Assembly: GCA_026075535.2 (NCBI GenBank)
Contig: AP026550.1
Span: 8,370,001-8,434,000 of the forward strand
DNA: 64,000 nucleotides
From: Tricholoma matsutake
Lineage: Eukaryota > Basidiomycota > Agaricomycetes > Agaricales > Tricholomataceae
Direction: 5' to 3'
Positions 1-64,000 of this stretch are shown one piece after another. The notes beneath the pieces were generated by a model. The model ran no database searches. It saw nothing but the letters and a program-made list of their open reading frames with translations, and was not told the origin of the DNA. Position 1 is the first letter of the stretch, and each line of letters opens with the position of its first letter. Both the position numbers and the translations under genes were made by a program.

Positions 1-1741
1 GTATTAAGCAGGTTTCACCAAATTCCTACATTTGGATCGGATACTATTCGGTGTTTCTCGAACAACGTATCTCAAATGAAACAACTTGCTGCAAGGGATT
101 TCAAGGACATACTCCAGGTAGCTAAGTCCAACTACTCATCCCTAGCATTGACTCATTTATGATTTGCAATGCTAGAACATGATACCTGCAGTGGAAGGCC
201 TGATTCCAGAACCTCATAATGGCAAGATCATGATACTGCTCTTCCGTCTGGCGGAGTGGCATGCCCTCGCAAAGCTTAGGCTGCATACTGAGTGTACACT
301 CAATTTCTTGTCTCAGTCCACAGTTACAATTGGGAGGGAGCTTCGTTCATTCGAAGAATGGACTCAGGTATTCAAAACTGTCGAATTACCAGGAGAAGCA
401 GATGCTCGAGATCGGCAGCGCAGGTGCAGGAAACCAGCACCCAATGCAGTGTCAAACCTTGCAAACTCACCCCCCATGCCAGGATCAGAACCTCAGCTAC
501 AGTAGACTAGCACCCCTGCACAGCAAAAGACAAAGCCAAAGGCAAAACCATTGAGTGATGCTAATTCACCCCCTACGCTGGAGTTGGAAGCTGATTTACA
601 ACAAGCTAACAAGTCCCCCGCACAGTTGAAAACTAAGCCAAAGAAGAAGCTGTTCAATTTATTCACTTACAAGCTACATGCACTTGGAGATTATGTGTCT
701 ACGATATGTTTGTTTGGCACAACAGACTCGTATTCCACCCAAATTGTGAGTCCAGGCTTATCTGCACCTCTTGACACAGCCTTCAACTTCCTTGCAGGGT
801 GAACTTGCACACTGCCTAGTGAAGCGCTTCTATCACCGCACAAACAAAAAAGATGCAATACAACAAATTGCGAAACATGAACGACATCATACTCAGCTAT
901 GTCATGCCAAGGAAGCAGCCACTTCACCCCACAGAAGACATGCGCACCATGTAACCTTCTCTGAGAATGACTGGCTTCCATTCACTGGGGTTGATCTGCA
1001 CCACCACATCAGTGATTCCAAGAATTTCCCCCACCACCTGCAGAGCTTCGTTCATCAGCCTCCCAATGACCCTGCTAAAAAGGCATTCTTTCTTTTAAAG
1101 TTGTGCACTCACATTCTCACATCATGATCATGCAGAACTTCATCCCAAGGCTCATGGATCACCTTTTATCTCGTCTTCTCGGCCGTGAGTTTGATGGTGA
1201 CGAGTTTCAGTACACTAGTGAAGACCGCTGCACAATCTGGATAATCGGGGATCAAATTTACTCTGGAAAGGTTCTATGCATCAACTACACCAGCTATGAC
1301 GTCCACTGTGATCAGGACTCAATGAACCCCCACATGCACTGCGATGTTATGGTTCTTTCGACAGAAACAGGTCCAGGTGCTCACCTGTATTGGTATGCTC
1401 ATGTTCTCGGCATATTCCATGCAAAGGTAATCCACACTGGGCCGGAAGCTCAGAATCATTCCATTCAGCACATGGAGTTTCTTTGGGTTCGGTGGTTTGG
1501 CATGGAACCAGGCTATCATTGGGGTTTCAAAACTGCAAGATTGCCAAAGATTGGATCCATACCTGATACTGACGAAGGCGCTTTTGGATTCCTAGATCCC
1601 TCTCTTGTTATCAGAGGCTGCCACCTTGTACCCTGCTTCGCTGATGGCCGCACATCAGGCCTATTACATACCTCAACCCTCACTGCTGCACGTTGCCCAG
1701 ATGAATCAGAAGATTGGGCAAACTATTATGTAATGATGTAG
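1..1741 (+). CDS. Plavaka transposase, C-terminal half (5' partial)
   Basis: This encodes the C-terminal half of a Plavaka transposase, the enzyme expected to cut and paste the element. Frame 1 from base 1 gives a block with PTFGSDTIRCFSNN and QLAARDFKDILQ. After a short intron near 118-190 comes GLIPEPHNGKIM and LAKLRLHTECTL. A block at 551-800 contains KLHALGDYVSTI, and 1103-1741 reads without a stop, with a FLWVRWF motif and a YYV end that continues into the next exon. Several short introns are needed to join the blocks and I placed them only roughly. Every block that I can align with copy B is open here, so copy A is better preserved. The N-terminal half is outside the window. The family call comes from recalled family motifs, not from a search. 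Confidence 0.65.
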
Positions 1742-2193
1742 GTTGCTACTTGTTACTGTATGCACTGCAAGTGTTAGGAAACAGCCCCATTACCTAATAA
1801 AATTTCATTCTCATTTTATTATGTCGAATTACACTACATTACACCAAATGACGCTACACTTTGATAGCGTGAGAATATTATTTCACATGCATCACTATGT
1901 ACACACCTGTACGCGCGTGTCAGTAACAACAATGTACAATATATGTAACATAGTATATAAACCCTAAATATATGCCTAGGGGACCCCAGTTGTGTTCTCT
2001 TAGGTATTCCACCTATGTTTTCAGTGTGAAAGGCCTATCTCAACAAACTCACCTATTAATAACCCCTCGCATCAAAACCATCAATTCCCCATCATGCGCA
2101 CGGATCCCGCCCCCTTCTTGTAGAGAGAACCCGCATGGTCTTAGCTAGCAGATAGTGGGTGTCGCCCTAACAGCAAGAAATAACATCAGCCAG
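1742..2193 (+). other. Long intron or insertion inside Plavaka copy A
   Basis: The transposase frame ends in EDWANYYVMM at 1741 and its continuation FVDRDMFMRY starts just after a CAG at about 2190-2194. About 450 bases therefore separate two blocks that are separated by only about 60-90 bases in copy B. The insert is AT-rich, has a TATA-like run near 1958 and no open frame of note. It is either an unusually long intron or a small insertion inside a normal one. I saw no clear inverted ends. Confidence 0.45.
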
Positions 2194-2575
2194 CTTTGTT
2201 GACAGGGACATGTTTATGCGATATGCTGGTGGCAGAGTTGGCCACGCAGCAGCCACCGAAATCCAAACCAGTAATGACAATGATGCGATGGAAGTTGACG
2301 ATGACACTTTCATGGTGGATGCTGATCAAGTGAGAAATGACCCTGAGCTCGAGGATAGTCAGCTGCTGGATGAGCTACGACGTGTCGTTGAGGGGGAAAT
2401 GGCTGGTGATCGGGAGGTTGAAGATCTCATGGATGATGATAATGGTGAGGCAGATGATGTCAGTGGGGAAGATGATGGGAATACTACATCCGAGGCTGAC
2501 AGCGAAGAGGAAGATTTCGGTCTGGATGATGGAGAGGATGAACTTGACTACGATACCCGATATGGAGCACTTTAG
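2194..2575 (+). CDS. Plavaka transposase last exon, acidic tail
   Basis: The reading frame starts with FVDRDMFMRYAGG and runs into a strongly acidic, low-complexity tail rich in Asp and Glu (DDDNGEADD, SEEEDFGLDDGEDELDYD), ending in TAG at 2573-2575. The same order, FVDRDM... followed by an acidic tail, is seen at the end of copy B (30590-30982), which supports this being the last exon of the same protein. The acidic tail length differs between the two copies. Its role is unknown. Confidence 0.6.
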
Positions 2576-2599
2576 CCTGCAAGTGAATCATGTATTGGT

Positions 2600-3019
2600 G
2601 TGTAGTTAGTGGTCCTACTAGGTGTTATGATGCTACTCTGTACATTCAGAAGGGGCCTATCGTCTCCGTTCTGCCACAGTGAATGTAGCCACTGGAACTA
2701 TTGAGACCTGGTATGGCAGTGGTGAAGATGAAATTGTGTCGAAATGCATTCCTATGGAGTCCGACCGCAGGCTGATTCCAACATGAAGCACATTCTTTTA
2801 TGTTGATTGATCGAATATGTTACGAGTCCGAGGTACGAGGACTCGTCTTTTTAACTCGACCAACCACCCAGCAAAAGTGATACGTTAAGTCTGACGGCTG
2901 CTCGGCAGGCTTCGGAGTTTCAAGTCTGTCTGAATGCAGGCTTAAATACAACAGAAGGGATAAAAGATAAAGGCAAGAAATTGAGATCCAGTGTTTCAGA
3001 TGAATGGCCAATACTACAT
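2600..3019. other. Intergenic stretch, possible small coding relic
   Basis: No gene is recognised. Bases 2641-2790 read openly in one frame with a non-random look (RLRSATVNVATGTIE, then WYGSGEDEIVSK), which could be a relic of an unknown exon. I cannot assign it. Confidence 0.3.
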
Positions 3020-3395
3020 GGATATTAGAGATCACGAAGAATTATTTGATACAGACTACAACCCTGACCGAAAAGCTAAGGAAAGACAACTCCACTGGAG
3101 TATGAAAAGGAGTGAATGGTGCACTGTATATACACTGACTACAGGGAACCTTTGTGCCACATCACTGAGAGGCAAGTAACAAAACATGGGGTACTTCATA
3201 GATGCTGAAAATCACGAAGAATGATTTGATGCAGACTACAACCCTGACCGCGCATATGCAGCTGTCTAGCTAACGATAGGAAAAGGACAACTTGACTGTA
3301 GTGTAAAAAGGAATGAACAGCGCACTGTACATACGCTGACTACAGGGAACCTTCGATACATCACCCCGAAAGGCAAGTAACAAAACACGGGTACT
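3020..3395. repeat. Degenerate tandem duplication, two units of about 180 bp
   Basis: A unit beginning near 3029 with the string ATCACGAAGAATTATTTGAT recurs at about 3209 with a few changes. Both units continue with GACTACAACCCTGACCG and later share GCACTGTA, CTGACTACAGGGAACCTT and GGCAAGTAACAAAACA. The second unit is slightly longer because of an insertion after CCTGACCG. It lies just upstream of the HD-domain gene, so it sits in that gene's promoter region. Confidence 0.75.
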
Positions 3396-3519
3396 TGTCC
3401 CACATATCTTGTTGTCGATCTAAATGTAATTGGGATTACAAGCTATTACAGAACATCTCTCGGTGGATACATATGTACAAATAGGGCAGGAGCATCGCAC
3501 ACTCTGTTGGTTTCACTGA

Positions 3520-4751
3520 TGTGACGAGATCGCATCTGAATTTCGCTTGCCACAAAGCCCAAAACGCGTCTTTCCTCTGCTCTACAGATCTACCGGTGAT
3601 GCGTCAGTGGATCGGCTTGCTTTTGTACACATACTACAACGGCTTAAAGTAAGAACCCAATAATATTCAGGTTTTACCTTATGATCTCAATGTCATTTTT
3701 ATCCAAAGACACAAAAACGGACTGGATGGGTCAATCATAACGTGGGCTGTATTCATATTCTGCTTCCCGGAGATTGCTGATGTGCACCAGATACCTGACC
3801 CTGAGAGGTAAACTCTGTGTACGGTTTTGCTTCAAGTCACTGACGCAGACGCCTCTGGATACCAGCATATCAGATCACATGTATAGAATGGCAATGCTCG
3901 CAATGTGTTCCTCCGATCCCGAACTTGATATCTCCAAGTACGTACAGTGTGTCTCTTGTCATAGGTGGCGAAGTTGACTACATGTACATAATTACAAAAG
4001 ATGCGTCATGATGTGTATAGTTCACGATCTTGCGGAAGCACATGGTACGTTCCAATTTATATTACGCACCATACGAATCCAGAACCGTGCCATAGTCGGC
4101 GATATTGCTCCCAGCGAAGGAATTTCGAAAGCCGAAAAGACCAGACGTGAATCTGTATGACAGGATGTTTATCCAATTCTGCCTCGTGTTGAAGTCAATT
4201 ATTTTCAGGAAGCTATGCGCAGTTTCGTCTACGACATGTTGCACGCGACTCCAGCTGCACTTCGTATAGAGGCGTTATGGAAGGTACAATGTTTTGTCTA
4301 TCTTCCCGCACAACTATTCTTATCTCTATCTAGGAGTATGAAGAAGGACATACCCCGGAAGCTAGATTTGTGAAAGGTGCATGGCGTGTTGTATCTTTAC
4401 AGGGCAAACTATCTATATTTACTCTTTCAAGATCTTGATCGGTTTGAGATGGCTGCACAAGGTAGAGAGGCCGTCATAGATATTTTGGTAGCTTTCTACT
4501 TAGACCGAATCGTTTCTTCCATTTTAGCTTTGGAGTACGAGACGAAACATAATGCTCGAACCTTACAGCCTTTCTTCGACAGCAGCTTGGCCATAATTCG
4601 ACATCCAGAGATAAAATGCTGGGGTGCAGATTTATCTGTGGAACGAGATCGCTTACACGCCAAGCCAGATGAACACTCCCTCTCAACAATCGGACATACA
4701 ATATATTCAGGGAAAATGTGCGCGTCATCTTTTCCACCAAAACAAGCATGA
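3520..4751 (+). CDS. HD-domain 5'-deoxynucleotidase, HDDC2/YfbR type (5' end unresolved)
   Basis: This is a small metal-dependent HD-domain phosphohydrolase of the HDDC2/YfbR type, a family known to dephosphorylate deoxynucleoside monophosphates. Exons I can place: 3520-3648, 3709-3741, 3791-3807, 3866-3937, 4001-4044, 4096-4154, 4209-4283, 4334-4376, 4432-4461, 4528-4751. All phases close. In order the protein shows RLAFVHILQRLK, TQKRTGWVNHN, the first metal His in ISDHMYRMA, the HD pair in IVHDLAEAH, VGDIAPSEGISKAEKTRRES, LWKEYEEGHTPEARFVKDLDRFEM, and a C-terminal HPEIKCW helix. The frame is open only from 3520, just after a TGA, and has no in-frame Met, so a first exon upstream is missing from this model. 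It is convergent with the APP1-like gene. No lesion is visible, so I take it as a working host gene. The intron density is very high for its size. Confidence 0.85.
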
Positions 4752-5072
4752 ATCCTGATTTCTATTTCAGTTAGATGATCAAGGTTGCTGCGTATCCGAT
4801 CTTCTCTCCGTGTCAAAAACCGTCAGCATAAAGAAAACATAAATTCAGCCTCATTATTTGGTATGATCTTGTAGAGCTAGACCGGTCCCACCAACTACGA
4901 ATTAAATTATGGAGATCAATGGAATCAAATGCCGAATGATCGGCCTTGTTCTTATCATATACATTGCGTGAAACTAAAGCATTGCACCTTGTGCTAATGT
5001 CACCCAGTAAAAGCCCAAAATATGAACGAAAAATAATACCGTAACAATTAACACTACAAAATACCAATACAC
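4752..5072. other. Intergenic region between convergent genes
   Basis: About 320 bases separate the stop of the HD-domain gene (+) from the stop of the APP1-like gene (-). It should hold both 3' untranslated regions and polyadenylation sites. I see no gene. Confidence 0.6.
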
Positions 5073-7490
5073 TCAACCCAGCCCCCCCGCCCCCTTCAAC
5101 ACCTCCTCAACCTCCACACACTCCCCCGGATCTCTAAACACCCTCAACAAAACATGTCCCGGCATCTGCGTCCTCGCCCTATACACCCGCATCTGTAGCC
5201 CACACCTTTTCCTCTCCGCATCGGACATACCACCCATCGTTGATATCCGTGAAGCCAAGCTGCTAGCTGAGGACCGTGAGAGGAGGGATGGAGCGCGTGG
5301 GGGTCCGGGGTGTGAGTGTGGAGGGTGGTGATAGGCGTATGTGGATGTGTATGGTGACATTGGTGGGATGGGTGATGGGCTTCTTGTTTTGGTTTTGGTT
5401 TTGGTTTTGATTTTGGTTTTGGTTTTGGGGTTGGATGGGGATGAGGGGTTGGGAGAGGATGTGTTGGCGAGTGTTGGGTCGGATTCGGGTTCGTCAGTGA
5501 GATGTGTAGGTGAAAAGTAGTAAATCGCGTTTATGTTCGTGCTCCCGAGGCTCCCTGAACTGGGAAACGGGAAGGTAGGTGGAGAAAGGAGTGCGGGTGC
5601 TTTGGAGGAGGAGGTGGTTGTAGTTGCAGTACTCCTTAATAGCATATCAGATAAGGTTTTTCTCAAGCGCGGGTTATCATCTGCGGTGCTGCCGCTGCCG
5701 CTCTTGGAGGAGAAAAGAGTCTGAGTATGAGAGCGAATCCCAGAGGCACCTACGGCTTTCCACCCCGTCGGGTCGTCGATTGGAGGGTAAGTGTTGTCTG
5801 CGTCGCGTATGAATACGGCTAGGATCTGTTGTGGGCGTTCACGGGCGAGACTATGTCATGGGCGTGATTGGTGAGTGAATTAGATTACTGTATATAGACA
5901 ACTTACTCGGCGTAGAGCTCGAGATCTTGTTCACCGGAATCCCCGATAAGGAAGAATTGTGAATCGGGAAAGGCGGTGAGAACGTCGACTACACCTGCGC
6001 GCTTGCGGGTTGCGGGGGCTGAGAGAATACCGTTGAAGAGGGAGCGGCCAGCGTAGGATTTGAGTCTGATGGAGCCTTGTTTGTTGGTTAGCAAGTATGG
6101 AATTTGATTGTGGAGCATGAGACGAACCTGGGGGTAATTGGGAGATGTGGAGAAATTCATTGATGATGGGGAGGATCTCGAATGGGCCGTTCGACTGTGG
6201 GTTGGCTGGTGGGTGAGTAATGATACATGTGCGAGGAAGGAAAGTAGCTTACGACGTAGTGGAACCGAACGCCTCTGCTCCACATAGTGGTGTACCACTC
6301 GCCCATGCCAGGAATGATAGTCTCGTGAAGGTCTTTGACGAACACGCTATTGAACACTGCACGCGCTCCCAGTAGGATATTGGATAGTTTTACAGTGTCG
6401 TCGATATCTGAAATGACGCGGATGGGGGAGTGTGTTAGTGAAATCTGGAGAATGGATGGAACGGTGGAGGGGTAACGCGGCGTCGGAGTGCGTGACGGTG
6501 ATGGTGATAGGGGAGGAAGTAACTCTGCACTGAGATGCAACTCGTGCTCTTCACGTGGATCACCGAATGCAATGTGTAATGCGCCGGGGTGTTGGCACAA
6601 AGAACTCCATTTCAACCGAAACAAGGCTTGGAAACTCCCATCCGCAGCTGTGACGACATCTTGTGAGTCGATTGGTGTATATGCTGGGTGATCTTGGTCT
6701 TTATCTGCTGTTGGATGATGTAGGGATGCGAAAAGACGGATACGCACAGTACGTGAAGGAAGAACGGAAGACCAGAAGGGCTGGAGCCGTCGTTCGAGAT
6801 TGTCATGTTGGCGGCGTAGAATGTCCGCTGCTGATTGTGAGTGAGAGTCAGGGAGTTTACGTTTGTAGATTTCTGGCTCGAGGATATCCGTAGAGGGAGT
6901 ACTGCCAGCTTTGGTACGCTGAAATTCACGTTCGATGAATTGGACATCATAGTTTTCTGGAATTTGTGCGAGAAGATCTTGAGTGGATTGACTAATGGAT
7001 GATGGTGGATCTGGTGCAATGACGTCTGCTGCTAGTTTGGGCAGTGAAGCAAACCCTGCTATTATCGTGAATAGTCTATAAGTAACGATTGGTATGCGCC
7101 ATACCTTTGGCTAGTCGGATAAAGGCACGTTGAGATCGACTGGCTTGTTCCGCTGGTCGGTGATTCGAAGCAAATCCAGATACAAACACGTCTATTCCAA
7201 ATGTTTCTAACATATATTCCTCTCAGTAAAAACGAGCAAAGCTAATTCCGCAGCTTACCTTTGCCATCGACATACCTCCTCGTCGCCCATCCAGGAAACA
7301 AAGTAATCCTCTCAGTCTCAGAAGCCTGGTAATCACTCTGTCCACGTCCAAGTTTGATTTTCTGCCCTGCCCATTCTTTCCAGCTCTGCGTCTGAGGATT
7401 GTTACGGCGTTGCATGTACCCCTTGACCGCTGAAAACCGTGAAGACGCAGAGTTTAGGTATTTCCATGACGATGACATGTCGTCCGACAT
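5073..7490 (-). CDS. APP1: APP1-like phosphatidate phosphatase
   Basis: The family (App1, DUF2183/LNS2-like HAD fold) dephosphorylates phosphatidic acid to diacylglycerol at actin patches and membranes in yeast. Model on the minus strand: 7490-7259, 7206-7105, 7058-6253, 6194-6128, 6075-5907, 5850-5073. It totals 2154 nt (717 aa) and all phases agree. The catalytic DxDDT motif is seen as VISDIDDTVKLSN near residue 330, followed by IPGMGEWY, then SNGPFEIL across an intron, KSYAGRSLFNG, FLIGDSGEQDLELYA and RERPQQILAVFIRDAD. Start chosen: the ATG at 7490 leads directly into SSWKYLNSASSRFSAVKGY, a plausible N-terminus, with an in-frame open exon. The C-terminus is low complexity, rich in Ser/Pro/Thr, with a Thr-Lys repeat at 5390-5430. 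No lesion is visible, so this is a likely functional host gene. Confidence 0.92.
5388..5432 (-). repeat. Hexanucleotide low-complexity tract in APP1-like CDS
   Basis: On the plus strand a TTTTGG-type hexamer is repeated about seven times with one or two changes. In the minus-strand gene it encodes alternating Thr and Lys. Such a coding microsatellite is expected to vary in length between strains. Confidence 0.8.
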
Positions 7491-7748
7491 AGAGGATATT
7501 CATATAGTTTAGGTATATTGCTGTTTATCGCGACGCTGCGAGAGCCTCGATCGTGGTAAGTAACTTAATGGAAAGAATGCACTTACATAATCCATTATGC
7601 ACATGGAAACGCGGCCTAAGCTTGCCTTTGCCCTTCGACGACATACAGGGAGCCTTTGAAATACGGTGTAGACAACCTGCAGCTTTCAGTCCTGTGCCAA
7701 AATAGATCTATCGCGTTCTCGTATAAATATTCTGCGAAACTAGCGGCA
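7491..7748. other. Upstream region of the APP1-like gene
   Basis: This stretch lies between the APP1-like start codon and the left target duplication of the hAT element. It should contain the gene's 5' region. No TATA box is evident and no other gene is seen. Confidence 0.5.
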
Positions 7749-7756
7749 ACGAAACG
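7749..7756. repeat. Left 8-bp target site duplication (ACGAAACG) of hAT element 1
   Basis: ACGAAACG directly abuts the left terminus and is repeated without change at 12202-12209. An 8-bp duplication is the hallmark of hAT insertion. Confidence 0.95.
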
Positions 7757-7975
7757 TAGGGCTGCACACCGTGACCGTATAGTACGGCATAGACGGTCCC
7801 GTAGTACGGTAGCCGTTCCCGTGCCGTTGAGGCTCAGCTTGACTAGCCAGACGGACGGTAGACGGGAGGGTCAACACCCGTCCAATGCCGTTGAACTACG
7901 GCCGTCAACGGGATTAGACGGCATTGACGGGAATATCCAAACAAACTTTATTTGTTTCGTATCAACACGCCACAG
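7757..7975. repeat. hAT 1 left terminus with subterminal ACGG/CCGT words
   Basis: The terminus starts TAGGGCTGCACACCGT. After it come many copies of ACGG or CCGT in both orientations up to about 7945, mirrored at 12040-12201. This matches the usual hAT arrangement of short subterminal motifs recognised by the transposase. Confidence 0.75.
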
Positions 7976-8349
7976 ATCTTGAACGACTAGTACACAACTC
8001 GCACCATTGCCGTTGAACACCGTGCAAAGCACATACTGGCCATACTTATCAGCATTTTACTTGGATTTGAAATATATCTTGTTGTTTCACATTTCCTTAT
8101 TCATGTCTCTTTCATTTTTCAAGCCCTGATTTTATTCAGTGATAATGTGAAGCCTGTCAGACAGCACTCATGCTAGGCGTGCCATCGACGACTCAAGGTA
8201 TGCGGAGTACATTTTGATCGCATTTCCAGGCAATGCCAATTGTCATCGTCGATATCGAAGACGCGAGACCAACACAGGGGCCGCCACATCAGTGTAATTG
8301 AAAAAAAAAAATCAGGACAGGCTCACAGTGTCACCGAGGGGAAAAAATC

Positions 8350-11300
8350 ATGGTGAGGTCGAGACAAGATAAAATGCTCATGGAACTAACTAGAACCCCA
8401 CAACTGTCGCTCGGTATGGCAGATCAGCCTGCTCTAGGACTCGATGGCCAACTGTTTGATGCCTCGAAAATCATATGGTATAATGATCCAGATGATGATC
8501 ATCCCATTCAACCAGCACAACATGGTATTATCTTTAATTCATTAGTCATACTATCTCAGAGATTTATTTATCATGCAGGTCACTCCACTCGAAGTTCAGC
8601 GCAGGTCACTACAGGTAGTGTGCGACTGGCTGCAGCTATTGCTGCAGAGAAACTTGATGAATTTGGTAATCTTCTTCAACCACATCGACGCGCTAATGCT
8701 GGACAACCCTGCACCTCCCGGGCTGCTCCTAAGCGCAAGCGAACAATTACAGACGATTCTGGTACTGATGCAGATGATGACAACTTCACCGCCTCTTCCA
8801 CTGACAATGCATCAGACAATGATGGTGACACCGACATCATGGATATTAGTAATGAAGAGGTATCAAGCTCTGAACCTATACTACAAGTACGGCTCACAGA
8901 TGTTAACACTTTGCAGATAGCTGATATGCTTCCCTCGAAGACTATACCAGAGGTCAACCGTGACAATGGGAAGAAACCGACTCGTGCACTGAAGCCAAAA
9001 GTCAAAGTGATGGCCGCTGCTCCACCGAAGAAAAAGGCAAGAGCACGTTCTGTTGAGGTTGAGGAGATCGAGGATAAGGATAGCGCACGCAACGTTGCTG
9101 CGAGGAATAATGGCATCTCTCCAGCAAGCTCATTTGAGATCCTGGGTACAAAAGGGGTGAGTCAAGTACCATTACATCTTGGATATTTTTACTCGATCAT
9201 GATTTTCGGAAGAAGACTGGCCAAAACTTGAAGAAGAGCCCAATTTATCACTTCTATGAAATAGTCACCAATGGGCCAGACAGTACTCCAGGTGATGACG
9301 GGGATGTTCACTACCGTTGCCTACATGGTGCTCACAAGGTCTGCACGATCAAAAGGTCAATGCGAAGCAATTTAAACGGTGTGTTACCCTTTTTTTTACT
9401 CGACACTTGGTTCGCTTAATACTCTTCTCAGTTCTTGTGAACAATCTCCATGTCTGCGTCAAGCCGATGTATCAACTTTACTGTATGCTTAAGGATCATG
9501 AGGAGCCTCCGACACCTGATGAGATCGCCATTGCCTCGGGGAAAAAGCAGCTAGATGGACACACCGAAGTTGAATACTTGAAGAAACTTGAAAAAGCATC
9601 TGAAAATATAAAGAAGGCCTTTGAAGATCAACAAGCATGGGCGGCTGTAAGTGACTATATCTTCTTGACCGACATGTAAGTACATCTCATTGATTAATTG
9701 ACAGGGGCCGTGGGACCAAGAAAAGTTTGAACAACATCTTGCTGAGTGGATTGTCGCATGCGACCAACCTTTTGACGAGGTTGAAAAACCTGAGTTTGTC
9801 GCGATGATGAACTTCACACATCACACTGGCAGTCCATTGAAGATTCCACGACGCAACGCGATCAAGCAACGTGTGATGAAAATGGGCAAGGAAACAATTG
9901 AAGGTGTTTGTGAAATGTTCTCAGTATAGTTATTTCATGAATCACGATCATCTCACTATCTCATCTAACTAATCATGAGCACAGAAGCTTGAAGGAAAAG
10001 TCAGCCTATCCCTTGATGCATGGACATCAAGCAACCAGTATGCTTTCTTAGCCATAGTTGCACACTATGTTACCAATGACGGGCAACTCGGTTTGTTCTT
10101 CACTCAAATATAGTTGTATAAAGTTCATGTTTCTTTTGCAGAGGAGCTTCTCATTGATTTTTGAGAACTCATTGGGCCACATTCGGGGGAGAATATGGCA
10201 GAGGCAGTCTGGGCAACAATGGAGTTATATGGCCTCATCGGGAAGGCAAGTTTTGTTTATTTGATCGACACAGGTGCTTGCTGATTTAATCATAGATAAT
10301 TGCTATTGTAATGGATAACGCCAGCAACAATAATACATTGATGACCTCACTCGAGCAGCGGTGTGAAGAACGGGGAATTACATTTTCAGCGCAAGATGCT
10401 CGCATGCGTTGCATGCCTCATACCGTTCATCTAGCAGCTATCAAGGTATTAAAATGACCATTCCTTGATGTAGAAATGTTATTGATTCATCAACTGTCCA
10501 GCTCCTCGAAGGAATCGGTGCAATATCAAATGCAGATGGCAAGAAGGCTGCGGCTCGTGGTAGCAACTATCAAGACAATGTCACGATCCCTCTCGCTCGT
10601 GAATATGATGATAATGCTACAGCTGACGACGAGCCAGATGGGGATGGCGTAGAAGTAACAGAGCTAGATGTTGGTGCTGAAGTTGTTGACGGTGTGCTCT
10701 CAGGAATTGAAAAGGTAGATAATCTACAATTGCGTGTTCGTTTATTGATCAGATGAAATTTAAACAGCTTCAGAAGATTATTAAAGGTGTCCGTTCAAGC
10801 CCTCAACGCCGCCAATCATGGGCTCGCGAAATTCTGTTTATCCAAGGAAGTGGGAGTTCAGATGACTGTAGTGCCTCACTGATGCTGATTCTCGATGTGA
10901 GAACCCGGTGGGCTTCAACCCATCAAATGCTCCGTGCATCCGGCATCACATTCCTTTGTACATCTACAGCTAATGAAGTCATGTAGGACGAGCGCTCGAC
11001 TATCGTGATACAATTGACTCCTTTGTTTCAAGAAACAAGAATCTGCATGCTTTCGAACTTAGTAATGCTGACTGGGAGTCCATCAAGTTGGTGACGTCGT
11101 GGCTGAAATCCTTCCGAGCTGCAACAACAGAGATGTCTGGTACAAAAACACCAATGCTTTCAACAACACATGCAATATTTCGAGGACTACAAGACGACAT
11201 CAAAATGATTCTTCGCAATCTTCCAGATTCAGCGCAAATATCAAACGGGGACTCACAGATGCTCACCGCAAGCTCAGTGATTACTACTACCAGTATGATG

Positions 11301-11976
11301 CATCTCCCTTCTACACATGGGCTGCATGTATGTATTAATTGTCCACATGATCATTCATAGGCTTACTGATTGAATGCTCATTGATAACAGTGCTCGATCC
11401 TCGGATATCATATGAGGGCATGAAGATAGATTATGCTAATGACCCAATCCTTTCTGAGCACCTCGAACAATCAAAATCAAACCTATTTGACTACTTCCAT
11501 GACAATTATGCACATGTAGTTGCTTCTACACCACCATCAGCTCCTTCTCCACCTGTTCAAACCCAACCTACTGCAGGTTCCCCTCAGAAATCCTTCACAG
11601 CTCGATACCGCAGAAAAGAGAAGCCCTCTGTCAATGAACTCGAAGAATATTTCAAACTTCCTGCTGAAGATTTCGACGTGTGTAATCCAATTCACTGGTG
11701 GATGGGTCGACGAGCTCAGTTCCCAAACCTATTTCGCCTTGCTTGTGACATTTTATGTATTCCTGGTGAGTCATTCCAGCACATTCACAGATTTTTAATA
11801 AATCACCTTCACATCTAGGTTCAGCTGTTGCTGTCGAGCGAGTCTTCTCGGGTGGTCGGGACACCATTTCTCTCCGCCGTGCAAGCCTCAAAGCCGATAC
11901 GATCCGGATTCTAATGCTTGTTAAGAAGCGGTTACATCTAGCTCGCGCAAAGGCGAATGCAGCCCTACATCGTTGA
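8350..11976 (+). pseudogene. hAT transposase with one internal stop
   Basis: The transposase would excise and insert the element. Visible in order: a variable acidic and basic N-terminus (8350-9160) with KRKR and PKKKARAR, which look like nuclear localisation signals; a zinc-finger-like block with SPIYHFYE and VHYRCLHGAHK; SLSLDAWTSSNQYAFLAIVAHY, which holds the first catalytic Asp; IAIVMDNASNN with the second Asp; CMPHTVHLAA; RTRWASTHQMLR; LLDPRISYEGM; WWMGRRAQFPNLFRLACDILCIPGSAVAVERVFSGGRD, the C-terminal hAT dimerisation block with the catalytic Glu, here given in pieces: IPGSAVAVERVFSGG. At least seven short introns are needed. The only lesion I found is a TGA at 10162-10164 in IDF*ELIG, where Arg is expected, so a single C-to-T change could have disabled it. 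The start codon is chosen as the first ATG in the open frame. Confidence 0.85.
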
Positions 11977-12201
11977 ATACTTGGATAGCCAGTACTAGTC
12001 AGTCCATAAATGTCTATTTTTTCGACTTTTATGCTATACCGTCTACCGTCCATGGCCGTACAACGGCCGTACCCGTACCCGAACCATACCGTTAGAGTTC
12101 TACTTACCAAACAGTACGGACGGTGGACGGTTGAGCCGTACCCGTCTTATAACCGTTGATTGTACGGCCGTACCCGTCAGACGGTACGGTGTGCAGCCCT
12201 A

Positions 12202-12209
12202 ACGAAACG
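12202..12209. repeat. Right 8-bp target site duplication of hAT element 1
   Basis: ACGAAACG, identical to the copy at 7749-7756, follows the right terminus directly. Confidence 0.95.
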
Positions 12210-13053
12210 AAATGAAACGCTCAGCGATGCACTTCTGTCCTGAAATCAACAATCAGACCTATGCATACCGAGTTAAAGCGGTGGGTCAGACCTTTAGGAA
12301 TTCTTGAGCAGTCTGGAAGCGAGTCGGAAGGAATCCATTCAACATCTTAAGCAAGAAGTCAATGTTATTAATTGCTCAGATTCGATCGCAACTATTTCAA
12401 ATTTGAATTGGGTGGGTTTCATACAATTATTATTCTTCAACATTCAACATTGATCTTTTGATACCGACGCCGATATAGACGCCTTGTGGTAACCCTGGGT
12501 CGTTTAACACTTTCACTATCAATATTTACACCCAGCGAGACTCCCACACCGGCAGACTCTCCAAAGTAATATGCCTGGTATCACCGGGTACTGGCACACA
12601 CTCCAGACCTCGAGTAAAACGATCATCGACACACTTGAATATCCGTGACAAACGGCCGACAATTTCAACTCTGCGTAGCGACGCTGTGATTGGGTCACGA
12701 GGCCTTTGCCACTACTATACGAAATTTTTAAATCCGCCGTATCCAAACAACATACCTACATTCAAACATGGAACCTAGCCTCTTTATACCCAATATCTCG
12801 TATCTCTGTGGCTTCATTGTATAAATCCCAGTTATCGATAACACATGATGTCCAATCACCGCCTGGGGCTGGCGCGCCTTGAAATCAATGACTGGCGACA
12901 TGTCTCTTTTGGCTCTTACCCAAACCTACCCAGGTCTACCTTCTCTTCTTAGAAACTTCCCTCCCTATCGGCCTCGGTTTTTCCAGCCGGTGGACCAGGA
13001 TGTACCGCACCTCACACTCGTGCTCGGACTAGTAACACCGTACACCTATGAAT
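12210..13053. other. Intergenic region upstream of the desaturase
   Basis: No gene is recognised. The short open frames on the minus strand around 12519-12746 have no recognisable motif or splice context. The stretch probably holds the upstream control region of the desaturase gene. Confidence 0.5.
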
Positions 13054-13064
13054 ATGAATATAAA
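13054..13064 (+). promoter_or_regulatory. Probable TATA box of the desaturase gene
   Basis: The run GAATATAAAAC lies about 125-135 bases before the start codon at 13190, a spacing that leaves room for a short leader. No experimental support; placed on sequence alone. Confidence 0.5.
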
Positions 13065-13189
13065 ACCCCAGGGTGTACCCCCAGTCTAAACCCATCGGCC
13101 TTCCACCTCTAATCCTTTTTAGAGGTCCCATCACCGTTTGTTTCCACCTTTGCCTTCCAGAATCCTAGATTTTTAATCAAAGACTCGAC

Positions 13190-14869
13190 ATGGGCGCTGA
13201 GACTGCTGTTGAAAAGTACTCGGAAGATGCTCTTCCCGCTTACACTCCTATGCCATGGTACGAAAAACCCCTCCCTTCCTTTTCCTTCTTAGTACACACT
13301 CTCATTATTCTTACCTTTCGTGCTTCACGTAACAGGTCTCTGAAGGAGATCAGAGCAGCCATCCCGCCCGAGTTCTTCATCCGCGACACCCGTCTCGGGC
13401 TGGCCTACCTCGCTCGTGATATTCTCATGGCAGCCGCAGCATGGTCCCTCGCCACGTTCATCGACCCCTTCTTCAAGCAGTCGGTCATGAGAGAGTCTTT
13501 GACCCCCGTCGGGGCGGAGATTGGGAGATGGGCTGCTTGGGGGGTGTAGTAAGTTTGATTTTCACTATATTTTTGTCGATGAGCCTTTAACTTGGTGAAT
13601 TATAGTTGGTGGTTCCAAGGCCTGATCTTTACCGGTATCTGGGTTATCGGTCACGAATGTGGTCACGGAGCTTACTCTGACCACAAGATCGTCAACGACG
13701 TGGTCGGCTTCGTACGTATCGTTGTTCCCACACACATACCCAAAACTAACCTAACATGCATCCCTCGTGTAGATCACCCACAGCTTCCTCTGGACCCCCT
13801 ACTTCTCATGGAAGATATCGCACCACCGACACCACTCCAACCACGCCTCAATGGAACGCGACGAGGTATATGTCCCCAAGACCCGTGAAGACCTCGGTGT
13901 TCCCGCCAAACCTAACGACCAGATCAACTGGGACGAGCTCTTCGGCGATACTCCTATATACACTCTCTACATGCTTATCAGGCAACAAGTCTTGGCTTTC
14001 CCTGCTTACCTCCGTAAGCACCTCACTACCACTTGTGTTAATTGTGAATAACACACTAATCTCCCTACGCTGTGCAGTCTTCAACGTCTCAGGCCAGAAG
14101 ACCTACCCTAAATGGACTAACCACTTTGACCGTAAGCCTTCATCACCCAAAACGTCCCTCACCTCGTAATCTCACCAACACTACCTGGACACACAGCCAA
14201 CTCTATCTTATTCACCAAAGCCCAACGCGGCGCAGTCATCATGTCCAACATCGGCATCGCAGCCATGGTCTGGGGAGTCGCACACTCCTCCGCCATCTGG
14301 GGCGCTGGGGAGGTCTTCAAATACTACGGTCTCCCATGGCTCTGCGTTTCTCACTGGTGTACGTTTCCCATCCTTTTCCTTTTCTCAATTGACTCACGCC
14401 CTTAATAGTCATCATGATCACTTACCTCCACCACACTGACCCAACACTCCCTCACTACCGCGGTAAAGAATGGAACTTCCAGCGTGGAGCCGCTGCTACA
14501 GTCGACAGGAACTTTTTGGGCTGGCAAGGACGCTTTTTCCTTCATGATGTGGCTCACTTCCATGTCGTGCACCACTTTTTCCCGAAGATGCCTTTCTGTG
14601 TGTCCAATTCTTCTTCGACCGTCATTTGATCTGATCTGATCGTATTCTCCTTCGTAGACCACGGACCCGAAGCCACACAGCACCTGAAAGCCTTCATCGG
14701 CGATCACTACGCATACTCCGAGAAGCCCTCTTTCCAGGCCCTCTGGGAGAGCTACAACTTTTGCCAGTTCGTCGAGGACGAAGGTGAAGTCTTGTTTTAT
14801 CGTAACAAGAAGGGAGAGGCTATCAGACGTCCTGCTGACGAATACCGCGTGAAATCCAAGAGCGAGTAA
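13190..14869 (+). CDS. FAD2: Delta-12 (oleate) fatty acid desaturase
   Basis: This membrane-bound di-iron desaturase converts oleate to linoleate in the endoplasmic reticulum. Exons: 13190-13257, 13336-13548, 13606-13711, 13773-14013, 14078-14131, 14197-14358, 14409-14597, 14658-14869. They total 1245 nt (414 aa) and all phases agree. The three histidine boxes are complete: HECGH near residue 110, HHRHH near 146, and HVVHH near 332. Hydrophobic stretches surround the first box ([13 protein letters not shown]) and lie in the middle ([19 protein letters not shown]), as expected for membrane segments. The DGTP-like sites of other desaturase types are absent, and the N-terminus ([14 protein letters not shown]) is typical of fungal delta-12 enzymes. 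The length fits the family. A delta-15 or bifunctional delta-12/15 activity cannot be excluded from sequence alone. No lesion is seen; a likely working host gene. Confidence 0.94.
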
Positions 14870-15084
14870 AACAACAATTTTACTTTTACTCCCAGTCGTG
14901 GTGGCGTGTTCTGTAACCAGTTGATGTGAAGTTGACGTACATACATACATTATTCCACAAAATTAGATCATTTGTGGTTGTAGATTTTTTTGTTGAAAGG
15001 CGTGGTGAGAGTTAAGGTTTGAACGTTGAACGTCGAGCCCTTGATGCTTGAAGCTTGATCCAAATGATACGTTAGATTGAATCT

Positions 15085-15379
15085 GGGTAAACTGAACGAC
15101 GTTGTTCACTTCCACGTCGTACACAACTTCTGCCCAAGGTACCTTTCTGGAAGTTTTTGGGAAGTTTTCATTTTCATTTTTTCTTTTCAAGTTTCCTTTC
15201 AACACTATGATTTGATCGTATCCTCGTGAGCACGGACCTGCCAGAACCCGCACAACACCTCAAGGGCTTCATCGAAGAGCACTAAGTACGCTCACTCTGA
15301 CAAGCCCTCTTTCCAGGCCCTCTGCCAGGGCCCAGTGGGAGAGCTATAACTTCTGCCAATTCGTCGAGGACTCGGAGGG
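15085..15379 (+). pseudogene. Broken tandem duplicate of the desaturase 3' end
   Basis: About 215 bases after the desaturase stop there is a second, decayed copy of its last two exons. It contains VVHFHVVHNFCP (the third histidine box, with the last His replaced by Asn), a trace of the last intron (ATTTGATCGTAT), a PAQHLKGFIEEH block ended by TAA, then KPSFQAL and [13 protein letters not shown]. Because intron sequence is kept, the copy arose at the DNA level and not through mRNA. There are indels and an in-frame stop, so it cannot code for an enzyme. Confidence 0.85.
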
Positions 15380-15584
15380 TGCGAGAGGATACATTTTATT
15401 AAGTGCTGGTTTTTAGGACGGTAGCTACCACAAAGAGGAGGCTCAGGAGGACCCCTGATACTGATAATAGGTGGCTCTGCGGGCCTAATAGTCATCCGAA
15501 CAAATTTTGGCCGAAAAAAGCAAGAAAAAAGGTGATTTTATCCGAAGAAAATTAAAATCTTGAAATTTGAGGTGCCTGATATTA
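15380..15584. other. Short spacer before the Harbinger fragment
   Basis: No gene is seen. The string GGGCCTAATAGTCATCCGAA at 15480-15500 resembles the outer end of some small inverted-repeat elements, but I found no partner for it nearby. Confidence 0.3.
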
Positions 15585-15701
15585 ATTACCGTGTTCGGCA
15601 ATGGAAATTCACATTATTCTCAAGGCAGCCGAGCAATGCCGAGTTTCCCAGAGATTGTGACATAGGTGTGACCATCTACAATCACATTCCTCAGGCTTAT
15701 C

Positions 15702-16946
15702 ATGCCAGAAACCCGCCTCTCGTCAAGGAGCCCATCAATCCCAGAGGTCAATCCCACTGGTGACTCTGCTGCTGATGTGCTCGGAGATCCTGGTGCCCAG
15801 TGCGCCTGGTCCAAGAAAGAGGAGGAGCTTCTGATCCTATTTCTCTGTGATAACAAAGATAAGCAAGCCGATGGTGGTAACTTTAGAGCCGTCGTCTGGA
15901 ATGATGCTGTCAAACACCTGGCACCACACTGCAAGAAGGGGGGTGTGAAGACAGTAAAAGCATGCCAGTCTAAGTATGCATGGGTACATGATTGTCTCAG
16001 TTACTTGATTTCTGGACTAACCACAATGACCTAGTTACAATCTGCTTACAACATGGTTACCACTCTGAAGGGCCTCTCAGGATTTTCATGGGATGCTGAA
16101 TGAGGGATGAATATTGGTGTAAATGAGAAGTGTGCTTGGGATATGTATACAGTAGTATGCCTTATCCTTTGTTGATCAAGGATTCTGATTGTGATTACTG
16201 GCTAGAAACACCTGGGCACAAAGTCTTATGCGCACAAGGGTTTTGTGCTCTATGACCTCATGGCTCCACTTATGCCCAGCCTCAGAAAAGGCAGCTATGC
16301 CTTTTGTCCATCACAACAATCCAGGGGTGCTGTTAGTATGATGTCAGTAGACCAACAACCATCGGAAACTCAGGGATCTGATCAAATGGATACTGGTCGC
16401 CTGGCTACTCCCCCAGTAAATGGTGATCCTGACCTACCACCCTTATCACCACAACCTCCACCACCATCATCTCCCCAGCGTCTGACACCATCTGTGCCAT
16501 CCACCTATGCCACATCTACATCTGCTATGTCTACATCTCCATCCGCTATGTCTACATCTCCATCCACCAAGCGCAAACAGTCCACGCTTGATGCTAGCCA
16601 GCTCCATTCAGAGACCAAAAGGGCTCGCACAGCTGCACCTCTCTCTGGTGCAGTCACACTAAATGGAATCAAGGAGACCTTAGTTACATTTAATAATACT
16701 ATTGAGCGTACTCTTGGGCAACCAGATCGAATGCGTGCTGATACATCACCAGAGCGGTGGTCTAAAGCCATGGATCTTGTCCAGGAGAAGGAGGGCAATT
16801 TGTGTGATGAACAGCTTGTTGTGCTTATTGATCTTTTCCAGGGAAATACAGGTGCAGCTGATGCTTACATATCACTGAAGTGTGACACACTCTGTCAGGT
16901 GTGGGTTCAGAAGCGTCTCATTGAGCTTGGCTTTCCTCAAGCATGA
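15702..16946 (+). pseudogene. SANT/Myb-like protein of Harbinger copy 1
   Basis: PIF/Harbinger elements encode a DNA-binding partner that brings the transposase to the element ends. Here the SANT-like block is visible as WSKKEEELLILFLC, FRAVVWNDAVKHL and KACQSKYAW (15702-15983), then after an intron at 15984-16034 comes LQSAYNMVTTLKGLSGFSWD. A TGA at 16101-16103 interrupts DAE*GMNIGVNEKCAWDMY, where Arg would fit. A second block has HKVLCAQGFVLYDLMAPLMP and a Ser/Pro/Thr-rich C-terminus that ends in FPQA at 16946. The same TGA is present in copy 2. Confidence 0.7.
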
Positions 16947-17009
16947 TTGTTGTACAAAAACGATACTATACATTCCAATATGATTCTGACTATACTACAA
17001 AGGATCATG

Positions 17010-17706
17010 TCAAACCCTACGTGTGAGCTCCTGCTGATATTGATGCCACATTTGCTGGGCAATGATTTCCTTCCTCTGATCTGCTTCTTGCTTCTCATTT
17101 CTTCTTGCAGGCCCTGTTGCCAACTCTCCTTCACGTCCTCCTGGTTGTGGATCTTCCATATCACCTGTAATGTAGTTGTTGATCTCCTCGTTGTCATATT
17201 CATGAATGAAGTTATGGATTGCTGCGAGTGCTGGTGAGATGAGTGCCTGTATGCCCATGTCTACATTAGGGCTGGATCCTAAAATCCTGAAACGATTCTT
17301 GAGGATACCAAACATTCACTCAATGATATTACGAGCTGATGCATGGCAAAGGTTGAACAATTCCGGTGCAGTAGCTGGGCTATAAGCATATAACTATAAG
17401 CTTAGGTGCGAAAGACTATACTTGAAAATTACTGCATACCGAAGCTCAGCGCGTGCCCATTCAGCAAGATGATAATGTACCCCCTGAAAAGGTATGAGAA
17501 GTGCAAGACAAATAGGAAAGCCTGCATCTGCCAGATAGTACCTATCAGGAGGAATTCTCATATCAGTGATACGGGCATCATTGAACATGGTTGAATCTGA
17601 AACAGATCCCTCCCAGCCACTGAAGATATAAACAAATCTGTAATTGAAATCGCATGTGGCAAGACAGTTCTGGGTTACACGCCCTTTGCGGTCACGAGCA
17701 ATAGCA
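17010..17706 (-). pseudogene. Harbinger-type DDE transposase, C-terminal fragment (copy 1)
   Basis: Read on the minus strand, it starts abruptly at IARDRKGRVTQNCLA, just after where the first catalytic Asp would be (DGTHFD in copy 2). It continues with WEGSVSDSTMF, YYLADAGFP (second Asp) and AEWARAELR. After an intron, the block with ARNIIE (the catalytic Glu) is followed by TGA at 17316-17318 and then MFGILKNRFRIL. The fragment ends at 17010. The first 200 or so residues are lost at the breakpoint at 17706. Confidence 0.8.
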
Positions 17707-18374
17707 CGTGGCACGTTCTTTGAGGCAGTTGGGTGTAATGGCCTCTGGAAAATGGGAACCTGTCGGGGTTCATGGTTGTGACCACAATACAGCGGGAAGT
17801 GACGGTAACCTTCTCAGTGGGGCAGGGTGTGCAGTGGCTGGAGTAGGTGGCACTGTAGAAGAATTGCTTGTAGAAGACACAGTGTGGGATGGAGGGGGAG
17901 TGGCTGTGGAGGGCCTTGCTCTCCTACCATGTCTAGTAGTGTTTTGATTGGAAGGAAGCTGGTGCACAATGAGTAATATATCAAGAAGAACACTCAAACA
18001 TAAGTACAACAATCTCTCATTCTCACTTCAAGAAGGTAGTGCTCTAGCAGGCTTATCAGGGCAGGTAAAGTGGAAAGGATGGCAGGTAGTCATTCTATGT
18101 ACACATGTAGTTAATGTAAGCAAAAGAAACCAAGGGAAACAGGGCAGAATGAAGGAAATAGTGAGCTCGCTGTCAGAGACAGTGAGCACAATGTTAGCTG
18201 ACATGGGTGGACATAAGCTGACAGTGATGGGAGAAATTGATGGCCTTGATGGTGACAGTAGTTGATGACACTGATGGCAGGTACTGATGTCCGGCACATG
18301 CTGTAGATGTCTTGGAGGAGTCTACACTATATTTATTCAAGGTTTATTGGAGGAGGGCCATACACATTTAATTC
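17707..18374. other. Region without a recognised gene
   Basis: Overlapping open frames of about 80-105 codons occur on both strands, rich in Ser, Thr and Pro or Gly and Val. None shows a known motif or clear splice structure, and I treat them as chance frames in GC-skewed DNA. Confidence 0.5.
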
Positions 18375-18420
18375 CCTCTTATTAGAGGACCTCATATGTA
18401 GCTCCACCTCTAATAAGAGG
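18375..18420. repeat. 14-bp stem hairpin
   Basis: CCTCTTATTAGAGG at 18375-18388 is the exact inverted complement of CCTCTAATAAGAGG at 18407-18420, with an 18-base spacer. It lies about 75 bases past the 3' end of the dioxygenase frame and may be a transcript-end structure or the inner part of an element end. Confidence 0.7.
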
Positions 18421-18495
18421 TGATTGGTGGGATTATCAGGTGCAGGAAAGACTCCTATTACAGTTGCTAGTCCTCAGATAATCGTAGTAATAGTG

Positions 18496-21019
18496 CTATT
18501 TGTCCAAGTTCAGCTGATGTGCACATGGTGCTGTCTTTACTGGAAAGTACTTTGCATACTTCGTGAATGCTGCTTGGGCACTCATTCCATAGTCCACTTT
18601 ACCCAAGTCCCCTGCTTCAACAGCTTCTCCAATTGTTGCATACCCTGTCTCTGATGTCTGGTACATGGTTGCCTGGTTGAAGTACACCAGGCTTCCTTGA
18701 CCGCATTCATCACCTGCTGTGATAGGCCTGGAGTTTGCAGGAGTTGGTCGCTGCAGACCATCTGTTGCCAGGAACTGAATAGCTGGGGTGCAGTAAGATG
18801 GGTAAAAAAAACCCTTTGGGAGACCTACCATGAATGTCAATGTTGAAGTGGTATAGGAGGGAGGATGGATAGAGAAGGAGCACCCAGGGTGGGAGCTCAA
18901 TCACAACCCCTGCCTCCCAGATGACAAGCCAGGACCTCATTGTGTGGTTGAAGTTCACTGAAAACCCCGTGAGCAAACTGTCTCCGAAAGAAAGGTGCAC
19001 TGACTGCCAGGAAGCTCGTAGACCAGCAGGGTGCAGGATGCCCACTATGTTTTTTTGGTCTGCATGGGGGCCACAGTGTACTCACACCTGATTTGGGAAG
19101 GAGGCGTTTATGCACAGGTTCCAATACACACCAAAGAGAGGCATGATGCCCCTCTTCTTGTACCAACTGGAGGATTCATCAAAGTGCTTGGCAACCCTGG
19201 GAAAAACCTGCCGCACAACCTGCTCCACCCACCTGCTGTGTGGGCATCAGAAAGAGAGGAGCCAAGCGCTCCAATGGCTCACTTTATCCAAACTATGATG
19301 GGCACTTCAACTTTTGCAAGGTTGTTTTTGTGGAATGCGGTGAGATCGGCGCTATAAAATCCTGGGGGTGTCAGAAGACCCCCTTGGGCTTCAGGATGGA
19401 TGGGCTTACCTGTTGGTACTGTCGCTGGTGCCCAATAATACAGGGGAAGTGGGGCCCATGGGGCCTGAGCTTGCACTTCTTCTCTAGTGATTGGTCCATG
19501 AGGGCATCGCCGAGTAGTGCCTGTGTTGCTTCAGAGAGCTCACTGGCCTGAGAGCGGAGCCACTGGGCTTGAAAGGAGCGGTAGGTGAACACGCAGCCAT
19601 CAGCATCCACGAGGAAGGTCCCCCGCTCTTTTGGAACACTTTCCCTGTGATCAGTGCGGTTTCCACACACAAGGGCTCTACTTACCTGGGAGGCACCGGG
19701 TAGGGGATGGGGAAGAACACCTGCAGTAGCTGCAGGATCTCTCCACTTTCATACAACCCCCTGAGCTCTTCCTGTATTTTTTTCGGCAGGGCCTGACCTT
19801 GCCAACCTGATGAAGATGCGGAGCCATGCTGCTGCATTGAGAACTCATCTGAGCACACCGCCTCTCCCTCTCGGAAGGTCCACTCATGAAGCCGGTGCAT
19901 TCTGCCCTCACTCACGCCTGCCTTCTGCTCCTGCTTCTCTCTCCCTGCCCTCAGCCTCTTCGACCCAAGGCCCCTCTTCCTGACCCTTTTGCTCATGGGG
20001 GCAGCTGCTTCCAGGGGCTGAGTCACCTCGATTGAAGCTGGCGCAGTCTTTTGTCGCTTCTTTGGCACTGGAGCAGGCACTGCAGTGAGCAGCTTGGGGG
20101 ACTGCTGGGCTGTGGACGGAGGGGCACATGGTGATCCATAGCTGTCTTGCTCTTAGCAAAGGGGTGAAAGGAGATAAAGGAAGCCTGAGTTGCTCACATC
20201 CACAATCCACCGGCATTCCCCCCCATCTCATGCGCATGCTTCTGGCTCTCCACCTGGAAAGCTGGGGGAGCAGGTTCACTGAGGTCTGAATCATAAATGC
20301 AGGGGAGGGCTTCTTCCACCAGCTGCCTGTTTTGAGGCTTGAGCATAGTGGACTCTGGGGCAAAACAGCTGCCTTTTGAAGCTTCTTCCTGAAGCAGGGT
20401 CCCAAGTTGGAGGCCAGAGGATTGAAGTGCCAGGAAATCATCTTTAATCTCGGAGTCACAAGCCTTGATCATGGCTGCACAAGAAAGTGGTTCATTGCAG
20501 GCAACATAGTCACTGAGAAGCATTTGTAGGCGACAGGGTGTGGCATAGAGGAGGGGAGGGGGGCTGTAGGAGATCCAGCGAGGGAAACAGACTCAACCAC
20601 TGTAGACCTGCACACACCTCATCTGATTTAACAGCAGTGTTCTCTCTGGAGTAGGGTCAAGTGCTTGAGGTGATGCAGTGCTTGTGAAAGCGGGGGATGA
20701 TGGAGTCAAGGAGGAGGATGCTGCCCTTGTGGCACCATCCCGGCAGAGATGAGAAGATGGTGGTGGTAGTGAAAAGAGAGGTGGGGAAGATGGTGAGGCC
20801 CCCATGTCGTCAAGCTCGGCAATGAGGAGCATGCGTGGTGATTCGGCAGGGGAAGGTGTTTGTAGGATAAATGAAAGAAATCGTGTTATATAAGTGGGTA
20901 CATTCAACACGTGATCGTGACGCAAAACAGTCACAGTTCTTCAAATCAGTAAAAATGTCACCTGATGCTTTGTAAGTACAAAGCACTGGGTCAAATAAGA
21001 CAGGTGTAAACCAGGCCAT
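18496..21019 (-). pseudogene. 2-oxoglutarate/Fe(II) dioxygenase, TET/JBP-like, decayed
   Basis: The family oxidises methylated pyrimidines in DNA, and in basidiomycetes TET/JBP genes are known to spread with transposons. Predicted start: ATG at 21019 (MAWFTPVLFDP). A low-complexity and basic N-terminus follows (KRVRKRGLGSKRLR), then FLVDADGCVFTYRSFQAQWL, FGVYWNLCINASF, the metal-binding HxD in HCGPHADQKN (His 19064-19066, Asp 19058-19060), SWLVIWEAGVVIELPPW, and the distal His in LLYHFNIDI (18848-18850). An intron then leads to SLVYFNQATMYQTSETGY and FTKYAKYFPV. Lesions: TGA at 19082-19084 where Arg fits, and a one-base frame shift shortly after the HxD block. The residues of the active site are kept. 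The TET/JBP assignment rests on the HxD...H layout and recalled fungal relatives, and a more general 2OG oxygenase is possible. Confidence 0.6.
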
Positions 21020-21454
21020 TGTAAATTTGCATTGGATATCCTTCTGACAGCGAGGCTTTGCTGGTTGAAACCCTCTGAGCCACGCATGAGTGAGACAAGT
21101 AAGACAAGTAAGATGGAGCAATCAAGCTTCAAGTTCAAGAGTTGGGTTAGTACTTATATGGCCATATGTCACATGACATGAGCTCAAAAGTGTGCATGCA
21201 CACTTTTGCTCAAGGTTACATCATCAAGGTTACATCATCAATCAAGACTCTCAATCCGGAAAAAAATAAACATTCTGAGTCAGTGAGTTATTTCAGGTCG
21301 CCGTGGGCTGAATGACTTTTCACCTCTGTATTTTCAAAGAATCTGTGAATGGTACATGTTGACTGTCTCTAATGTGTCCAAGTCCAAATCCTCCTGCCAG
21401 GATTCCACATCTGAAAGCCCTTCATCAGAGGTCCCTCCTAGCAGTTCATTTTCT
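20986..21454 (-). repeat. Left arm of a 470-bp inverted repeat (Plavaka tail, promoter, start codon)
   Basis: This segment is the inverted counterpart of 30862-31334, highly similar along its length. Read on the minus strand it holds the end of a Plavaka reading frame (LLGGTSDEGLSDVESWQED, then DMYHSQIL-like end), a 24-bp perfect palindrome (21185-21208), a TATA-like CCATATAAG, and the start codon of the dioxygenase gene at 21019. The match ends sharply at 21454 inside the Plavaka tail, so only the last ~35 codons of that Plavaka copy remain. Confidence 0.88.
21185..21208. promoter_or_regulatory. 24-bp perfect palindrome upstream of the dioxygenase gene
   Basis: The core is GTGTGCATGCACAC with matching AAAA/TTTT and C/G flanks. 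An identical palindrome lies at 31108-31131 upstream of the JmjC-like gene. It lies between the Plavaka stop and the TATA-like site, so it may be a binding site for a dimeric regulator or transposase. Confidence 0.6.
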
Positions 21455-21636
21455 AAAATTGATCATATATACAAGTATCACCCTCCTCCCAGACAACAGA
21501 CAAAAAGACACAGTGCATCTATACAGGAGGCTAGGGGTTGTCCAAATTGAGACAGTTAAAATAAAATTCAAGCAGAAAAAATGACTTCAGCACACCAAAC
21601 TAAGCCCAACTTAGACAGGGCTCAACCCTTCTCCCC

Positions 21637-23241
21637 TCAGCTGTATGGGTGGTAGTACCCAGAGGCATAGCCAAATGATCCATCACCTGGTGGGAGTGCT
21701 TGGCTGGTACTGCTAGCACTTGCATCAAATGGTCCTGGATTCTGGTAAACGAACCCATCCTCTGCCAACCATTGTTGGTACTTAGGATCAACATAAGCAG
21801 GCATGAAGCTGGGGGTGTAGCCGGGGCCTATTGTATAGTTGGCCACACCGTACACATTTGAAAGAAATGGTGCCTCCCCAGGATTGGAAGGCATTCCTGT
21901 GATGTCACCTCGCAAAGTCATGGCAGGGTCAAATGGAGCCTGCCCACTATCGGAGAAAGGCTCTGCCCAGCTGTCTGGCTGCTCGGTGGGAACAGGAGCT
22001 GGCTGGGAGGATGGGCCCATTGAAGGGATGATGGCTGGGCCTGGTTCATTCCTGCTGTATCCCATGTTCCAGATTCTCCTCCATGTCATCTCCTCTTCTG
22101 GGTCATCCCAAAGAGCCCTCAGCTGCTCAGTTAGCACATGTTGCTTGTTCTTCCATTTATCACCACTAAGGTAAGTTGAGGGCTTTCCCCTTTTACTCAC
22201 CCACTTGTCTCCATCCCTGGACTTACCAGCTGCTTTTGAACTAGCGTTTTTCTCAGCAACCTCCTGCAATGCTGAGCAGAGCTTGAGCAGGGGTGAGTGA
22301 CAGAATGTGATCCATGACCCATGCACCTATGCAAATAGTGAGAAAGGAGATGCACCTGAAACCCAGGTGCGGCATGAAGAGCTCCTTGTTCAACATCACA
22401 GCTGGTGACTTCACAACCTCGGCCGTGAAAGCCTTCAGCCCATCGCTCCTGAAGAGCTCGAAGACCTTTCCCTGTTGATAGTTAAGCTCGGTCCAACCTC
22501 TTCATACAGCATGAACTTCAGCTTACCTCTTCATCGAGCCCATGGACATAGCCTTGGTTGTCAAGCAATTCTTTTGCCTTGCAGGCAGCATGCTCAACGT
22601 TCTTTCCTGCTAGCTGCTCCTCTGAGCACCCCGAAGCCTGCTCTTCTAACAGGTCCAGCTTGTAGAAGCGGTGCACATTTCGTCTTGCAAGGCTGTAGAT
22701 GTTGGTCCATGAAGTCTGGACCTGCTTGGCAACCTGTAGCTAGCATCAAAAGCATACCCCAAGTCCTTGGAATTTAGATGCACACGAGTGACCATATCCT
22801 CAGGCCAAGATGTGGAATCTGCTTCAACAACTTTGACACTCATGAGCAAAACACTGGTTAACTGGAGTGCTGGGCACTTACCAGTTTGTCTCAACCGCTC
22901 ATACTCCACCTTTGCCTAGCGGAGTGAATCAACTGCACTCTCCTGCCATGCAGCCATGTCCTCAAAGCCGAGGGTTGCAATCGCAAGCCCACTCATCCTA
23001 TTTTTGGCAGTTAACTCAAAGTAGTCCATCATGTCTGAGCTGATCTTTGCCTTCTGAGAGTAGCAGGACCCAGATGCAGCAGTCTTCCCAGTGCTTGCCT
23101 TCCTGTATTTGCTTGACCTCTTCTGAGATGACTCAACATTGGAAGGGCATGAGCCTGCAGACTCTGAGGATGAGGAGGAGCCTCCCTTGATCTGCCTCCA
23201 CTTCCCCTTTCCACCAACCATCTCCATTGAAAGTGGGGCAA
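21637..23241 (-). pseudogene. Unrecognised gene upstream of the dioxygenase
   Basis: I do not recognise this protein. On the minus strand, blocks read in order: GGKGKWRQIKGGSSSSSES with a Ser/Lys-rich start, AKISSDMMDYFELTAKNR, AKVEYERLRQTG, VVEADSTSWPEDMVTRVHLN, VQTSWTNIYSLARRNVHRFY, KVFELFRSDGLKAFTAEVV, SPAVMLNKELFMPHLGFQ, and after an intron SWITFCHSPLLKLCSALQEV, then a Pro/Gly/Tyr-rich C-terminus ending in YYHPYS at 21637. A TAG near 22918 interrupts SLR*AKVEY where Gln fits, and short introns are needed elsewhere. It is co-oriented with the Plavaka remnant and the dioxygenase, so it may be a further passenger of the same element. Confidence 0.45.
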
Positions 23242-24252
23242 CCGGTGTGACTTTGGTTTTGACTCTTAGTAGGGGAAGGGACGAATCTGGAACTGCTGTT
23301 GGAAGTGCCAGTTAGAGATGAGTTTGCACATTGCTCACAAGCCTTGCCTCAAGTCAGTGTCATGACTGACATTGCCTGGAGGTCTGGAGGTCTGTCATAA
23401 CATCAGTGCTTCACCAGCCTGCAGTTAACATCATGACCAAACTGGTCTAGGGTCAAGGTGACAGATCCCTGGAACCCCTGCCACCAGCATGGCACAATTT
23501 ACATTTTAGCCTCATTCGCCCTTAGGTCAGGACCATGGCTGACCTTGCATATACTGATCAAGCTGCCAGTGGTCTTAGATCTGTAATGATATGGTGAGTA
23601 CTTGACCGAAGCTTGCAGTGAGAGCAACATGATGCAGAGCTTATTCAAGATTGCCATGGTCATAAAAGCCACTATTTGGTGTGAGGGTCTGATCAGTCAG
23701 AAGAGGTGAGTGCTTTTGATCATTGCCTTGCCAGTGGTATCAGTGCAGTGCCATTCCAAATCCATCGATTGAATTACTATAAATTGAATCAGCAGGCTTT
23801 CACAGAGAGAGAGAGCGAGCCATAGCACACATGTTTTAACTTTCTTCCTTACATGCTCTTGTGGGAGCCATTCATTGACAGGGAAGTAATCCTATCCTAT
23901 AAATAGATCTTGATCGATCACTCAAGCACTCAAGTACTCACATAGCTGAGTGCTCTCCATCCTGACCCCACCAAATCTGACGACTGACCATGTCATGAAT
24001 CATTGAATCTGGGGCTCAGTGCTTAAGCCTCATCTGGGTATTGAATGACCAGAGGATACTCCTGTGCATAGTTATGTATGCTGGTTTCTGCATCTCATCT
24101 CATCAGTGAACTTGAAGCTTGAAGCGATGCTTCATTTATGCAATAAAACTACATTCTGGGTTCTACAGTGCCCTACTTGATATCTTTGGCTAATTTCTTT
24201 ATGGCGGACTCTGTCAAGGGAGTAGCAGTGCTAGTAGGAGTCAGTATTACTT
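23242..24252. other. Region without a recognised gene
   Basis: AT-rich sequence with a short GA run near 23805 and a TATA-like CCTATAAATAG at about 23896 on the plus strand. No convincing open frame follows the TATA-like site. Confidence 0.5.
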
Positions 24253-24631
24253 CTACATCTCTAGTGTCTTCAGCACTTCAAGCATCCTCAATAGCCATTC
24301 TCTCACTGCCTTGAGACTGACTGGTCTCAGAAGTGCCATCTTCAGAGATGCATCCAGCAGATGGCTGGACATCAACTTCATCCATGGAGGCAGACACCTG
24401 ATTGCTGCTTTCTGGATCCACAATTTCATGGAAATAATCCTGCATGTGAGCGATGTCCTCACTCATTTCCTCCACCCGAATATGAGCTATCTGAACTTGG
24501 TCCCGCAATGATTGCAAAACACATTCTCCCTCTAACACCCGATTTGAAGCAACCTGCAGCTCTAAACGCAGTGTATCCCGCATCGCCCAAGCTATCACCA
24601 ATTCTTGATGTTGAGATTTTTTGTCGAACAT
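24253..24631 (-). CDS. Short coiled-coil-like reading frame, unrecognised
   Basis: One frame of 117 codons reads with regular hydrophobic spacing (ELVIAWAMRDTLRLELQ, then LRDQVQIAHIRVEEMSED), which suggests a coiled coil, and ends in an acidic and Ser/Gln-rich tail. It may be the last exon of the decayed gene upstream (25.4-26.2 kb), which is on the same strand. No function can be proposed. Confidence 0.3.
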
Positions 24632-25407
24632 GGAGTAGGAATTATCGAACTACAGAGATAATCAGTTACCCATGAATGGACACCAAAGGCTACACCCACT
24701 GTGCGGGCCCAATGTGGTGACCTGATCTTTGTATAAACTGTTTGAGATCCCAAAACTTTGGAGTATTGTGTTCATGTAAACTGGACTGGCCCTGACAAAC
24801 CAGAGCACACCTGTGATGGAGATGGTGAAGCCATGGTGATCTGCCTCAGTGCCGGGTTCATAAATGGATTTTGGTGTGAAGCAGTGGGTATCACAAACTT
24901 ACTAGGGCAACGTCGCAGGATATAACCTGAAGGCTGAAACCTCAACTTACATGGGTCAACACCTTTATGTATAGGAGGGACTATAGGTGCTTCAGTCTGA
25001 TTCTGACTTCAGTCAGGGCGCTGAGTGAAAGTTGAAACATGATGTTCGAGATCTGTCACTCAAGATGGTCACACCACATACACTCAGTAAGGTGAGAAAA
25101 TTTCCCAATTCATCAATTAGTCACATTGATATGCATGACATGTGTGATCATGTTTGTTTACCAAAGTTATTGCTAGTTCACTCCTTTATCAACATCGAAC
25201 GACATGGATCCAAGCATCCCAAATATGACTCACATGGCAGCAGGCATTGTCTCAGCAACTTTCTTGGCATGGACTATCAAGGCTTGGCAATACAAGTTTG
25301 GCTTCAATGGCTCCGAATGTGGAAATACACAGCGGTATAGCTTGCTCTGCATAACTCGACATTGGATGGCCAAATTTCTATACACTAGTATTGCCATCAA
25401 ATATGTT
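24632..25407. other. Region without a recognised gene
   Basis: Short open frames on both strands overlap with no motif. It separates two unrecognised minus-strand coding blocks and may be an eroded part of one gene. Confidence 0.4.
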
Positions 25408-26246
25408 TCAAACAAAGTGCTCCTCCGTCACACAATCATGGAAGCAAGCAGTCTCACAGGTCATGAACTTATTGCAAGATTCGCAATTTGCAAAGAGCGA
25501 TGAGAATCTATCAATTGGAAGCCCACACATTTGTGGTTGAAGTATGTACTCCTTATCGCTGGTGTGGGAAAGTGCCTTCTGGTGCTGTGAAAGCACCTGC
25601 TCGCACTCGTGATAGAACTTGTTCTGGCTTGGGAGACAAGTGTGGCACTCATTGCACTGAGTGAAGAGAGAGGAAAACTGCTCCTGAGTGACACTGGCAT
25701 TAATCACCCAATCCATTTGTAATATAAGGGCATAGTTGGGAAGTGGCATGTTTGATGGGTCAAAGGTGTCGAATGCTACATCTAGTAAACAGAAAGACAA
25801 ATTTATTAAGGCATAGAATAAAGGATGAACATGGCAGTACATGCCTCCATATGTGAATGGCCTTACAGTGGAGCATTGCTGGACTAGGATGCTATGCTGG
25901 GGTATCTTCTCCTTGGCATCTGAGTCAAGGTGAGAACTCGCAAAATAGCCTAACACTTTGACACACCGTGAACTGCAAAGGTAAGGCTCCGTGGTGCCTC
26001 CGAATCGGAGTTTTGCATCAGACTGGCCAGTAGCACGTGTCCTTCATGAACTACAGCAGTCCCTTGGGGCGTGGGAGTGTGGTCTATCAAGTCAGAAGAC
26101 TCGATGATGAATGCATACTTGCGTTTGAGGCCGCACATGATCTGAGTTGTGGAGTTGGTCATAGGAGTGGACGGCCAAGTAGCAGAATGCGACATCAAAG
26201 AAGATATGCAGGTCTTGTGAATCTGGCTGCCCCCAGCTTTATACAC
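25408..26246 (-). pseudogene. Unrecognised cysteine-containing protein, eroded
   Basis: Two overlapping frames give one plausible protein: KRKYAFIIESSDLIDH and VVHEGHVLLASLMQ in the first, then with a one-base shift LGYFASSHLDSDAKEKIPQH, LLDVAFDTFDPSNMPLPNY and paired cysteines in CNECHTCLPSQNKFYHEC and CESCNKFMTC. The CxxC pairs followed by a spaced His and Cys suggest zinc binding. The frame shift between the two halves means it is broken as it stands. It is divergent from Plavaka copy B and is about 600 bases from it. Confidence 0.35.
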
Positions 26247-26851
26247 ATTCAGCCATGTGTAGAAAACTAAATGAGCAATCAGAGAAATGACTATTTGGCG
26301 GAGCAGAGGATCAGGGAGATGACTGCTTGAATTCCTGAGTATGTCACATTGCCATCAAGCATCACAATTATTTTCCCGTCTAAGCATAGCACAACTCACA
26401 GAATTCTCTGCCAATTCATAAGGGGAATTTTGACCAGGCTGCTGATCCACTGACAGAATATAGAATTAGGCTCGCATGAATTAGTTGAGTCTTGGCACTA
26501 CGCAGCGCGTGTTTGATGGATGATCCAAATTTGACCGCATCCCCAACTCTCTCGATGACGCTAGTTTTCTGCATCTCGCAATCACTGTGCAACCATATGG
26601 TGTTCATTCTAGGTGGATGTTTCCCAGCCCTGCACTGCAGTGTGTTTGTGGCAAGTTGTTCTTGCAGCACCCTGCTCTGAATCATCATATGCAGACATGC
26701 GCCTGGGCCAAAAAGCAAATTACAAGCGCGCTATCAAAGGCAAAGCAAGCATTTGGAGAGTGAAGAGAACGAAAATGGCAGCGGCAGGAAGAAAGTCTGG
26801 CAGCTCTCAATTTCAATGAGGAAGTTGTAGCATCAGCACCAGTGAGTCTTA

Positions 26852-29800
26852 TTGATTTTTTCATGCGAATTGAGGGCTGACTTGGATCCAGCAGTGCCTG
26901 TTTTTGCATTGACTAGTTGCCTGTCAGTTCACCTCCACCAGCCAGTCACTCAGCACCAGAAGTGGAGGTACATATGCCTTCTGGGGCTGATGTGGACAGC
27001 CACCTGTCATTGGCGCAGAGAAGGCAATGGTGCCAGGTGCAGATTCCAAACAGATACCAGGACAATCTGCCCCAGGCTTCTGCCTCACTGCCTCCTCCGA
27101 GTGAATCATACACCGTCCAACCAGAGGAAGCTGATGGAGGTCCTAGTTCTACTGCCAGTAGTAGCTTTCCCACAAGCAACAATCTTTTGGTGGACAAGGA
27201 ATCAGGCCACCCAATCTTGCGATCACCTTGCAACGCTTTTGGTTTATCACGCTGCTATTACAGTACCAAGTACCCATCCCACGATCCAGAGGAGTTCAAT
27301 GACTTCAATGCACTGTCTGATGTCAGCAACCCCCCACTGAGTCATGAAGTGGACTTGGGGCCTTACCCAAATCACAGCTCCTTTGCTCTAGGGGAATGGT
27401 ACTGGGGTGACAGTGTACAAAAGACAAAAAAAAACTTTAAAAACCTCATAGACATCATCACTAGGCTGGACTTTCACCCCAATGATGTCAGAGATACCAA
27501 ATAGGATTCTATTGACGATGAACTAGGTGGGGACAGAGAGGTGATGTGGGAGGATGAAGACAACTTGGCCCCTGGATGGCAGCAAACATCTGTAACCATT
27601 CAAGTCCCATTCCATCGCTTCACTGCATCGCCAGGCCTTCAGGACTATGTTGTTCATGATTTTTGCCATCACAGCATTGTATTGATCCTAAAAGAGAAAT
27701 TGATTGATGATCATGAGTTCCGGCATTTCCACATTGAACCCTATGAGCTCAAATGGCAGCCAGCCCATCAGGGAAGCTCTGCATCAGAGGACCCATCGAT
27801 CCGGGTTCACGGCAAGCTTTACACCTCACCAGCCTTTCTTAAAGCCCATATGGAGCTGCAGGCATTGCAGGGAGAGCCTGGGTGCAGCCTTCCATGTGTT
27901 GTTGTTGGATTGATGTTTGCCTCGGATCAGACTCATCTTACTTCCTTTGGCAAGACAAAGCTTTGGCCTTTGTATTTATTCTTTGGGAATGACTCAAAAT
28001 ACCATTGTGGGAAACCCTCACTTCATCTTTGTAATCATGTTGCATACTTCTGTAAGGTCAGTATCTTAGCCCATTTGATGATGAGGTTCCTTAGCTTTTT
28101 TCCCAGCTTCCAGACGAGTTCAAGGACTTCATCACTTCTAAAACTGGGGGCAAAGGCCTCAGCCCAGCTTTTATGCCATACTGTAATTGAGAGTTGTTCC
28201 ATGCACAATGGAAGGCCATCTTAGATGATGAATTTGTTGAAGCATACATCCACGGTGTAATTGTAACATGTGCAGATGGGCTTGCAAGGTGGTTCTACCT
28301 TTGGATATTCACATACTCGGCAGATTACCCAGAAAAGTAGGCTATTCAGCACCACTTCATTCATGCCTTCACTTTATAACTGAACACAACCAATAGGATT
28401 TTGCTGGTCGGCATAAAAAACTTGGGGAGCCATCCATGCCCTCGCTGTCTTATCCCTCTGTCTGATGCCTTTAAAATTGGAATGGCCCATGATGCCAGGA
28501 GGCAACAGACCCTCGCTCAGAGAGACACTGCAGCCCGTCGAAGGCACATCTCCAATGCCCGAAAGTTCATCCAAGAGGGAAACTATGCCATTGATAGTGC
28601 TCCAGTGAAGAGATTAATGGATGCTGAGTCAATGATCCCCTCTGTGGTATGCTTGCCAGTGGTTGCTTCTCTTGAGTACTGGGGTAATTTTTATTGTTCT
28701 AAGAACACATTTTCTGACATACTTGCTCCATTGGGCTTTGACATGTTTCCCATGGCTGTTGTTGACATCATGCATGAGGTGGAGCTGGGCACATGGAGAT
28801 CCCTGTTCATCCACCTGCTACGCATCTTGGAAAGTGCAGGGCCTACCCACAGTACCCTTACTAGTGAGCTAGATCAACGGTGAAGTGCCTTTCACAAAAT
28901 CATCATAACGATGCTGCAGCACTGATGCACTCAGATTAGATACCGGGAAGTGCCAACGTTTTCTTGAGACACAATTCAAAAGTTCTCGGTGAACTGCTCT
29001 GAGATGAAGCAGCTTGCTGCTCGTGACTTCGAAGATCTCCTACAGGTTAAGGCTACCAAAGAGTCAGGCTCCCTTACTTACTGGAGTTATTTAGTGTGCA
29101 ATCCCAGTCTTCGAAGGCCTTTTGCCAGAACCTCACAATAAACGGGTTTTGAAGCTACTTTTCCTCATGGGCCATTGGGATGGTCTTGCTAAACTGCATC
29201 TTCACACAGATGCAACTCTAGCAATCTTGGATAGTGTGATGGCATTGCTAGGCCAGGCCCTCCGCGAGTTCGAGATGAAGACTTGCTCCATGTTCACTAC
29301 TCGCAAACTTAAAAAGGAGGAGAGTGCTAGAAAGCGCAAGCAGGCCACCCAGAAAAAAACATCCCAGGTCAAAAAAACCCCCCCAACCCAAGAGCTAGGG
29401 CTGGTAATGGTGACAGGGCTGTGGTAGCAAAAGACAATGCAGCAAAGGCGAGTAAAGGGCTAAAGGAATTCAATATGAGCACCTACAAGTACCATGCCCT
29501 AGGGGATGTTGCTAACACGATAAGAGAATATGGCACAACAGAATCATACTCTACGGAACTGGTAAGCACTGCACATGAGTCTCTTTGTTATCTTTATACT
29601 TCATGTTCTTGACCAGGGTGAACTGGAGCATCGCACCACGAAGTCCAGATACAAGTGGATGAGCAAAAAGAACTACCTGAACCAGCTGGCTCAGATTGAG
29701 CGACACCAGGCCCATGTTTGCCAAATTCAAAGGAGACTGAATGCAGGAAAGGCCTCTCACTATGATGAGGTGGAGTATGCATCCTCACCAATGCCAAGAT

Positions 29801-30982
29801 ACTGCATTGAAAAATCACAAAACAAACCAGTAGTTCTCCCAGTATTTTTGCAGGACAATCGCGGTGACCCTGCTGTCAAGGTGAGTAGGATTGGCAGACT
29901 GCTTTATCCATTCTAAGGCCCCTGCTGCTAGGACTTCCTTTCGAGATTAAAAGCCCACCTTCTCCCTAGAATCCAGCTTATGGTGCAGCAGGAAGCCTCC
30001 TCGGCACTGCATCTTTCATCTTCATCCAGAGATCCTTGCAGTAATGGCATCAACCATGTCCTATTCAAAAGTGACCGCATATATAACCATTGGCTAGTTT
30101 GAATCAACTACACTGCCTATGATGTCTGCTGAGCCCAGGATGTTCTGAACCCAAACACAACACACCACAACATCATACTCTTAAATAGTATGGGGGAACA
30201 ATGCCACCCTTATCTTTATGCACACATTCTGGGCGTTTATCACACAAACATCATTTATGTAGGGCCAGGAATGGTCGACTATAGCCCTAGACAACTTGAT
30301 TTCCTATGGGTGCGATGGTATCAGCATTGGGAGGTAGCTGATGGCAGTGACATAATGGGGTGGAAGGCTCACCATCTTGATCAGCTATCCTTCCCTCCCA
30401 TGGCCAGTGAGGATGCCTTTGGTTTTGTTGATCCATCTGATGTCCTGTGAAGCTGTCATGTCATTCCCTGATTTGCAAAGGGGAAGCGGCACTCAGACGG
30501 GGTGGCCCTTTCCAAATGTGCTCAAGATGGTGAAGATTGGAAGGAGTACTATGTGGGACGGTGAGTGGATCAGAACTTGAAGCAGGTTTAACATGACTGA
30601 TAAGGACACTGACTTTGGTGCCATCAGCTTTGTAGATCGTGACATGATGATGCATTATCACTGGGGCCAAGGCATCGGGCACACTTACTGTCATGATTCA
30701 AACCCTGTTGCTCATGACTCCTTGCCTCAAATCAAACAGCCTGAGGACAACGAAGCTGATGGCCTTGAACCGTGGATATGTGGAGAGCATGGACACAATA
30801 AAGTCAGAGGTGAAGAGGGTGTGGAGGGACTTGATGCACTGGAGTATGGTATCAATGAAAGAGAAAATGAACCACTAGGAGGGACCTCTGATGAAGAGCT
30901 TTCGGATGTGGAATCCTGGCAGGAGGATTTGGACTCAGACACATTAGAGACAGTCGACATGTACCATTCACAGATTCTTTGA
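26852..30982 (+). mobile_element. Plavaka-type DNA transposon copy B
   Basis: This is the longest Plavaka copy in the window, with most of the transposase reading frame in recognisable order, followed directly by the inverted-repeat segment that leads into a JmjC-like gene. Terminal inverted repeats were not recognised at either end, so the borders are those of the coding region. Confidence 0.75.
26917..30982 (+). pseudogene. Plavaka transposase, copy B, decayed
   Basis: The transposase has a putative RNase H-like fold and would mobilise the element. Blocks in order: YPSHDPEEFNDFN, VDLGPYPNHSSFALGEWYWG (27350-27420), PFHRFTASPGLQ, FHIEPYELKW, GLMFASDQTHLTSFG, LWPLYLFFGNDSKY, DGLARWFYLWIFTYSADYPE, the Cys pair in HPCPRCLIPL (about 28432-28460), MFPMAVVDIMHEVELGTWR, REVPTF, GLLPEPHNKRVLKLLF (29110), YHALGDVANTIREYG, DFLWVRWYQ, FVDRDMMMHYHWG and an acidic tail ending in YHSQIL at 30982. 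Stops include TAG near 27502 and TGA at 28965-28967 (Arg expected), and several frame changes cannot all be introns. It is dead as it stands. Confidence 0.75.
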
Positions 30983-31334
30983 AAATAGAGAGGTGAAAAG
31001 TCATTCAGCCCATGGCAACCTGAAATAACTCACTGACTCAGAATGTTTATTTTTTTCCGGATTGAGAGTCTCGATTGATGATGTAACCTTGATGATGTAA
31101 CCTTGAGCAAAAGTGTGCATGCACACTTTTGAGCTTGTGTCATGTGACATATGGCCATATAAGTACTAACCCAACTCTTGAACTTGAAGCTTGATTGCTC
31201 CATCTTACTTGTCTTACTTGTCTCACTCATGCATTGCTCAGAGGGTTTCAACCAGCAAAGCCTCACTGTCTGAAGGATATCCAATGCAAATTTCTGGACA
31301 ATGGCCTGGTTTACACCCATCTTATTTGACCCAG
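30862..31334 (+). repeat. Right arm of the 470-bp inverted repeat
   Basis: Inverted, highly similar partner of 20986-21454. In order it contains the last ~35 codons and stop of Plavaka copy B, two tandem copies of GATGATGTAACCTT (31076-31104), the 24-bp palindrome, a TATA-like CCATATAAG, and the start of the JmjC-like gene (ATG 31301, MAWFTPILFDP). Similarity ends within codon 11-12 of that gene, so the two genes share promoter, leader and N-terminus but not the rest. Confidence 0.88.
31108..31131. promoter_or_regulatory. 24-bp perfect palindrome upstream of the JmjC-like gene
   Basis: Core GTGTGCATGCACAC with A4/T4 and C/G flanks; identical to 21185-21208. It is located about 30 bases upstream of the TATA-like site at 31152-31161 and 170 bases before the predicted start codon. 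Confidence 0.6.
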
Positions 31335-34300
31335 AGGGTACAAAGCATTTGGGCCAAAGTCACCCAGAATTTCAGGTAAGAATTCAAGACTTCAGCTTCA
31401 ATACCTATCCTGATAGTTTAAATTGTGTTGCAGAAATTTATTGATACTACTACAGGCTGGGAACAACTGGAGATGACATCTGATATTCAACATGCTTGCT
31501 GAGTCCTTAAGCATCTTGCTGAGTCATCTACCCCTGGAGAGCCTATTTCAAAGCACCAAGCCATTGTTTATGGGGCCCTATTCAACTACCAACTGTTGGA
31601 CATCGTAGCATCAGTTTACAACCTCCTTCCTGACGAGATCGCCCCAGCTAAGCAGAGGGCTGCTGAAGTGTCTATGCCAATGTGCTTGGTCACTTTTAAT
31701 TCTGCACCATTATGTGACAGTACTAACAGGGCACTTTATAGGATCGTAAAGGGGTTTTTGCAGACTGGCCAAAACTCTTGGAGCAGGCAGGACAGGATCT
31801 AGCCCAAGTGCAGGGTCTAGCCCAAGTGCAGGGTCTGGCTAGCGATGTTGGTGTGATGGGGGAAAATGGGCCTGCAGCATGCTTCCAGCTCCTTTCTAAA
31901 TTCACCTCAACCAAGAATGTGGCCCGGAGGTCTTACAACTTTATCGCATCAGCATTTGATCTTTCACTGCAGTTAAATGTTTGTGGATAGTGTTGAGAGC
32001 TTTCAGTGAATTGCTAAGGACCGTTCTTTTCTTACAGAGGGACATCTTAGGATTATGAACAACATATTGGACAACTTTTATCCGTGAGTTAATGGGTATT
32101 TATGTATTGGAATATTTGTTACATGATAATATTGCAGGCAAGTGAATGGCTCTGGCCCAGATCTGAAACTGGCCTTCAAAGGCACTAACTGTGCTGCATC
32201 GATGGAGATCCCCCTCTGCATTGCACTGGGGATTTCTCCTCTCTGCTTGTTGACAAAGAGGCCTCTGATTGAACAAAAAATAAGCAAGAAAGCAATTTTT
32301 AACGCAAGTACTATCTATGAAATTGTTACATTGTTGACTGGTTTTGTAGGTTTGGCAAGCCCTGGGCACTCATCACCCCAAGATTCTTTCTGACATTGAA
32401 AAGATCTTGTGGAAAGCCCTCTTTCAAGCCGCGCATTCCCCTGACTCCCTGGAGGATATCCTGTGGGCAGCTATAGATGCCTCACTCGTGATCCTCTGGT
32501 CAAGTGCTGAAGATGATAGATGTGTGTTCTGGCTAGGAGGTCCAGGTAAGATACTTGTTTCAGTTTTGTAACCTTTCTGATCTTGTGAGATACAGAGCCA
32601 AGTATTGCTGAAGATGATGGAGATGATGGGGAGGATGGACAGTATGAAGACAATGGTCATGGGAGAGATGAGGACGGGCATGCAATGCATCAGGCAGGAG
32701 CAGGAGAAGGATGTTGTGCAACTGGAGAGCTGCATCAGGGTATGCTGGGCACTGAGAATGGCACACAAGTAGTGCAGCCAAGTAGTAGTGGCGTCCAGGG
32801 ATCAAGAAACCCGCATAAGAAAGCAACGGTTGAGGATGAAGAGGAGGAGCCATGCCTTCCACCCATAACATCAGAGGAGGATCTGGGTCCTGGAGTAGTC
32901 CTTCTGATTGTTCATCTGGCAACTCCGCAGCACTTCTCTGAGCAACCACACCCTCAGCAGACAACAGGGCATTCACTAGTAATGCAACAGAGACAGCTTT
33001 CCAACCTGCCGCCTGATGGAGAAGATGAAGATGACTCACATATGACGGGACAGGACTGGCATGAACATACCGACAACGCTAGGGATGTCAATGGTGGTAT
33101 CGGTATGTGCAGATACTGTCACAAATAGCCCAGCTCAACTGTTGCACAGAGTCAGAATTGCCAGACATTCTGGCTGGAAAAGTAGCTGGCATTGAATGCC
33201 AACAGGCGAAGCCAGACTCTCCCTTAGTGTTTCGACGCTCTGAACAAAAACACTCCTCACGATCAAGTGCTCTTACAGAACTTATGTCCCCCTCGAATAC
33301 CAAGAAGAGGAAGCGCAAGGAGATAGAGAGCCTGGGGGCTTTGAAAGAAAAGCGTACTGAGGCCAAGAGGCAGGAGACAAGGAAGCAAATATGCCAAGAG
33401 ACAGGGAGACAGCAGATGGGGACAGGGATGGAGAGCCAGGGTCTATGGGAAGCATTAGAGGGGAGGAGCACTTTTGAGGAACAACTGGATGGCAGGCTAC
33501 TGGAATTCATTGACCTTACTCTGGTGGAGGTAAAGGAAGACATGGTGAGAGCTGTTGCCCATTCCTCACACCGCTAGGCTCTGAACGCAGAACAGCAGTC
33601 TGAACCTGATATTACTTTTGCATGGGAGGACATTCCTCCAGAGGGATGTGGCTGTAAATGATGCTATTATTCCTAAGCATACTGTTTTTTAGATGTTTGT
33701 GGCCCCTCAATCTCTTCCCCTGTATGGGCCTGAGTCCACAATCCCATATAATTATACAGCTGGCTTTCATGTAGGTCATGTTGGCATGCGTTGTCAGCCT
33801 TACTGATGTAAAAGCAGTCCAAAGCAGTGTTGAAGTTCTTCTGTGATGTATGGAATGCAGTTTCCAGGGGATTCGTGGATGGTCTGCCCCCTCATCTACA
33901 ACCCAATAGCTCTCACTCAATCTTTCATGTGATGCGGTCAACTGAATGTGCTTCTATGCCACTGGAAGTGATTTGAGATATCTTCAGCCATAAATGTATC
34001 ATCATCACTGACAAGCCTATGCAAATTGTTCAATTTGAGGCAAATGGCATGTCCACCATTTCACCCAAGCTGAGTAAAAGAATCACTATTCAGGGTCAGT
34101 AACTCCACATCGCACTTTTGCTAGACTAAATACCCTCACAGATCACTCCCTTCCTGAAGATGATGAGGGAAGGATAGCATTACGCATTGGAACCCCTGAA
34201 GATTTACTACAAAGCCACTGAGCAGGGGATGGTGGGAAGATCCTCAATGCCCTACACTTTCCACTTCCCTTGCCACCTATTGATTGCATGCCTCTGCCAT

Positions 34301-35680
34301 CATTAGCAAGCAATGAGTATGCCTGCAGATTCTCAGTTCTGCAAGGTCTCATACCATCCATTTCCCTTCGCTAGTTTAGCTTGGGGCCTGGCAGCGACAT
34401 CAGGTGCCCATCATAAGTTCCACCTTGATGCTGATGGATTTGGTACCCACATCAAGGTCATCAGTGAAGGGGGATGCAAATGGTGGGTCATTGCAACTCC
34501 CAAAAATCCCCAGGCACTTGCCAGCACCCTGTTGTTCACTGGGAGCTTTGGCATTGACGATGTGGATGTGGATAACTATGATTTTGAAGCTGTGCTCCTC
34601 ACGCCTGGCATGGAGCTGTGAGTCATTTTTTGCTTTTTGGATTTGGGATGATAATACAGGATGGATAGGAATATGAGGCCCGGTACATTGCATGCTGTGT
34701 TCACTCCCAAGTCTGCTATCTGTTTAGGTGGCCATTTCTACAGCATCGGAACCATCACTTGTACAGTCTACTCCATCATCCACACCTTTGTTGGCAGCCA
34801 GACTCTGACAAATATGGAACATGCCACCAATTCTAGAACCCTTCTTTGCTGCCTCCTTATCCATATTTATGAGGAATCAGTGGCAAGTGGGTTTTCAGCC
34901 ACTCCAGAGCAGCCAATCCCAGTAGGGAATCATCTTCCTGCATTTAATACCTGGGAAGGAGTCATCAAAATCGTCAATCTCGTCAATGTCATAGAACTTG
35001 AAGAAGTTTTGCATTGGCAGACGTATACTCAAAATGGCTTATCGTACAAAGAGCAGCAGGCCATGAAGCATTGCCATAAACTGGGTAGAGAGCTCCTGCA
35101 CTGGCTATGGTGCAACTACAGCTTCAGCATCTTTGCGGAACATGCTGGATCATGGGATAAATGGAGAATCTTTTATTTTACAGGTCTTGCTAGCCAAACT
35201 AAGGCCATTTCCTTCTATCTTGAGCGGGCATTAAAGGTGAACTTGAAGCCAGAGGAAGATGGCTGTACATCCGAGCAAGTGGTTGCAGCTATTTACCAAG
35301 TTTTCCAAAACAACTGACTATTTTGGAGAGCATGGCACACCATCAATGACAGTCATTCCCAACAGTTCTTATCATGGACAGATGCAAACTTCAAGGTCTC
35401 CATCAGACAACCTGTGAAGTGTTTCCCTGCAGATGAATTTGGTTTGCATGCATTTTGTATAAACATCATTAAGCTGACTTGTTCCCAGATGATAGCATAG
35501 AGATGGGCCCTCTTGAAGACAATGACAAAGATGATGATGATGACAAAGACAAAGACAAAGATGAAGACCAGGACGTGGAAATGGATGGGCATTCAGAAGG
35601 AGGTTCAGGAGAGGACTCAGTGGAGGAGAATGCTCGTATGTGGAGATTGGACCTATCTTTAGTTCCTGTAGCTCACTGAT
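31301..35680 (+). pseudogene. JmjC-like dioxygenase gene linked to Plavaka, decayed
   Basis: JmjC proteins are 2-oxoglutarate/Fe(II) oxygenases, many of which demethylate histones. Start: ATG 31301 (MAWFTPILFDP), shared with the dioxygenase on the left. After an intron at about 31376-31435 come KFIDTTTGWEQLEM and KHQAIVYGALFNYQLLDIV. A long acidic and Gln-rich middle (32590-33110) and a Lys/Arg-rich block (33290-33430, KKRKRKEIE) follow. The JmjC-like core at 34380-34780 shows the metal-binding HxD in KFHLDADGFGTH (His 34421-34423, Asp 34427-34429), the distal His in GTLHAVFTP (34691-34693) and AICLGGHFYSIG. A helical C-terminal part runs to 35317, then an acidic tail (DKDDDDDKDKDKDED). TGA at 31500-31502 and several frame changes mark it as decayed, though metal ligands are intact. 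The JmjC call rests on motif spacing only. Confidence 0.5.
34313..35317 (+). CDS. JmjC-like catalytic region (best-preserved segment)
   Basis: Two consecutive open segments (34313-34621 and 34661-35317) joined by a short intron near 34623-34660 carry the core of the JmjC-like protein. The HxD motif, a GG-x-W-W-V-I strand, the distal His and the ICLGGHFYS strand are all present. C-terminal helices include YKEQQAMKHCHKLGRELLHW. Listed separately because it is the segment most useful for a structure-based search. Confidence 0.5.
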
Positions 35681-35699
35681 GTTTATCCTATAGCAAAGC

Positions 35700-36307
35700 G
35701 ACAAAAGGCTAGCTGAAAGGCTGGACCCCTTACACTTCCCTATTAGGAGCAGCTTTCACCACACACAACAGGTCTCTGAACCTGCCATTTTTTTACAACC
35801 TCGCTACTTTTATGACCCTGATGCCTTCAACGTTTCAACATTGGGCAGTTGTGTACCTTGAATATGGCTTTACTCCCAAATTACTATCCCCCATGCTTTG
35901 CAATCAAAATCTGATTTCAAAATCCTTCCTGATACAGTTGTACAACAGAGTAAGTACTAGAGGTAGTGATGATTGAGAAAGTTGAAGACTAGCAAAAAAA
36001 TTACTCTCATAATAGTACAAGTTGATTCAGACATGGCACTGGCTAAGGCTCCAACCGTTTAGTTTATGCTTACTCAATGAAGGTCAAGTATACATAAATG
36101 GTAGCCTAAACAGTATAACCATCTATATGCCATTTAATAACTTCAGTATGTACACAGTTTAAAATATTAGTATTTGATGAAAGTGTTCAAGGTTTTTATT
36201 GAGCTAACTAACCTCTCTTGCATGAAGCGAGGGGCCCAAAAGTAGGGGCCACAAAAGTAATTAATGATCAAAACAAAAAAACTTGCACTTTTCACAGGGA
36301 GGCCGCC
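35700..36307. other. Region without a recognised gene
   Basis: AT-rich sequence; no open frame with motif. On the minus strand, an intron-like tract (GCAAGTTTTTTTGTTTTG) near 36265-36290 lies just past palindrome 36308-36327, in keeping with the modules described elsewhere. Confidence 0.4.
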
Positions 36308-36327
36308 CCATGAGCAGCTGCTCATGG
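36308..36327 (-). repeat. 20-bp palindrome, family P (copy 1)
   Basis: CCATGAGCAGCTGCTCATGG, a perfect palindrome. On the minus strand it is preceded by CCAACCACCG and followed by GGGCGG, as in other family members. Confidence 0.85.
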
Positions 36328-36542
36328 CGGTGGTTGGGTGAGCTGCCGCTTCCGTGTCTCTTGTCCCCGTTTTCCCTGTATGTGTTAGCATCCTTCATCT
36401 GATGCTGACACAGTGGTGGTAATGTTGCCCATACCTTCACTTCTGGTTGTTCGCTCTCCCCCACTGTTTGTGGTTCGTCCTCTTCTGGTGGTTACTGTCT
36501 GGAAGTTGTCCCATCCCCTGTCCCGTTGCTCCCCGTTTCCAC

Positions 36543-36562
36543 CCACGAGCAGTTGCTCACTG
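36543..36562 (-). repeat. 20-bp palindrome, family P (copy 2)
   Basis: Minus-strand reading CAGTGAGCAACTGCTCGTGG followed by GTGG. The inner stem GAGCA/TGCTC is exact; the outer part is imperfect. Confidence 0.7.
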
Positions 36563-37275
36563 TGGGGGTTGGAGGTGCTGCTGTTGTTGTGGTGGTAGCC
36601 TGAGCAGTGGCTGTGTGGTCCTCCATGTTGTCATCTTCCTGTCATTTTCCACAGCATCAGTCCATTAGAGCGTTGGTCTTGTCCTGGTGGTTGTCCTCGT
36701 CATTGTCCTCCCTTCATCGTCGTCGTTTTCATCCGCTGTCTCCGTCGTTATAATGTAATGGTGGCAGGTGCTGGGTTGGTGGATGATCTGGGGGTGGGGT
36801 GTGAGTTGTGGTGGGTGGAGATGGAAATAGGGGACGTACCTGGCAGTCTTCAGGTCTCCCAACACCCCTTTGCGGTCTCCTATGCCCAAACAAGAGCCTC
36901 GCATCCCATTTGGATGGGGAGGAGGGGTGGTGTTGTGTTGCATGCATTGTTGGCTGTTGTCAAGCTGAAAACACTGTAGCAGTGTAACCTATGGAAAAGA
37001 ACATTTTTCTAGTTATAGTTGAGGAGAAAGAAAAAACTTACTACATATTTTGATGGTGGAAGCAAGGATCTGGTGACTTGTGAGAATACAAGTTATGATC
37101 TAACAAAGGAGACTATTAGTAGTGAAAAGAACAAGAAAAGGAGGAGAAATTATGTAGGGAACCTGTTAAAATATTCCTTACTATGTAGAGCAAGTTGTGC
37201 CAGTGAAGATCCTTAGCTCTAGTTAGCATAGGTGGATATCAAGCAAGTAACAAGTCCATGATCCCTGCATCTGCA
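36563..37275. other. GC-skewed low-complexity region
   Basis: Stretches biased to G/T on the plus strand with TTGTCCTCGTC-type words. Open frames on either strand are chance frames in skewed sequence. No gene is recognised. Confidence 0.5.
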
Positions 37276-38427
37276 GCTCGATAGCGGTATTTGTGGACAC
37301 TCCAAATCCATCGAAAATAAATTCCCAAAAAGGAAAATACAAAAAAGGAAAGAGGGAAGATCGACCAATGGTGCGGTAACCGTGTTTGTGGTCTTGATAG
37401 CCAGTATCGAGTTCCCACACTAGTATCAAGGCCACATTTGGCCTCGATAGCCTAGTACCACTGCAATGTTCAGTATTCTGGGTCTGCCACCATGCTTCAA
37501 ATACCACTATAGTGTCAGCTGTGATCATCCCTTTTATTGCTACACTGAGGTCACCTCGATATGTTGTCTTGTGCTGTTCTGGATCTCAATGTCTTGGTGT
37601 CTCACTGCTCTCTCTCTATTTCTTGGGCTTATCCCCTTGTGACTTTTCATACCTGCACTCTGAGTATTCCCGCTGATGGATATTTGAAGTCTTGGGGATC
37701 TACAATATTTTGGGTCTCGACACGACACAATTTAAAATTTTGTCATGTGCACAGCCACCCTCTCGATGAAAATCTTTGGACCACCGTATCTCCTCTGCCC
37801 TTGCCTTGTTTTCTGTCATCTTTTTTTCTAATTAACGAGTTATTTCCCTGCAATGATTAGTCCACATGTGTGATCCTTCAATTTAAGAAACCCATGCATC
37901 TTGTCCCTCAAAATTTCCTGTTCCACCACCAGGATACCCTCAGTTTACCTAGTTCTTTCTGCCATTTAATCTATAACAGGCTGATACAGAGTGCTTAGTC
38001 CTGGAATTTTAGGTCCTCACTTTGCTCTCACACTTTCCAGATTTGTTGTATTTTTGACTTTCTTGTTACACATTCATCCATCCATTATCAATCTTGTGCT
38101 TAACCCCAACTAATTATGCTGCAGAAAGCTTCTCCATCCCTCATTTCAACAGGTTTTCATCCATATGCTAATCCTATATGTGTGATGTACATATACTTTG
38201 TAATTGAAGATGTGTAGTGTATGCAAGCCAAAATAACTAGTCTAATTCTGTATTTCACATGACATGCACAAATATATTCATGTCCAGTGACCCACTTCAT
38301 TAAATGGTGAGATGCACAGTTACTACGAGGAGGTGCTGTCGATCTTCCCTCTTTCCTTTTTTGTATTTTCCTTTTTGGGAATTTATTTTCGATGGATTTG
38401 GAGTGTCCACAAACACTGCTATCGAGC
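37276..38427. mobile_element. 1.15-kb element with 90-bp terminal inverted repeats
   Basis: Bases 37276-37365 and 38338-38427 are inverted complements with only a few mismatches over 90 bp, starting GCTCGATAGC. The 970-bp interior has no gene. Further CGATAGC-type words occur just inside the left arm (37395-37455). The structure fits a non-autonomous foldback or MITE-like DNA element. I found no convincing target duplication, so the exact border is uncertain by a few bases. Confidence 0.82.
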
Positions 38428-38514
38428 CTAAAATTGACAGTATACTGGTGTGACATATGTCACTCAATTCTGCTTTTTGACCAGGCTGTCACTATGGTAC
38501 AGCCCCTTCACAAC

Positions 38515-38673
38515 GGCCTCTATTTAGTTGTTGTTTGGTTCTATCAGCAATGGAACTCTACATGCTGACGAGCCGAGTACATGGCAAAGTTGCACCTGTA
38601 TCTTGCTTCATAGGGGCTCGGCACGGGGTTCATCGCTGATATGTAGAACCAAACAAACAACAAAACAGGGGCC
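38515..38673. mobile_element. Small MITE-like element (159 bp)
   Basis: The ends GGCCTCTATTTAGTTGTTG... and the complement GGCCCCTGTTTTGTTGTTT... form imperfect inverted repeats of about 35 bp that meet again at TTTGGTTCTA and CAGC. The terminal GGCC and T/G-rich start resemble Harbinger-type small elements. No target duplication is clear. Confidence 0.6.
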
Positions 38674-38785
38674 TATCATTGACATGATATCGGCTGTAAT
38701 CATTCCCAGAGCTCAGCACTCAGCACTCAGATATCTTGTGGCCCTCAACTCAGAGTCCTGACTAGTCAGCTTCTGGACTGAAGCT

Positions 38786-38797
38786 TGGACTATATAA
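38786..38797 (+). promoter_or_regulatory. Probable TATA box of the DUF6698-like gene
   Basis: GGACTATATAAAGG lies about 50-60 bases before the ATG at 38846, a typical fungal spacing. Confidence 0.6.
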
Positions 38798-38845
38798 AGG
38801 CTATGGCTGGGACCTAGCCACTCTTCACCGGCTTGACACTTGATA

Positions 38846-40273
38846 ATGCCTGTCAACGATGAAAACCACCAAACTTCTTCTGCCATGCATCATCAACAGC
38901 AGGACAATGCACTTCATTTGGGACCACATAAAAGGCCGTAAGCATTGTTACCATCTTTAATCTCACTAAAGTTCTTGAAACTCCTTGTGAATAACTAGCT
39001 GTATTGGCGACCCTCTCGTACACTATGGGCATCACTTTGGCCGCACTGTGCATGCCTTGTGTAACGTTCATGCATTAATTACTAGCGGGCTTCTGCACAA
39101 TGGTGAATGCGCAGATGACCCAGAAGAATCCTTTACCACAGAGTAAGTGCTTCTCCCAGCCTCATATTCCCGCTGATGATTCCCACCAGACAAAGGCTGG
39201 AGTATCACATCTACAGGACCCTTCTAAACATGGTTCCAGGTTTAGAGGAGCATTTAGTTAACAGCTCGGATGAAGAAACATGAATGATTGCAGATCTGGT
39301 CTGTAACAAACTTCTGATAGGCTGTGCTGTGCTAATGAAGAATCACATCTGAAGCTGCAGAAAGGTGCATCAAGTGCACGATCAGATGATACTAAAGGCC
39401 TGAAAAGCGCTGTTCTCAACTGGATTGTCCCTCGGGGAGATTCACTTACTCCCCCTATTCCTCATAATGTCAAGCCAAGTCGTGGGTTTAATCATGACAA
39501 GACTGGCCAACTATTGTGCCCGGTGGAGTTTGACTGGTCTGATGAAGAGTAAATAGTTTCTCACCTGCTGCACAGTTGACATCTAATGCACTTTGGTCAG
39601 GGTCAAGGCACAGCTGCATAGCAGTGATATCACGGTGCCCAGTGATCAATGGCCAATCCTCTTATACAAGGAGCATAAGTATGACCCAGAGGATCCTTGG
39701 GATGGGCTCCTGCGAAGTGCCATCTTGGTCTCGGTGAGTTCTCGAGCCCTAAATGTGCGACCTACTAATTTTACCTTCCTGAAGGCCTATAAATACATAT
39801 TCACATCGCTGAGTTCAGTTGAAAAGGAACCCAAGGCCACACGCTCCAGAAATGCCTGGATACACGGAATGACCCAGGTCACTATGGCATCGATCACTTA
39901 CATAGTGACTCAGGTACGGCGCTGCACTGTCTTCATCAGCTTCTTGTTGTGATTAGAGCTCTCACAGGTCAGATTCGCACTATCATCTTCCACAATGTTT
40001 ACTCAGTCTGATATGATCACAGATTCTGAGCACTTTTACAACAGCATCCTTCAATTTCTTGAGGATGCAGATGAGAACAATGAGGCGGACACTTTGCTAA
40101 TCTGGTGGAACCGGTGAGTTGCCAGCCAATCAAGCTCTAACTTTTCCTCACTGTCACCTAGCCAGATATTTCCCACCTACTCTTCTGCTCAACGTCCTGT
40201 CACCAAAAATAGTGCATTAGCGAAACTAAAGGAGAAAAGGGCTGCACTTAAGGCACAAAACCATGAGTTATAG
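38846..40273 (+). pseudogene. DUF6698-like gene with a single internal stop
   Basis: The encoded protein matches an Agaricomycete family of unknown function that I recall as DUF6698. Eight exons: 38846-38937, 38999-39142, 39190-39298, 39361-39548, 39601-39733, 39785-39913, 39968-40113, 40162-40273, 1053 nt in all, with every phase closing. Blocks: DPLVHYGHHFGRTVHALCNVH, YRTLLNMVPGLEEHL, SARSDDTKGLKSAVLNWI, GFNHDKTGQLLCPVEFDWS, DPEDPWDGLLRSAILVS, YKYIFTSLSSVEKEPKATRS, IHGMTQVTMASI, DSEHFYNSILQFLED, QIFPTYSSAQRPVTKNSAL. The sole lesion is a TGA at 39281-39283 in SSDEET*MIADL. Splice sites and the TATA box are intact, so the loss is recent, or the stop is a sequencing or allele difference. Function unknown. 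Confidence 0.72.
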
Positions 40274-40675
40274 TTATCCAATGTTTTAGACATGTATGCC
40301 AATGAGATAATATTTCCCATCATAAATTTGCTCCCTTTTCTCCCTTTGCATCATGAGCAAGTGTTGTTACTTTCCCAGTGTCATCTGCCTGTGTTATAGT
40401 TCTTCTGCCAGAGACAGTGTCTCCAATACTTCACAGGATATCTCTGTCTGTATACCACATATCCAGGTCATCCAGGAACTCAATAAAAGTGCAACTTGCT
40501 ATTCTTCTGCTTAGATATAGGCATTGTTCACAAGCCTCACAATTCTTATATGACTGACCTGACCTGGGGTCCTTCCATCTTTGTCTATTCTACAAAACCA
40601 TGCTCACATCTCCAGATCTGCCATGGCCTTTCAACATTGTTGAGATGAATAATTCTTCTGGCTTATGCAATATGA
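40274..40675. other. 3' flank of the DUF6698-like gene
   Basis: No gene. AT-rich with scattered TTCTTCTG words. Confidence 0.5.
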
Positions 40676-41128
40676 TATGTTTTCTGATATGTCTCATAAG
40701 CCCCGAAATAATTCTGTTACAGTCAATGACCTGATTTCTTCCATCTCATGATAGGGTTCAATGTTGTTACAATTCTTCTGCATGTGAAGCACAAGTCATT
40801 TTCTTCTGTGTCTGGATGTCATCCACACTACATCCAATCCACCTGAGTTCCTCCATTTGTGACAAGTTGTCAATGGCTTTTCTGCTTGTGAAACATGGTA
40901 TGCTTTCTGATATGTCTGGTGCCGTGTGTAAGCTCCGAAATAACTCTGCTACAGTCAATGGCTTGAGTTCTTCCATCTCATGACAGGATTCCTACCACTT
41001 CAATTTTGTTACAATTCTTTGGCACATGAAGCACAAGTCATCTTCTTCTGTGTCTTCAAAACATCCACACTACATCCAATCCACCTGAGTTCCTCCATTT
41101 GCAACAAGTCATCGATGGCTTCAAGATC
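40676..41128. repeat. Tandem duplication, two units of about 234 bp
   Basis: Unit 1 starts near 40676 and unit 2 near 40910. Shared strings in the same order include TTTTCTGATATGTCT or TTTCTGATATGTCT, CCGAAATAA, ACAGTCAATG, TTCTTCCATCTCATGA, GTTACAATTCTT, TGAAGCACAAGTCAT, and CTACATCCAATCCACCTGAG. The units differ at scattered positions and by small indels. Confidence 0.85.
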
Positions 41129-41997
41129 TTTGCAGTTGGTCCAATTATACTGGGTGATGGCCTCAGGTGGGGTTCTTCTAGGCATGGTAACAAACAGAAA
41201 GCTGGCCGTCTCTTAGATATCTTGATCACAATTCAGATTTCATGCAGCTATTGTACATTTGCAGATTTAATCTGTTGCTCATGAACATTACCTAGGTTGG
41301 CTCAATTGCATTCATGATCCTTTCTTCAAACTATGTCTGGTTGGTGCTTCATGAAAGTAAATGGCATTATTCTACCCTCGATGAATTTGGCAAAGGCTAC
41401 TGTCCTTTAAAATTCATTAGCAGCCTACCTGCAAGACTTATGGATGTGTTGGACATTTTATATCATACCAGCTTTTATATAGTGTAATAAAGTATGGTCA
41501 ATGTAACCGCATTTTCCTGATGAGGGGGCACGACAATGACACCTGCAAATGAGCCCCACGATGACCAAAAGTTTTTTTTCTTTTCTTTTCTTCTTATTCA
41601 ATTGTACTAATAAGCAATTCTACTTCATTTTCTAGGGAAAAACTCGACCAGCTACGCTGAAAATGGGCACCCTGACCCCAACCGATGATATGCAATGTGT
41701 ATTGTCATTTGGGGCATGTAAGTTTTTTCTTTTCTTTCTTTCTTATTCAATCATACTAACCATTAGATTAATTGATTTTTTAGGGAAAAAACTCGAGGAA
41801 TCACCCCGTGCCCCAGGTGATGAACAAAGGAGGAAATGAGAGGGGTGGAGCAGGGAACAGATGGTGATGGGAGGGGACAGCGCTCAGAGGCCCATATAGG
41901 GCAGGTATGCACCCCACCCCTCTTTTACCCACCACCTCACACTGATGACCCCCCACCACCTTCCCCAGGGCATGACGAACCAGCACCTGCCACATGT
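41129..41997. other. Region without a recognised gene, two intron-like T-rich tracts
   Basis: Two tracts, at 41570-41636 and 41720-41783, have the look of introns: T-rich, CTAAC- or CTAAT-like branch sequence and an AG end followed by GGAAAAA. They flank or follow TCATTTGGGGCATG-type words, as in the modules at 43.3-43.8 kb. No coding frame connects them. Confidence 0.4.
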
Positions 41998-42017
41998 CCA
42001 TGAGCAACTGCTTGTGG
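41998..42017 (+). repeat. 20-bp palindrome, family P (copy 3)
   Basis: CCATGAGCAACTGCTTGTGG, followed by GGTGG. The arms pair over nine positions if G.T pairs are allowed; loop AC. Confidence 0.8.
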
Positions 42018-42127
42018 GGTGGATCATGGGTGGATCCTCTGACAATGGGGATGAGGGTGATGACAAGTGCAACCCAGCACCCAGCACCACCACTGAGATG
42101 ACCAGGCCATGGCACCAGACCCCTCCA

Positions 42128-42147
42128 CTACAAGCAACTGCTTGTAG
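42128..42147 (+). repeat. 20-bp palindrome, family P (copy 4)
   Basis: CTACAAGCAACTGCTTGTAG: nine exact pairs around loop AC. Compared with copy 3, both arms have changed together. Confidence 0.85.
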
Positions 42148-43374
42148 GGAGTAAGGCTGGTGCATAGGAGGCAGAGACAACACGGTGAGAGGGACAGGGA
42201 CAGGGACAACAATGATGGGGATGGGGACATGATGGGGCAACAGGCTGACAATGAGGCATCAGGGGTCTGGGGGATTTTTTCGCTTCTTTCGAGTAGATTT
42301 TGTATCTTAGTGGCTTGAAATTTACTCTGATACATGATGAAACTATTCTATCAATGGGATGAAAAAACATTATTGGCAGGTTCTTTCATTCCTCTTAAAC
42401 CCCTGGAAAGTTGATGAAATTCAACCCAGGTAGAGGGGTGTTATTTATGCCCATATAAAGATGAAAACCATCCCATGGGATGAATTTGGTGTGGGATGAA
42501 CTGGGGACAAAATGTGGGAGGTTTTCATCCCATCAACTCATCCCTTACAGGTAGGAAAAGGCATTCTTTTTCACTCCTCTTAGTGGTAGATTTTCATGCC
42601 AACTCCTGATGAAACTTATTCCATTTTGGGGTTTATCAATACATGAAAACTATACCATAAATATATCATTTTACACTATCTAAAGGTATGAAATGTGGGA
42701 TAGTTTTCCTACCCCTCAGGCCCCATAGTGTAATTGTGAGCAGAACAACATCTATACCTAGCGTATTTGGTAATATCATGATACATATGTACAAATACAC
42801 CAACAGAGAAGAGGACACATCAGGTCTGGTTTCTGCCGTGAGCACATCCTAAACCATTGTGCTCATTTTTCTTTGTCCCACCCACCTGCTCCCTTCAGTG
42901 TTTTGTACAGCTGGTTTGGATTTTGGCACTCATTTCCCACTCTGGCTGTCCAAACGCTCAGGACCTGCTCTGGTTTGCCTTATTCTCAGGAATATTGAAT
43001 ATTCTTGATCATCTGATCAAAATATTTCCACTTTGAAAGGGCAAAACCACCAGGTCCTCTGCAAACCCAAGTTATCTGTACCTAAGAATAACTTGTCCTT
43101 CCTTCCCACATTACAATTGTGACTAAGATGCAATAGTTATCTTATCAGCCACTGGATGTAACAGTTCTGGTTCTCGGTTTGGACCAGTTTGAACCAAGCT
43201 TTTTGAGGGGGCTGAAGCTGCCCCACCATACTGATATTTCCCAAAATGGAAATGCTGACAAAGGTCATCGATGTTCATTTTCCCAACCACATGCCAGCTC
43301 ATTGCCACACTACCACCACTGTCAATGACACCGCCTCCTCCACTCCTCCTATCCCTAGAATCAACAGCAGAAAT
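42148..43374. other. Region without a recognised gene
   Basis: Contains repeated GGGATGAA/TTCATCCC words between 42330 and 42560 in both orientations, which may be an eroded inverted-repeat element. No coding frame is supported. Confidence 0.4.
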
Positions 43375-43406
43375 GGGCCCAAATGACAATGACATCATTT
43401 GGGCCC
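43375..43406 (+). repeat. Perfect 12-bp stem hairpin before an intron-like donor
   Basis: GGGCCCAAATGA at 43375-43386 and TCATTTGGGCCC at 43395-43406 are exact inverted complements around an 8-base loop. Three bases later comes GTAAGTTTTTTTT, a donor-like start of a T-rich intron-like tract that ends in TTTCTTAG near 43463. Confidence 0.85.
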
Positions 43407-43536
43407 CTGGTAAGTTTTTTTTGATGTTCTTTACTTATTCAACTTATATTTTTCATTTCTTAGAGGTTTGATTTATAACAATGGAACAACACCCAGACAA
43501 TGACAGTGGCCACCACAGAAGCACCCCCAACCACTG

Positions 43537-43556
43537 CTGCAAGTAACTGCTCGCAG
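43537..43556 (+). repeat. 20-bp palindrome, family P (copy 5)
   Basis: CTGCAAGTAACTGCTCGCAG followed by GGTGG and preceded by CCAACCACTG. Seven of nine arm positions pair. Confidence 0.75.
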
Positions 43557-43690
43557 GGTGGGAACATGTGCAACTAATCGGTGAGAGAATGGCAATGCTG
43601 CCACCAGACCAAACAGAATGACAACAGAACGACGAGATGGTGGGAGACAAGGGGGAGACAATGAGAAGAAGGCAAAGCAAACAAATAAAA

Positions 43691-43721
43691 GGCCCTAGAG
43701 ACGTCAAATGTCTCTTGGGCC
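43691..43721 (+). repeat. Hairpin before a second T-rich tract
   Basis: GGCCCTAGAGAC at 43691-43702 pairs with GTCTCTTGGGCC at 43710-43721 except for one T.T mismatch. An inverted relative with a perfect 13-bp stem lies at 55240-55271. Confidence 0.8.
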
Positions 43722-43844
43722 ATTGACAAATTTTTTTTTCTTTCTCATCTCGTTATTTTGTTACCAACACACTTTTTCAGGTACTAACCAGAACTGCTGA
43801 CAACAATGACAGGACAATGAAGACCCAGTACCCACCACACACTG

Positions 43845-43864
43845 CTGCGAGCCCCTGCTCGCAG
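43845..43864 (+). repeat. 20-bp palindrome, family P (copy 6)
   Basis: CTGCGAGCCCCTGCTCGCAG followed by GGTGGATTGTGGGTAC. Eight of nine arm positions pair. A close relative with the same right flank is at 55089-55108 in the opposite orientation. Confidence 0.8.
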
Positions 43865-44482
43865 GGTGGATTGTGGGTACTTGATGATGAACCAAGGGTG
43901 GTAGGGGATGGAGGACAACAATTATAGGAGAACCAGGACCAGGACAAGACAGTGACAACAGGGATAAGGAGGACCACAATGAAACATGGGGCAGGGTGGG
44001 GACATGGGAATGACAATGATGCCCAGGCCAACTCAAGCACCCCACTGGTGCTTGTTGGCAAGTGCTGGGGCTGTGATGCAACACAATGGTACCGCGGGCC
44101 CATGCCTTTAACCCCCCTCCCTTGCATCCTTTGTGAGAGGGTACTTGAATTTTATTTTATCTTATATGCTTTAGATGATGGGATGACCCTCCCCCCATGT
44201 TTTGTGTGGGGTGGGAATTATTATTTTTTCAGTTTAATATTGTTGCTCTGCCCCCTCATGTTTGCATGAGAGGGCTTAGTTTTTTTTATGTACATAATAG
44301 CATAGGACCTCCGAATACATAAGATTTTAAACAACTGAATGTAATACTTGAAGTTGTCTTTGTAAGCAACCTTTTTTGGATGTCAGTTTGCAAGGGTACT
44401 TGAAGTTGGAGATAACAAGAGTGCCAACTTCCAGGGTCTGCAAGTAGGCTTTTGACACATCATTGGGCTTGTCTGGTGTGTG
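43865..44482. other. Region without a recognised gene
   Basis: Rich in GGGACAAT- and CCCCCTC-type words, then AT-rich up to the left target duplication of hAT element 3. Open frames are chance frames. Confidence 0.5.
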
Positions 44483-44490
44483 GAAACAGG
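44483..44490. repeat. Left 8-bp target duplication (GAAACAGG) of hAT element 3
   Basis: GAAACAGG here and again at 59120-59127, 14.6 kb away, on the outside of TAG... and ...CCCTA ends. The two belong to one hAT insertion that was later expanded by nested insertions. Confidence 0.88.
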
Positions 44491-44493
44491 TAG
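44489..44493. repeat. Left 5-bp target duplication (GGTAG) of the Copia element
   Basis: GGTAG abuts the left LTR and is repeated at 54832-54836 after the right LTR. It consists of the last two bases of the hAT 3 target duplication and the first three bases of hAT 3 itself. Confidence 0.9.
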
Positions 44494-44766
44494 TGTTGAA
44501 ATTAGACCCCAAGATACATGCTGCATACATGAGACAATACATGCAGCATACACATGTTACTGCACTTACTGTGCATACATGTGGTAAACACATTCCCAAG
44601 TCATGTGACATCCTTATTATTATGTATATAAGGAGAACCTGTACCGTAGTAGGAATACAGTGTTCTTACCTCTGCTAACCCTAGCTGTAAGTCTAACTAA
44701 ACCCCAGGTATGTTGTAAGGAACATGTAGTCTCTTCCCTGTGCAGCATATGTAGTCTGCTCCAACA
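44494..44766 (+). repeat. Left LTR of the Copia element
   Basis: Begins TGTTGAAATTAG and ends CTCCAACA (TG...CA with TGTTG/CAACA inverted ends). TATA-like GTATATAAGG at about 44623-44632. Compared with the right LTR it has a 23-base extra segment made of ATACATGC repeats and about ten substitutions. Confidence 0.92.
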
Positions 44767-44780
44767 GGTTATGGGCCCTG
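44767..44780 (+). other. Primer-binding site (initiator-tRNA anticodon arm type)
   Basis: GGTTATGGGCCCTG follows the LTR directly. It can pair with the anticodon arm of an initiator methionine tRNA (CAU anticodon), allowing one G.U pair, and not with a tRNA 3' end. This matches the half-tRNA priming known from Copia. Confidence 0.65.
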
Positions 44781-45013
44781 CTGGGCACATTGTGAATGCA
44801 CCTTAATTGGCTGTGAACAATGTTGACTTCATCGTCTCCAAATTATAACCTTGGACTCTTCATGAGCTGCATTGCACTCCCTGTGAGCTGCATTAAAACC
44901 TAGCATGACTAGGGTTCTTTACACTCTGAAGGAGTACTTTTACCTGACATTGTTAAACATGTTTTGATGAGCAAGAAGCTGATTGAGCCCTTTCCCAGCT
45001 GCCATCAAAAATC

Positions 45014-45662
45014 ATGTCTTCAACTCTTGAAAAACTTGTTCAAATGTTCAATGGTTCAAATTACATTCAATGGGCTGACTCAATGAAGGTGTGGCTCAGG
45101 TCTCAGGGCCTCTGGCAGATAAGTAGCAGGGCAGAACACAAACAGCCTCCAGCACCTCCCTTGATGGTGACAAACACTACTGTCCTCCATTTGGCAGTGT
45201 GCCAACACCAAGGACACTGCTGAGGAGGTGTGGGACCTTATTCGCACCAACCATGGTGTTGATGGCCCCTCCCAAGTCTTTTCAGACTTTAGGTCTGCAA
45301 TAGTGATTAAAATCCCAGCTGCAAATCCTGTGCCAGAAATCGCTAAGATGGCTGACAAGTTTGAGCACCTCATGGCTGCCAACATCGCCATCCCTGAACT
45401 AGTACAGGTGATGATCCTACTTGCTGCAATGCCACATGAGTACGATTCATTATCCACCATGGTCCTTAACATGACTGCTACTAGTGCCTTGACATTTAAA
45501 CATGTCAAGGACTCCATTGTCGCTGAAGCCTCTAGGTGCATGGCAGTTGGAAAGCCCACCAGCCTGCCTCAGGCCAATAAGCTTTCCGCTGTCAAGCACA
45601 AGGGCAACAACCCCAAGTGGCAGCCCAAAGAAGGGCAAGACAACAATGGAGAGTCATCCTGA
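45014..45662 (+). pseudogene. Copia gag, frame-shifted
   Basis: Gag forms the particle that packages the element RNA. It starts SSTLEKLVQMFNGSNYIQWADSMKVWL in the first frame (here LVQMFNGSNYIQWADSMKV), and after a shift near 45200 continues NTKDTAEEVWDLIRTNHG, ADKFEHLMAANIAIPELVQV, LAAMPHEYDSLSTMV and KHVKDSIVAEASR. It ends in a Lys/Gln-rich stretch with a TGA at 45660-45662. A CCHC zinc knuckle is not seen. The frame shift and stop inactivate it. Confidence 0.8.
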
Positions 45663-46289
45663 AAGCATGGACAACGGGGGAACAAAAAGACTAAAGAGGA
45701 TAAGCCCAAAGAGAAGCATACCCACCTCACCTCCAGTGCCTTTACCACTATAAATGGTAGTGGCACCATCATACCACTGATGCCACTCATTCAGCACATC
45801 AAACAGTGTGACCACACTCCCACAAGGGACCCTCACCGCCAACCGCCTGCACAGGCATATATGGGCCTCTCATTTGGTTTATGCCAAATATCAGCAAGCT
45901 CAAGACACCCTCGAGCAAATGCAACTTCTGCGCAGCGTGAAAAATCTGTGACAGCTGGAAGAGCACCTGACAGTGCAAGAAGGTAAGAGAAGGAGGAGTG
46001 AACTGGAAGACCCTAGAATTGTGGAGGTAGAAGACAATACTGTCTCCCTCAGATCAGAGCCTCCAGTCTCTGACAAAGAAGTGTGGAAGGCCATCGACAA
46101 AATGCTCGCCGATGAACCACTTGACATTGGTGGATATGATGACAGGTCATTCCTTTTCCCTGCCACAAGCACTAAGATTAATATTCCAATGAATGCAGTG
46201 AACTTTTCATGTGAAATTTTACCACTATTAAATGTATCATGGAATTATTTAGATCTTAATATATGTGTTTTGTGTGCAAATGGAAATTG

Positions 46290-47940
46290 TAAGAAAGGTG
46301 CCAACTGGATCATTGATTCAGGTGCATCAAAACACTTCACTGGTGAAATGAAAGATTTTGCTTCCTATGAGCCTTTACTGAGAAAGGACTCTACCTTGGT
46401 TCAAACAGCCACAGGTATTACTTATATAGTAGGAAAGGGAGCAGTCTTCATTAGACATCAGGTAGTATGTCACGGGAAGTCAGAGATGCATGAAACATGA
46501 TTATACCCTGTCTACTACATACCCAATTGTAGTACTCAACTACTCTCAATGGGTGTCTTGTTACAAGATGGAAGTGATGTGCATGGTTCCTCTGCACACA
46601 TTTCTTTTTTCGAGAAAGGAAACCCAATATTTGACTGTGTCCCTCTTAGGAGACATGACATGATCTATTGGGCTTGGACTCATATATTGAGCACCAAGAG
46701 GATGAATGTTGCAACTATGTATGTTGCTGACTGCTTGACCTGGCATAGGTGACTTGGACACCCATCCAAAGAGGCACTAAGGAAAATGCCTAACAGCACC
46801 ATAAAATTCCCAAGGAATTTAATTATTCCTAAAGACAAAATTATATGTCCAGGGTGCACTGAAGGGAAAATGACATCAAAATATTTTCCCAAATCAAATT
46901 CATGCACAGAGAAAACCTTTGAATTAATACATTCCGATCTAAAGGAACTCCCAGTACTTTCATACCACAAACATAAATACTACATTGTATTTCTGGATGA
47001 CAAAATGTCACATATCTGGACCCAGTGCCTTCGAAAGAAGTCTGACACTGCTGCAGCAATCAAACAATTTCAGGCAATGGCTTTTACCCAGTATGTCACT
47101 ACAATCAAGCGCTAGTGTGTTGATCCAGGGGGGGAATTCAAAGATCATGAGCTACAAAATGTGCTCAAGGATTTCAGCATCAAAATAGAGATGTCCACAC
47201 CCCATGTTCACCAACAGAACAGGTGCGCAGAGCATACCATAAGGACAATAATGGAAAAGTCACAAACCCACAATTTACTGCCTGTCTACTGCAATCATGG
47301 TGGGAATTTTGCATTGAACATGCAACATACTTATACAACCAAACCCCAATAAGGCACCTGAAATGGCTGACACCTTTTGAGGACCTGAAACAGGTCCACC
47401 CAGATCTAAATGATCTGAAGGTTTTTGGTTGTGGTGCATACATCTATCTACCCAAGGAAAAATGTCCAACCACATTAGCTCCTTGATCAGAGTTAATGAT
47501 GTACCTTGGATTAGAAGATAGCATTAAAGCATACCATTTCATGCAATGTAATGGTGCAATATTCATTGGTGCTACAGCACTATTTGATGAAACATTGTTC
47601 CCATGCTGTTCCAGAGCTAACACTCCTGCCAAGACAGACCCTTGTGATTTTCCACCTCCAGAACCAGAAGATGATGACCACTCATCTGGAATGGATGGCG
47701 ATGATCCTATACCACCACAAAATCTGCCCCTTCCTCCATCATCATCATCATCAGATGTACCAAGTGAGCAAAAGGTGCATGAAGATGCAACTGATGCTCC
47801 TCCTCCACTGCCTCCAGTAACCACTGAGGACTTTTGTCCAAGACATGATGATCAACAGGAATGGCAGCAATTGCCCCATCAATCAGGCAGGCAGAGGAAC
47901 ATCCCAAACCATCCCGGCAATACCTATGGAGAAAAGTGAC
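46290..47940 (+). pseudogene. Copia protease and integrase region, many stops
   Basis: The protease motif is kept as WIIDSGASKHFTG near 46306. The integrase zinc-binding block has LGHPSKEAL and CPGCTEGKM, the core shows IHSDLKELP, VDPGGEFKDHEL and VHQQNRCAEHTIRT, and a C-terminal block has VFGCGAYIYLPKEK. Stops lie at 46498-46500, 46750-46752 and 47484-47486 (TGA where Arg is usual) and 47113-47115 (TAG). The linker to reverse transcriptase (Pro/Ser/Asp-rich) follows up to 47938. Non-functional. Confidence 0.88.
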
Positions 47941-48589
47941 TCCCCTCTGACATAGAGAGAGACATTGCGCATGATCGATATTGGAAGAGATCTGTGGGTC
48001 AAGATTCAGATCATAACTGAACATGACCATGATCTCAACAGCAAGAACTGGTTGCTGGACTGAGTTTGGCACCCCACAAGAGTGTGCCCGATTCCAATAA
48101 TCAAGAACATGATCACCCAATGGGGGAACTGGTGATGATGCTCAACCCAGAAACCCAAAGAAAACCCACAAAATGGCTTCAGATGGTATAACACAAGTCA
48201 GAGGAAGGATGCGAGGCCTTCTAGACATCACCTGTCAGACCGACCGTCAAATAATCATAAAATAACTGCTTGTCAAAGCAGTTTGAAGCTAAAAGAATGT
48301 GTTTTGAGGAGTTGCAATGATTTTCAAGATGTTGCAATGATTTTTGAGATGTTGCAATATTTTTCGAGGTTTTTTTGGAGAAGGTTCGAGGAATTTCGAG
48401 TGCACAAATATGTTCGGATGCAAGATCAGGAGACTAGACGAGTAGTAGAAGTGAAACAAAGGTGAATCGAGGGAAACGAGAGCACAAATAGTGTAAGGTC
48501 ATGTTCAGAACACAAATGGATTTCTTCTCCCACATATATTTTGCAAATTTTGCTGATTAGATTAGTCAGATTTGGAAAAGCTGTCATGC

Positions 48590-49110
48590 AAGATATGTGC
48601 AGTCTTGTATGCATGGGATACATACAAGATTGTCTTGCACACCAGACTCAGATGTCTGCTCAGATCATCATTGCAGATATGTGCTCTTGCATACATTGTA
48701 GATATGGGCTCTCGCGCACAAGATATGGGCTCTCATGCACAAGATACAGGCTCTCACACACAAGATATGGACTCTCACACACAAGATACGGGCTCTCACA
48801 CACAAGATATGTGCTCTCGTCTGCAAGATATGTGATACATGCACTCATCTATACATACAAGATATGTCTTGCACACCAGATGTCTGCTCAGATCATCATT
48901 GCAGATACGCACTCTTGCATACATTGTAGATAGGGGCTCTCACGTGCAAGATATGTGCTCTCATCTGCAAGATATGTGATATGCGTACTCGTCTGCAAGA
49001 TACACGATTGTGTACTCATCTGCAAGATATCTGATATGTGTACTCGTCTGCAAGATACGCGATACACATACTCATCTGCAAGATACATGTACTTGTGCAG
49101 CACAAGACAC
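48590..49110 (+). repeat. Minisatellite block built on 21-bp units and longer repeats
   Basis: A core at about 48700-48830 has six head-to-tail 21-bp units of the type GGGCTCTCACACACAAGATAC, which read as a heptapeptide LSHTRYG in one frame. A longer unit (CTTGCACACCAGA, GTCTGCTCAGATCATCATTG, CTCTTGCATACATTGTAGAT) occurs at 48635-48705 and again at 48870-48930. A related CAAGATAYRYGATAC unit continues to 49110. Confidence 0.85.
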
Positions 49111-49206
49111 ATATAGTGACTACACAAGATAATACCATTTGCTTTAATGGGATAGGTACTCCTCTGTATATATATTTCACAAGATATGTTTGTCGGTTAA
49201 TCTTCT

Positions 49207-50516
49207 ATGGACCACAATCAGAGGAAACACTTCGTTGTGCAAGCTGCTAGTCTTGTCATCAATGCTGCTGTAGCTGCATCTGTTACTTTCACCACACCAC
49301 TCTTCAACAAAACACCTTACCATACCTCTGCTTTGTCGGGTGCTGCTTGGGTTGTTGAATTATTAAATGGTCACCCCGAGTGCATTCACTGTGAGCTTGG
49401 TGTCCATAAACATGTCTTTCAGATCCTCATCTCATACCTCCAAATCATCGGAGTATCACACTCTTGGGATGTTCTCCTTGAAGAACAGCTGGCAATATTC
49501 TTGTATAAATGTGTTACAGGACTTTCAATTCGACATGTAGGCGAAAGGTTTCAACGTTCGAATGATACAATTCACAAGTATGTTCCCTCCTTTTGGCTAG
49601 AGATTTATTTTAACTGTGACTTGCCTTTAGATATTTCATGAAGATGCTACTGATTTTTTCATCCAAACCTTTCTATTCTGACTTTGTCTGGCTGCCAAAA
49701 ATCAATGACCCCATTGCCCCATATATCCTCGACAACCCGAAGTTTCACCCATATTTTGATGGTGCAATTGGCACAATTGATGGAACACATTTTGACTGCT
49801 CTGGTACAGCACAGCAACATGCTATTGCTCGTGACCGCAAAGGGCATGTAACCCAGAACTGTCTTGCCACATGCGATTTCAATTACAGATTTGTTTATAT
49901 CATCAGAGGCTGGGAGGGATCTGTTTCAGATTCAACCATGTTCAACGACACCCGTATCACTGATATGAGAATTCCTCCTGATAGGTACTATCTGGCAGAT
50001 GCAGGCTTCCCTATCTGTCTTGCACTTCTCATACCTTTTCGGGGGGTATGTTATCATCTTGCTGAATGGGCACGCGCTGAGCTTTGGTATACTGTAATTT
50101 TCAAGTATAGTCTTTCGCACCTAAGCTTATAGTTATATGCTTATAGCCCAGCTACTGCACCGGAATTGTTCAACCTTCACCATGCATCAGCTCGTAATAT
50201 CATTGAGTGAATGTTTGGTATCCTCAAGAATCGTTTCAGGATTTTACGATCCAGCCCTGATGTAGACATGGGCATACAGGCACTCATCCCACCAGCACTC
50301 GCAGCAATCCATAACTTCATTCATGAATATGACAACGAGGAGATCAACAACTACATTACAGGTGATATGGAAGATCCACAACCAGGAGGACATGAAGGAG
50401 AGTTGGCAACAGGGCCTGCGAGAAGAAATGAGAAGCAAGAAGCAGATCAGAGGAAGGAAATCATTGCCCAGCAAATGTGGAATCAATATCAGCAGGAGCT
50501 CACACATAGGGTTTGA
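49207..50516 (+). pseudogene. PIF/Harbinger DDE transposase, copy 2, one internal stop
   Basis: The transposase cuts and inserts the element with three acidic residues. Exon 1 is 49207-49577, exon 2 starts 49631, and a third starts near 50150 after a donor at about 50086. Helical N-terminal part: LGVHKHVFQILISYLQ, DVLLEEQLAIFLY, IRHVGERFQRSNDTIHKYF. Catalytic region: AIGTIDGTHFDC (first Asp), CDFNYRFVYI, GSVSDSTMFND, YYLADAGFP (second Asp), NLHHASARNIIE (Glu). The only stop is TGA at 50208-50210 directly after IIE, where Arg is usual, then MFGILKNRFRIL and a tail to 50516. The same TGA is in copy 1. Confidence 0.82.
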
Positions 50517-50579
50517 CACGATCCTTTGTAGTATAGTCAGAATCATATTGAAATGTATAGTATTGTTTTTGTACAACAA

Positions 50580-51746
50580 TCATGCTTGAGGAAAGCCGAG
50601 CTCAATGAGATGCTTCTGAACCCACACCCGACAGAGTGTGTCACGCTTCAGTGATATGTATGCATCAGCCACACCCGTATTTCCCTGGAAAAGATCAATA
50701 AGCACAACAAGCTGTTCATCACACAAATTGCCCTCCTTCTCCTGGACGAGATCCATGGCTTTAGACCACTGCTCTGGTGATGTATCAGCACGCATTCAAT
50801 CTGGTTGCCCAAGAGTATGCTCAATAGTATTATTAAATGTAACTAAGGTCTCCTTGATTCCATTTAGTGCAACTGCACCAGAGAGAGGTGCAGCTGTGCA
50901 AGCCCTTTTGGTCTCTGAATGGAGCTGGCTAGCATCAAGCGCAGACTGTTTGCGCTTGGCAGATGGAGATGTAGACATAGCAGATGTAGATGTGGCATAG
51001 GTGGATGGCACAGATGGTGTCAGACGCTGGGGAGATGATGGTGGTGGAGGCTGCGGTGATGAGGGTGGTAGGTCAGGATCACCATTTACTGGGGGAGTAG
51101 CCAGGCGACCAGTATCCATTTGATCAGATCCCTGAGTTTCTGATGGTTGTTGGTCTACTGACATTGTACTAGCAGCACCCCTGGATTGTTGTGATGGACA
51201 AAAGGCATAGCTGCCTTTTCTGAGGCTGGGCATAAGTGGAGCCATGAGATCATAGAGCACAAAACCCTTGTGTGCATAAGACTTTGTGCCCAGATGTTTC
51301 TAGCCAGTAATCACAATCAGAATCCTTGATCAACAAAGGATAAGGCATACTACTGTATACATATCCCAAGCACACTTCTCATTTACACCAATATTCATCC
51401 CTCATTCAGCATCCCATGAAAATCCTGAGAGGCCCTTCAGAGTGGTAACCATGTTGTAAGCAGATCATAACTAGGTCATTGTGGTTAGTCCAGAAATCAA
51501 GTAACTGAGACAATCACGTACCCATGCATACTTAGACTGGCATGCTTTTACTGTCTTCACACCCCCCTTCTTGCAGTGTGGTGCCAGGTGTTTGACAGCA
51601 TCATTCCAGATGACGGCTCTAAAATTACCACCATCGGCCTGCTTATCTTTGTTATCACAGAGAAATAGGATCAGAAGCTCCTCCTCTTTCTTGGACCAGG
51701 AGCACTGGGCACCAGGATCTCCGAGCACATCAGCAGCAGAGTTCAC
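50580..51746 (-). pseudogene. SANT/Myb-like protein of Harbinger copy 2
   Basis: The minus-strand partner gene of the element, convergent with the transposase. Blocks correspond to copy 1: WSKKEEELLILFLC, WNDAVKHLAPHC, KACQSKYAW, then an intron and FSWDAE, a TGA (plus-strand 51412-51414), HKGFVLYDLMAPLMP-type block and the Ser/Pro-rich tail ending at 50580 in FPQA. One further frame change near 50796 and a small shift near the start (about 51745) separate it from copy 1. Copy 1 has a longer Ser/Pro repeat (MSTSPSA units) than copy 2. Confidence 0.7.
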
Positions 51747-51909
51747 CAGTGGGATTGACCTCTGGGATTGACGGGCTCCTTGACGAGAGGCAGGTTTCTG
51801 GCATGATAAGCCTGAGGAATGTGATTGTAGATGGTCACACCTATGTCACAATCTCTGGGAAACTCAGCATTGCTCGGCTGCCTTGAGAATAATGTGAATT
51901 TCCATTGCC

Positions 51910-52846
51910 GAACACAGTCTAATGCGAGGAATCTAGAGGAATTTCGAGGAAGTTTAGCATAAAACACCAAACTTCAGACTGAATAAGACTAAACTGAACT
52001 CTCAAATCACTGTGATCTGGGAGGAAGACAACGACTTTCTTGTTTTTCTTTGTATCTAGTACATCTTTTTATATAAAATAAAGAAAGTACCTAAAAAGGC
52101 TAGAGAACATGAGGCAAACATGTGGAAAACTCGAGGCAAAGATAATAGAAGTATATCAGAACAATAAAGCGAGCCTATAAAGGGTGAATATAACACATGA
52201 TGAAGAAACAATAAGAAAGAATAGCTAAAACTGGACTGTCCTTGTTATAAATTGAATAAAAGATTGGAAACTGCTTTGAGTGGATTGTATGCGTGCACAT
52301 GCGGTCGAAATGTGTTCGATATACTCAATATAGTGTCCCATGTGTCCAGCATGCATCCGAAGATTGTTCGAACAGGAAATACTGTGTCCAACAATGTTTG
52401 TTGAGGTTCAATGTTTTTTGAAGATTTTTGAAGATTCTTCAGACTTTGTTTGTGGCCCGATATTGGTGCGGTATTGTTTGACAATGGTAGGGGATATGTC
52501 TGGCATGTGTGCAATGATTATTTGGATAGCGATATAGTGGATGTCAATTTGCGATGTTTGATGATTTTTGAAGTCTGTCGAGGAAATATTGGACTTGTTC
52601 GAAGGCTGATATTACTGCGATATTGCTTGAAACTGGTTCGGAACTTGTCGACGATGTTCCAAGTGTATATCCTGAGCTGTACAAAGGTCAGGGGAATTGT
52701 ACTATGGTGGCCAAAGGCATACAAAGAATTTCAAGGTGTCACGAAGAGTTTTGCGGTGTTGCGAAGAATTTCAAAGCATTCTCGTGACTTTGTAGAGGTT
52801 TGTAGAGGTTTGTAGAGCTTCAGAGAGGTCCATAGAGCTTTATAGA
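51910..52846. other. Right subterminal region of Harbinger copy 2
   Basis: No gene. Many repeats of GAAGATTTTTGAAGAT-, GAATTTC- and GTAGAGGTTTGTAGAG-type words, similar in style to 48290-48420 near the other end, which suggests subterminal motif arrays. Confidence 0.45.
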
Positions 52847-52944
52847 GCTTTGACAACAATTGTAGATGTGCTTTCTGAGCTTGAATGATGAGGTGGACCT
52901 ATCACCAGATGAAGCAGGTTATAAGAGATAACCAAGGAAGGTGG

Positions 52945-54548
52945 AGATAAGCTTATCCACTTGCTGTTATCAAAAGCAGTTGCACCATCAAGCAAAATAA
53001 GCCAAGTTCCAAACCAATTTTGCGATATTGTGCACCTACCATGGCAGCAGCAACATGAGTGGAAACAGGCTTGTCATGAAGAATTAGAAGCTCTTTGCAA
53101 GCAACAAGTCTATGACATTGTTGATCTTCCACATGGTCAAAAAACAATCAAAAATAGATGGGTTTTCTCCATAAAATTGGATGGAAGAAAATGAGCCAGA
53201 CTCGTGGCCAAAGGATTTTCACAAGTTGAAGGCATTGACTTTGATGAGATCTTCTCACCAGTAGTCCACTACAAGACCATACACCTCATGTTTGCACTTG
53301 CATCTCTAGAAGGCATGTATATGACCAGTCTAGATGTAAAAACCACATTTTTATATGGCAAACTGGATGAGGAGATCTATATGGATCAACCTGAGGGTTC
53401 AGACTCAAGGGAAAAGAGTGCAAAGTAATGCACTTACACTGAGCATTGTATGGCCTTAAACAGGCCTCACTAGCATGGTGAAAAGAGCTAGAGGCATTTA
53501 TGTGCACTATTGGGTTTGTGCATGCCAGCTCTGATGCTGGCATTTTCATACACAAGGATCCTAAGACAGGCAGCATTGTTATTGCAGTAGTCTATGTTGA
53601 TGATGGCTTGTTCATGGGGAAGAACAAGAAACTTGTGGATGAAAAGAAAGATGCTTGTCTAAAGCATTGGGAGTGCCATAGTACTGAAAGAGTCATGGAA
53701 TTCTTAGGCATGCACGTCACCCAGACTGCAAATAAAGTCAAACTCAATCAAACCAAATATCTCACCAAAGTGCTCAAGAGGTTCGAGATGACAAATGCCA
53801 AAGTTGCCCCCACTCTGCTCCCAACTGGTTACAGACCATCGGAAAACACAGAGATGCCAAACGTGGCTCTTAGATCAAAATATCAGTCTGTGATTGGATC
53901 TTTATTGTATCTGATGCTCAGAACACGACCTGATATTGCTTATGTGGTAATCAAGATGTTGCAATTCTTGGCTAATCCCAGCCAAGAACATCTAGACAAA
54001 GTGATGTACATCATGCACTATCTGGTGGAACCCAGAAATATAATATTGTCTATGATGGAGAGATATCCAAAGGGCTACAAGCCTTCACAGATTCTGATTG
54101 GGCAGCTGACATCATCAAGTGCTGATCTACAATGGGTTACTTTGCTACTCTAGTGAGTGGCATTGTGTGCTGACAGTCCCGTTTACAAAAAACCATAGCA
54201 CTTTCATCCACAGAAGCCAAATATATGGCTCTCTCTGACACTTGTTAGCAGATAGTGTGGATAAAGTCCTTATTTGAGGAACTTGGATATATACTGAAGC
54301 ACATACCATTCTGCACTGATAATCAGGGATCCATCTTTATTGGATCAAATCCAGTTCAAGAAAGAAGGACTAAACACATAGACATTCACTACCATTATAC
54401 CCACAAATGCATAGAAAATGACAAAGTCACAGTCATTTTCATTCCTGGAAGTGATAATCTGGCTGACATGTTCACAAAGAACCTTGGTGCTGTCCTATTC
54501 AGGAAATTTAGAGACTCTCTCAGAATTACTTTCGAGATTCAAACTTAG
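52945..54548 (+). pseudogene. Copia reverse transcriptase and RNase H, many stops
   Basis: After the insertion, pol resumes with DKLIHLLLSKAVAPS, then ACHEELEALCKQQVYDIVDLP, KNRWVFSIKLDGRK, ARLVAKGFSQVEGIDFDEIF, SLDVKTTFLYGKLDEEIYMDQPEG, the catalytic YVDD in AVVYVDDGLFMG (about 53590), YLTKVLKRFEM and RPDIAYVV. RNase H: SSTEAKYMALSDT, PFCTDNQGSIFIG, RTKHIDIHYHY and NLADMFTKNL. Stops include TGA at 53192-53194 and TAG near 54246, plus frame shifts at 53430-53490 and about 54150. Catalytic residues persist but the frame is broken. Confidence 0.9.
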
Positions 54549-54569
54549 CTGCTTAGAGCACTGTACAGT

Positions 54570-54583
54570 TTGAGGGGGGGGGG
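54570..54583 (+). other. Polypurine tract of the Copia element
   Basis: GAGGGGGGGGGG directly before the right LTR, the usual plus-strand priming site. The first base of the right LTR reads G in place of T, probably a slip or substitution in this tract. Confidence 0.85.
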
Positions 54584-54831
54584 TTGAAATTAGACCCCGA
54601 GATACATGCAGCTTACACATGTTACTGCACTTACTGCGCATACATGTGGTAAACACATTCCCAAGTCATGTGACATCCTTATTATTATGTATATAAGGAG
54701 AACCTGTACCGTAGTAGGAATACAGTGTTCTTACCTCTGCTAACCCTAGCTGTAAGTCTAACCGAACCCCAGGTAGGTTGGAAGGAATGTGTAGTCTCTT
54801 CCCTGTGCAGTGTATGTAGTCTGCTCCAACA
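54582..54831 (+). repeat. Right LTR of the Copia element
   Basis: 250 bp, matches the left LTR apart from a 23-base deletion and about ten substitutions; ends CTCCAACA and is followed by GGTAG. Confidence 0.92.
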
Positions 54832-54836
54832 GGTAG
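54832..54836. repeat. Right 5-bp target duplication (GGTAG) of the Copia element
   Basis: Identical to 44489-44493. Confidence 0.9.
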
Positions 54837-55088
54837 GGAATGTCACAGGTTCATAAACCTGTGCAGGTAGATGCCACAGGTGCATAAGGGTATGGGTACA
54901 GGTTGGGGTTTAGTAATCCTTGCCCAACCTGCACCCATGATGTGGGCATGGCGGGTTTTGTACATGAATGTATGGCTCGGGCCAAATACTAGTATAAACT
55001 ATTAAATTATTTCCCTCATTGTTGTTGACATTGTCCTCCCCTCTCCACATCGTTGTAACTTATTGTCACTGAGTACCCACAATCCACC

Positions 55089-55108
55089 TCATGAGCAGGG
55101 GCTCGCAG
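55089..55108 (-). repeat. 20-bp palindrome, family P (copy 7)
   Basis: Minus-strand reading CTGCGAGCCCCTGCTCATGA followed by GGTGGATTGTGGGTAC. It shares its flank with copy 6. Only the inner stem pairs. Confidence 0.75.
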
Positions 55109-55239
55109 TGGTGTGGGGTGAGTGCTGGGTTGGCTTTGTCATCCTGCCATCATCAGCATGGTCAGCAGTTCTAGTTAGTAGTTAAAGAAGTTTGTTAGTA
55201 ACAAAGAATGAAATAGAAGGAAAAAAAAACTTACCAACA

Positions 55240-55271
55240 GCCCAAGAGATGTTGTTTGACATCTCTTGGGC
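55240..55271 (-). repeat. Perfect 13-bp stem hairpin before an intron-like donor (minus strand)
   Basis: GCCCAAGAGATGT (55240-55252) and ACATCTCTTGGGC (55259-55271) are exact inverted complements with a 6-base loop. On the minus strand the hairpin is followed within a few bases by GTAAGTTTTTTTTT, as at 43375-43406. Confidence 0.85.
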
Positions 55272-55405
55272 CTTTTTTGTTTGCCTTGCCTCCTCCTTGT
55301 TGTCTCCCCCTCCTCTCCCATTGTTCCATCCTCATTCCATTTTCATTTGGTTTGGTGGCAGCATTGCTGTTCTCTTGCCATTTTGTAGTTGGACCCATTC
55401 CTACC

Positions 55406-55425
55406 CCATGAGCAGTCGTTCATGG
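55406..55425 (-). repeat. 20-bp palindrome, family P (copy 8)
   Basis: Minus-strand reading CCATGAACGACTGCTCATGG followed by GGTAGG and preceded by CCAACCACCA. Seven of nine arm positions pair. Confidence 0.75.
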
Positions 55426-55770
55426 TGGTGGTTGGGGGTGCTTTCATGGTCCTGTAAGTGGCCGCTGCCGTTGTCCTGTGTCATTTCATTGTTATACATA
55501 AGACACAAAAAATATACATTAGTTGAAAAATAAAAGGATAAAAAGAAGCTTACTGTTATCGTTGTTTGGGCCCGTTTCTGTGTTTGGTTCTACAGGTAGG
55601 AGGAAGGGAGGAGGTGGCAGCATCATCGAGAGTGGTGGTTGATGTGGTGAGCATATAAATATGTGTAAACATATAAATGATCAATGATCACTTTTAATGT
55701 GTTTTGATCCTGTACCCTTGTGTATGGGTATGGGTTTTGATGGGTACAGGCATGGGTTGCCCTGAAAAAC

Positions 55771-55778
55771 CCCAGGGT
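55771..55778. repeat. Left 8-bp target duplication (CCCAGGGT) of hAT element 2
   Basis: CCCAGGGT, repeated exactly at 59094-59101. Confidence 0.9.
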
Positions 55779-56882
55779 TAGTGTTCTAAGGTTCAGTCCA
55801 TAGGACCAAAAAAAAAGTGGGAACCAGACTGAACCAAACCTCGGTTCCATCCATTTTTTGGTTATGGTTACTCAAATTTAAGATCAGTCTAGTTAATGGT
55901 TACCTTGTTTTTGAAATGATCAAAAACTGATTAAAAACAGTTAGAACTGGTCTTCTTACCATATCTACTTGTTCTATATAATTTCAATACCAGTCAAAGA
56001 AAAACAAGTAATATAATTATTATTTATACTATTATAATTTGAATTGCAGTACAGTGGGACATGCCCGGGGGAAAAGTCATAATTTTGAGTGGATTTATAT
56101 ACCCTGTGGATGTGCATGGACCATGTGGTCATGTTTGTGGTCCCAAAATGAAAGTGGCACCATTTGCAAAATCTTGTGCATCAGTACGGCAATTGCCAGA
56201 AAATATGATGCTGGGTGCACAGATGTTACTATGTTACTATATTGATATCTACCTATGCTACATAAGTAGCTAAGGACATACTAAAAAGTAAGCCTTGATA
56301 GACCAAGTAGATATGGAGAGTCCAAAAAGTGTCCACCAATACTGTATGTACTCGACTGTGCAAAGAGTCCATTACCATCCAAAATCAACAATCATGTGAT
56401 CTGACTATGGGTTGTGGGCCTGACAGGCAATGTATGTGATGACAAAGGAGCATGAAACCTTTTGAGGGAAAATGATGTGTTGTCACCAATGACAGGGTAT
56501 GTAGTCATAGATAAAATGGAAGTTGAGGTGATAGTCACACTGAATGGGCTGGATGCATGAGCAACAGTTTGGATGTCATGTGAAAACCCCACAAGGCTCT
56601 TTGACATCTGCAGCAATACTGACGACATTGCAGCAAGCAACAGTGTGAGAGCAGAGTGAGTGGATTGGAGGGTGTGGATGGTACAGAGATCCTTTTTGCA
56701 TAGCTGAAAGCATGCACATGCAGCTGAATCTGCTCTGTTTGGAAGGCGTTGATGCAGGTGAAATGGGGCATCATCATCAAAGAAAGAGGATAGATGCCAC
56801 CTGCTGAGAGGCCAGAGCAGCAGCGGAGTGCATGGCTTGAATGGTGGGGGGCTTGCAAGTGGGACATGTGAAGTTGGTGTCA

Positions 56883-56907
56883 TGGTGTGTGTGTGTGTGT
56901 GTGTGTA
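56883..56907. repeat. GT dinucleotide microsatellite
   Basis: Eleven GT units in a row. Confidence 0.9.
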
Positions 56908-57038
56908 GTAAACCTTGCATAAAGCAGTATCAGGAATTGAGCCTGTCCAATGGCAATAAAAGTCCTGTCCTTGTAGCAGCCAGAACAAGCAACCAGCAAG
57001 CAACCAGGGCCCTATCCCGCATGAGCGGTGGGCAGTAG

Positions 57039-57067
57039 TGGTTGTTGTTGTTGTTGTTGTTGTTGTT
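57039..57067. repeat. GTT trinucleotide microsatellite
   Basis: Nine GTT units in a row. Confidence 0.9.
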
Positions 57068-58631
57068 ACTTTGCTGCACATCAAGCACCACAAATGAATA
57101 GGGGCCTGTAAACATGTAGTAAGTTACATTTATGCTCCAAACTTTACCTCCCAACAGTCAAAATCTTATTTGAAAGGAAAGAAAGTGAGTAACAGGGCAA
57201 GTGTCAATTTTGATAGTTTTCCAGCTATAACTTATGTTCCAATGAGTCCAATTTAGAAAGCCACGCAGTTCTAGATTCCCCCCAGCATATAGAATAGATA
57301 TCAGAGTGAAAATGGCAAGTTGTTATTTCTCACAGTTTTGCCATTTGTGAGCCTAGTACCTGTTAGAAATTAATTTGGAAGCTTAAAAATGAACAATCAA
57401 GTGTGTCTGAATGTCCTAAAATAAGAACTATCAGAGGTTGGGTTCTTGGCCACCTAAGGGTATCAGATAGAATTGAGAGTAAAGTAGCTACTTTCAAGTC
57501 TTCAAACTTGGCTTGTATGTTGTCTGTGATGCTGGGAAGAAATTGACATGCTCACCATGGTTTTACCTGGAGTGCTTTGCTTCCTGTGAGTATTATTTGA
57601 GAGTGGCTGCCAAATTGAGCAAACCTGCCATGTTGGCCAGTCATGGCCTACAGAATACACATTGACTTCATTGTACAGGGTGAGACCCAAAAAATAAAGA
57701 TAATGGGCAAAGGATTGAGGGGAGCCATAACAGTGGCAAGTTTTTCAATACGAGGCTACAGTGGGGTGGGAGGTTTTTCCATATTGGGCAAGATTAACAG
57801 ACATGCCAAGGAGGATGAAATGCCACACTACCATCACCATATCTCAGTAATGCACCATCACTGGTGGATTTGTTTTGGTACATGGTTTTCCAAGAGGTTC
57901 TTCTCAATATTGAGATCCACATTATTATGGATTCCTTGCTGTACAGACTCTAAATATGGAATTGGCCAAGTACTCAGGGTGGCCAAGATGGTAACCCTTG
58001 ATAGTAGTTAAGTGCATGTTGTGATGTGGAAGAGTTGTGGCAAGATATATGCTAAAATGCATAGATTCGAGGACTTCATTGATGCAAGTTCTGTAATTCA
58101 TTTGCCTCGACAATGTTTTCTCAATTGAATATTGAATACTTCACATAAAAAATTTAAGCTGTAGTAGATTAGTACAACACTCCCACACATGTCTCAACAG
58201 TATTTTTACCATTGGCAATAGTGGAGGAGGCCTTGGGGTTGTTGAAAACAACACACTCACTGCATCAATCACTATCTGGCAATTGCCAGAACGAGTGATC
58301 AACAATGTGCATACACATTCTTTCTGCCAACTCATCCTCCCCTCCTTCTCTCATGAGTCTTATCCACCCTCTGACCCTTTTTCAACATGCACCACCACTC
58401 TGTCCACACCCATGACTGCACAAAACAACAAACACAAAACAGGAGACCTGAATGATGAACTGATGTTGTTGGGGCCCTCAGGTATGTTTTTGTTAGTTGA
58501 TTTCTTTCTTTTACTAACTAAATGTTTTTCTTCATCTTTAGGTTCCTGTATCTTGATAATGACATTGCCCACCTGCCGAACAACACCCACAAGCCAGCCA
58601 AACAGGTACCCCATGAAGCCCTGCACTGCCA

Positions 58632-58651
58632 CTGTGAGCCACTGCTCATAG
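58632..58651 (+). repeat. 20-bp palindrome, family P (copy 9)
   Basis: CTGTGAGCCACTGCTCATAG followed by GGGGG. Seven of nine arm positions pair. Lies about 85 bases after a T-rich intron-like tract (58483-58541) that starts GGTATGTTTTTG and ends TTTAG. Confidence 0.75.
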
Positions 58652-58709
58652 GGGGATATGGAGGTGCTGACAACAATGGAACCTAGGACCACAAACAACC
58701 AATGATGAA

Positions 58710-58815
58710 GGGTGGGACAACAAATGTGGGGGACAACAAATGTGGGGGACAGCAAACTGTGGGGACAACAAATTGCGGGGACAATGAACCACAGGGAAGA
58801 TGAACTGCAGGGACA
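58710..58815 (+). repeat. Short degenerate GGGACAACAAAT-type tandem repeats
   Basis: Six or more units of about 17 bases of the type GGGGGACAACAAATGTG, slowly diverging. Confidence 0.75.
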
Positions 58816-58932
58816 ATGAATGGCTGGGATGACACAATGGCAGTCCCCACCCTTGCTACTAATGTGGGATGGTGGGTTTTTTTTTCTAACTCTTTTCTTT
58901 TCTTTTTCTATTCTCTTAGCAATACCACACCG

Positions 58933-58952
58933 CTGCAAGCACCTGCTTGCAG
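58933..58952 (+). repeat. 20-bp palindrome, family P (copy 10)
   Basis: CTGCAAGCACCTGCTTGCAG: nine exact pairs around loop CC, followed by GGTGTG. It comes right after a T-rich tract ending in CTTAG (58868-58919). Confidence 0.85.
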
Positions 58953-59093
58953 GGTGTGATTGTAAATAGTTTTATTTACTATATAATAGAACTTATTTAG
59001 CTGGCAAAACTGGTTGAAACCAGTCTGAACCAGGTAACTGGTTAACCTGTTTAGGGGTCAAAAGACCAGACCAAACCAAACCTTAAAACACTA

Positions 59094-59101
59094 CCCAGGG
59101 T
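59094..59101. repeat. Right 8-bp target duplication of hAT element 2
   Basis: CCCAGGGT, identical to 55771-55778. Confidence 0.9.
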
Positions 59102-59119
59102 AGCCTGTGACATTCCCTA

Positions 59120-59127
59120 GAAACAGG
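59120..59127. repeat. Right 8-bp target duplication of hAT element 3
   Basis: GAAACAGG, identical to 44483-44490. Confidence 0.88.
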
Positions 59128-59340
59128 TACATAGCACATTTTTTTAAATTTTTTATCTCAGTTCACCAGTTCGAACTGAGAACCAGACTGAACAGAACCA
59201 TTGAGAACTGGTTCTTTCCTGTTTTGTTCACTTCTCAGTTTGGTTCTAGAAAATCAGTGAAAGTTCAGTTCACAGTTTGGCAAAAAGTGCCAAGAACTGG
59301 ACTGAACTGAACTTCGGCAACCCTAAGCCAAAAAGCTGAA
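59128..59340. repeat. Region of repeated GAACTGG/CAGTTC words
   Basis: AGTTCAGTTC-, GAACTGG- and GGTTCT-type words recur on both strands and the stretch ends GAACTTCGGCAACCCTA at about 59329. This looks like a hAT-type right end with subterminal repeats, but no matching left end or 8-bp duplication was found in the window. Confidence 0.45.
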
Positions 59341-61790
59341 AAAGTGTTAACACTTTTTCAATCCAGGTCCACTTTCTTAAAAAAGTGTCTAGCATGCAAA
59401 AAGGTCCTAAGTGGCCACCAAGCCACAGTCCAAGGCTCAGGTTGGCTCAGGGTAAGCTGGCAGACTTTTCAAAAGAGGTTATAAAACTTTATCAGGTGAA
59501 TAGCAGCAAAATGTATATTATACTATAATCTATTATGTGAATCCTACATGGGTTATACAAGTAGTTACCAAATAAATCATCCTCATCGTTGCGGTTGCCA
59601 ATCAGTTCCTGTGCCTGGTACCACCACTGGTTGACTCTGCAACCAGTCGCTCACAGTCACAGTGGAGGGTGGTATGTGGTAGCCATGTTCTTGGTATGTC
59701 TGTGGTTGTGTTGTTGTCCCTTTTCATTGGTGGGCTGTGGCAGCAGCTCCATTGGTATTTTGGTCACCTGGCCCCCTCATGGCTGTGATACCTGCACTGT
59801 TGACATTGATACCCTGGGCCTATCTTGGGCCTATCCCATGTCGAGGTTTTGAGGAGCCATTTTGATGACTGCTGCAAAAAAAACAGATCACATGATCTTC
59901 ATACACATGTAGAGATCCACCAGAGACCACCAACAATCCACCAATCTTATCTATCGATACTAGTATATTTAAAAGATTGCATCTAGTAGCAACACAATAT
60001 ATTTGTTGTAATGGTGGAAGGGTAACACAGCGGGAAACTGTGGAAGTTTGACCAATGAATAGTTTATCTGCAACAGAGAGTTTTTTGCCTCATATTCACC
60101 AGAAGTGACTACCTCTTTATCCTATTCTACAGCTTCTGGCTGGCTTTCTGATCATAAAACTTTCAGGATTTTCCACTGTGTAAGGCAGTTGCAGGATATG
60201 AAAAAAGTATAATTGAGTTAGTGGGCCACTACTCCATATCGCATGTCCGAGTTCTTTCATTTCAAGTTTTCTTTTTCATTCCTAGTTTAAACTTTATATT
60301 TGTATGTATACAGCTTTTATCGCATTCTCTGTAGGGGCCAAGGACACATAGGTAAGCCACACTGTGTCAAATGATATGACCTATCAAACACAAGGGGGTG
60401 TTGCCAGTCAGGACCAAGTCGGGATGGGAATCCCAAACCAGATGTAGGCCCTAGGTCCTGCCAGAGGCTGAATTCTTTTTTTACCAAGGTGAAAATGATG
60501 TAGATAGGCATTGATAAGCAATGATTTGCTGTTGTAGGCTCTGTCAATCATTAGTATGCCTTCATAGTACTACCCTTTACAATATACCAGGTGATTTATT
60601 GTAACAGAACTTGAAAAAAATCCCGCTCATGCTGGACCAGTTGTTAGAATAGCTGAGGGGCTGTGCAAGCATGCGCAATGCCTGTTTTGGTATTTTTTAT
60701 TGTTCTCTCCATTTCAATGTCGCTCACTCCATTTTAGTTACTTTATTTATCTTTCTTGGTAATTATACTACTCCTAGTATCACATATGTAGTCTATCGTT
60801 ATAGTACCCATCTGTTTGCCTCCTGAGCTCACTGAGGTCAAACACAATTCTTATGTTATTTGATGTTTGTTGTTGCACTTCTAACAACTCACAACACACA
60901 ATCCAACACCAGTGACCATGTATACTTGTAAATACTAAAACCTATGGATGCTGAAATGGCCTATAGTCCATGGGAATGACTCAGACTTCTTCAACTTGAA
61001 GAAATGTGGTGCTTGGCAGATACTAAGTAGTGTTCACTTGATTGCAAACTTGCAGTAGGCTATGAGGAGTAAGAGGATGGCACTGGAAAGCCTCTGAGTT
61101 CAGTAAGTATACTCAATGACATTTTTATTTTATTTTATACTGATATCATTGATGATGATTCATGAATTGGGGGGGAAATGATCAAAATATATGGCAGGTG
61201 TCATATGAAAAATTCCTGTCCAACACCTCATTGATTGAACACATACATTGTGTTGAGTGATATGGATTCAGTGGACTATGTCAAACACTCTATATATATA
61301 TATATGAATGCACTATTACAATGCTTGCTCTTCCATACAGTAGATGTGCATTAAGAATGTAATATAGACATTGGTAACCTATAAAATAGTGCCAGACACA
61401 GGCACTGGCATTGGCATTGGGCACAGAAAGTTATTAAGTGCATCGGCATCAGCAAACAAGATGGACAATGGGTATTGTTACAATTTTCCTTGTAACTCAT
61501 GGAACCCGACTGACCTGACATACCCAATGATCCCCTCCAGACAGGAGGCACTCCTGATTTATGCTTAGAGCATGTCCTTGACACCAGACACACAGACGGC
61601 GCATGCCAACAACATGCATTTGATCCCCTTCCTGCAGAAGGCACCCTTGATGCATGGTGACTCCATGCACCTGAACACATTCCCATACATGCTGTGATAT
61701 GACAGCCCCTGGACATGAGGTCTGTGATGTTGGACTCTCACGATCGACATGCTGTGCTGCAGCACTCCATGACATCGGATGCCTCATGCA
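59341..61790. other. Region without a recognised gene
   Basis: AT-rich intergenic sequence with weak low-complexity runs, one imperfect palindrome of family P (59637-59656, CTGCAACCAGTCGCTCACAG) and a TA run at 61290-61305. No coding frame has motif or splice support. Confidence 0.5.
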
Positions 61791-62417
61791 AGGCATGAGG
61801 CTTATTGTTTCTATTCTTACTTGATATGCATCTATCTTTCTGATTGGACGATAAGGACCTCCCTTGTATTATAAGTACTGCAACTCATAGTAGGGATGTC
61901 CTTAGTTTAGATCTAGGCAATCTACAGCTTTAACTTGTGAACTCACAAACTTACTCGAAACCACTAAGGAAGCCCCTTAGTGCATGAACCCGAACGGCTC
62001 TATGCAGAAGGCCTGCTAGAGTGCACTATCCATCTTATGTTGGATGCGCTGAGTAAGACTAGTGCCGAACGACTTGTCAAGGAAGCACCTCATCAAATGA
62101 CATTGACTAGATTGAGTGGTTGAGGCTTTGCCCTTAACATAAGATCTAAACTATCTGCTAGCCCACCTACCTAGGTGTAGGCAATACATCTCGAAACACA
62201 CCACAATGACCTGGGTCTAGACAAACCCCAGACAGACCACCAAGAGAAGCAGAACTACAGCCAGGTTCATCTTGGTACTGATACAATGGAAGACTAGTCT
62301 GTTACTTGACCCCAGCACAGTGTTGGTTCTACAGATCAACTGACAGACAAAGAGGAGATTTCCTCACCGATGAAGACTTCAAACAACCACACACACCCCC
62401 ACCCAAAACATCTACCC

Positions 62418-63289
62418 ATGACATCCATAAAGGACATTAGAATCTGATCACCCACAGACTTCTCAGGAGAGTGGACCAAGACTGCCAAGTTCCTGCAGGA
62501 GATAGACCTATACCTGCAAATCAATGACCAGGTCTATGACACGAATGACAAGAAGATCATCTTCACACTATCCTTCATGAATGGAGGGACAGCAGCTGCC
62601 TGGGCACAGGCATTTGTCAACCAACACCAATCTGAGGGACTCGGAGAATATGTAGACTTCAGACAGAAGGTCCTAGAAGCCTTCTCACTGATCGATGATG
62701 CCAGAATGGCAAAGACAGAGATTAAAAATCTCAAACAAGGTTCAGGGAACCTCGAAGAATATGTGGCAAGCTTCCACATCCTGAAAGACTGGACAGGAAT
62801 CACCAAAGATGCAGCCATGATTGAGTACTTCATGGACGGACTGCACCCTGAATTACTGAAGAGGGTACACACAATGGAGATGGTACCCAACACTCTCAAA
62901 GACTGGACAAAGGCAGCTTCAAAATATGAAGGCCAATGGAAACGGGCCATGGCAATCCTGGGAAAGACCAGGCAGAACCAGAAGACAAACGAAACGACAA
63001 AGAAAGGACAGCCCTCTCTTGACATCAACCGACTGATGAACCAAGAATGAGTGGAACACCTCCAAAAGGGATTGTGTTTCATCTGTCACCAACCGGGACA
63101 CCGATCATCTGACCACAGGGATGGAAAGAACCCCACCCAGATGGGGTCAGCACCCCCTCCCTACTGAAACCGCTTCACCCAGAAAAAGACTGGGGTGGAC
63201 ACCTACCAGAAGATTCACACGATGCTGGATGAACTAGACAAAGAAGAAAAGGAACAAGCCCTCAACCTCATGGAGGAATCAGGTTTTTA
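62418..63289 (+). pseudogene. Gypsy gag with zinc knuckle, three stops
   Basis: One frame gives a retrotransposon gag: WTKTAKFLQEIDLYLQIN, AAAWAQAFVNQHQSEG, KVLEAFSLIDDARMAKTEI, LEEYVASFHILKDWTGI, YFMDGLHPELLKRV, KWKRAM-like basic end, then the zinc knuckle CFICHQPGHRSSDH (63075-63116), in which the last Cys is His. The ATG at 62418 is the first in frame. TGA stops at 62445-62447, 63048-63050 and about 63165-63167 each fall where Arg would fit, so gag is inactive as it stands. It ends at TAG near 63289. Confidence 0.85.
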
Positions 63290-63355
63290 GAACAGCGGCC
63301 TGATACGACACCAGTCACTGCTGTAGTCTCCCTAGGATCTGTACTCTTAGCTACC

Positions 63356-64000
63356 ATGAATAGACAATCTATGTGCCTGTCTATTTGGGTAGCTGAGTCA
63401 GACAATGGGAAAGACATTGCAACAAACATGCTCCTCAACTCTGGAGCAGGAGGAGTCTTTATTGACTTGAAATTTGTCGAACGAATAGGGATCAGGACAT
63501 ATCCCTTAGGCTGCACCATCCAGGCCACAAATGTAGATGGAACCCTGAATAGGCAGGGAACAATCACCAGATGCATGAAAGGGAGGCTCTACATCAACGG
63601 GAGGAGCTACCTGATGGAATAGCTAGTCGCCGGACTAGGCAAAGAATCAGTAATCTTGGGTCTGCAATGGCTGCAGGAGATAAACCCGATCATCGACTGG
63701 AAGAAGGGAACTTTTGAGTTCTGAGATGAAGAACGATGGGCTCAGATCAAATGAATCTTGGAGAAGACAAGAAGAGCCGAACAGGCCCTCCCAAACACCC
63801 TAAACCTCCCCAGGGTTGACACTGGAAGGGAGGCACCAAACAACAAGATGGCACAAATTCAATGCATTGTGGCCAAGACAAGACAGAGGCTCTCTGAAGA
63901 AAAAGAGAAGAGCCTTGCCCGAGCCAGATTGGCCGTGGCAAAAACAAGAGAAAGACTCTCCGAAGAAAAGGAGAGAAACCTTGCCCAAGCACGACTAGCC
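63356..64000 (+). pseudogene. Gypsy pol start: aspartic protease and Gln/Arg-rich linker
   Basis: In a different frame from gag comes a retropepsin-like domain: ATNMLLNSGAGGVFIDLKF (active-site D replaced by N in the DSGA motif, near 63439), VERIGIRTYPL, then LGLQWLQEINPIIDWKKGTF. TAG at about 63620 and TGA at about 63722 and 63752 interrupt it. From 63840 to the edge there are tandem repeats of TRQRLSEEKEKSLARARLA-like segments about 19 residues long, a coiled-coil-like linker. Reverse transcriptase lies beyond the window. Confidence 0.75.
63855..64000 (+). repeat. Coding tandem repeat of about 57 bp in the Gypsy pol linker
   Basis: Units reading VAKTRQRLSEEKEKSLARA and VAKTRERLSEEKERNLAQA follow each other head to tail. 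The array may continue past the window edge. Confidence 0.75.

Follow-up and report, generated by a model that had tools for sequence, protein, structure and literature searches.

A giant PlavakaB-type element of Tricholoma matsutake with TET-like and JmjC-like genes beside near-identical inverted arms

Oxygenase genes on known mobile elements

TET enzymes carried by transposons are generally viewed as a countermeasure to silencing by methylation, and Iyer is said to have described Kyakuja/Zisupton elements with AG-type TET in 2014. TET+ PlavakaB transposons have been reported in Agaricus bisporus and Gymnopus confluens, and AG-type TET in Kyakuja/Zisupton elements; according to the same paper, TET function on transposons lacks experimental validation (Kojima, 2025; PMC12730594). 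The element described here lies in a 64,000-nucleotide stretch of the Tricholoma matsutake genome (the window). It resembles the TET+ PlavakaB transposons in its Plavaka transposase, CATCA..TGATG termini, 2–3-bp target site duplication, and TET/JBP cargo (Kojima, 2025), but their TET is of the PE type (HxE), whereas the matsutake element has HxD and a TET fold without a CcTET sequence match. JmjC has no occurrence in the main text of that paper, and no description of duplicated promoter-like arms was found in the sections covered. Kyakuja/Zisupton elements likewise carry TET/JBP dioxygenases on transposons and are amplified in agarics (Kojima, 2025), although their transposase differs from the Plavaka transposase of the matsutake element. 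In Amoebidium, KDM4-like JmjC genes are found in endogenised giant viruses, and Plavaka-flanked giant repeats reach up to 50 kb (PMC11244446)—a parallel in that invaders of a methylating host carry histone-demethylase-like genes, and in giant Plavaka-associated repeats—but those JmjC genes sit in viral insertions and, in the sections of that paper covered, no TET partner is mentioned.

Extent, ends, and copies of the element

The earlier note on this DNA confined the feature to positions 18496–35680; as delimited by collinear genomic copies and a shared right terminus, the element in the window actually runs from 17710 to 41522 (+ strand), with its left end lost at 17710 and its right end intact. 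It is collinear with seven other genomic copies at ~95% identity, the right terminus being common, and the giant element of T. matsutake measures ~31 kb. Adjoining the truncated left side is a DDE_Tnp_4 element (15591–17712, − strand; PF13359, E 2.1e-10), with an inverted copy at 49814–51915 (95.8%). The right terminal inverted repeat, TTTTCCTGATG, lies at 41512–41522 (+), and the termini CATCAGGAAAA...TTTTCCTGATG fit the PlavakaB pattern 5′-CATCA..TGATG-3′. Target site duplications (AA, CA, and TT) were present at all three insertions with both ends read, fitting the 2 or 3 bp of PlavakaB. The Plavaka transposase gene comprises several exons or decayed frames at 26917–30982 (+) and ends within the right arm; the domain PF18759 was matched at 27505–28224 (E 9.5e-8; 32.1 bits against a cut-off of 26.3), and the other frames were placed by eye. 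The PlavakaB-type label is based on PF18759, the termini, and the length of the target site duplication. No KDZ transposase was matched among the element frames scanned, none of ten other element frames had a Pfam match below E 0.1, and NCBIfam gave none for six proteins.

The arrangement of arm, TET-like gene, and JmjC-like gene recurs across genomic copies as a property of the mobile element. The earlier note had named a segment occurring mostly away from Plavaka or oxygenase genes as evidence against its reading, and this is not what was seen: 26 of the 27 clusters with at least one arm (a count made by eye on a listing; the exception is C9:6379471) also hold a TET-like and/or a JmjC-like gene. 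Nineteen clusters carry just one of the two oxygenase-like genes, as truncation would also produce, and in copy C2:6561591 the TET-arm block is inverted. A 450-bp derivative (L043) consists of termini only, with a TT target duplication and without arms. Biallelic sites number 351 in the TET region (eight copies) and 502 in the JmjC region (seven copies); 87–89% are transitions, and 57–61% of all lie in a CpG context, in keeping with the suggestion that both window genes are decayed. No codon-position pattern was seen among these sites, nor was codon-level constraint since insertion visible in the same comparison.

The inverted arms

BLAST of the window against itself aligned 20986–21454 with 31334–30862 as an inverted repeat of 473 columns at 95.1% identity, also detected as 432 ungapped bases at 96%. 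Together with the arm alignment, this bears out the proposed ~470-bp repeat with a common Plavaka tail, palindrome, TATA-like site, and start, both arms containing ATGGCCTGGTTTACACC...TTTGACCCAG. The left arm (20986–21454, −) carries an orphan Plavaka tail, the palindrome, the TATA-like site, a leader, and an ATG; the right arm (30862–31334, +) is in its original context, with the true Plavaka end followed by the next gene. The orphan copy of the last ~40 Plavaka codons (21334–21454, −) aligns with 30862–30982. A palindrome search located the 22-bp perfect palindrome AAAAGTGTGCATGCACACTTTT at 21186–21207 and 31109–31130 only, across the whole window and with three mismatches allowed; a mean of 0.00 was expected in 100 shuffles. 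The TATA-like sites lie at 21153–21159 (−) and 31158–31164 (+), with the shared ATG 139 and 143 bp downstream, respectively. Across 17 aligned arms, the shared ATG stretch shows no variation, the TATA-like site is kept in nearly all (it is absent from one, the C2a right arm), and the palindrome is changed in some.

Arm-to-arm similarity fades past codon 11 rather than stopping abruptly, with ACAAAGCAT common to both sides beyond it; the genes had been called unrelated from that codon on, which holds insofar as they are two different genes, but not for so sharp a boundary. On the JmjC side, the shared start opens an exon-1-like frame, MAWFTPILFDPEGTKHLGQSHPEFQ (31301–31375, +), after which comes a GTAAGA donor. 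The TET side has two versions after codon 11, with ACAAAGCATCAG following at once or 12–13 extra bases standing before it; the window copy has the extra bases, and its reading frame is thereby changed. The arm ATG is a candidate start of the TET gene, the frame after it varying among copies. The idea that a common element-derived segment drives both genes is partly supported: both genes start beside copies of it, and the segment is a putative promoter.

Some variants are private to a single element yet present in both of its arms; within an element, the two arms seem to be homogenised, presumably by gene conversion. Because the Plavaka tail continues the Plavaka gene only in the right arm, we infer that this arm was the source and that duplication proceeded from it to the TET side. 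An assembly artefact was rejected because the repeat is found at many loci. Once CpG columns are included, the T-versus-J distance of the arms is slightly in excess (0.0045; p 0.0026 by label shuffle), which was counted against the explanation preferred below.

The cargo genes and their possible role

The TET/JBP-like dioxygenase gene (18496–21020, −) contains introns and is decayed; its start lies within the left arm provided that the shared ATG is the one employed. The earlier note took both genes for distinct 2OG oxygenases and proposed structural checks. For the TET-like gene this is confirmed on a homologue, which has the TET-type double-stranded beta-helix fold. Among 46 homologues, the metal ligand H356 is invariant and H300 and D302 are nearly so; the window model carries the same HxD...H motif, and HxD, not the PE-type HxE, is found in it and in a 12-row alignment. 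With respect to AG-type CcTET, the window model gave no PDB match at E<=1, and the 46-row profile returned no CcTET among ten matches at E<=5. AlkBH, FTO, and PHD2 were set aside as close relatives, their rows lying well below those of TET.

The gene on the + strand right of the transposase is probably a JmjC oxygenase at the level of motifs. Its domain exons (HLD...H; 34130–35317, +) are frameshifted near 34306 in the window copy and may join the exon at 31301. The window frame has the ligands in JmjC order (FHLD ... HAVFTP), the HxD...H and a GGHF/GGNF motif align with KDM2A/KDM7 demethylases (HxD...H with KDM2A, a relative's ligands with KDM7), and KDM2/KDM7 recur as matches for different queries, although the similarity is weak (E 0.11 to 0.82) and the JmjC-like proteins are without a PF02373 match. 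A genome search with PF02373 gave 27 matches, none at the window gene; PF20515 gave none, nor any in its controls. A first protein search for relatives yielded four short matches and a longer query none. Neither the five-row profile A3 (E<=1) nor profile P0002 (E<=10) matched the PDB; profile P0004 gave ten weak matches, of which four, top-ranked, were Csm6, one was ygbM, and five were KDM7/PHF8. In hhalign, the comparison with KDM2A/KDM7 reached 1.6% probability, and the structure model, built from five sequences, was too poor for the proposed check (pLDDT 38.5). A second JmjC+TET family is present in the same genome (locus C12:3862004–3869660), and HxD and the distal H are kept in the two JmjC-like families, which are ~47% identical in the first exon.

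We regard it as fairly probable that the locus is a giant PlavakaB-type transposon with TET-like and JmjC-like anti-silencing cargo, and with duplicated promoter-like arms homogenised by gene conversion. A divergent TET-like dioxygenase gene (−) lies left of the transposase and the JmjC-like oxygenase gene (+) right of it. The last 40 Plavaka codons, the intergenic segment, and the start of the next gene would have been duplicated ahead of the TET gene in inverted orientation; gene conversion would maintain the near-identity of the arms, and the same kind of promoter would express both oxygenases. The TET-like enzyme would oxidise methylated bases, the JmjC-like enzyme, if its chemistry is that of JmjC, would take off repressive histone methylation, and the element would be transcribed and mobile before the host methylates and mutates it. 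This suggests an element equipped to fight host silencing at two levels, and the copying of its own intergenic segment is a suggested way for a transposon to standardise the expression of captured genes.

The arms might instead be a structural accident, that is, an abortive-repair duplication hitch-hiking in one successful master copy, with the shared ATG and promoter-like segment incidental and the genes using their own downstream starts. Arm boundaries that fade and bear no motif, the variable TET-side frame, and the absence of visible codon constraint within the element family agree with such an accident, which the unvaried ATG stretch, the retained TATA-like site, and the good donor on the JmjC side nevertheless make rather unlikely. 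A role in transposition or recombination, with the palindromes as internal binding sites for a factor or with a core able to invert, would suit the perfect 22–24-bp palindrome with its core confined to the arms, the inverted orientation, which favours recombination, and the inverted block in C2:6561591, but is highly improbable: the arms lie ~10 kb inside the element and are seemingly dispensable in cis, because the 450-bp derivative inserted without them. That the JmjC-like gene encodes another cupin, a fold other than that of an oxygenase, or a relative that has lost catalysis, the pairing then being TET plus an unknown passenger, accords with the missing Pfam match, the non-significant PDB E-values, and the failed structure model; the ligands kept in two diverged families and the return of KDM2/KDM7 by different queries make it quite improbable.

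More tentatively, the preferred reading may extend to a dual-layer anti-silencing module, in which erasers of DNA and histone marks would be co-expressed from two gene-converted, near-identical promoters, and which at least two mobile families, long diverged from each other, would have taken up within a single genome. If true, the pairing in two families would mean that transposons attack both silencing layers together, and changes in 5mC/5hmC and H3K9/H3K36 methylation are predicted at the element. The transposase of the second family was not found through proximity to Plavaka or KDZ among the matches listed (150 for each): within 30 kb, Plavaka occurs at 4 of 55 JmjC loci outside the giant element (3.0 expected) and 2 of 44 TET loci (2.4 expected), and KDZ at 0 of 55 (3.0 expected) and 2 of 44 (2.4 expected), respectively. 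No relative of the TET-like or JmjC-like protein was confirmed on viral contigs. In a comparison by eye, CxC2 matches were close to three TET loci, all of them lacking a JmjC partner.

A giant PlavakaB-type element and its copies

The window (G000:C13:8370001-8434000, in a genome of 161,040,721 bases and 13 contigs; the matsutake telomere-to-telomere assembly is described as 161.0 Mb in 13 sequences, PMC10211490) contains a giant PlavakaB-type transposon with a TET-like gene (-) and a probable JmjC-like gene (+), which begin beside copies of one segment read as gene-converted. The copy in the window, at 17710..41522, is about 95% identical to seven other copies. Its right end is TTTTCCTGATG, at 41522, and the left end of the element, read in other copies, is CATCAGGAAAA. 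The copy is cut short at 17710, where a DDE_Tnp_4 element (15591-17712) abuts, this being one of an inverted pair (the other at 49814-51915) 95.8% identical and 32 kb apart. Other copies measured 31,403 bp (C2; target site duplication AA) and 35.7 kb (C4; CA), and a 450-bp terminal-only, MITE-like derivative was found at L043:1067-1516, flanked by TT. These termini and duplications match the PlavakaB end features described by Kojima (2025).

The typed landmarks group into 47 clusters, some with a single landmark, and both genes are found in 13 clusters, TET only in 12 and JmjC only in 7. Five clusters keep one order: left end, TET, left arm, right arm, JmjC, and right end. In the copy at G000:C2:6561591-6604582, the TET gene and the left arm lie, as one block, in the opposite orientation to that of the other copies. 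Window position 17978 marks a subfamily boundary, the right part being common and the left part differing between C12, C1a, C4, and C7 on one side and C2a, C2b, and C2c on the other.

Plavaka elements carrying TET have already been published (Kojima, 2025, PMC12730594); the main text of that paper does not contain the word JmjC. Among the papers listed in a literature search, judged by titles and abstract openings, none concerned a transposon bearing both genes, an earlier mention being possible, and the nearest parallel found was that of giant-virus insertions in Amoebidium that carry KDM4-like JmjC genes (PMC11244446). A putative dual anti-silencing function of the element is credible.

Inverted arms and the shared start

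The ~470-bp inverted repeat (20986-21454 and 30862-31334) claimed in the earlier note was recovered by self-comparison of the window as 473 columns at 95.1% identity. In pairwise alignment, both arms have the Plavaka tail, a 22-bp perfect palindrome, CATATAAGTAC, and ATGGCCTGGTTTACACC..TTATTTGACCCA. The two genes had also been described as unrelated past codon 11; similarity does fade there, but ACAAAGCAT is still common slightly beyond. The window has no further palindrome match outside the arms with 3 mismatches allowed, and in the 31.4-kb C2 copy the 14-base palindrome core is confined to the arms. Genome-wide, the arm query gave at least 43 matching pieces (40 of 51 candidates scored); both arms were present in 12 landmark clusters, 11 of them with inverted orientation.

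Ten TET-side (T) and seven JmjC-side (J) arms differ by a single fixed difference, located at the ragged edge. Without the 47 CpG-prone columns of 465, mean distances were 0.0068 (T-T), 0.0092 (J-J), and 0.0079 (T-J); when the CpG columns are counted too, T-J distances show a slight excess of 0.0045 (label shuffle p 0.0026). Arms paired by element were closer than chance (p 0.014; 5,040 pairings, 7 elements). One transversion, private to C2b, and a 9-bp unit, private to C12, are each present in both arms of their element. The TATA-to-ATG spacing, compared in every element except C2a, is equal between arms in C2b, C7, C4, C1a, and C12, and unequal in the window (139 vs 143), owing to a 4-base gap. 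The pattern is read, from sequence comparison, as within-element gene conversion. The right arm was probably the source of the duplicated segment, being the one arm in which the Plavaka tail forms the end of a Plavaka gene.

On the JmjC side, the frame MAWFTP[VI]LFDPEGT... continues up to a GTAAGA donor. On the TET side, ACAAAGCATCAG comes directly next in C4, C1a, and C12, and is preceded by 12 extra bases in C7 and 13 in the window, C2a, C2b, and C2c—additions that change the reading frame. Neither first exon was confidently joined to its oxygenase domain, and thus we only infer that the shared arm ATG is the start used by both genes.

The JmjC-like product and a second pairing

The window frames read GAHHKFHLDADGFGTHIKV...CKWWV...RPGTLHAVFTPKSAICLGGHF. 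At E ≤ 5, the spliced model matched only five KDM2A sequences in the PDB (best E 0.11), and the alignment brings HxD, the distal H, and GGHF into register. A relative from a second family had a KDM7 homologue as its sole PDB match at E ≤ 1 (E 0.36), and a six-row profile found the same homologue alone at E ≤ 10 (E 0.82); none of these matches is individually significant. A five-row profile gave no PDB match at E ≤ 1, nor did profile P0002 at E ≤ 10, and a Pfam search of the JmjC-like proteins gave no match. With profile P0004, four Csm6 rows rank above KDM7/PHF8 rows, with one ygbM row among these. The hhalign probability with KDM2A/KDM7 was 1.6%. These negative results, together with failure of the structure model, count against JmjC. 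Judged from sequence, the (+) gene product is very probably JmjC-like.

With 108 of 214 candidates scored, the JmjC-like query had at least 112 matches across the genome, 20 loci being within the giant element; the TET query matched 123 places. For a pairing count, 55 other JmjC loci and 44 TET loci judged outside the giant element were taken: of the 44, 23 have a JmjC locus no more than 30 kb away, against 0.89 expected if placement were uniform, and 18 have one no more than 10 kb away, against 0.3. In 20 of the 23 pairs, TET is downstream on the same strand. No TET partner lies within 30 kb of 32 of the 55 JmjC loci. A second multicopy family was observed (G000:C12:3862004-3869660, C5:3402919-3410550, and ~20 similar loci), with JmjC-like and TET-like genes mostly on the same strand, 6-9 kb apart, and TET frames mostly stop-free. 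Its extracted loci include a JmjC exon pair (L045) and a TET exon homologous to the window TET type (L046, 98%).

Decay and neighboring features

Top protein matches of the TET-like gene carry the name Tricholoma matsutake. That the copies are decayed, as first noted, agrees with the TET region of 8 copies (351 biallelic sites, 87% transitions, 199 in CpG context) and the JmjC region of 7 (502, 89%, and 305, respectively), in neither of which was a codon-position pattern seen. This transition-rich, CpG-biased spectrum agrees with the CpG hypermutation described for T. matsutake (PMC6980582). Since their insertion, these copies have apparently evolved by drift, and the evidence of selection is solely conservation between families and species.

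Elsewhere in the window, likeness by eye suggests a possible C-terminal part of another Plavaka transposase (1079-1741), possible Copia polyprotein remnants (45952-54153), a possible Gypsy-type gag (62448-63050), and an App1-type phosphatase-like frame, probably a host gene (6157-7110).
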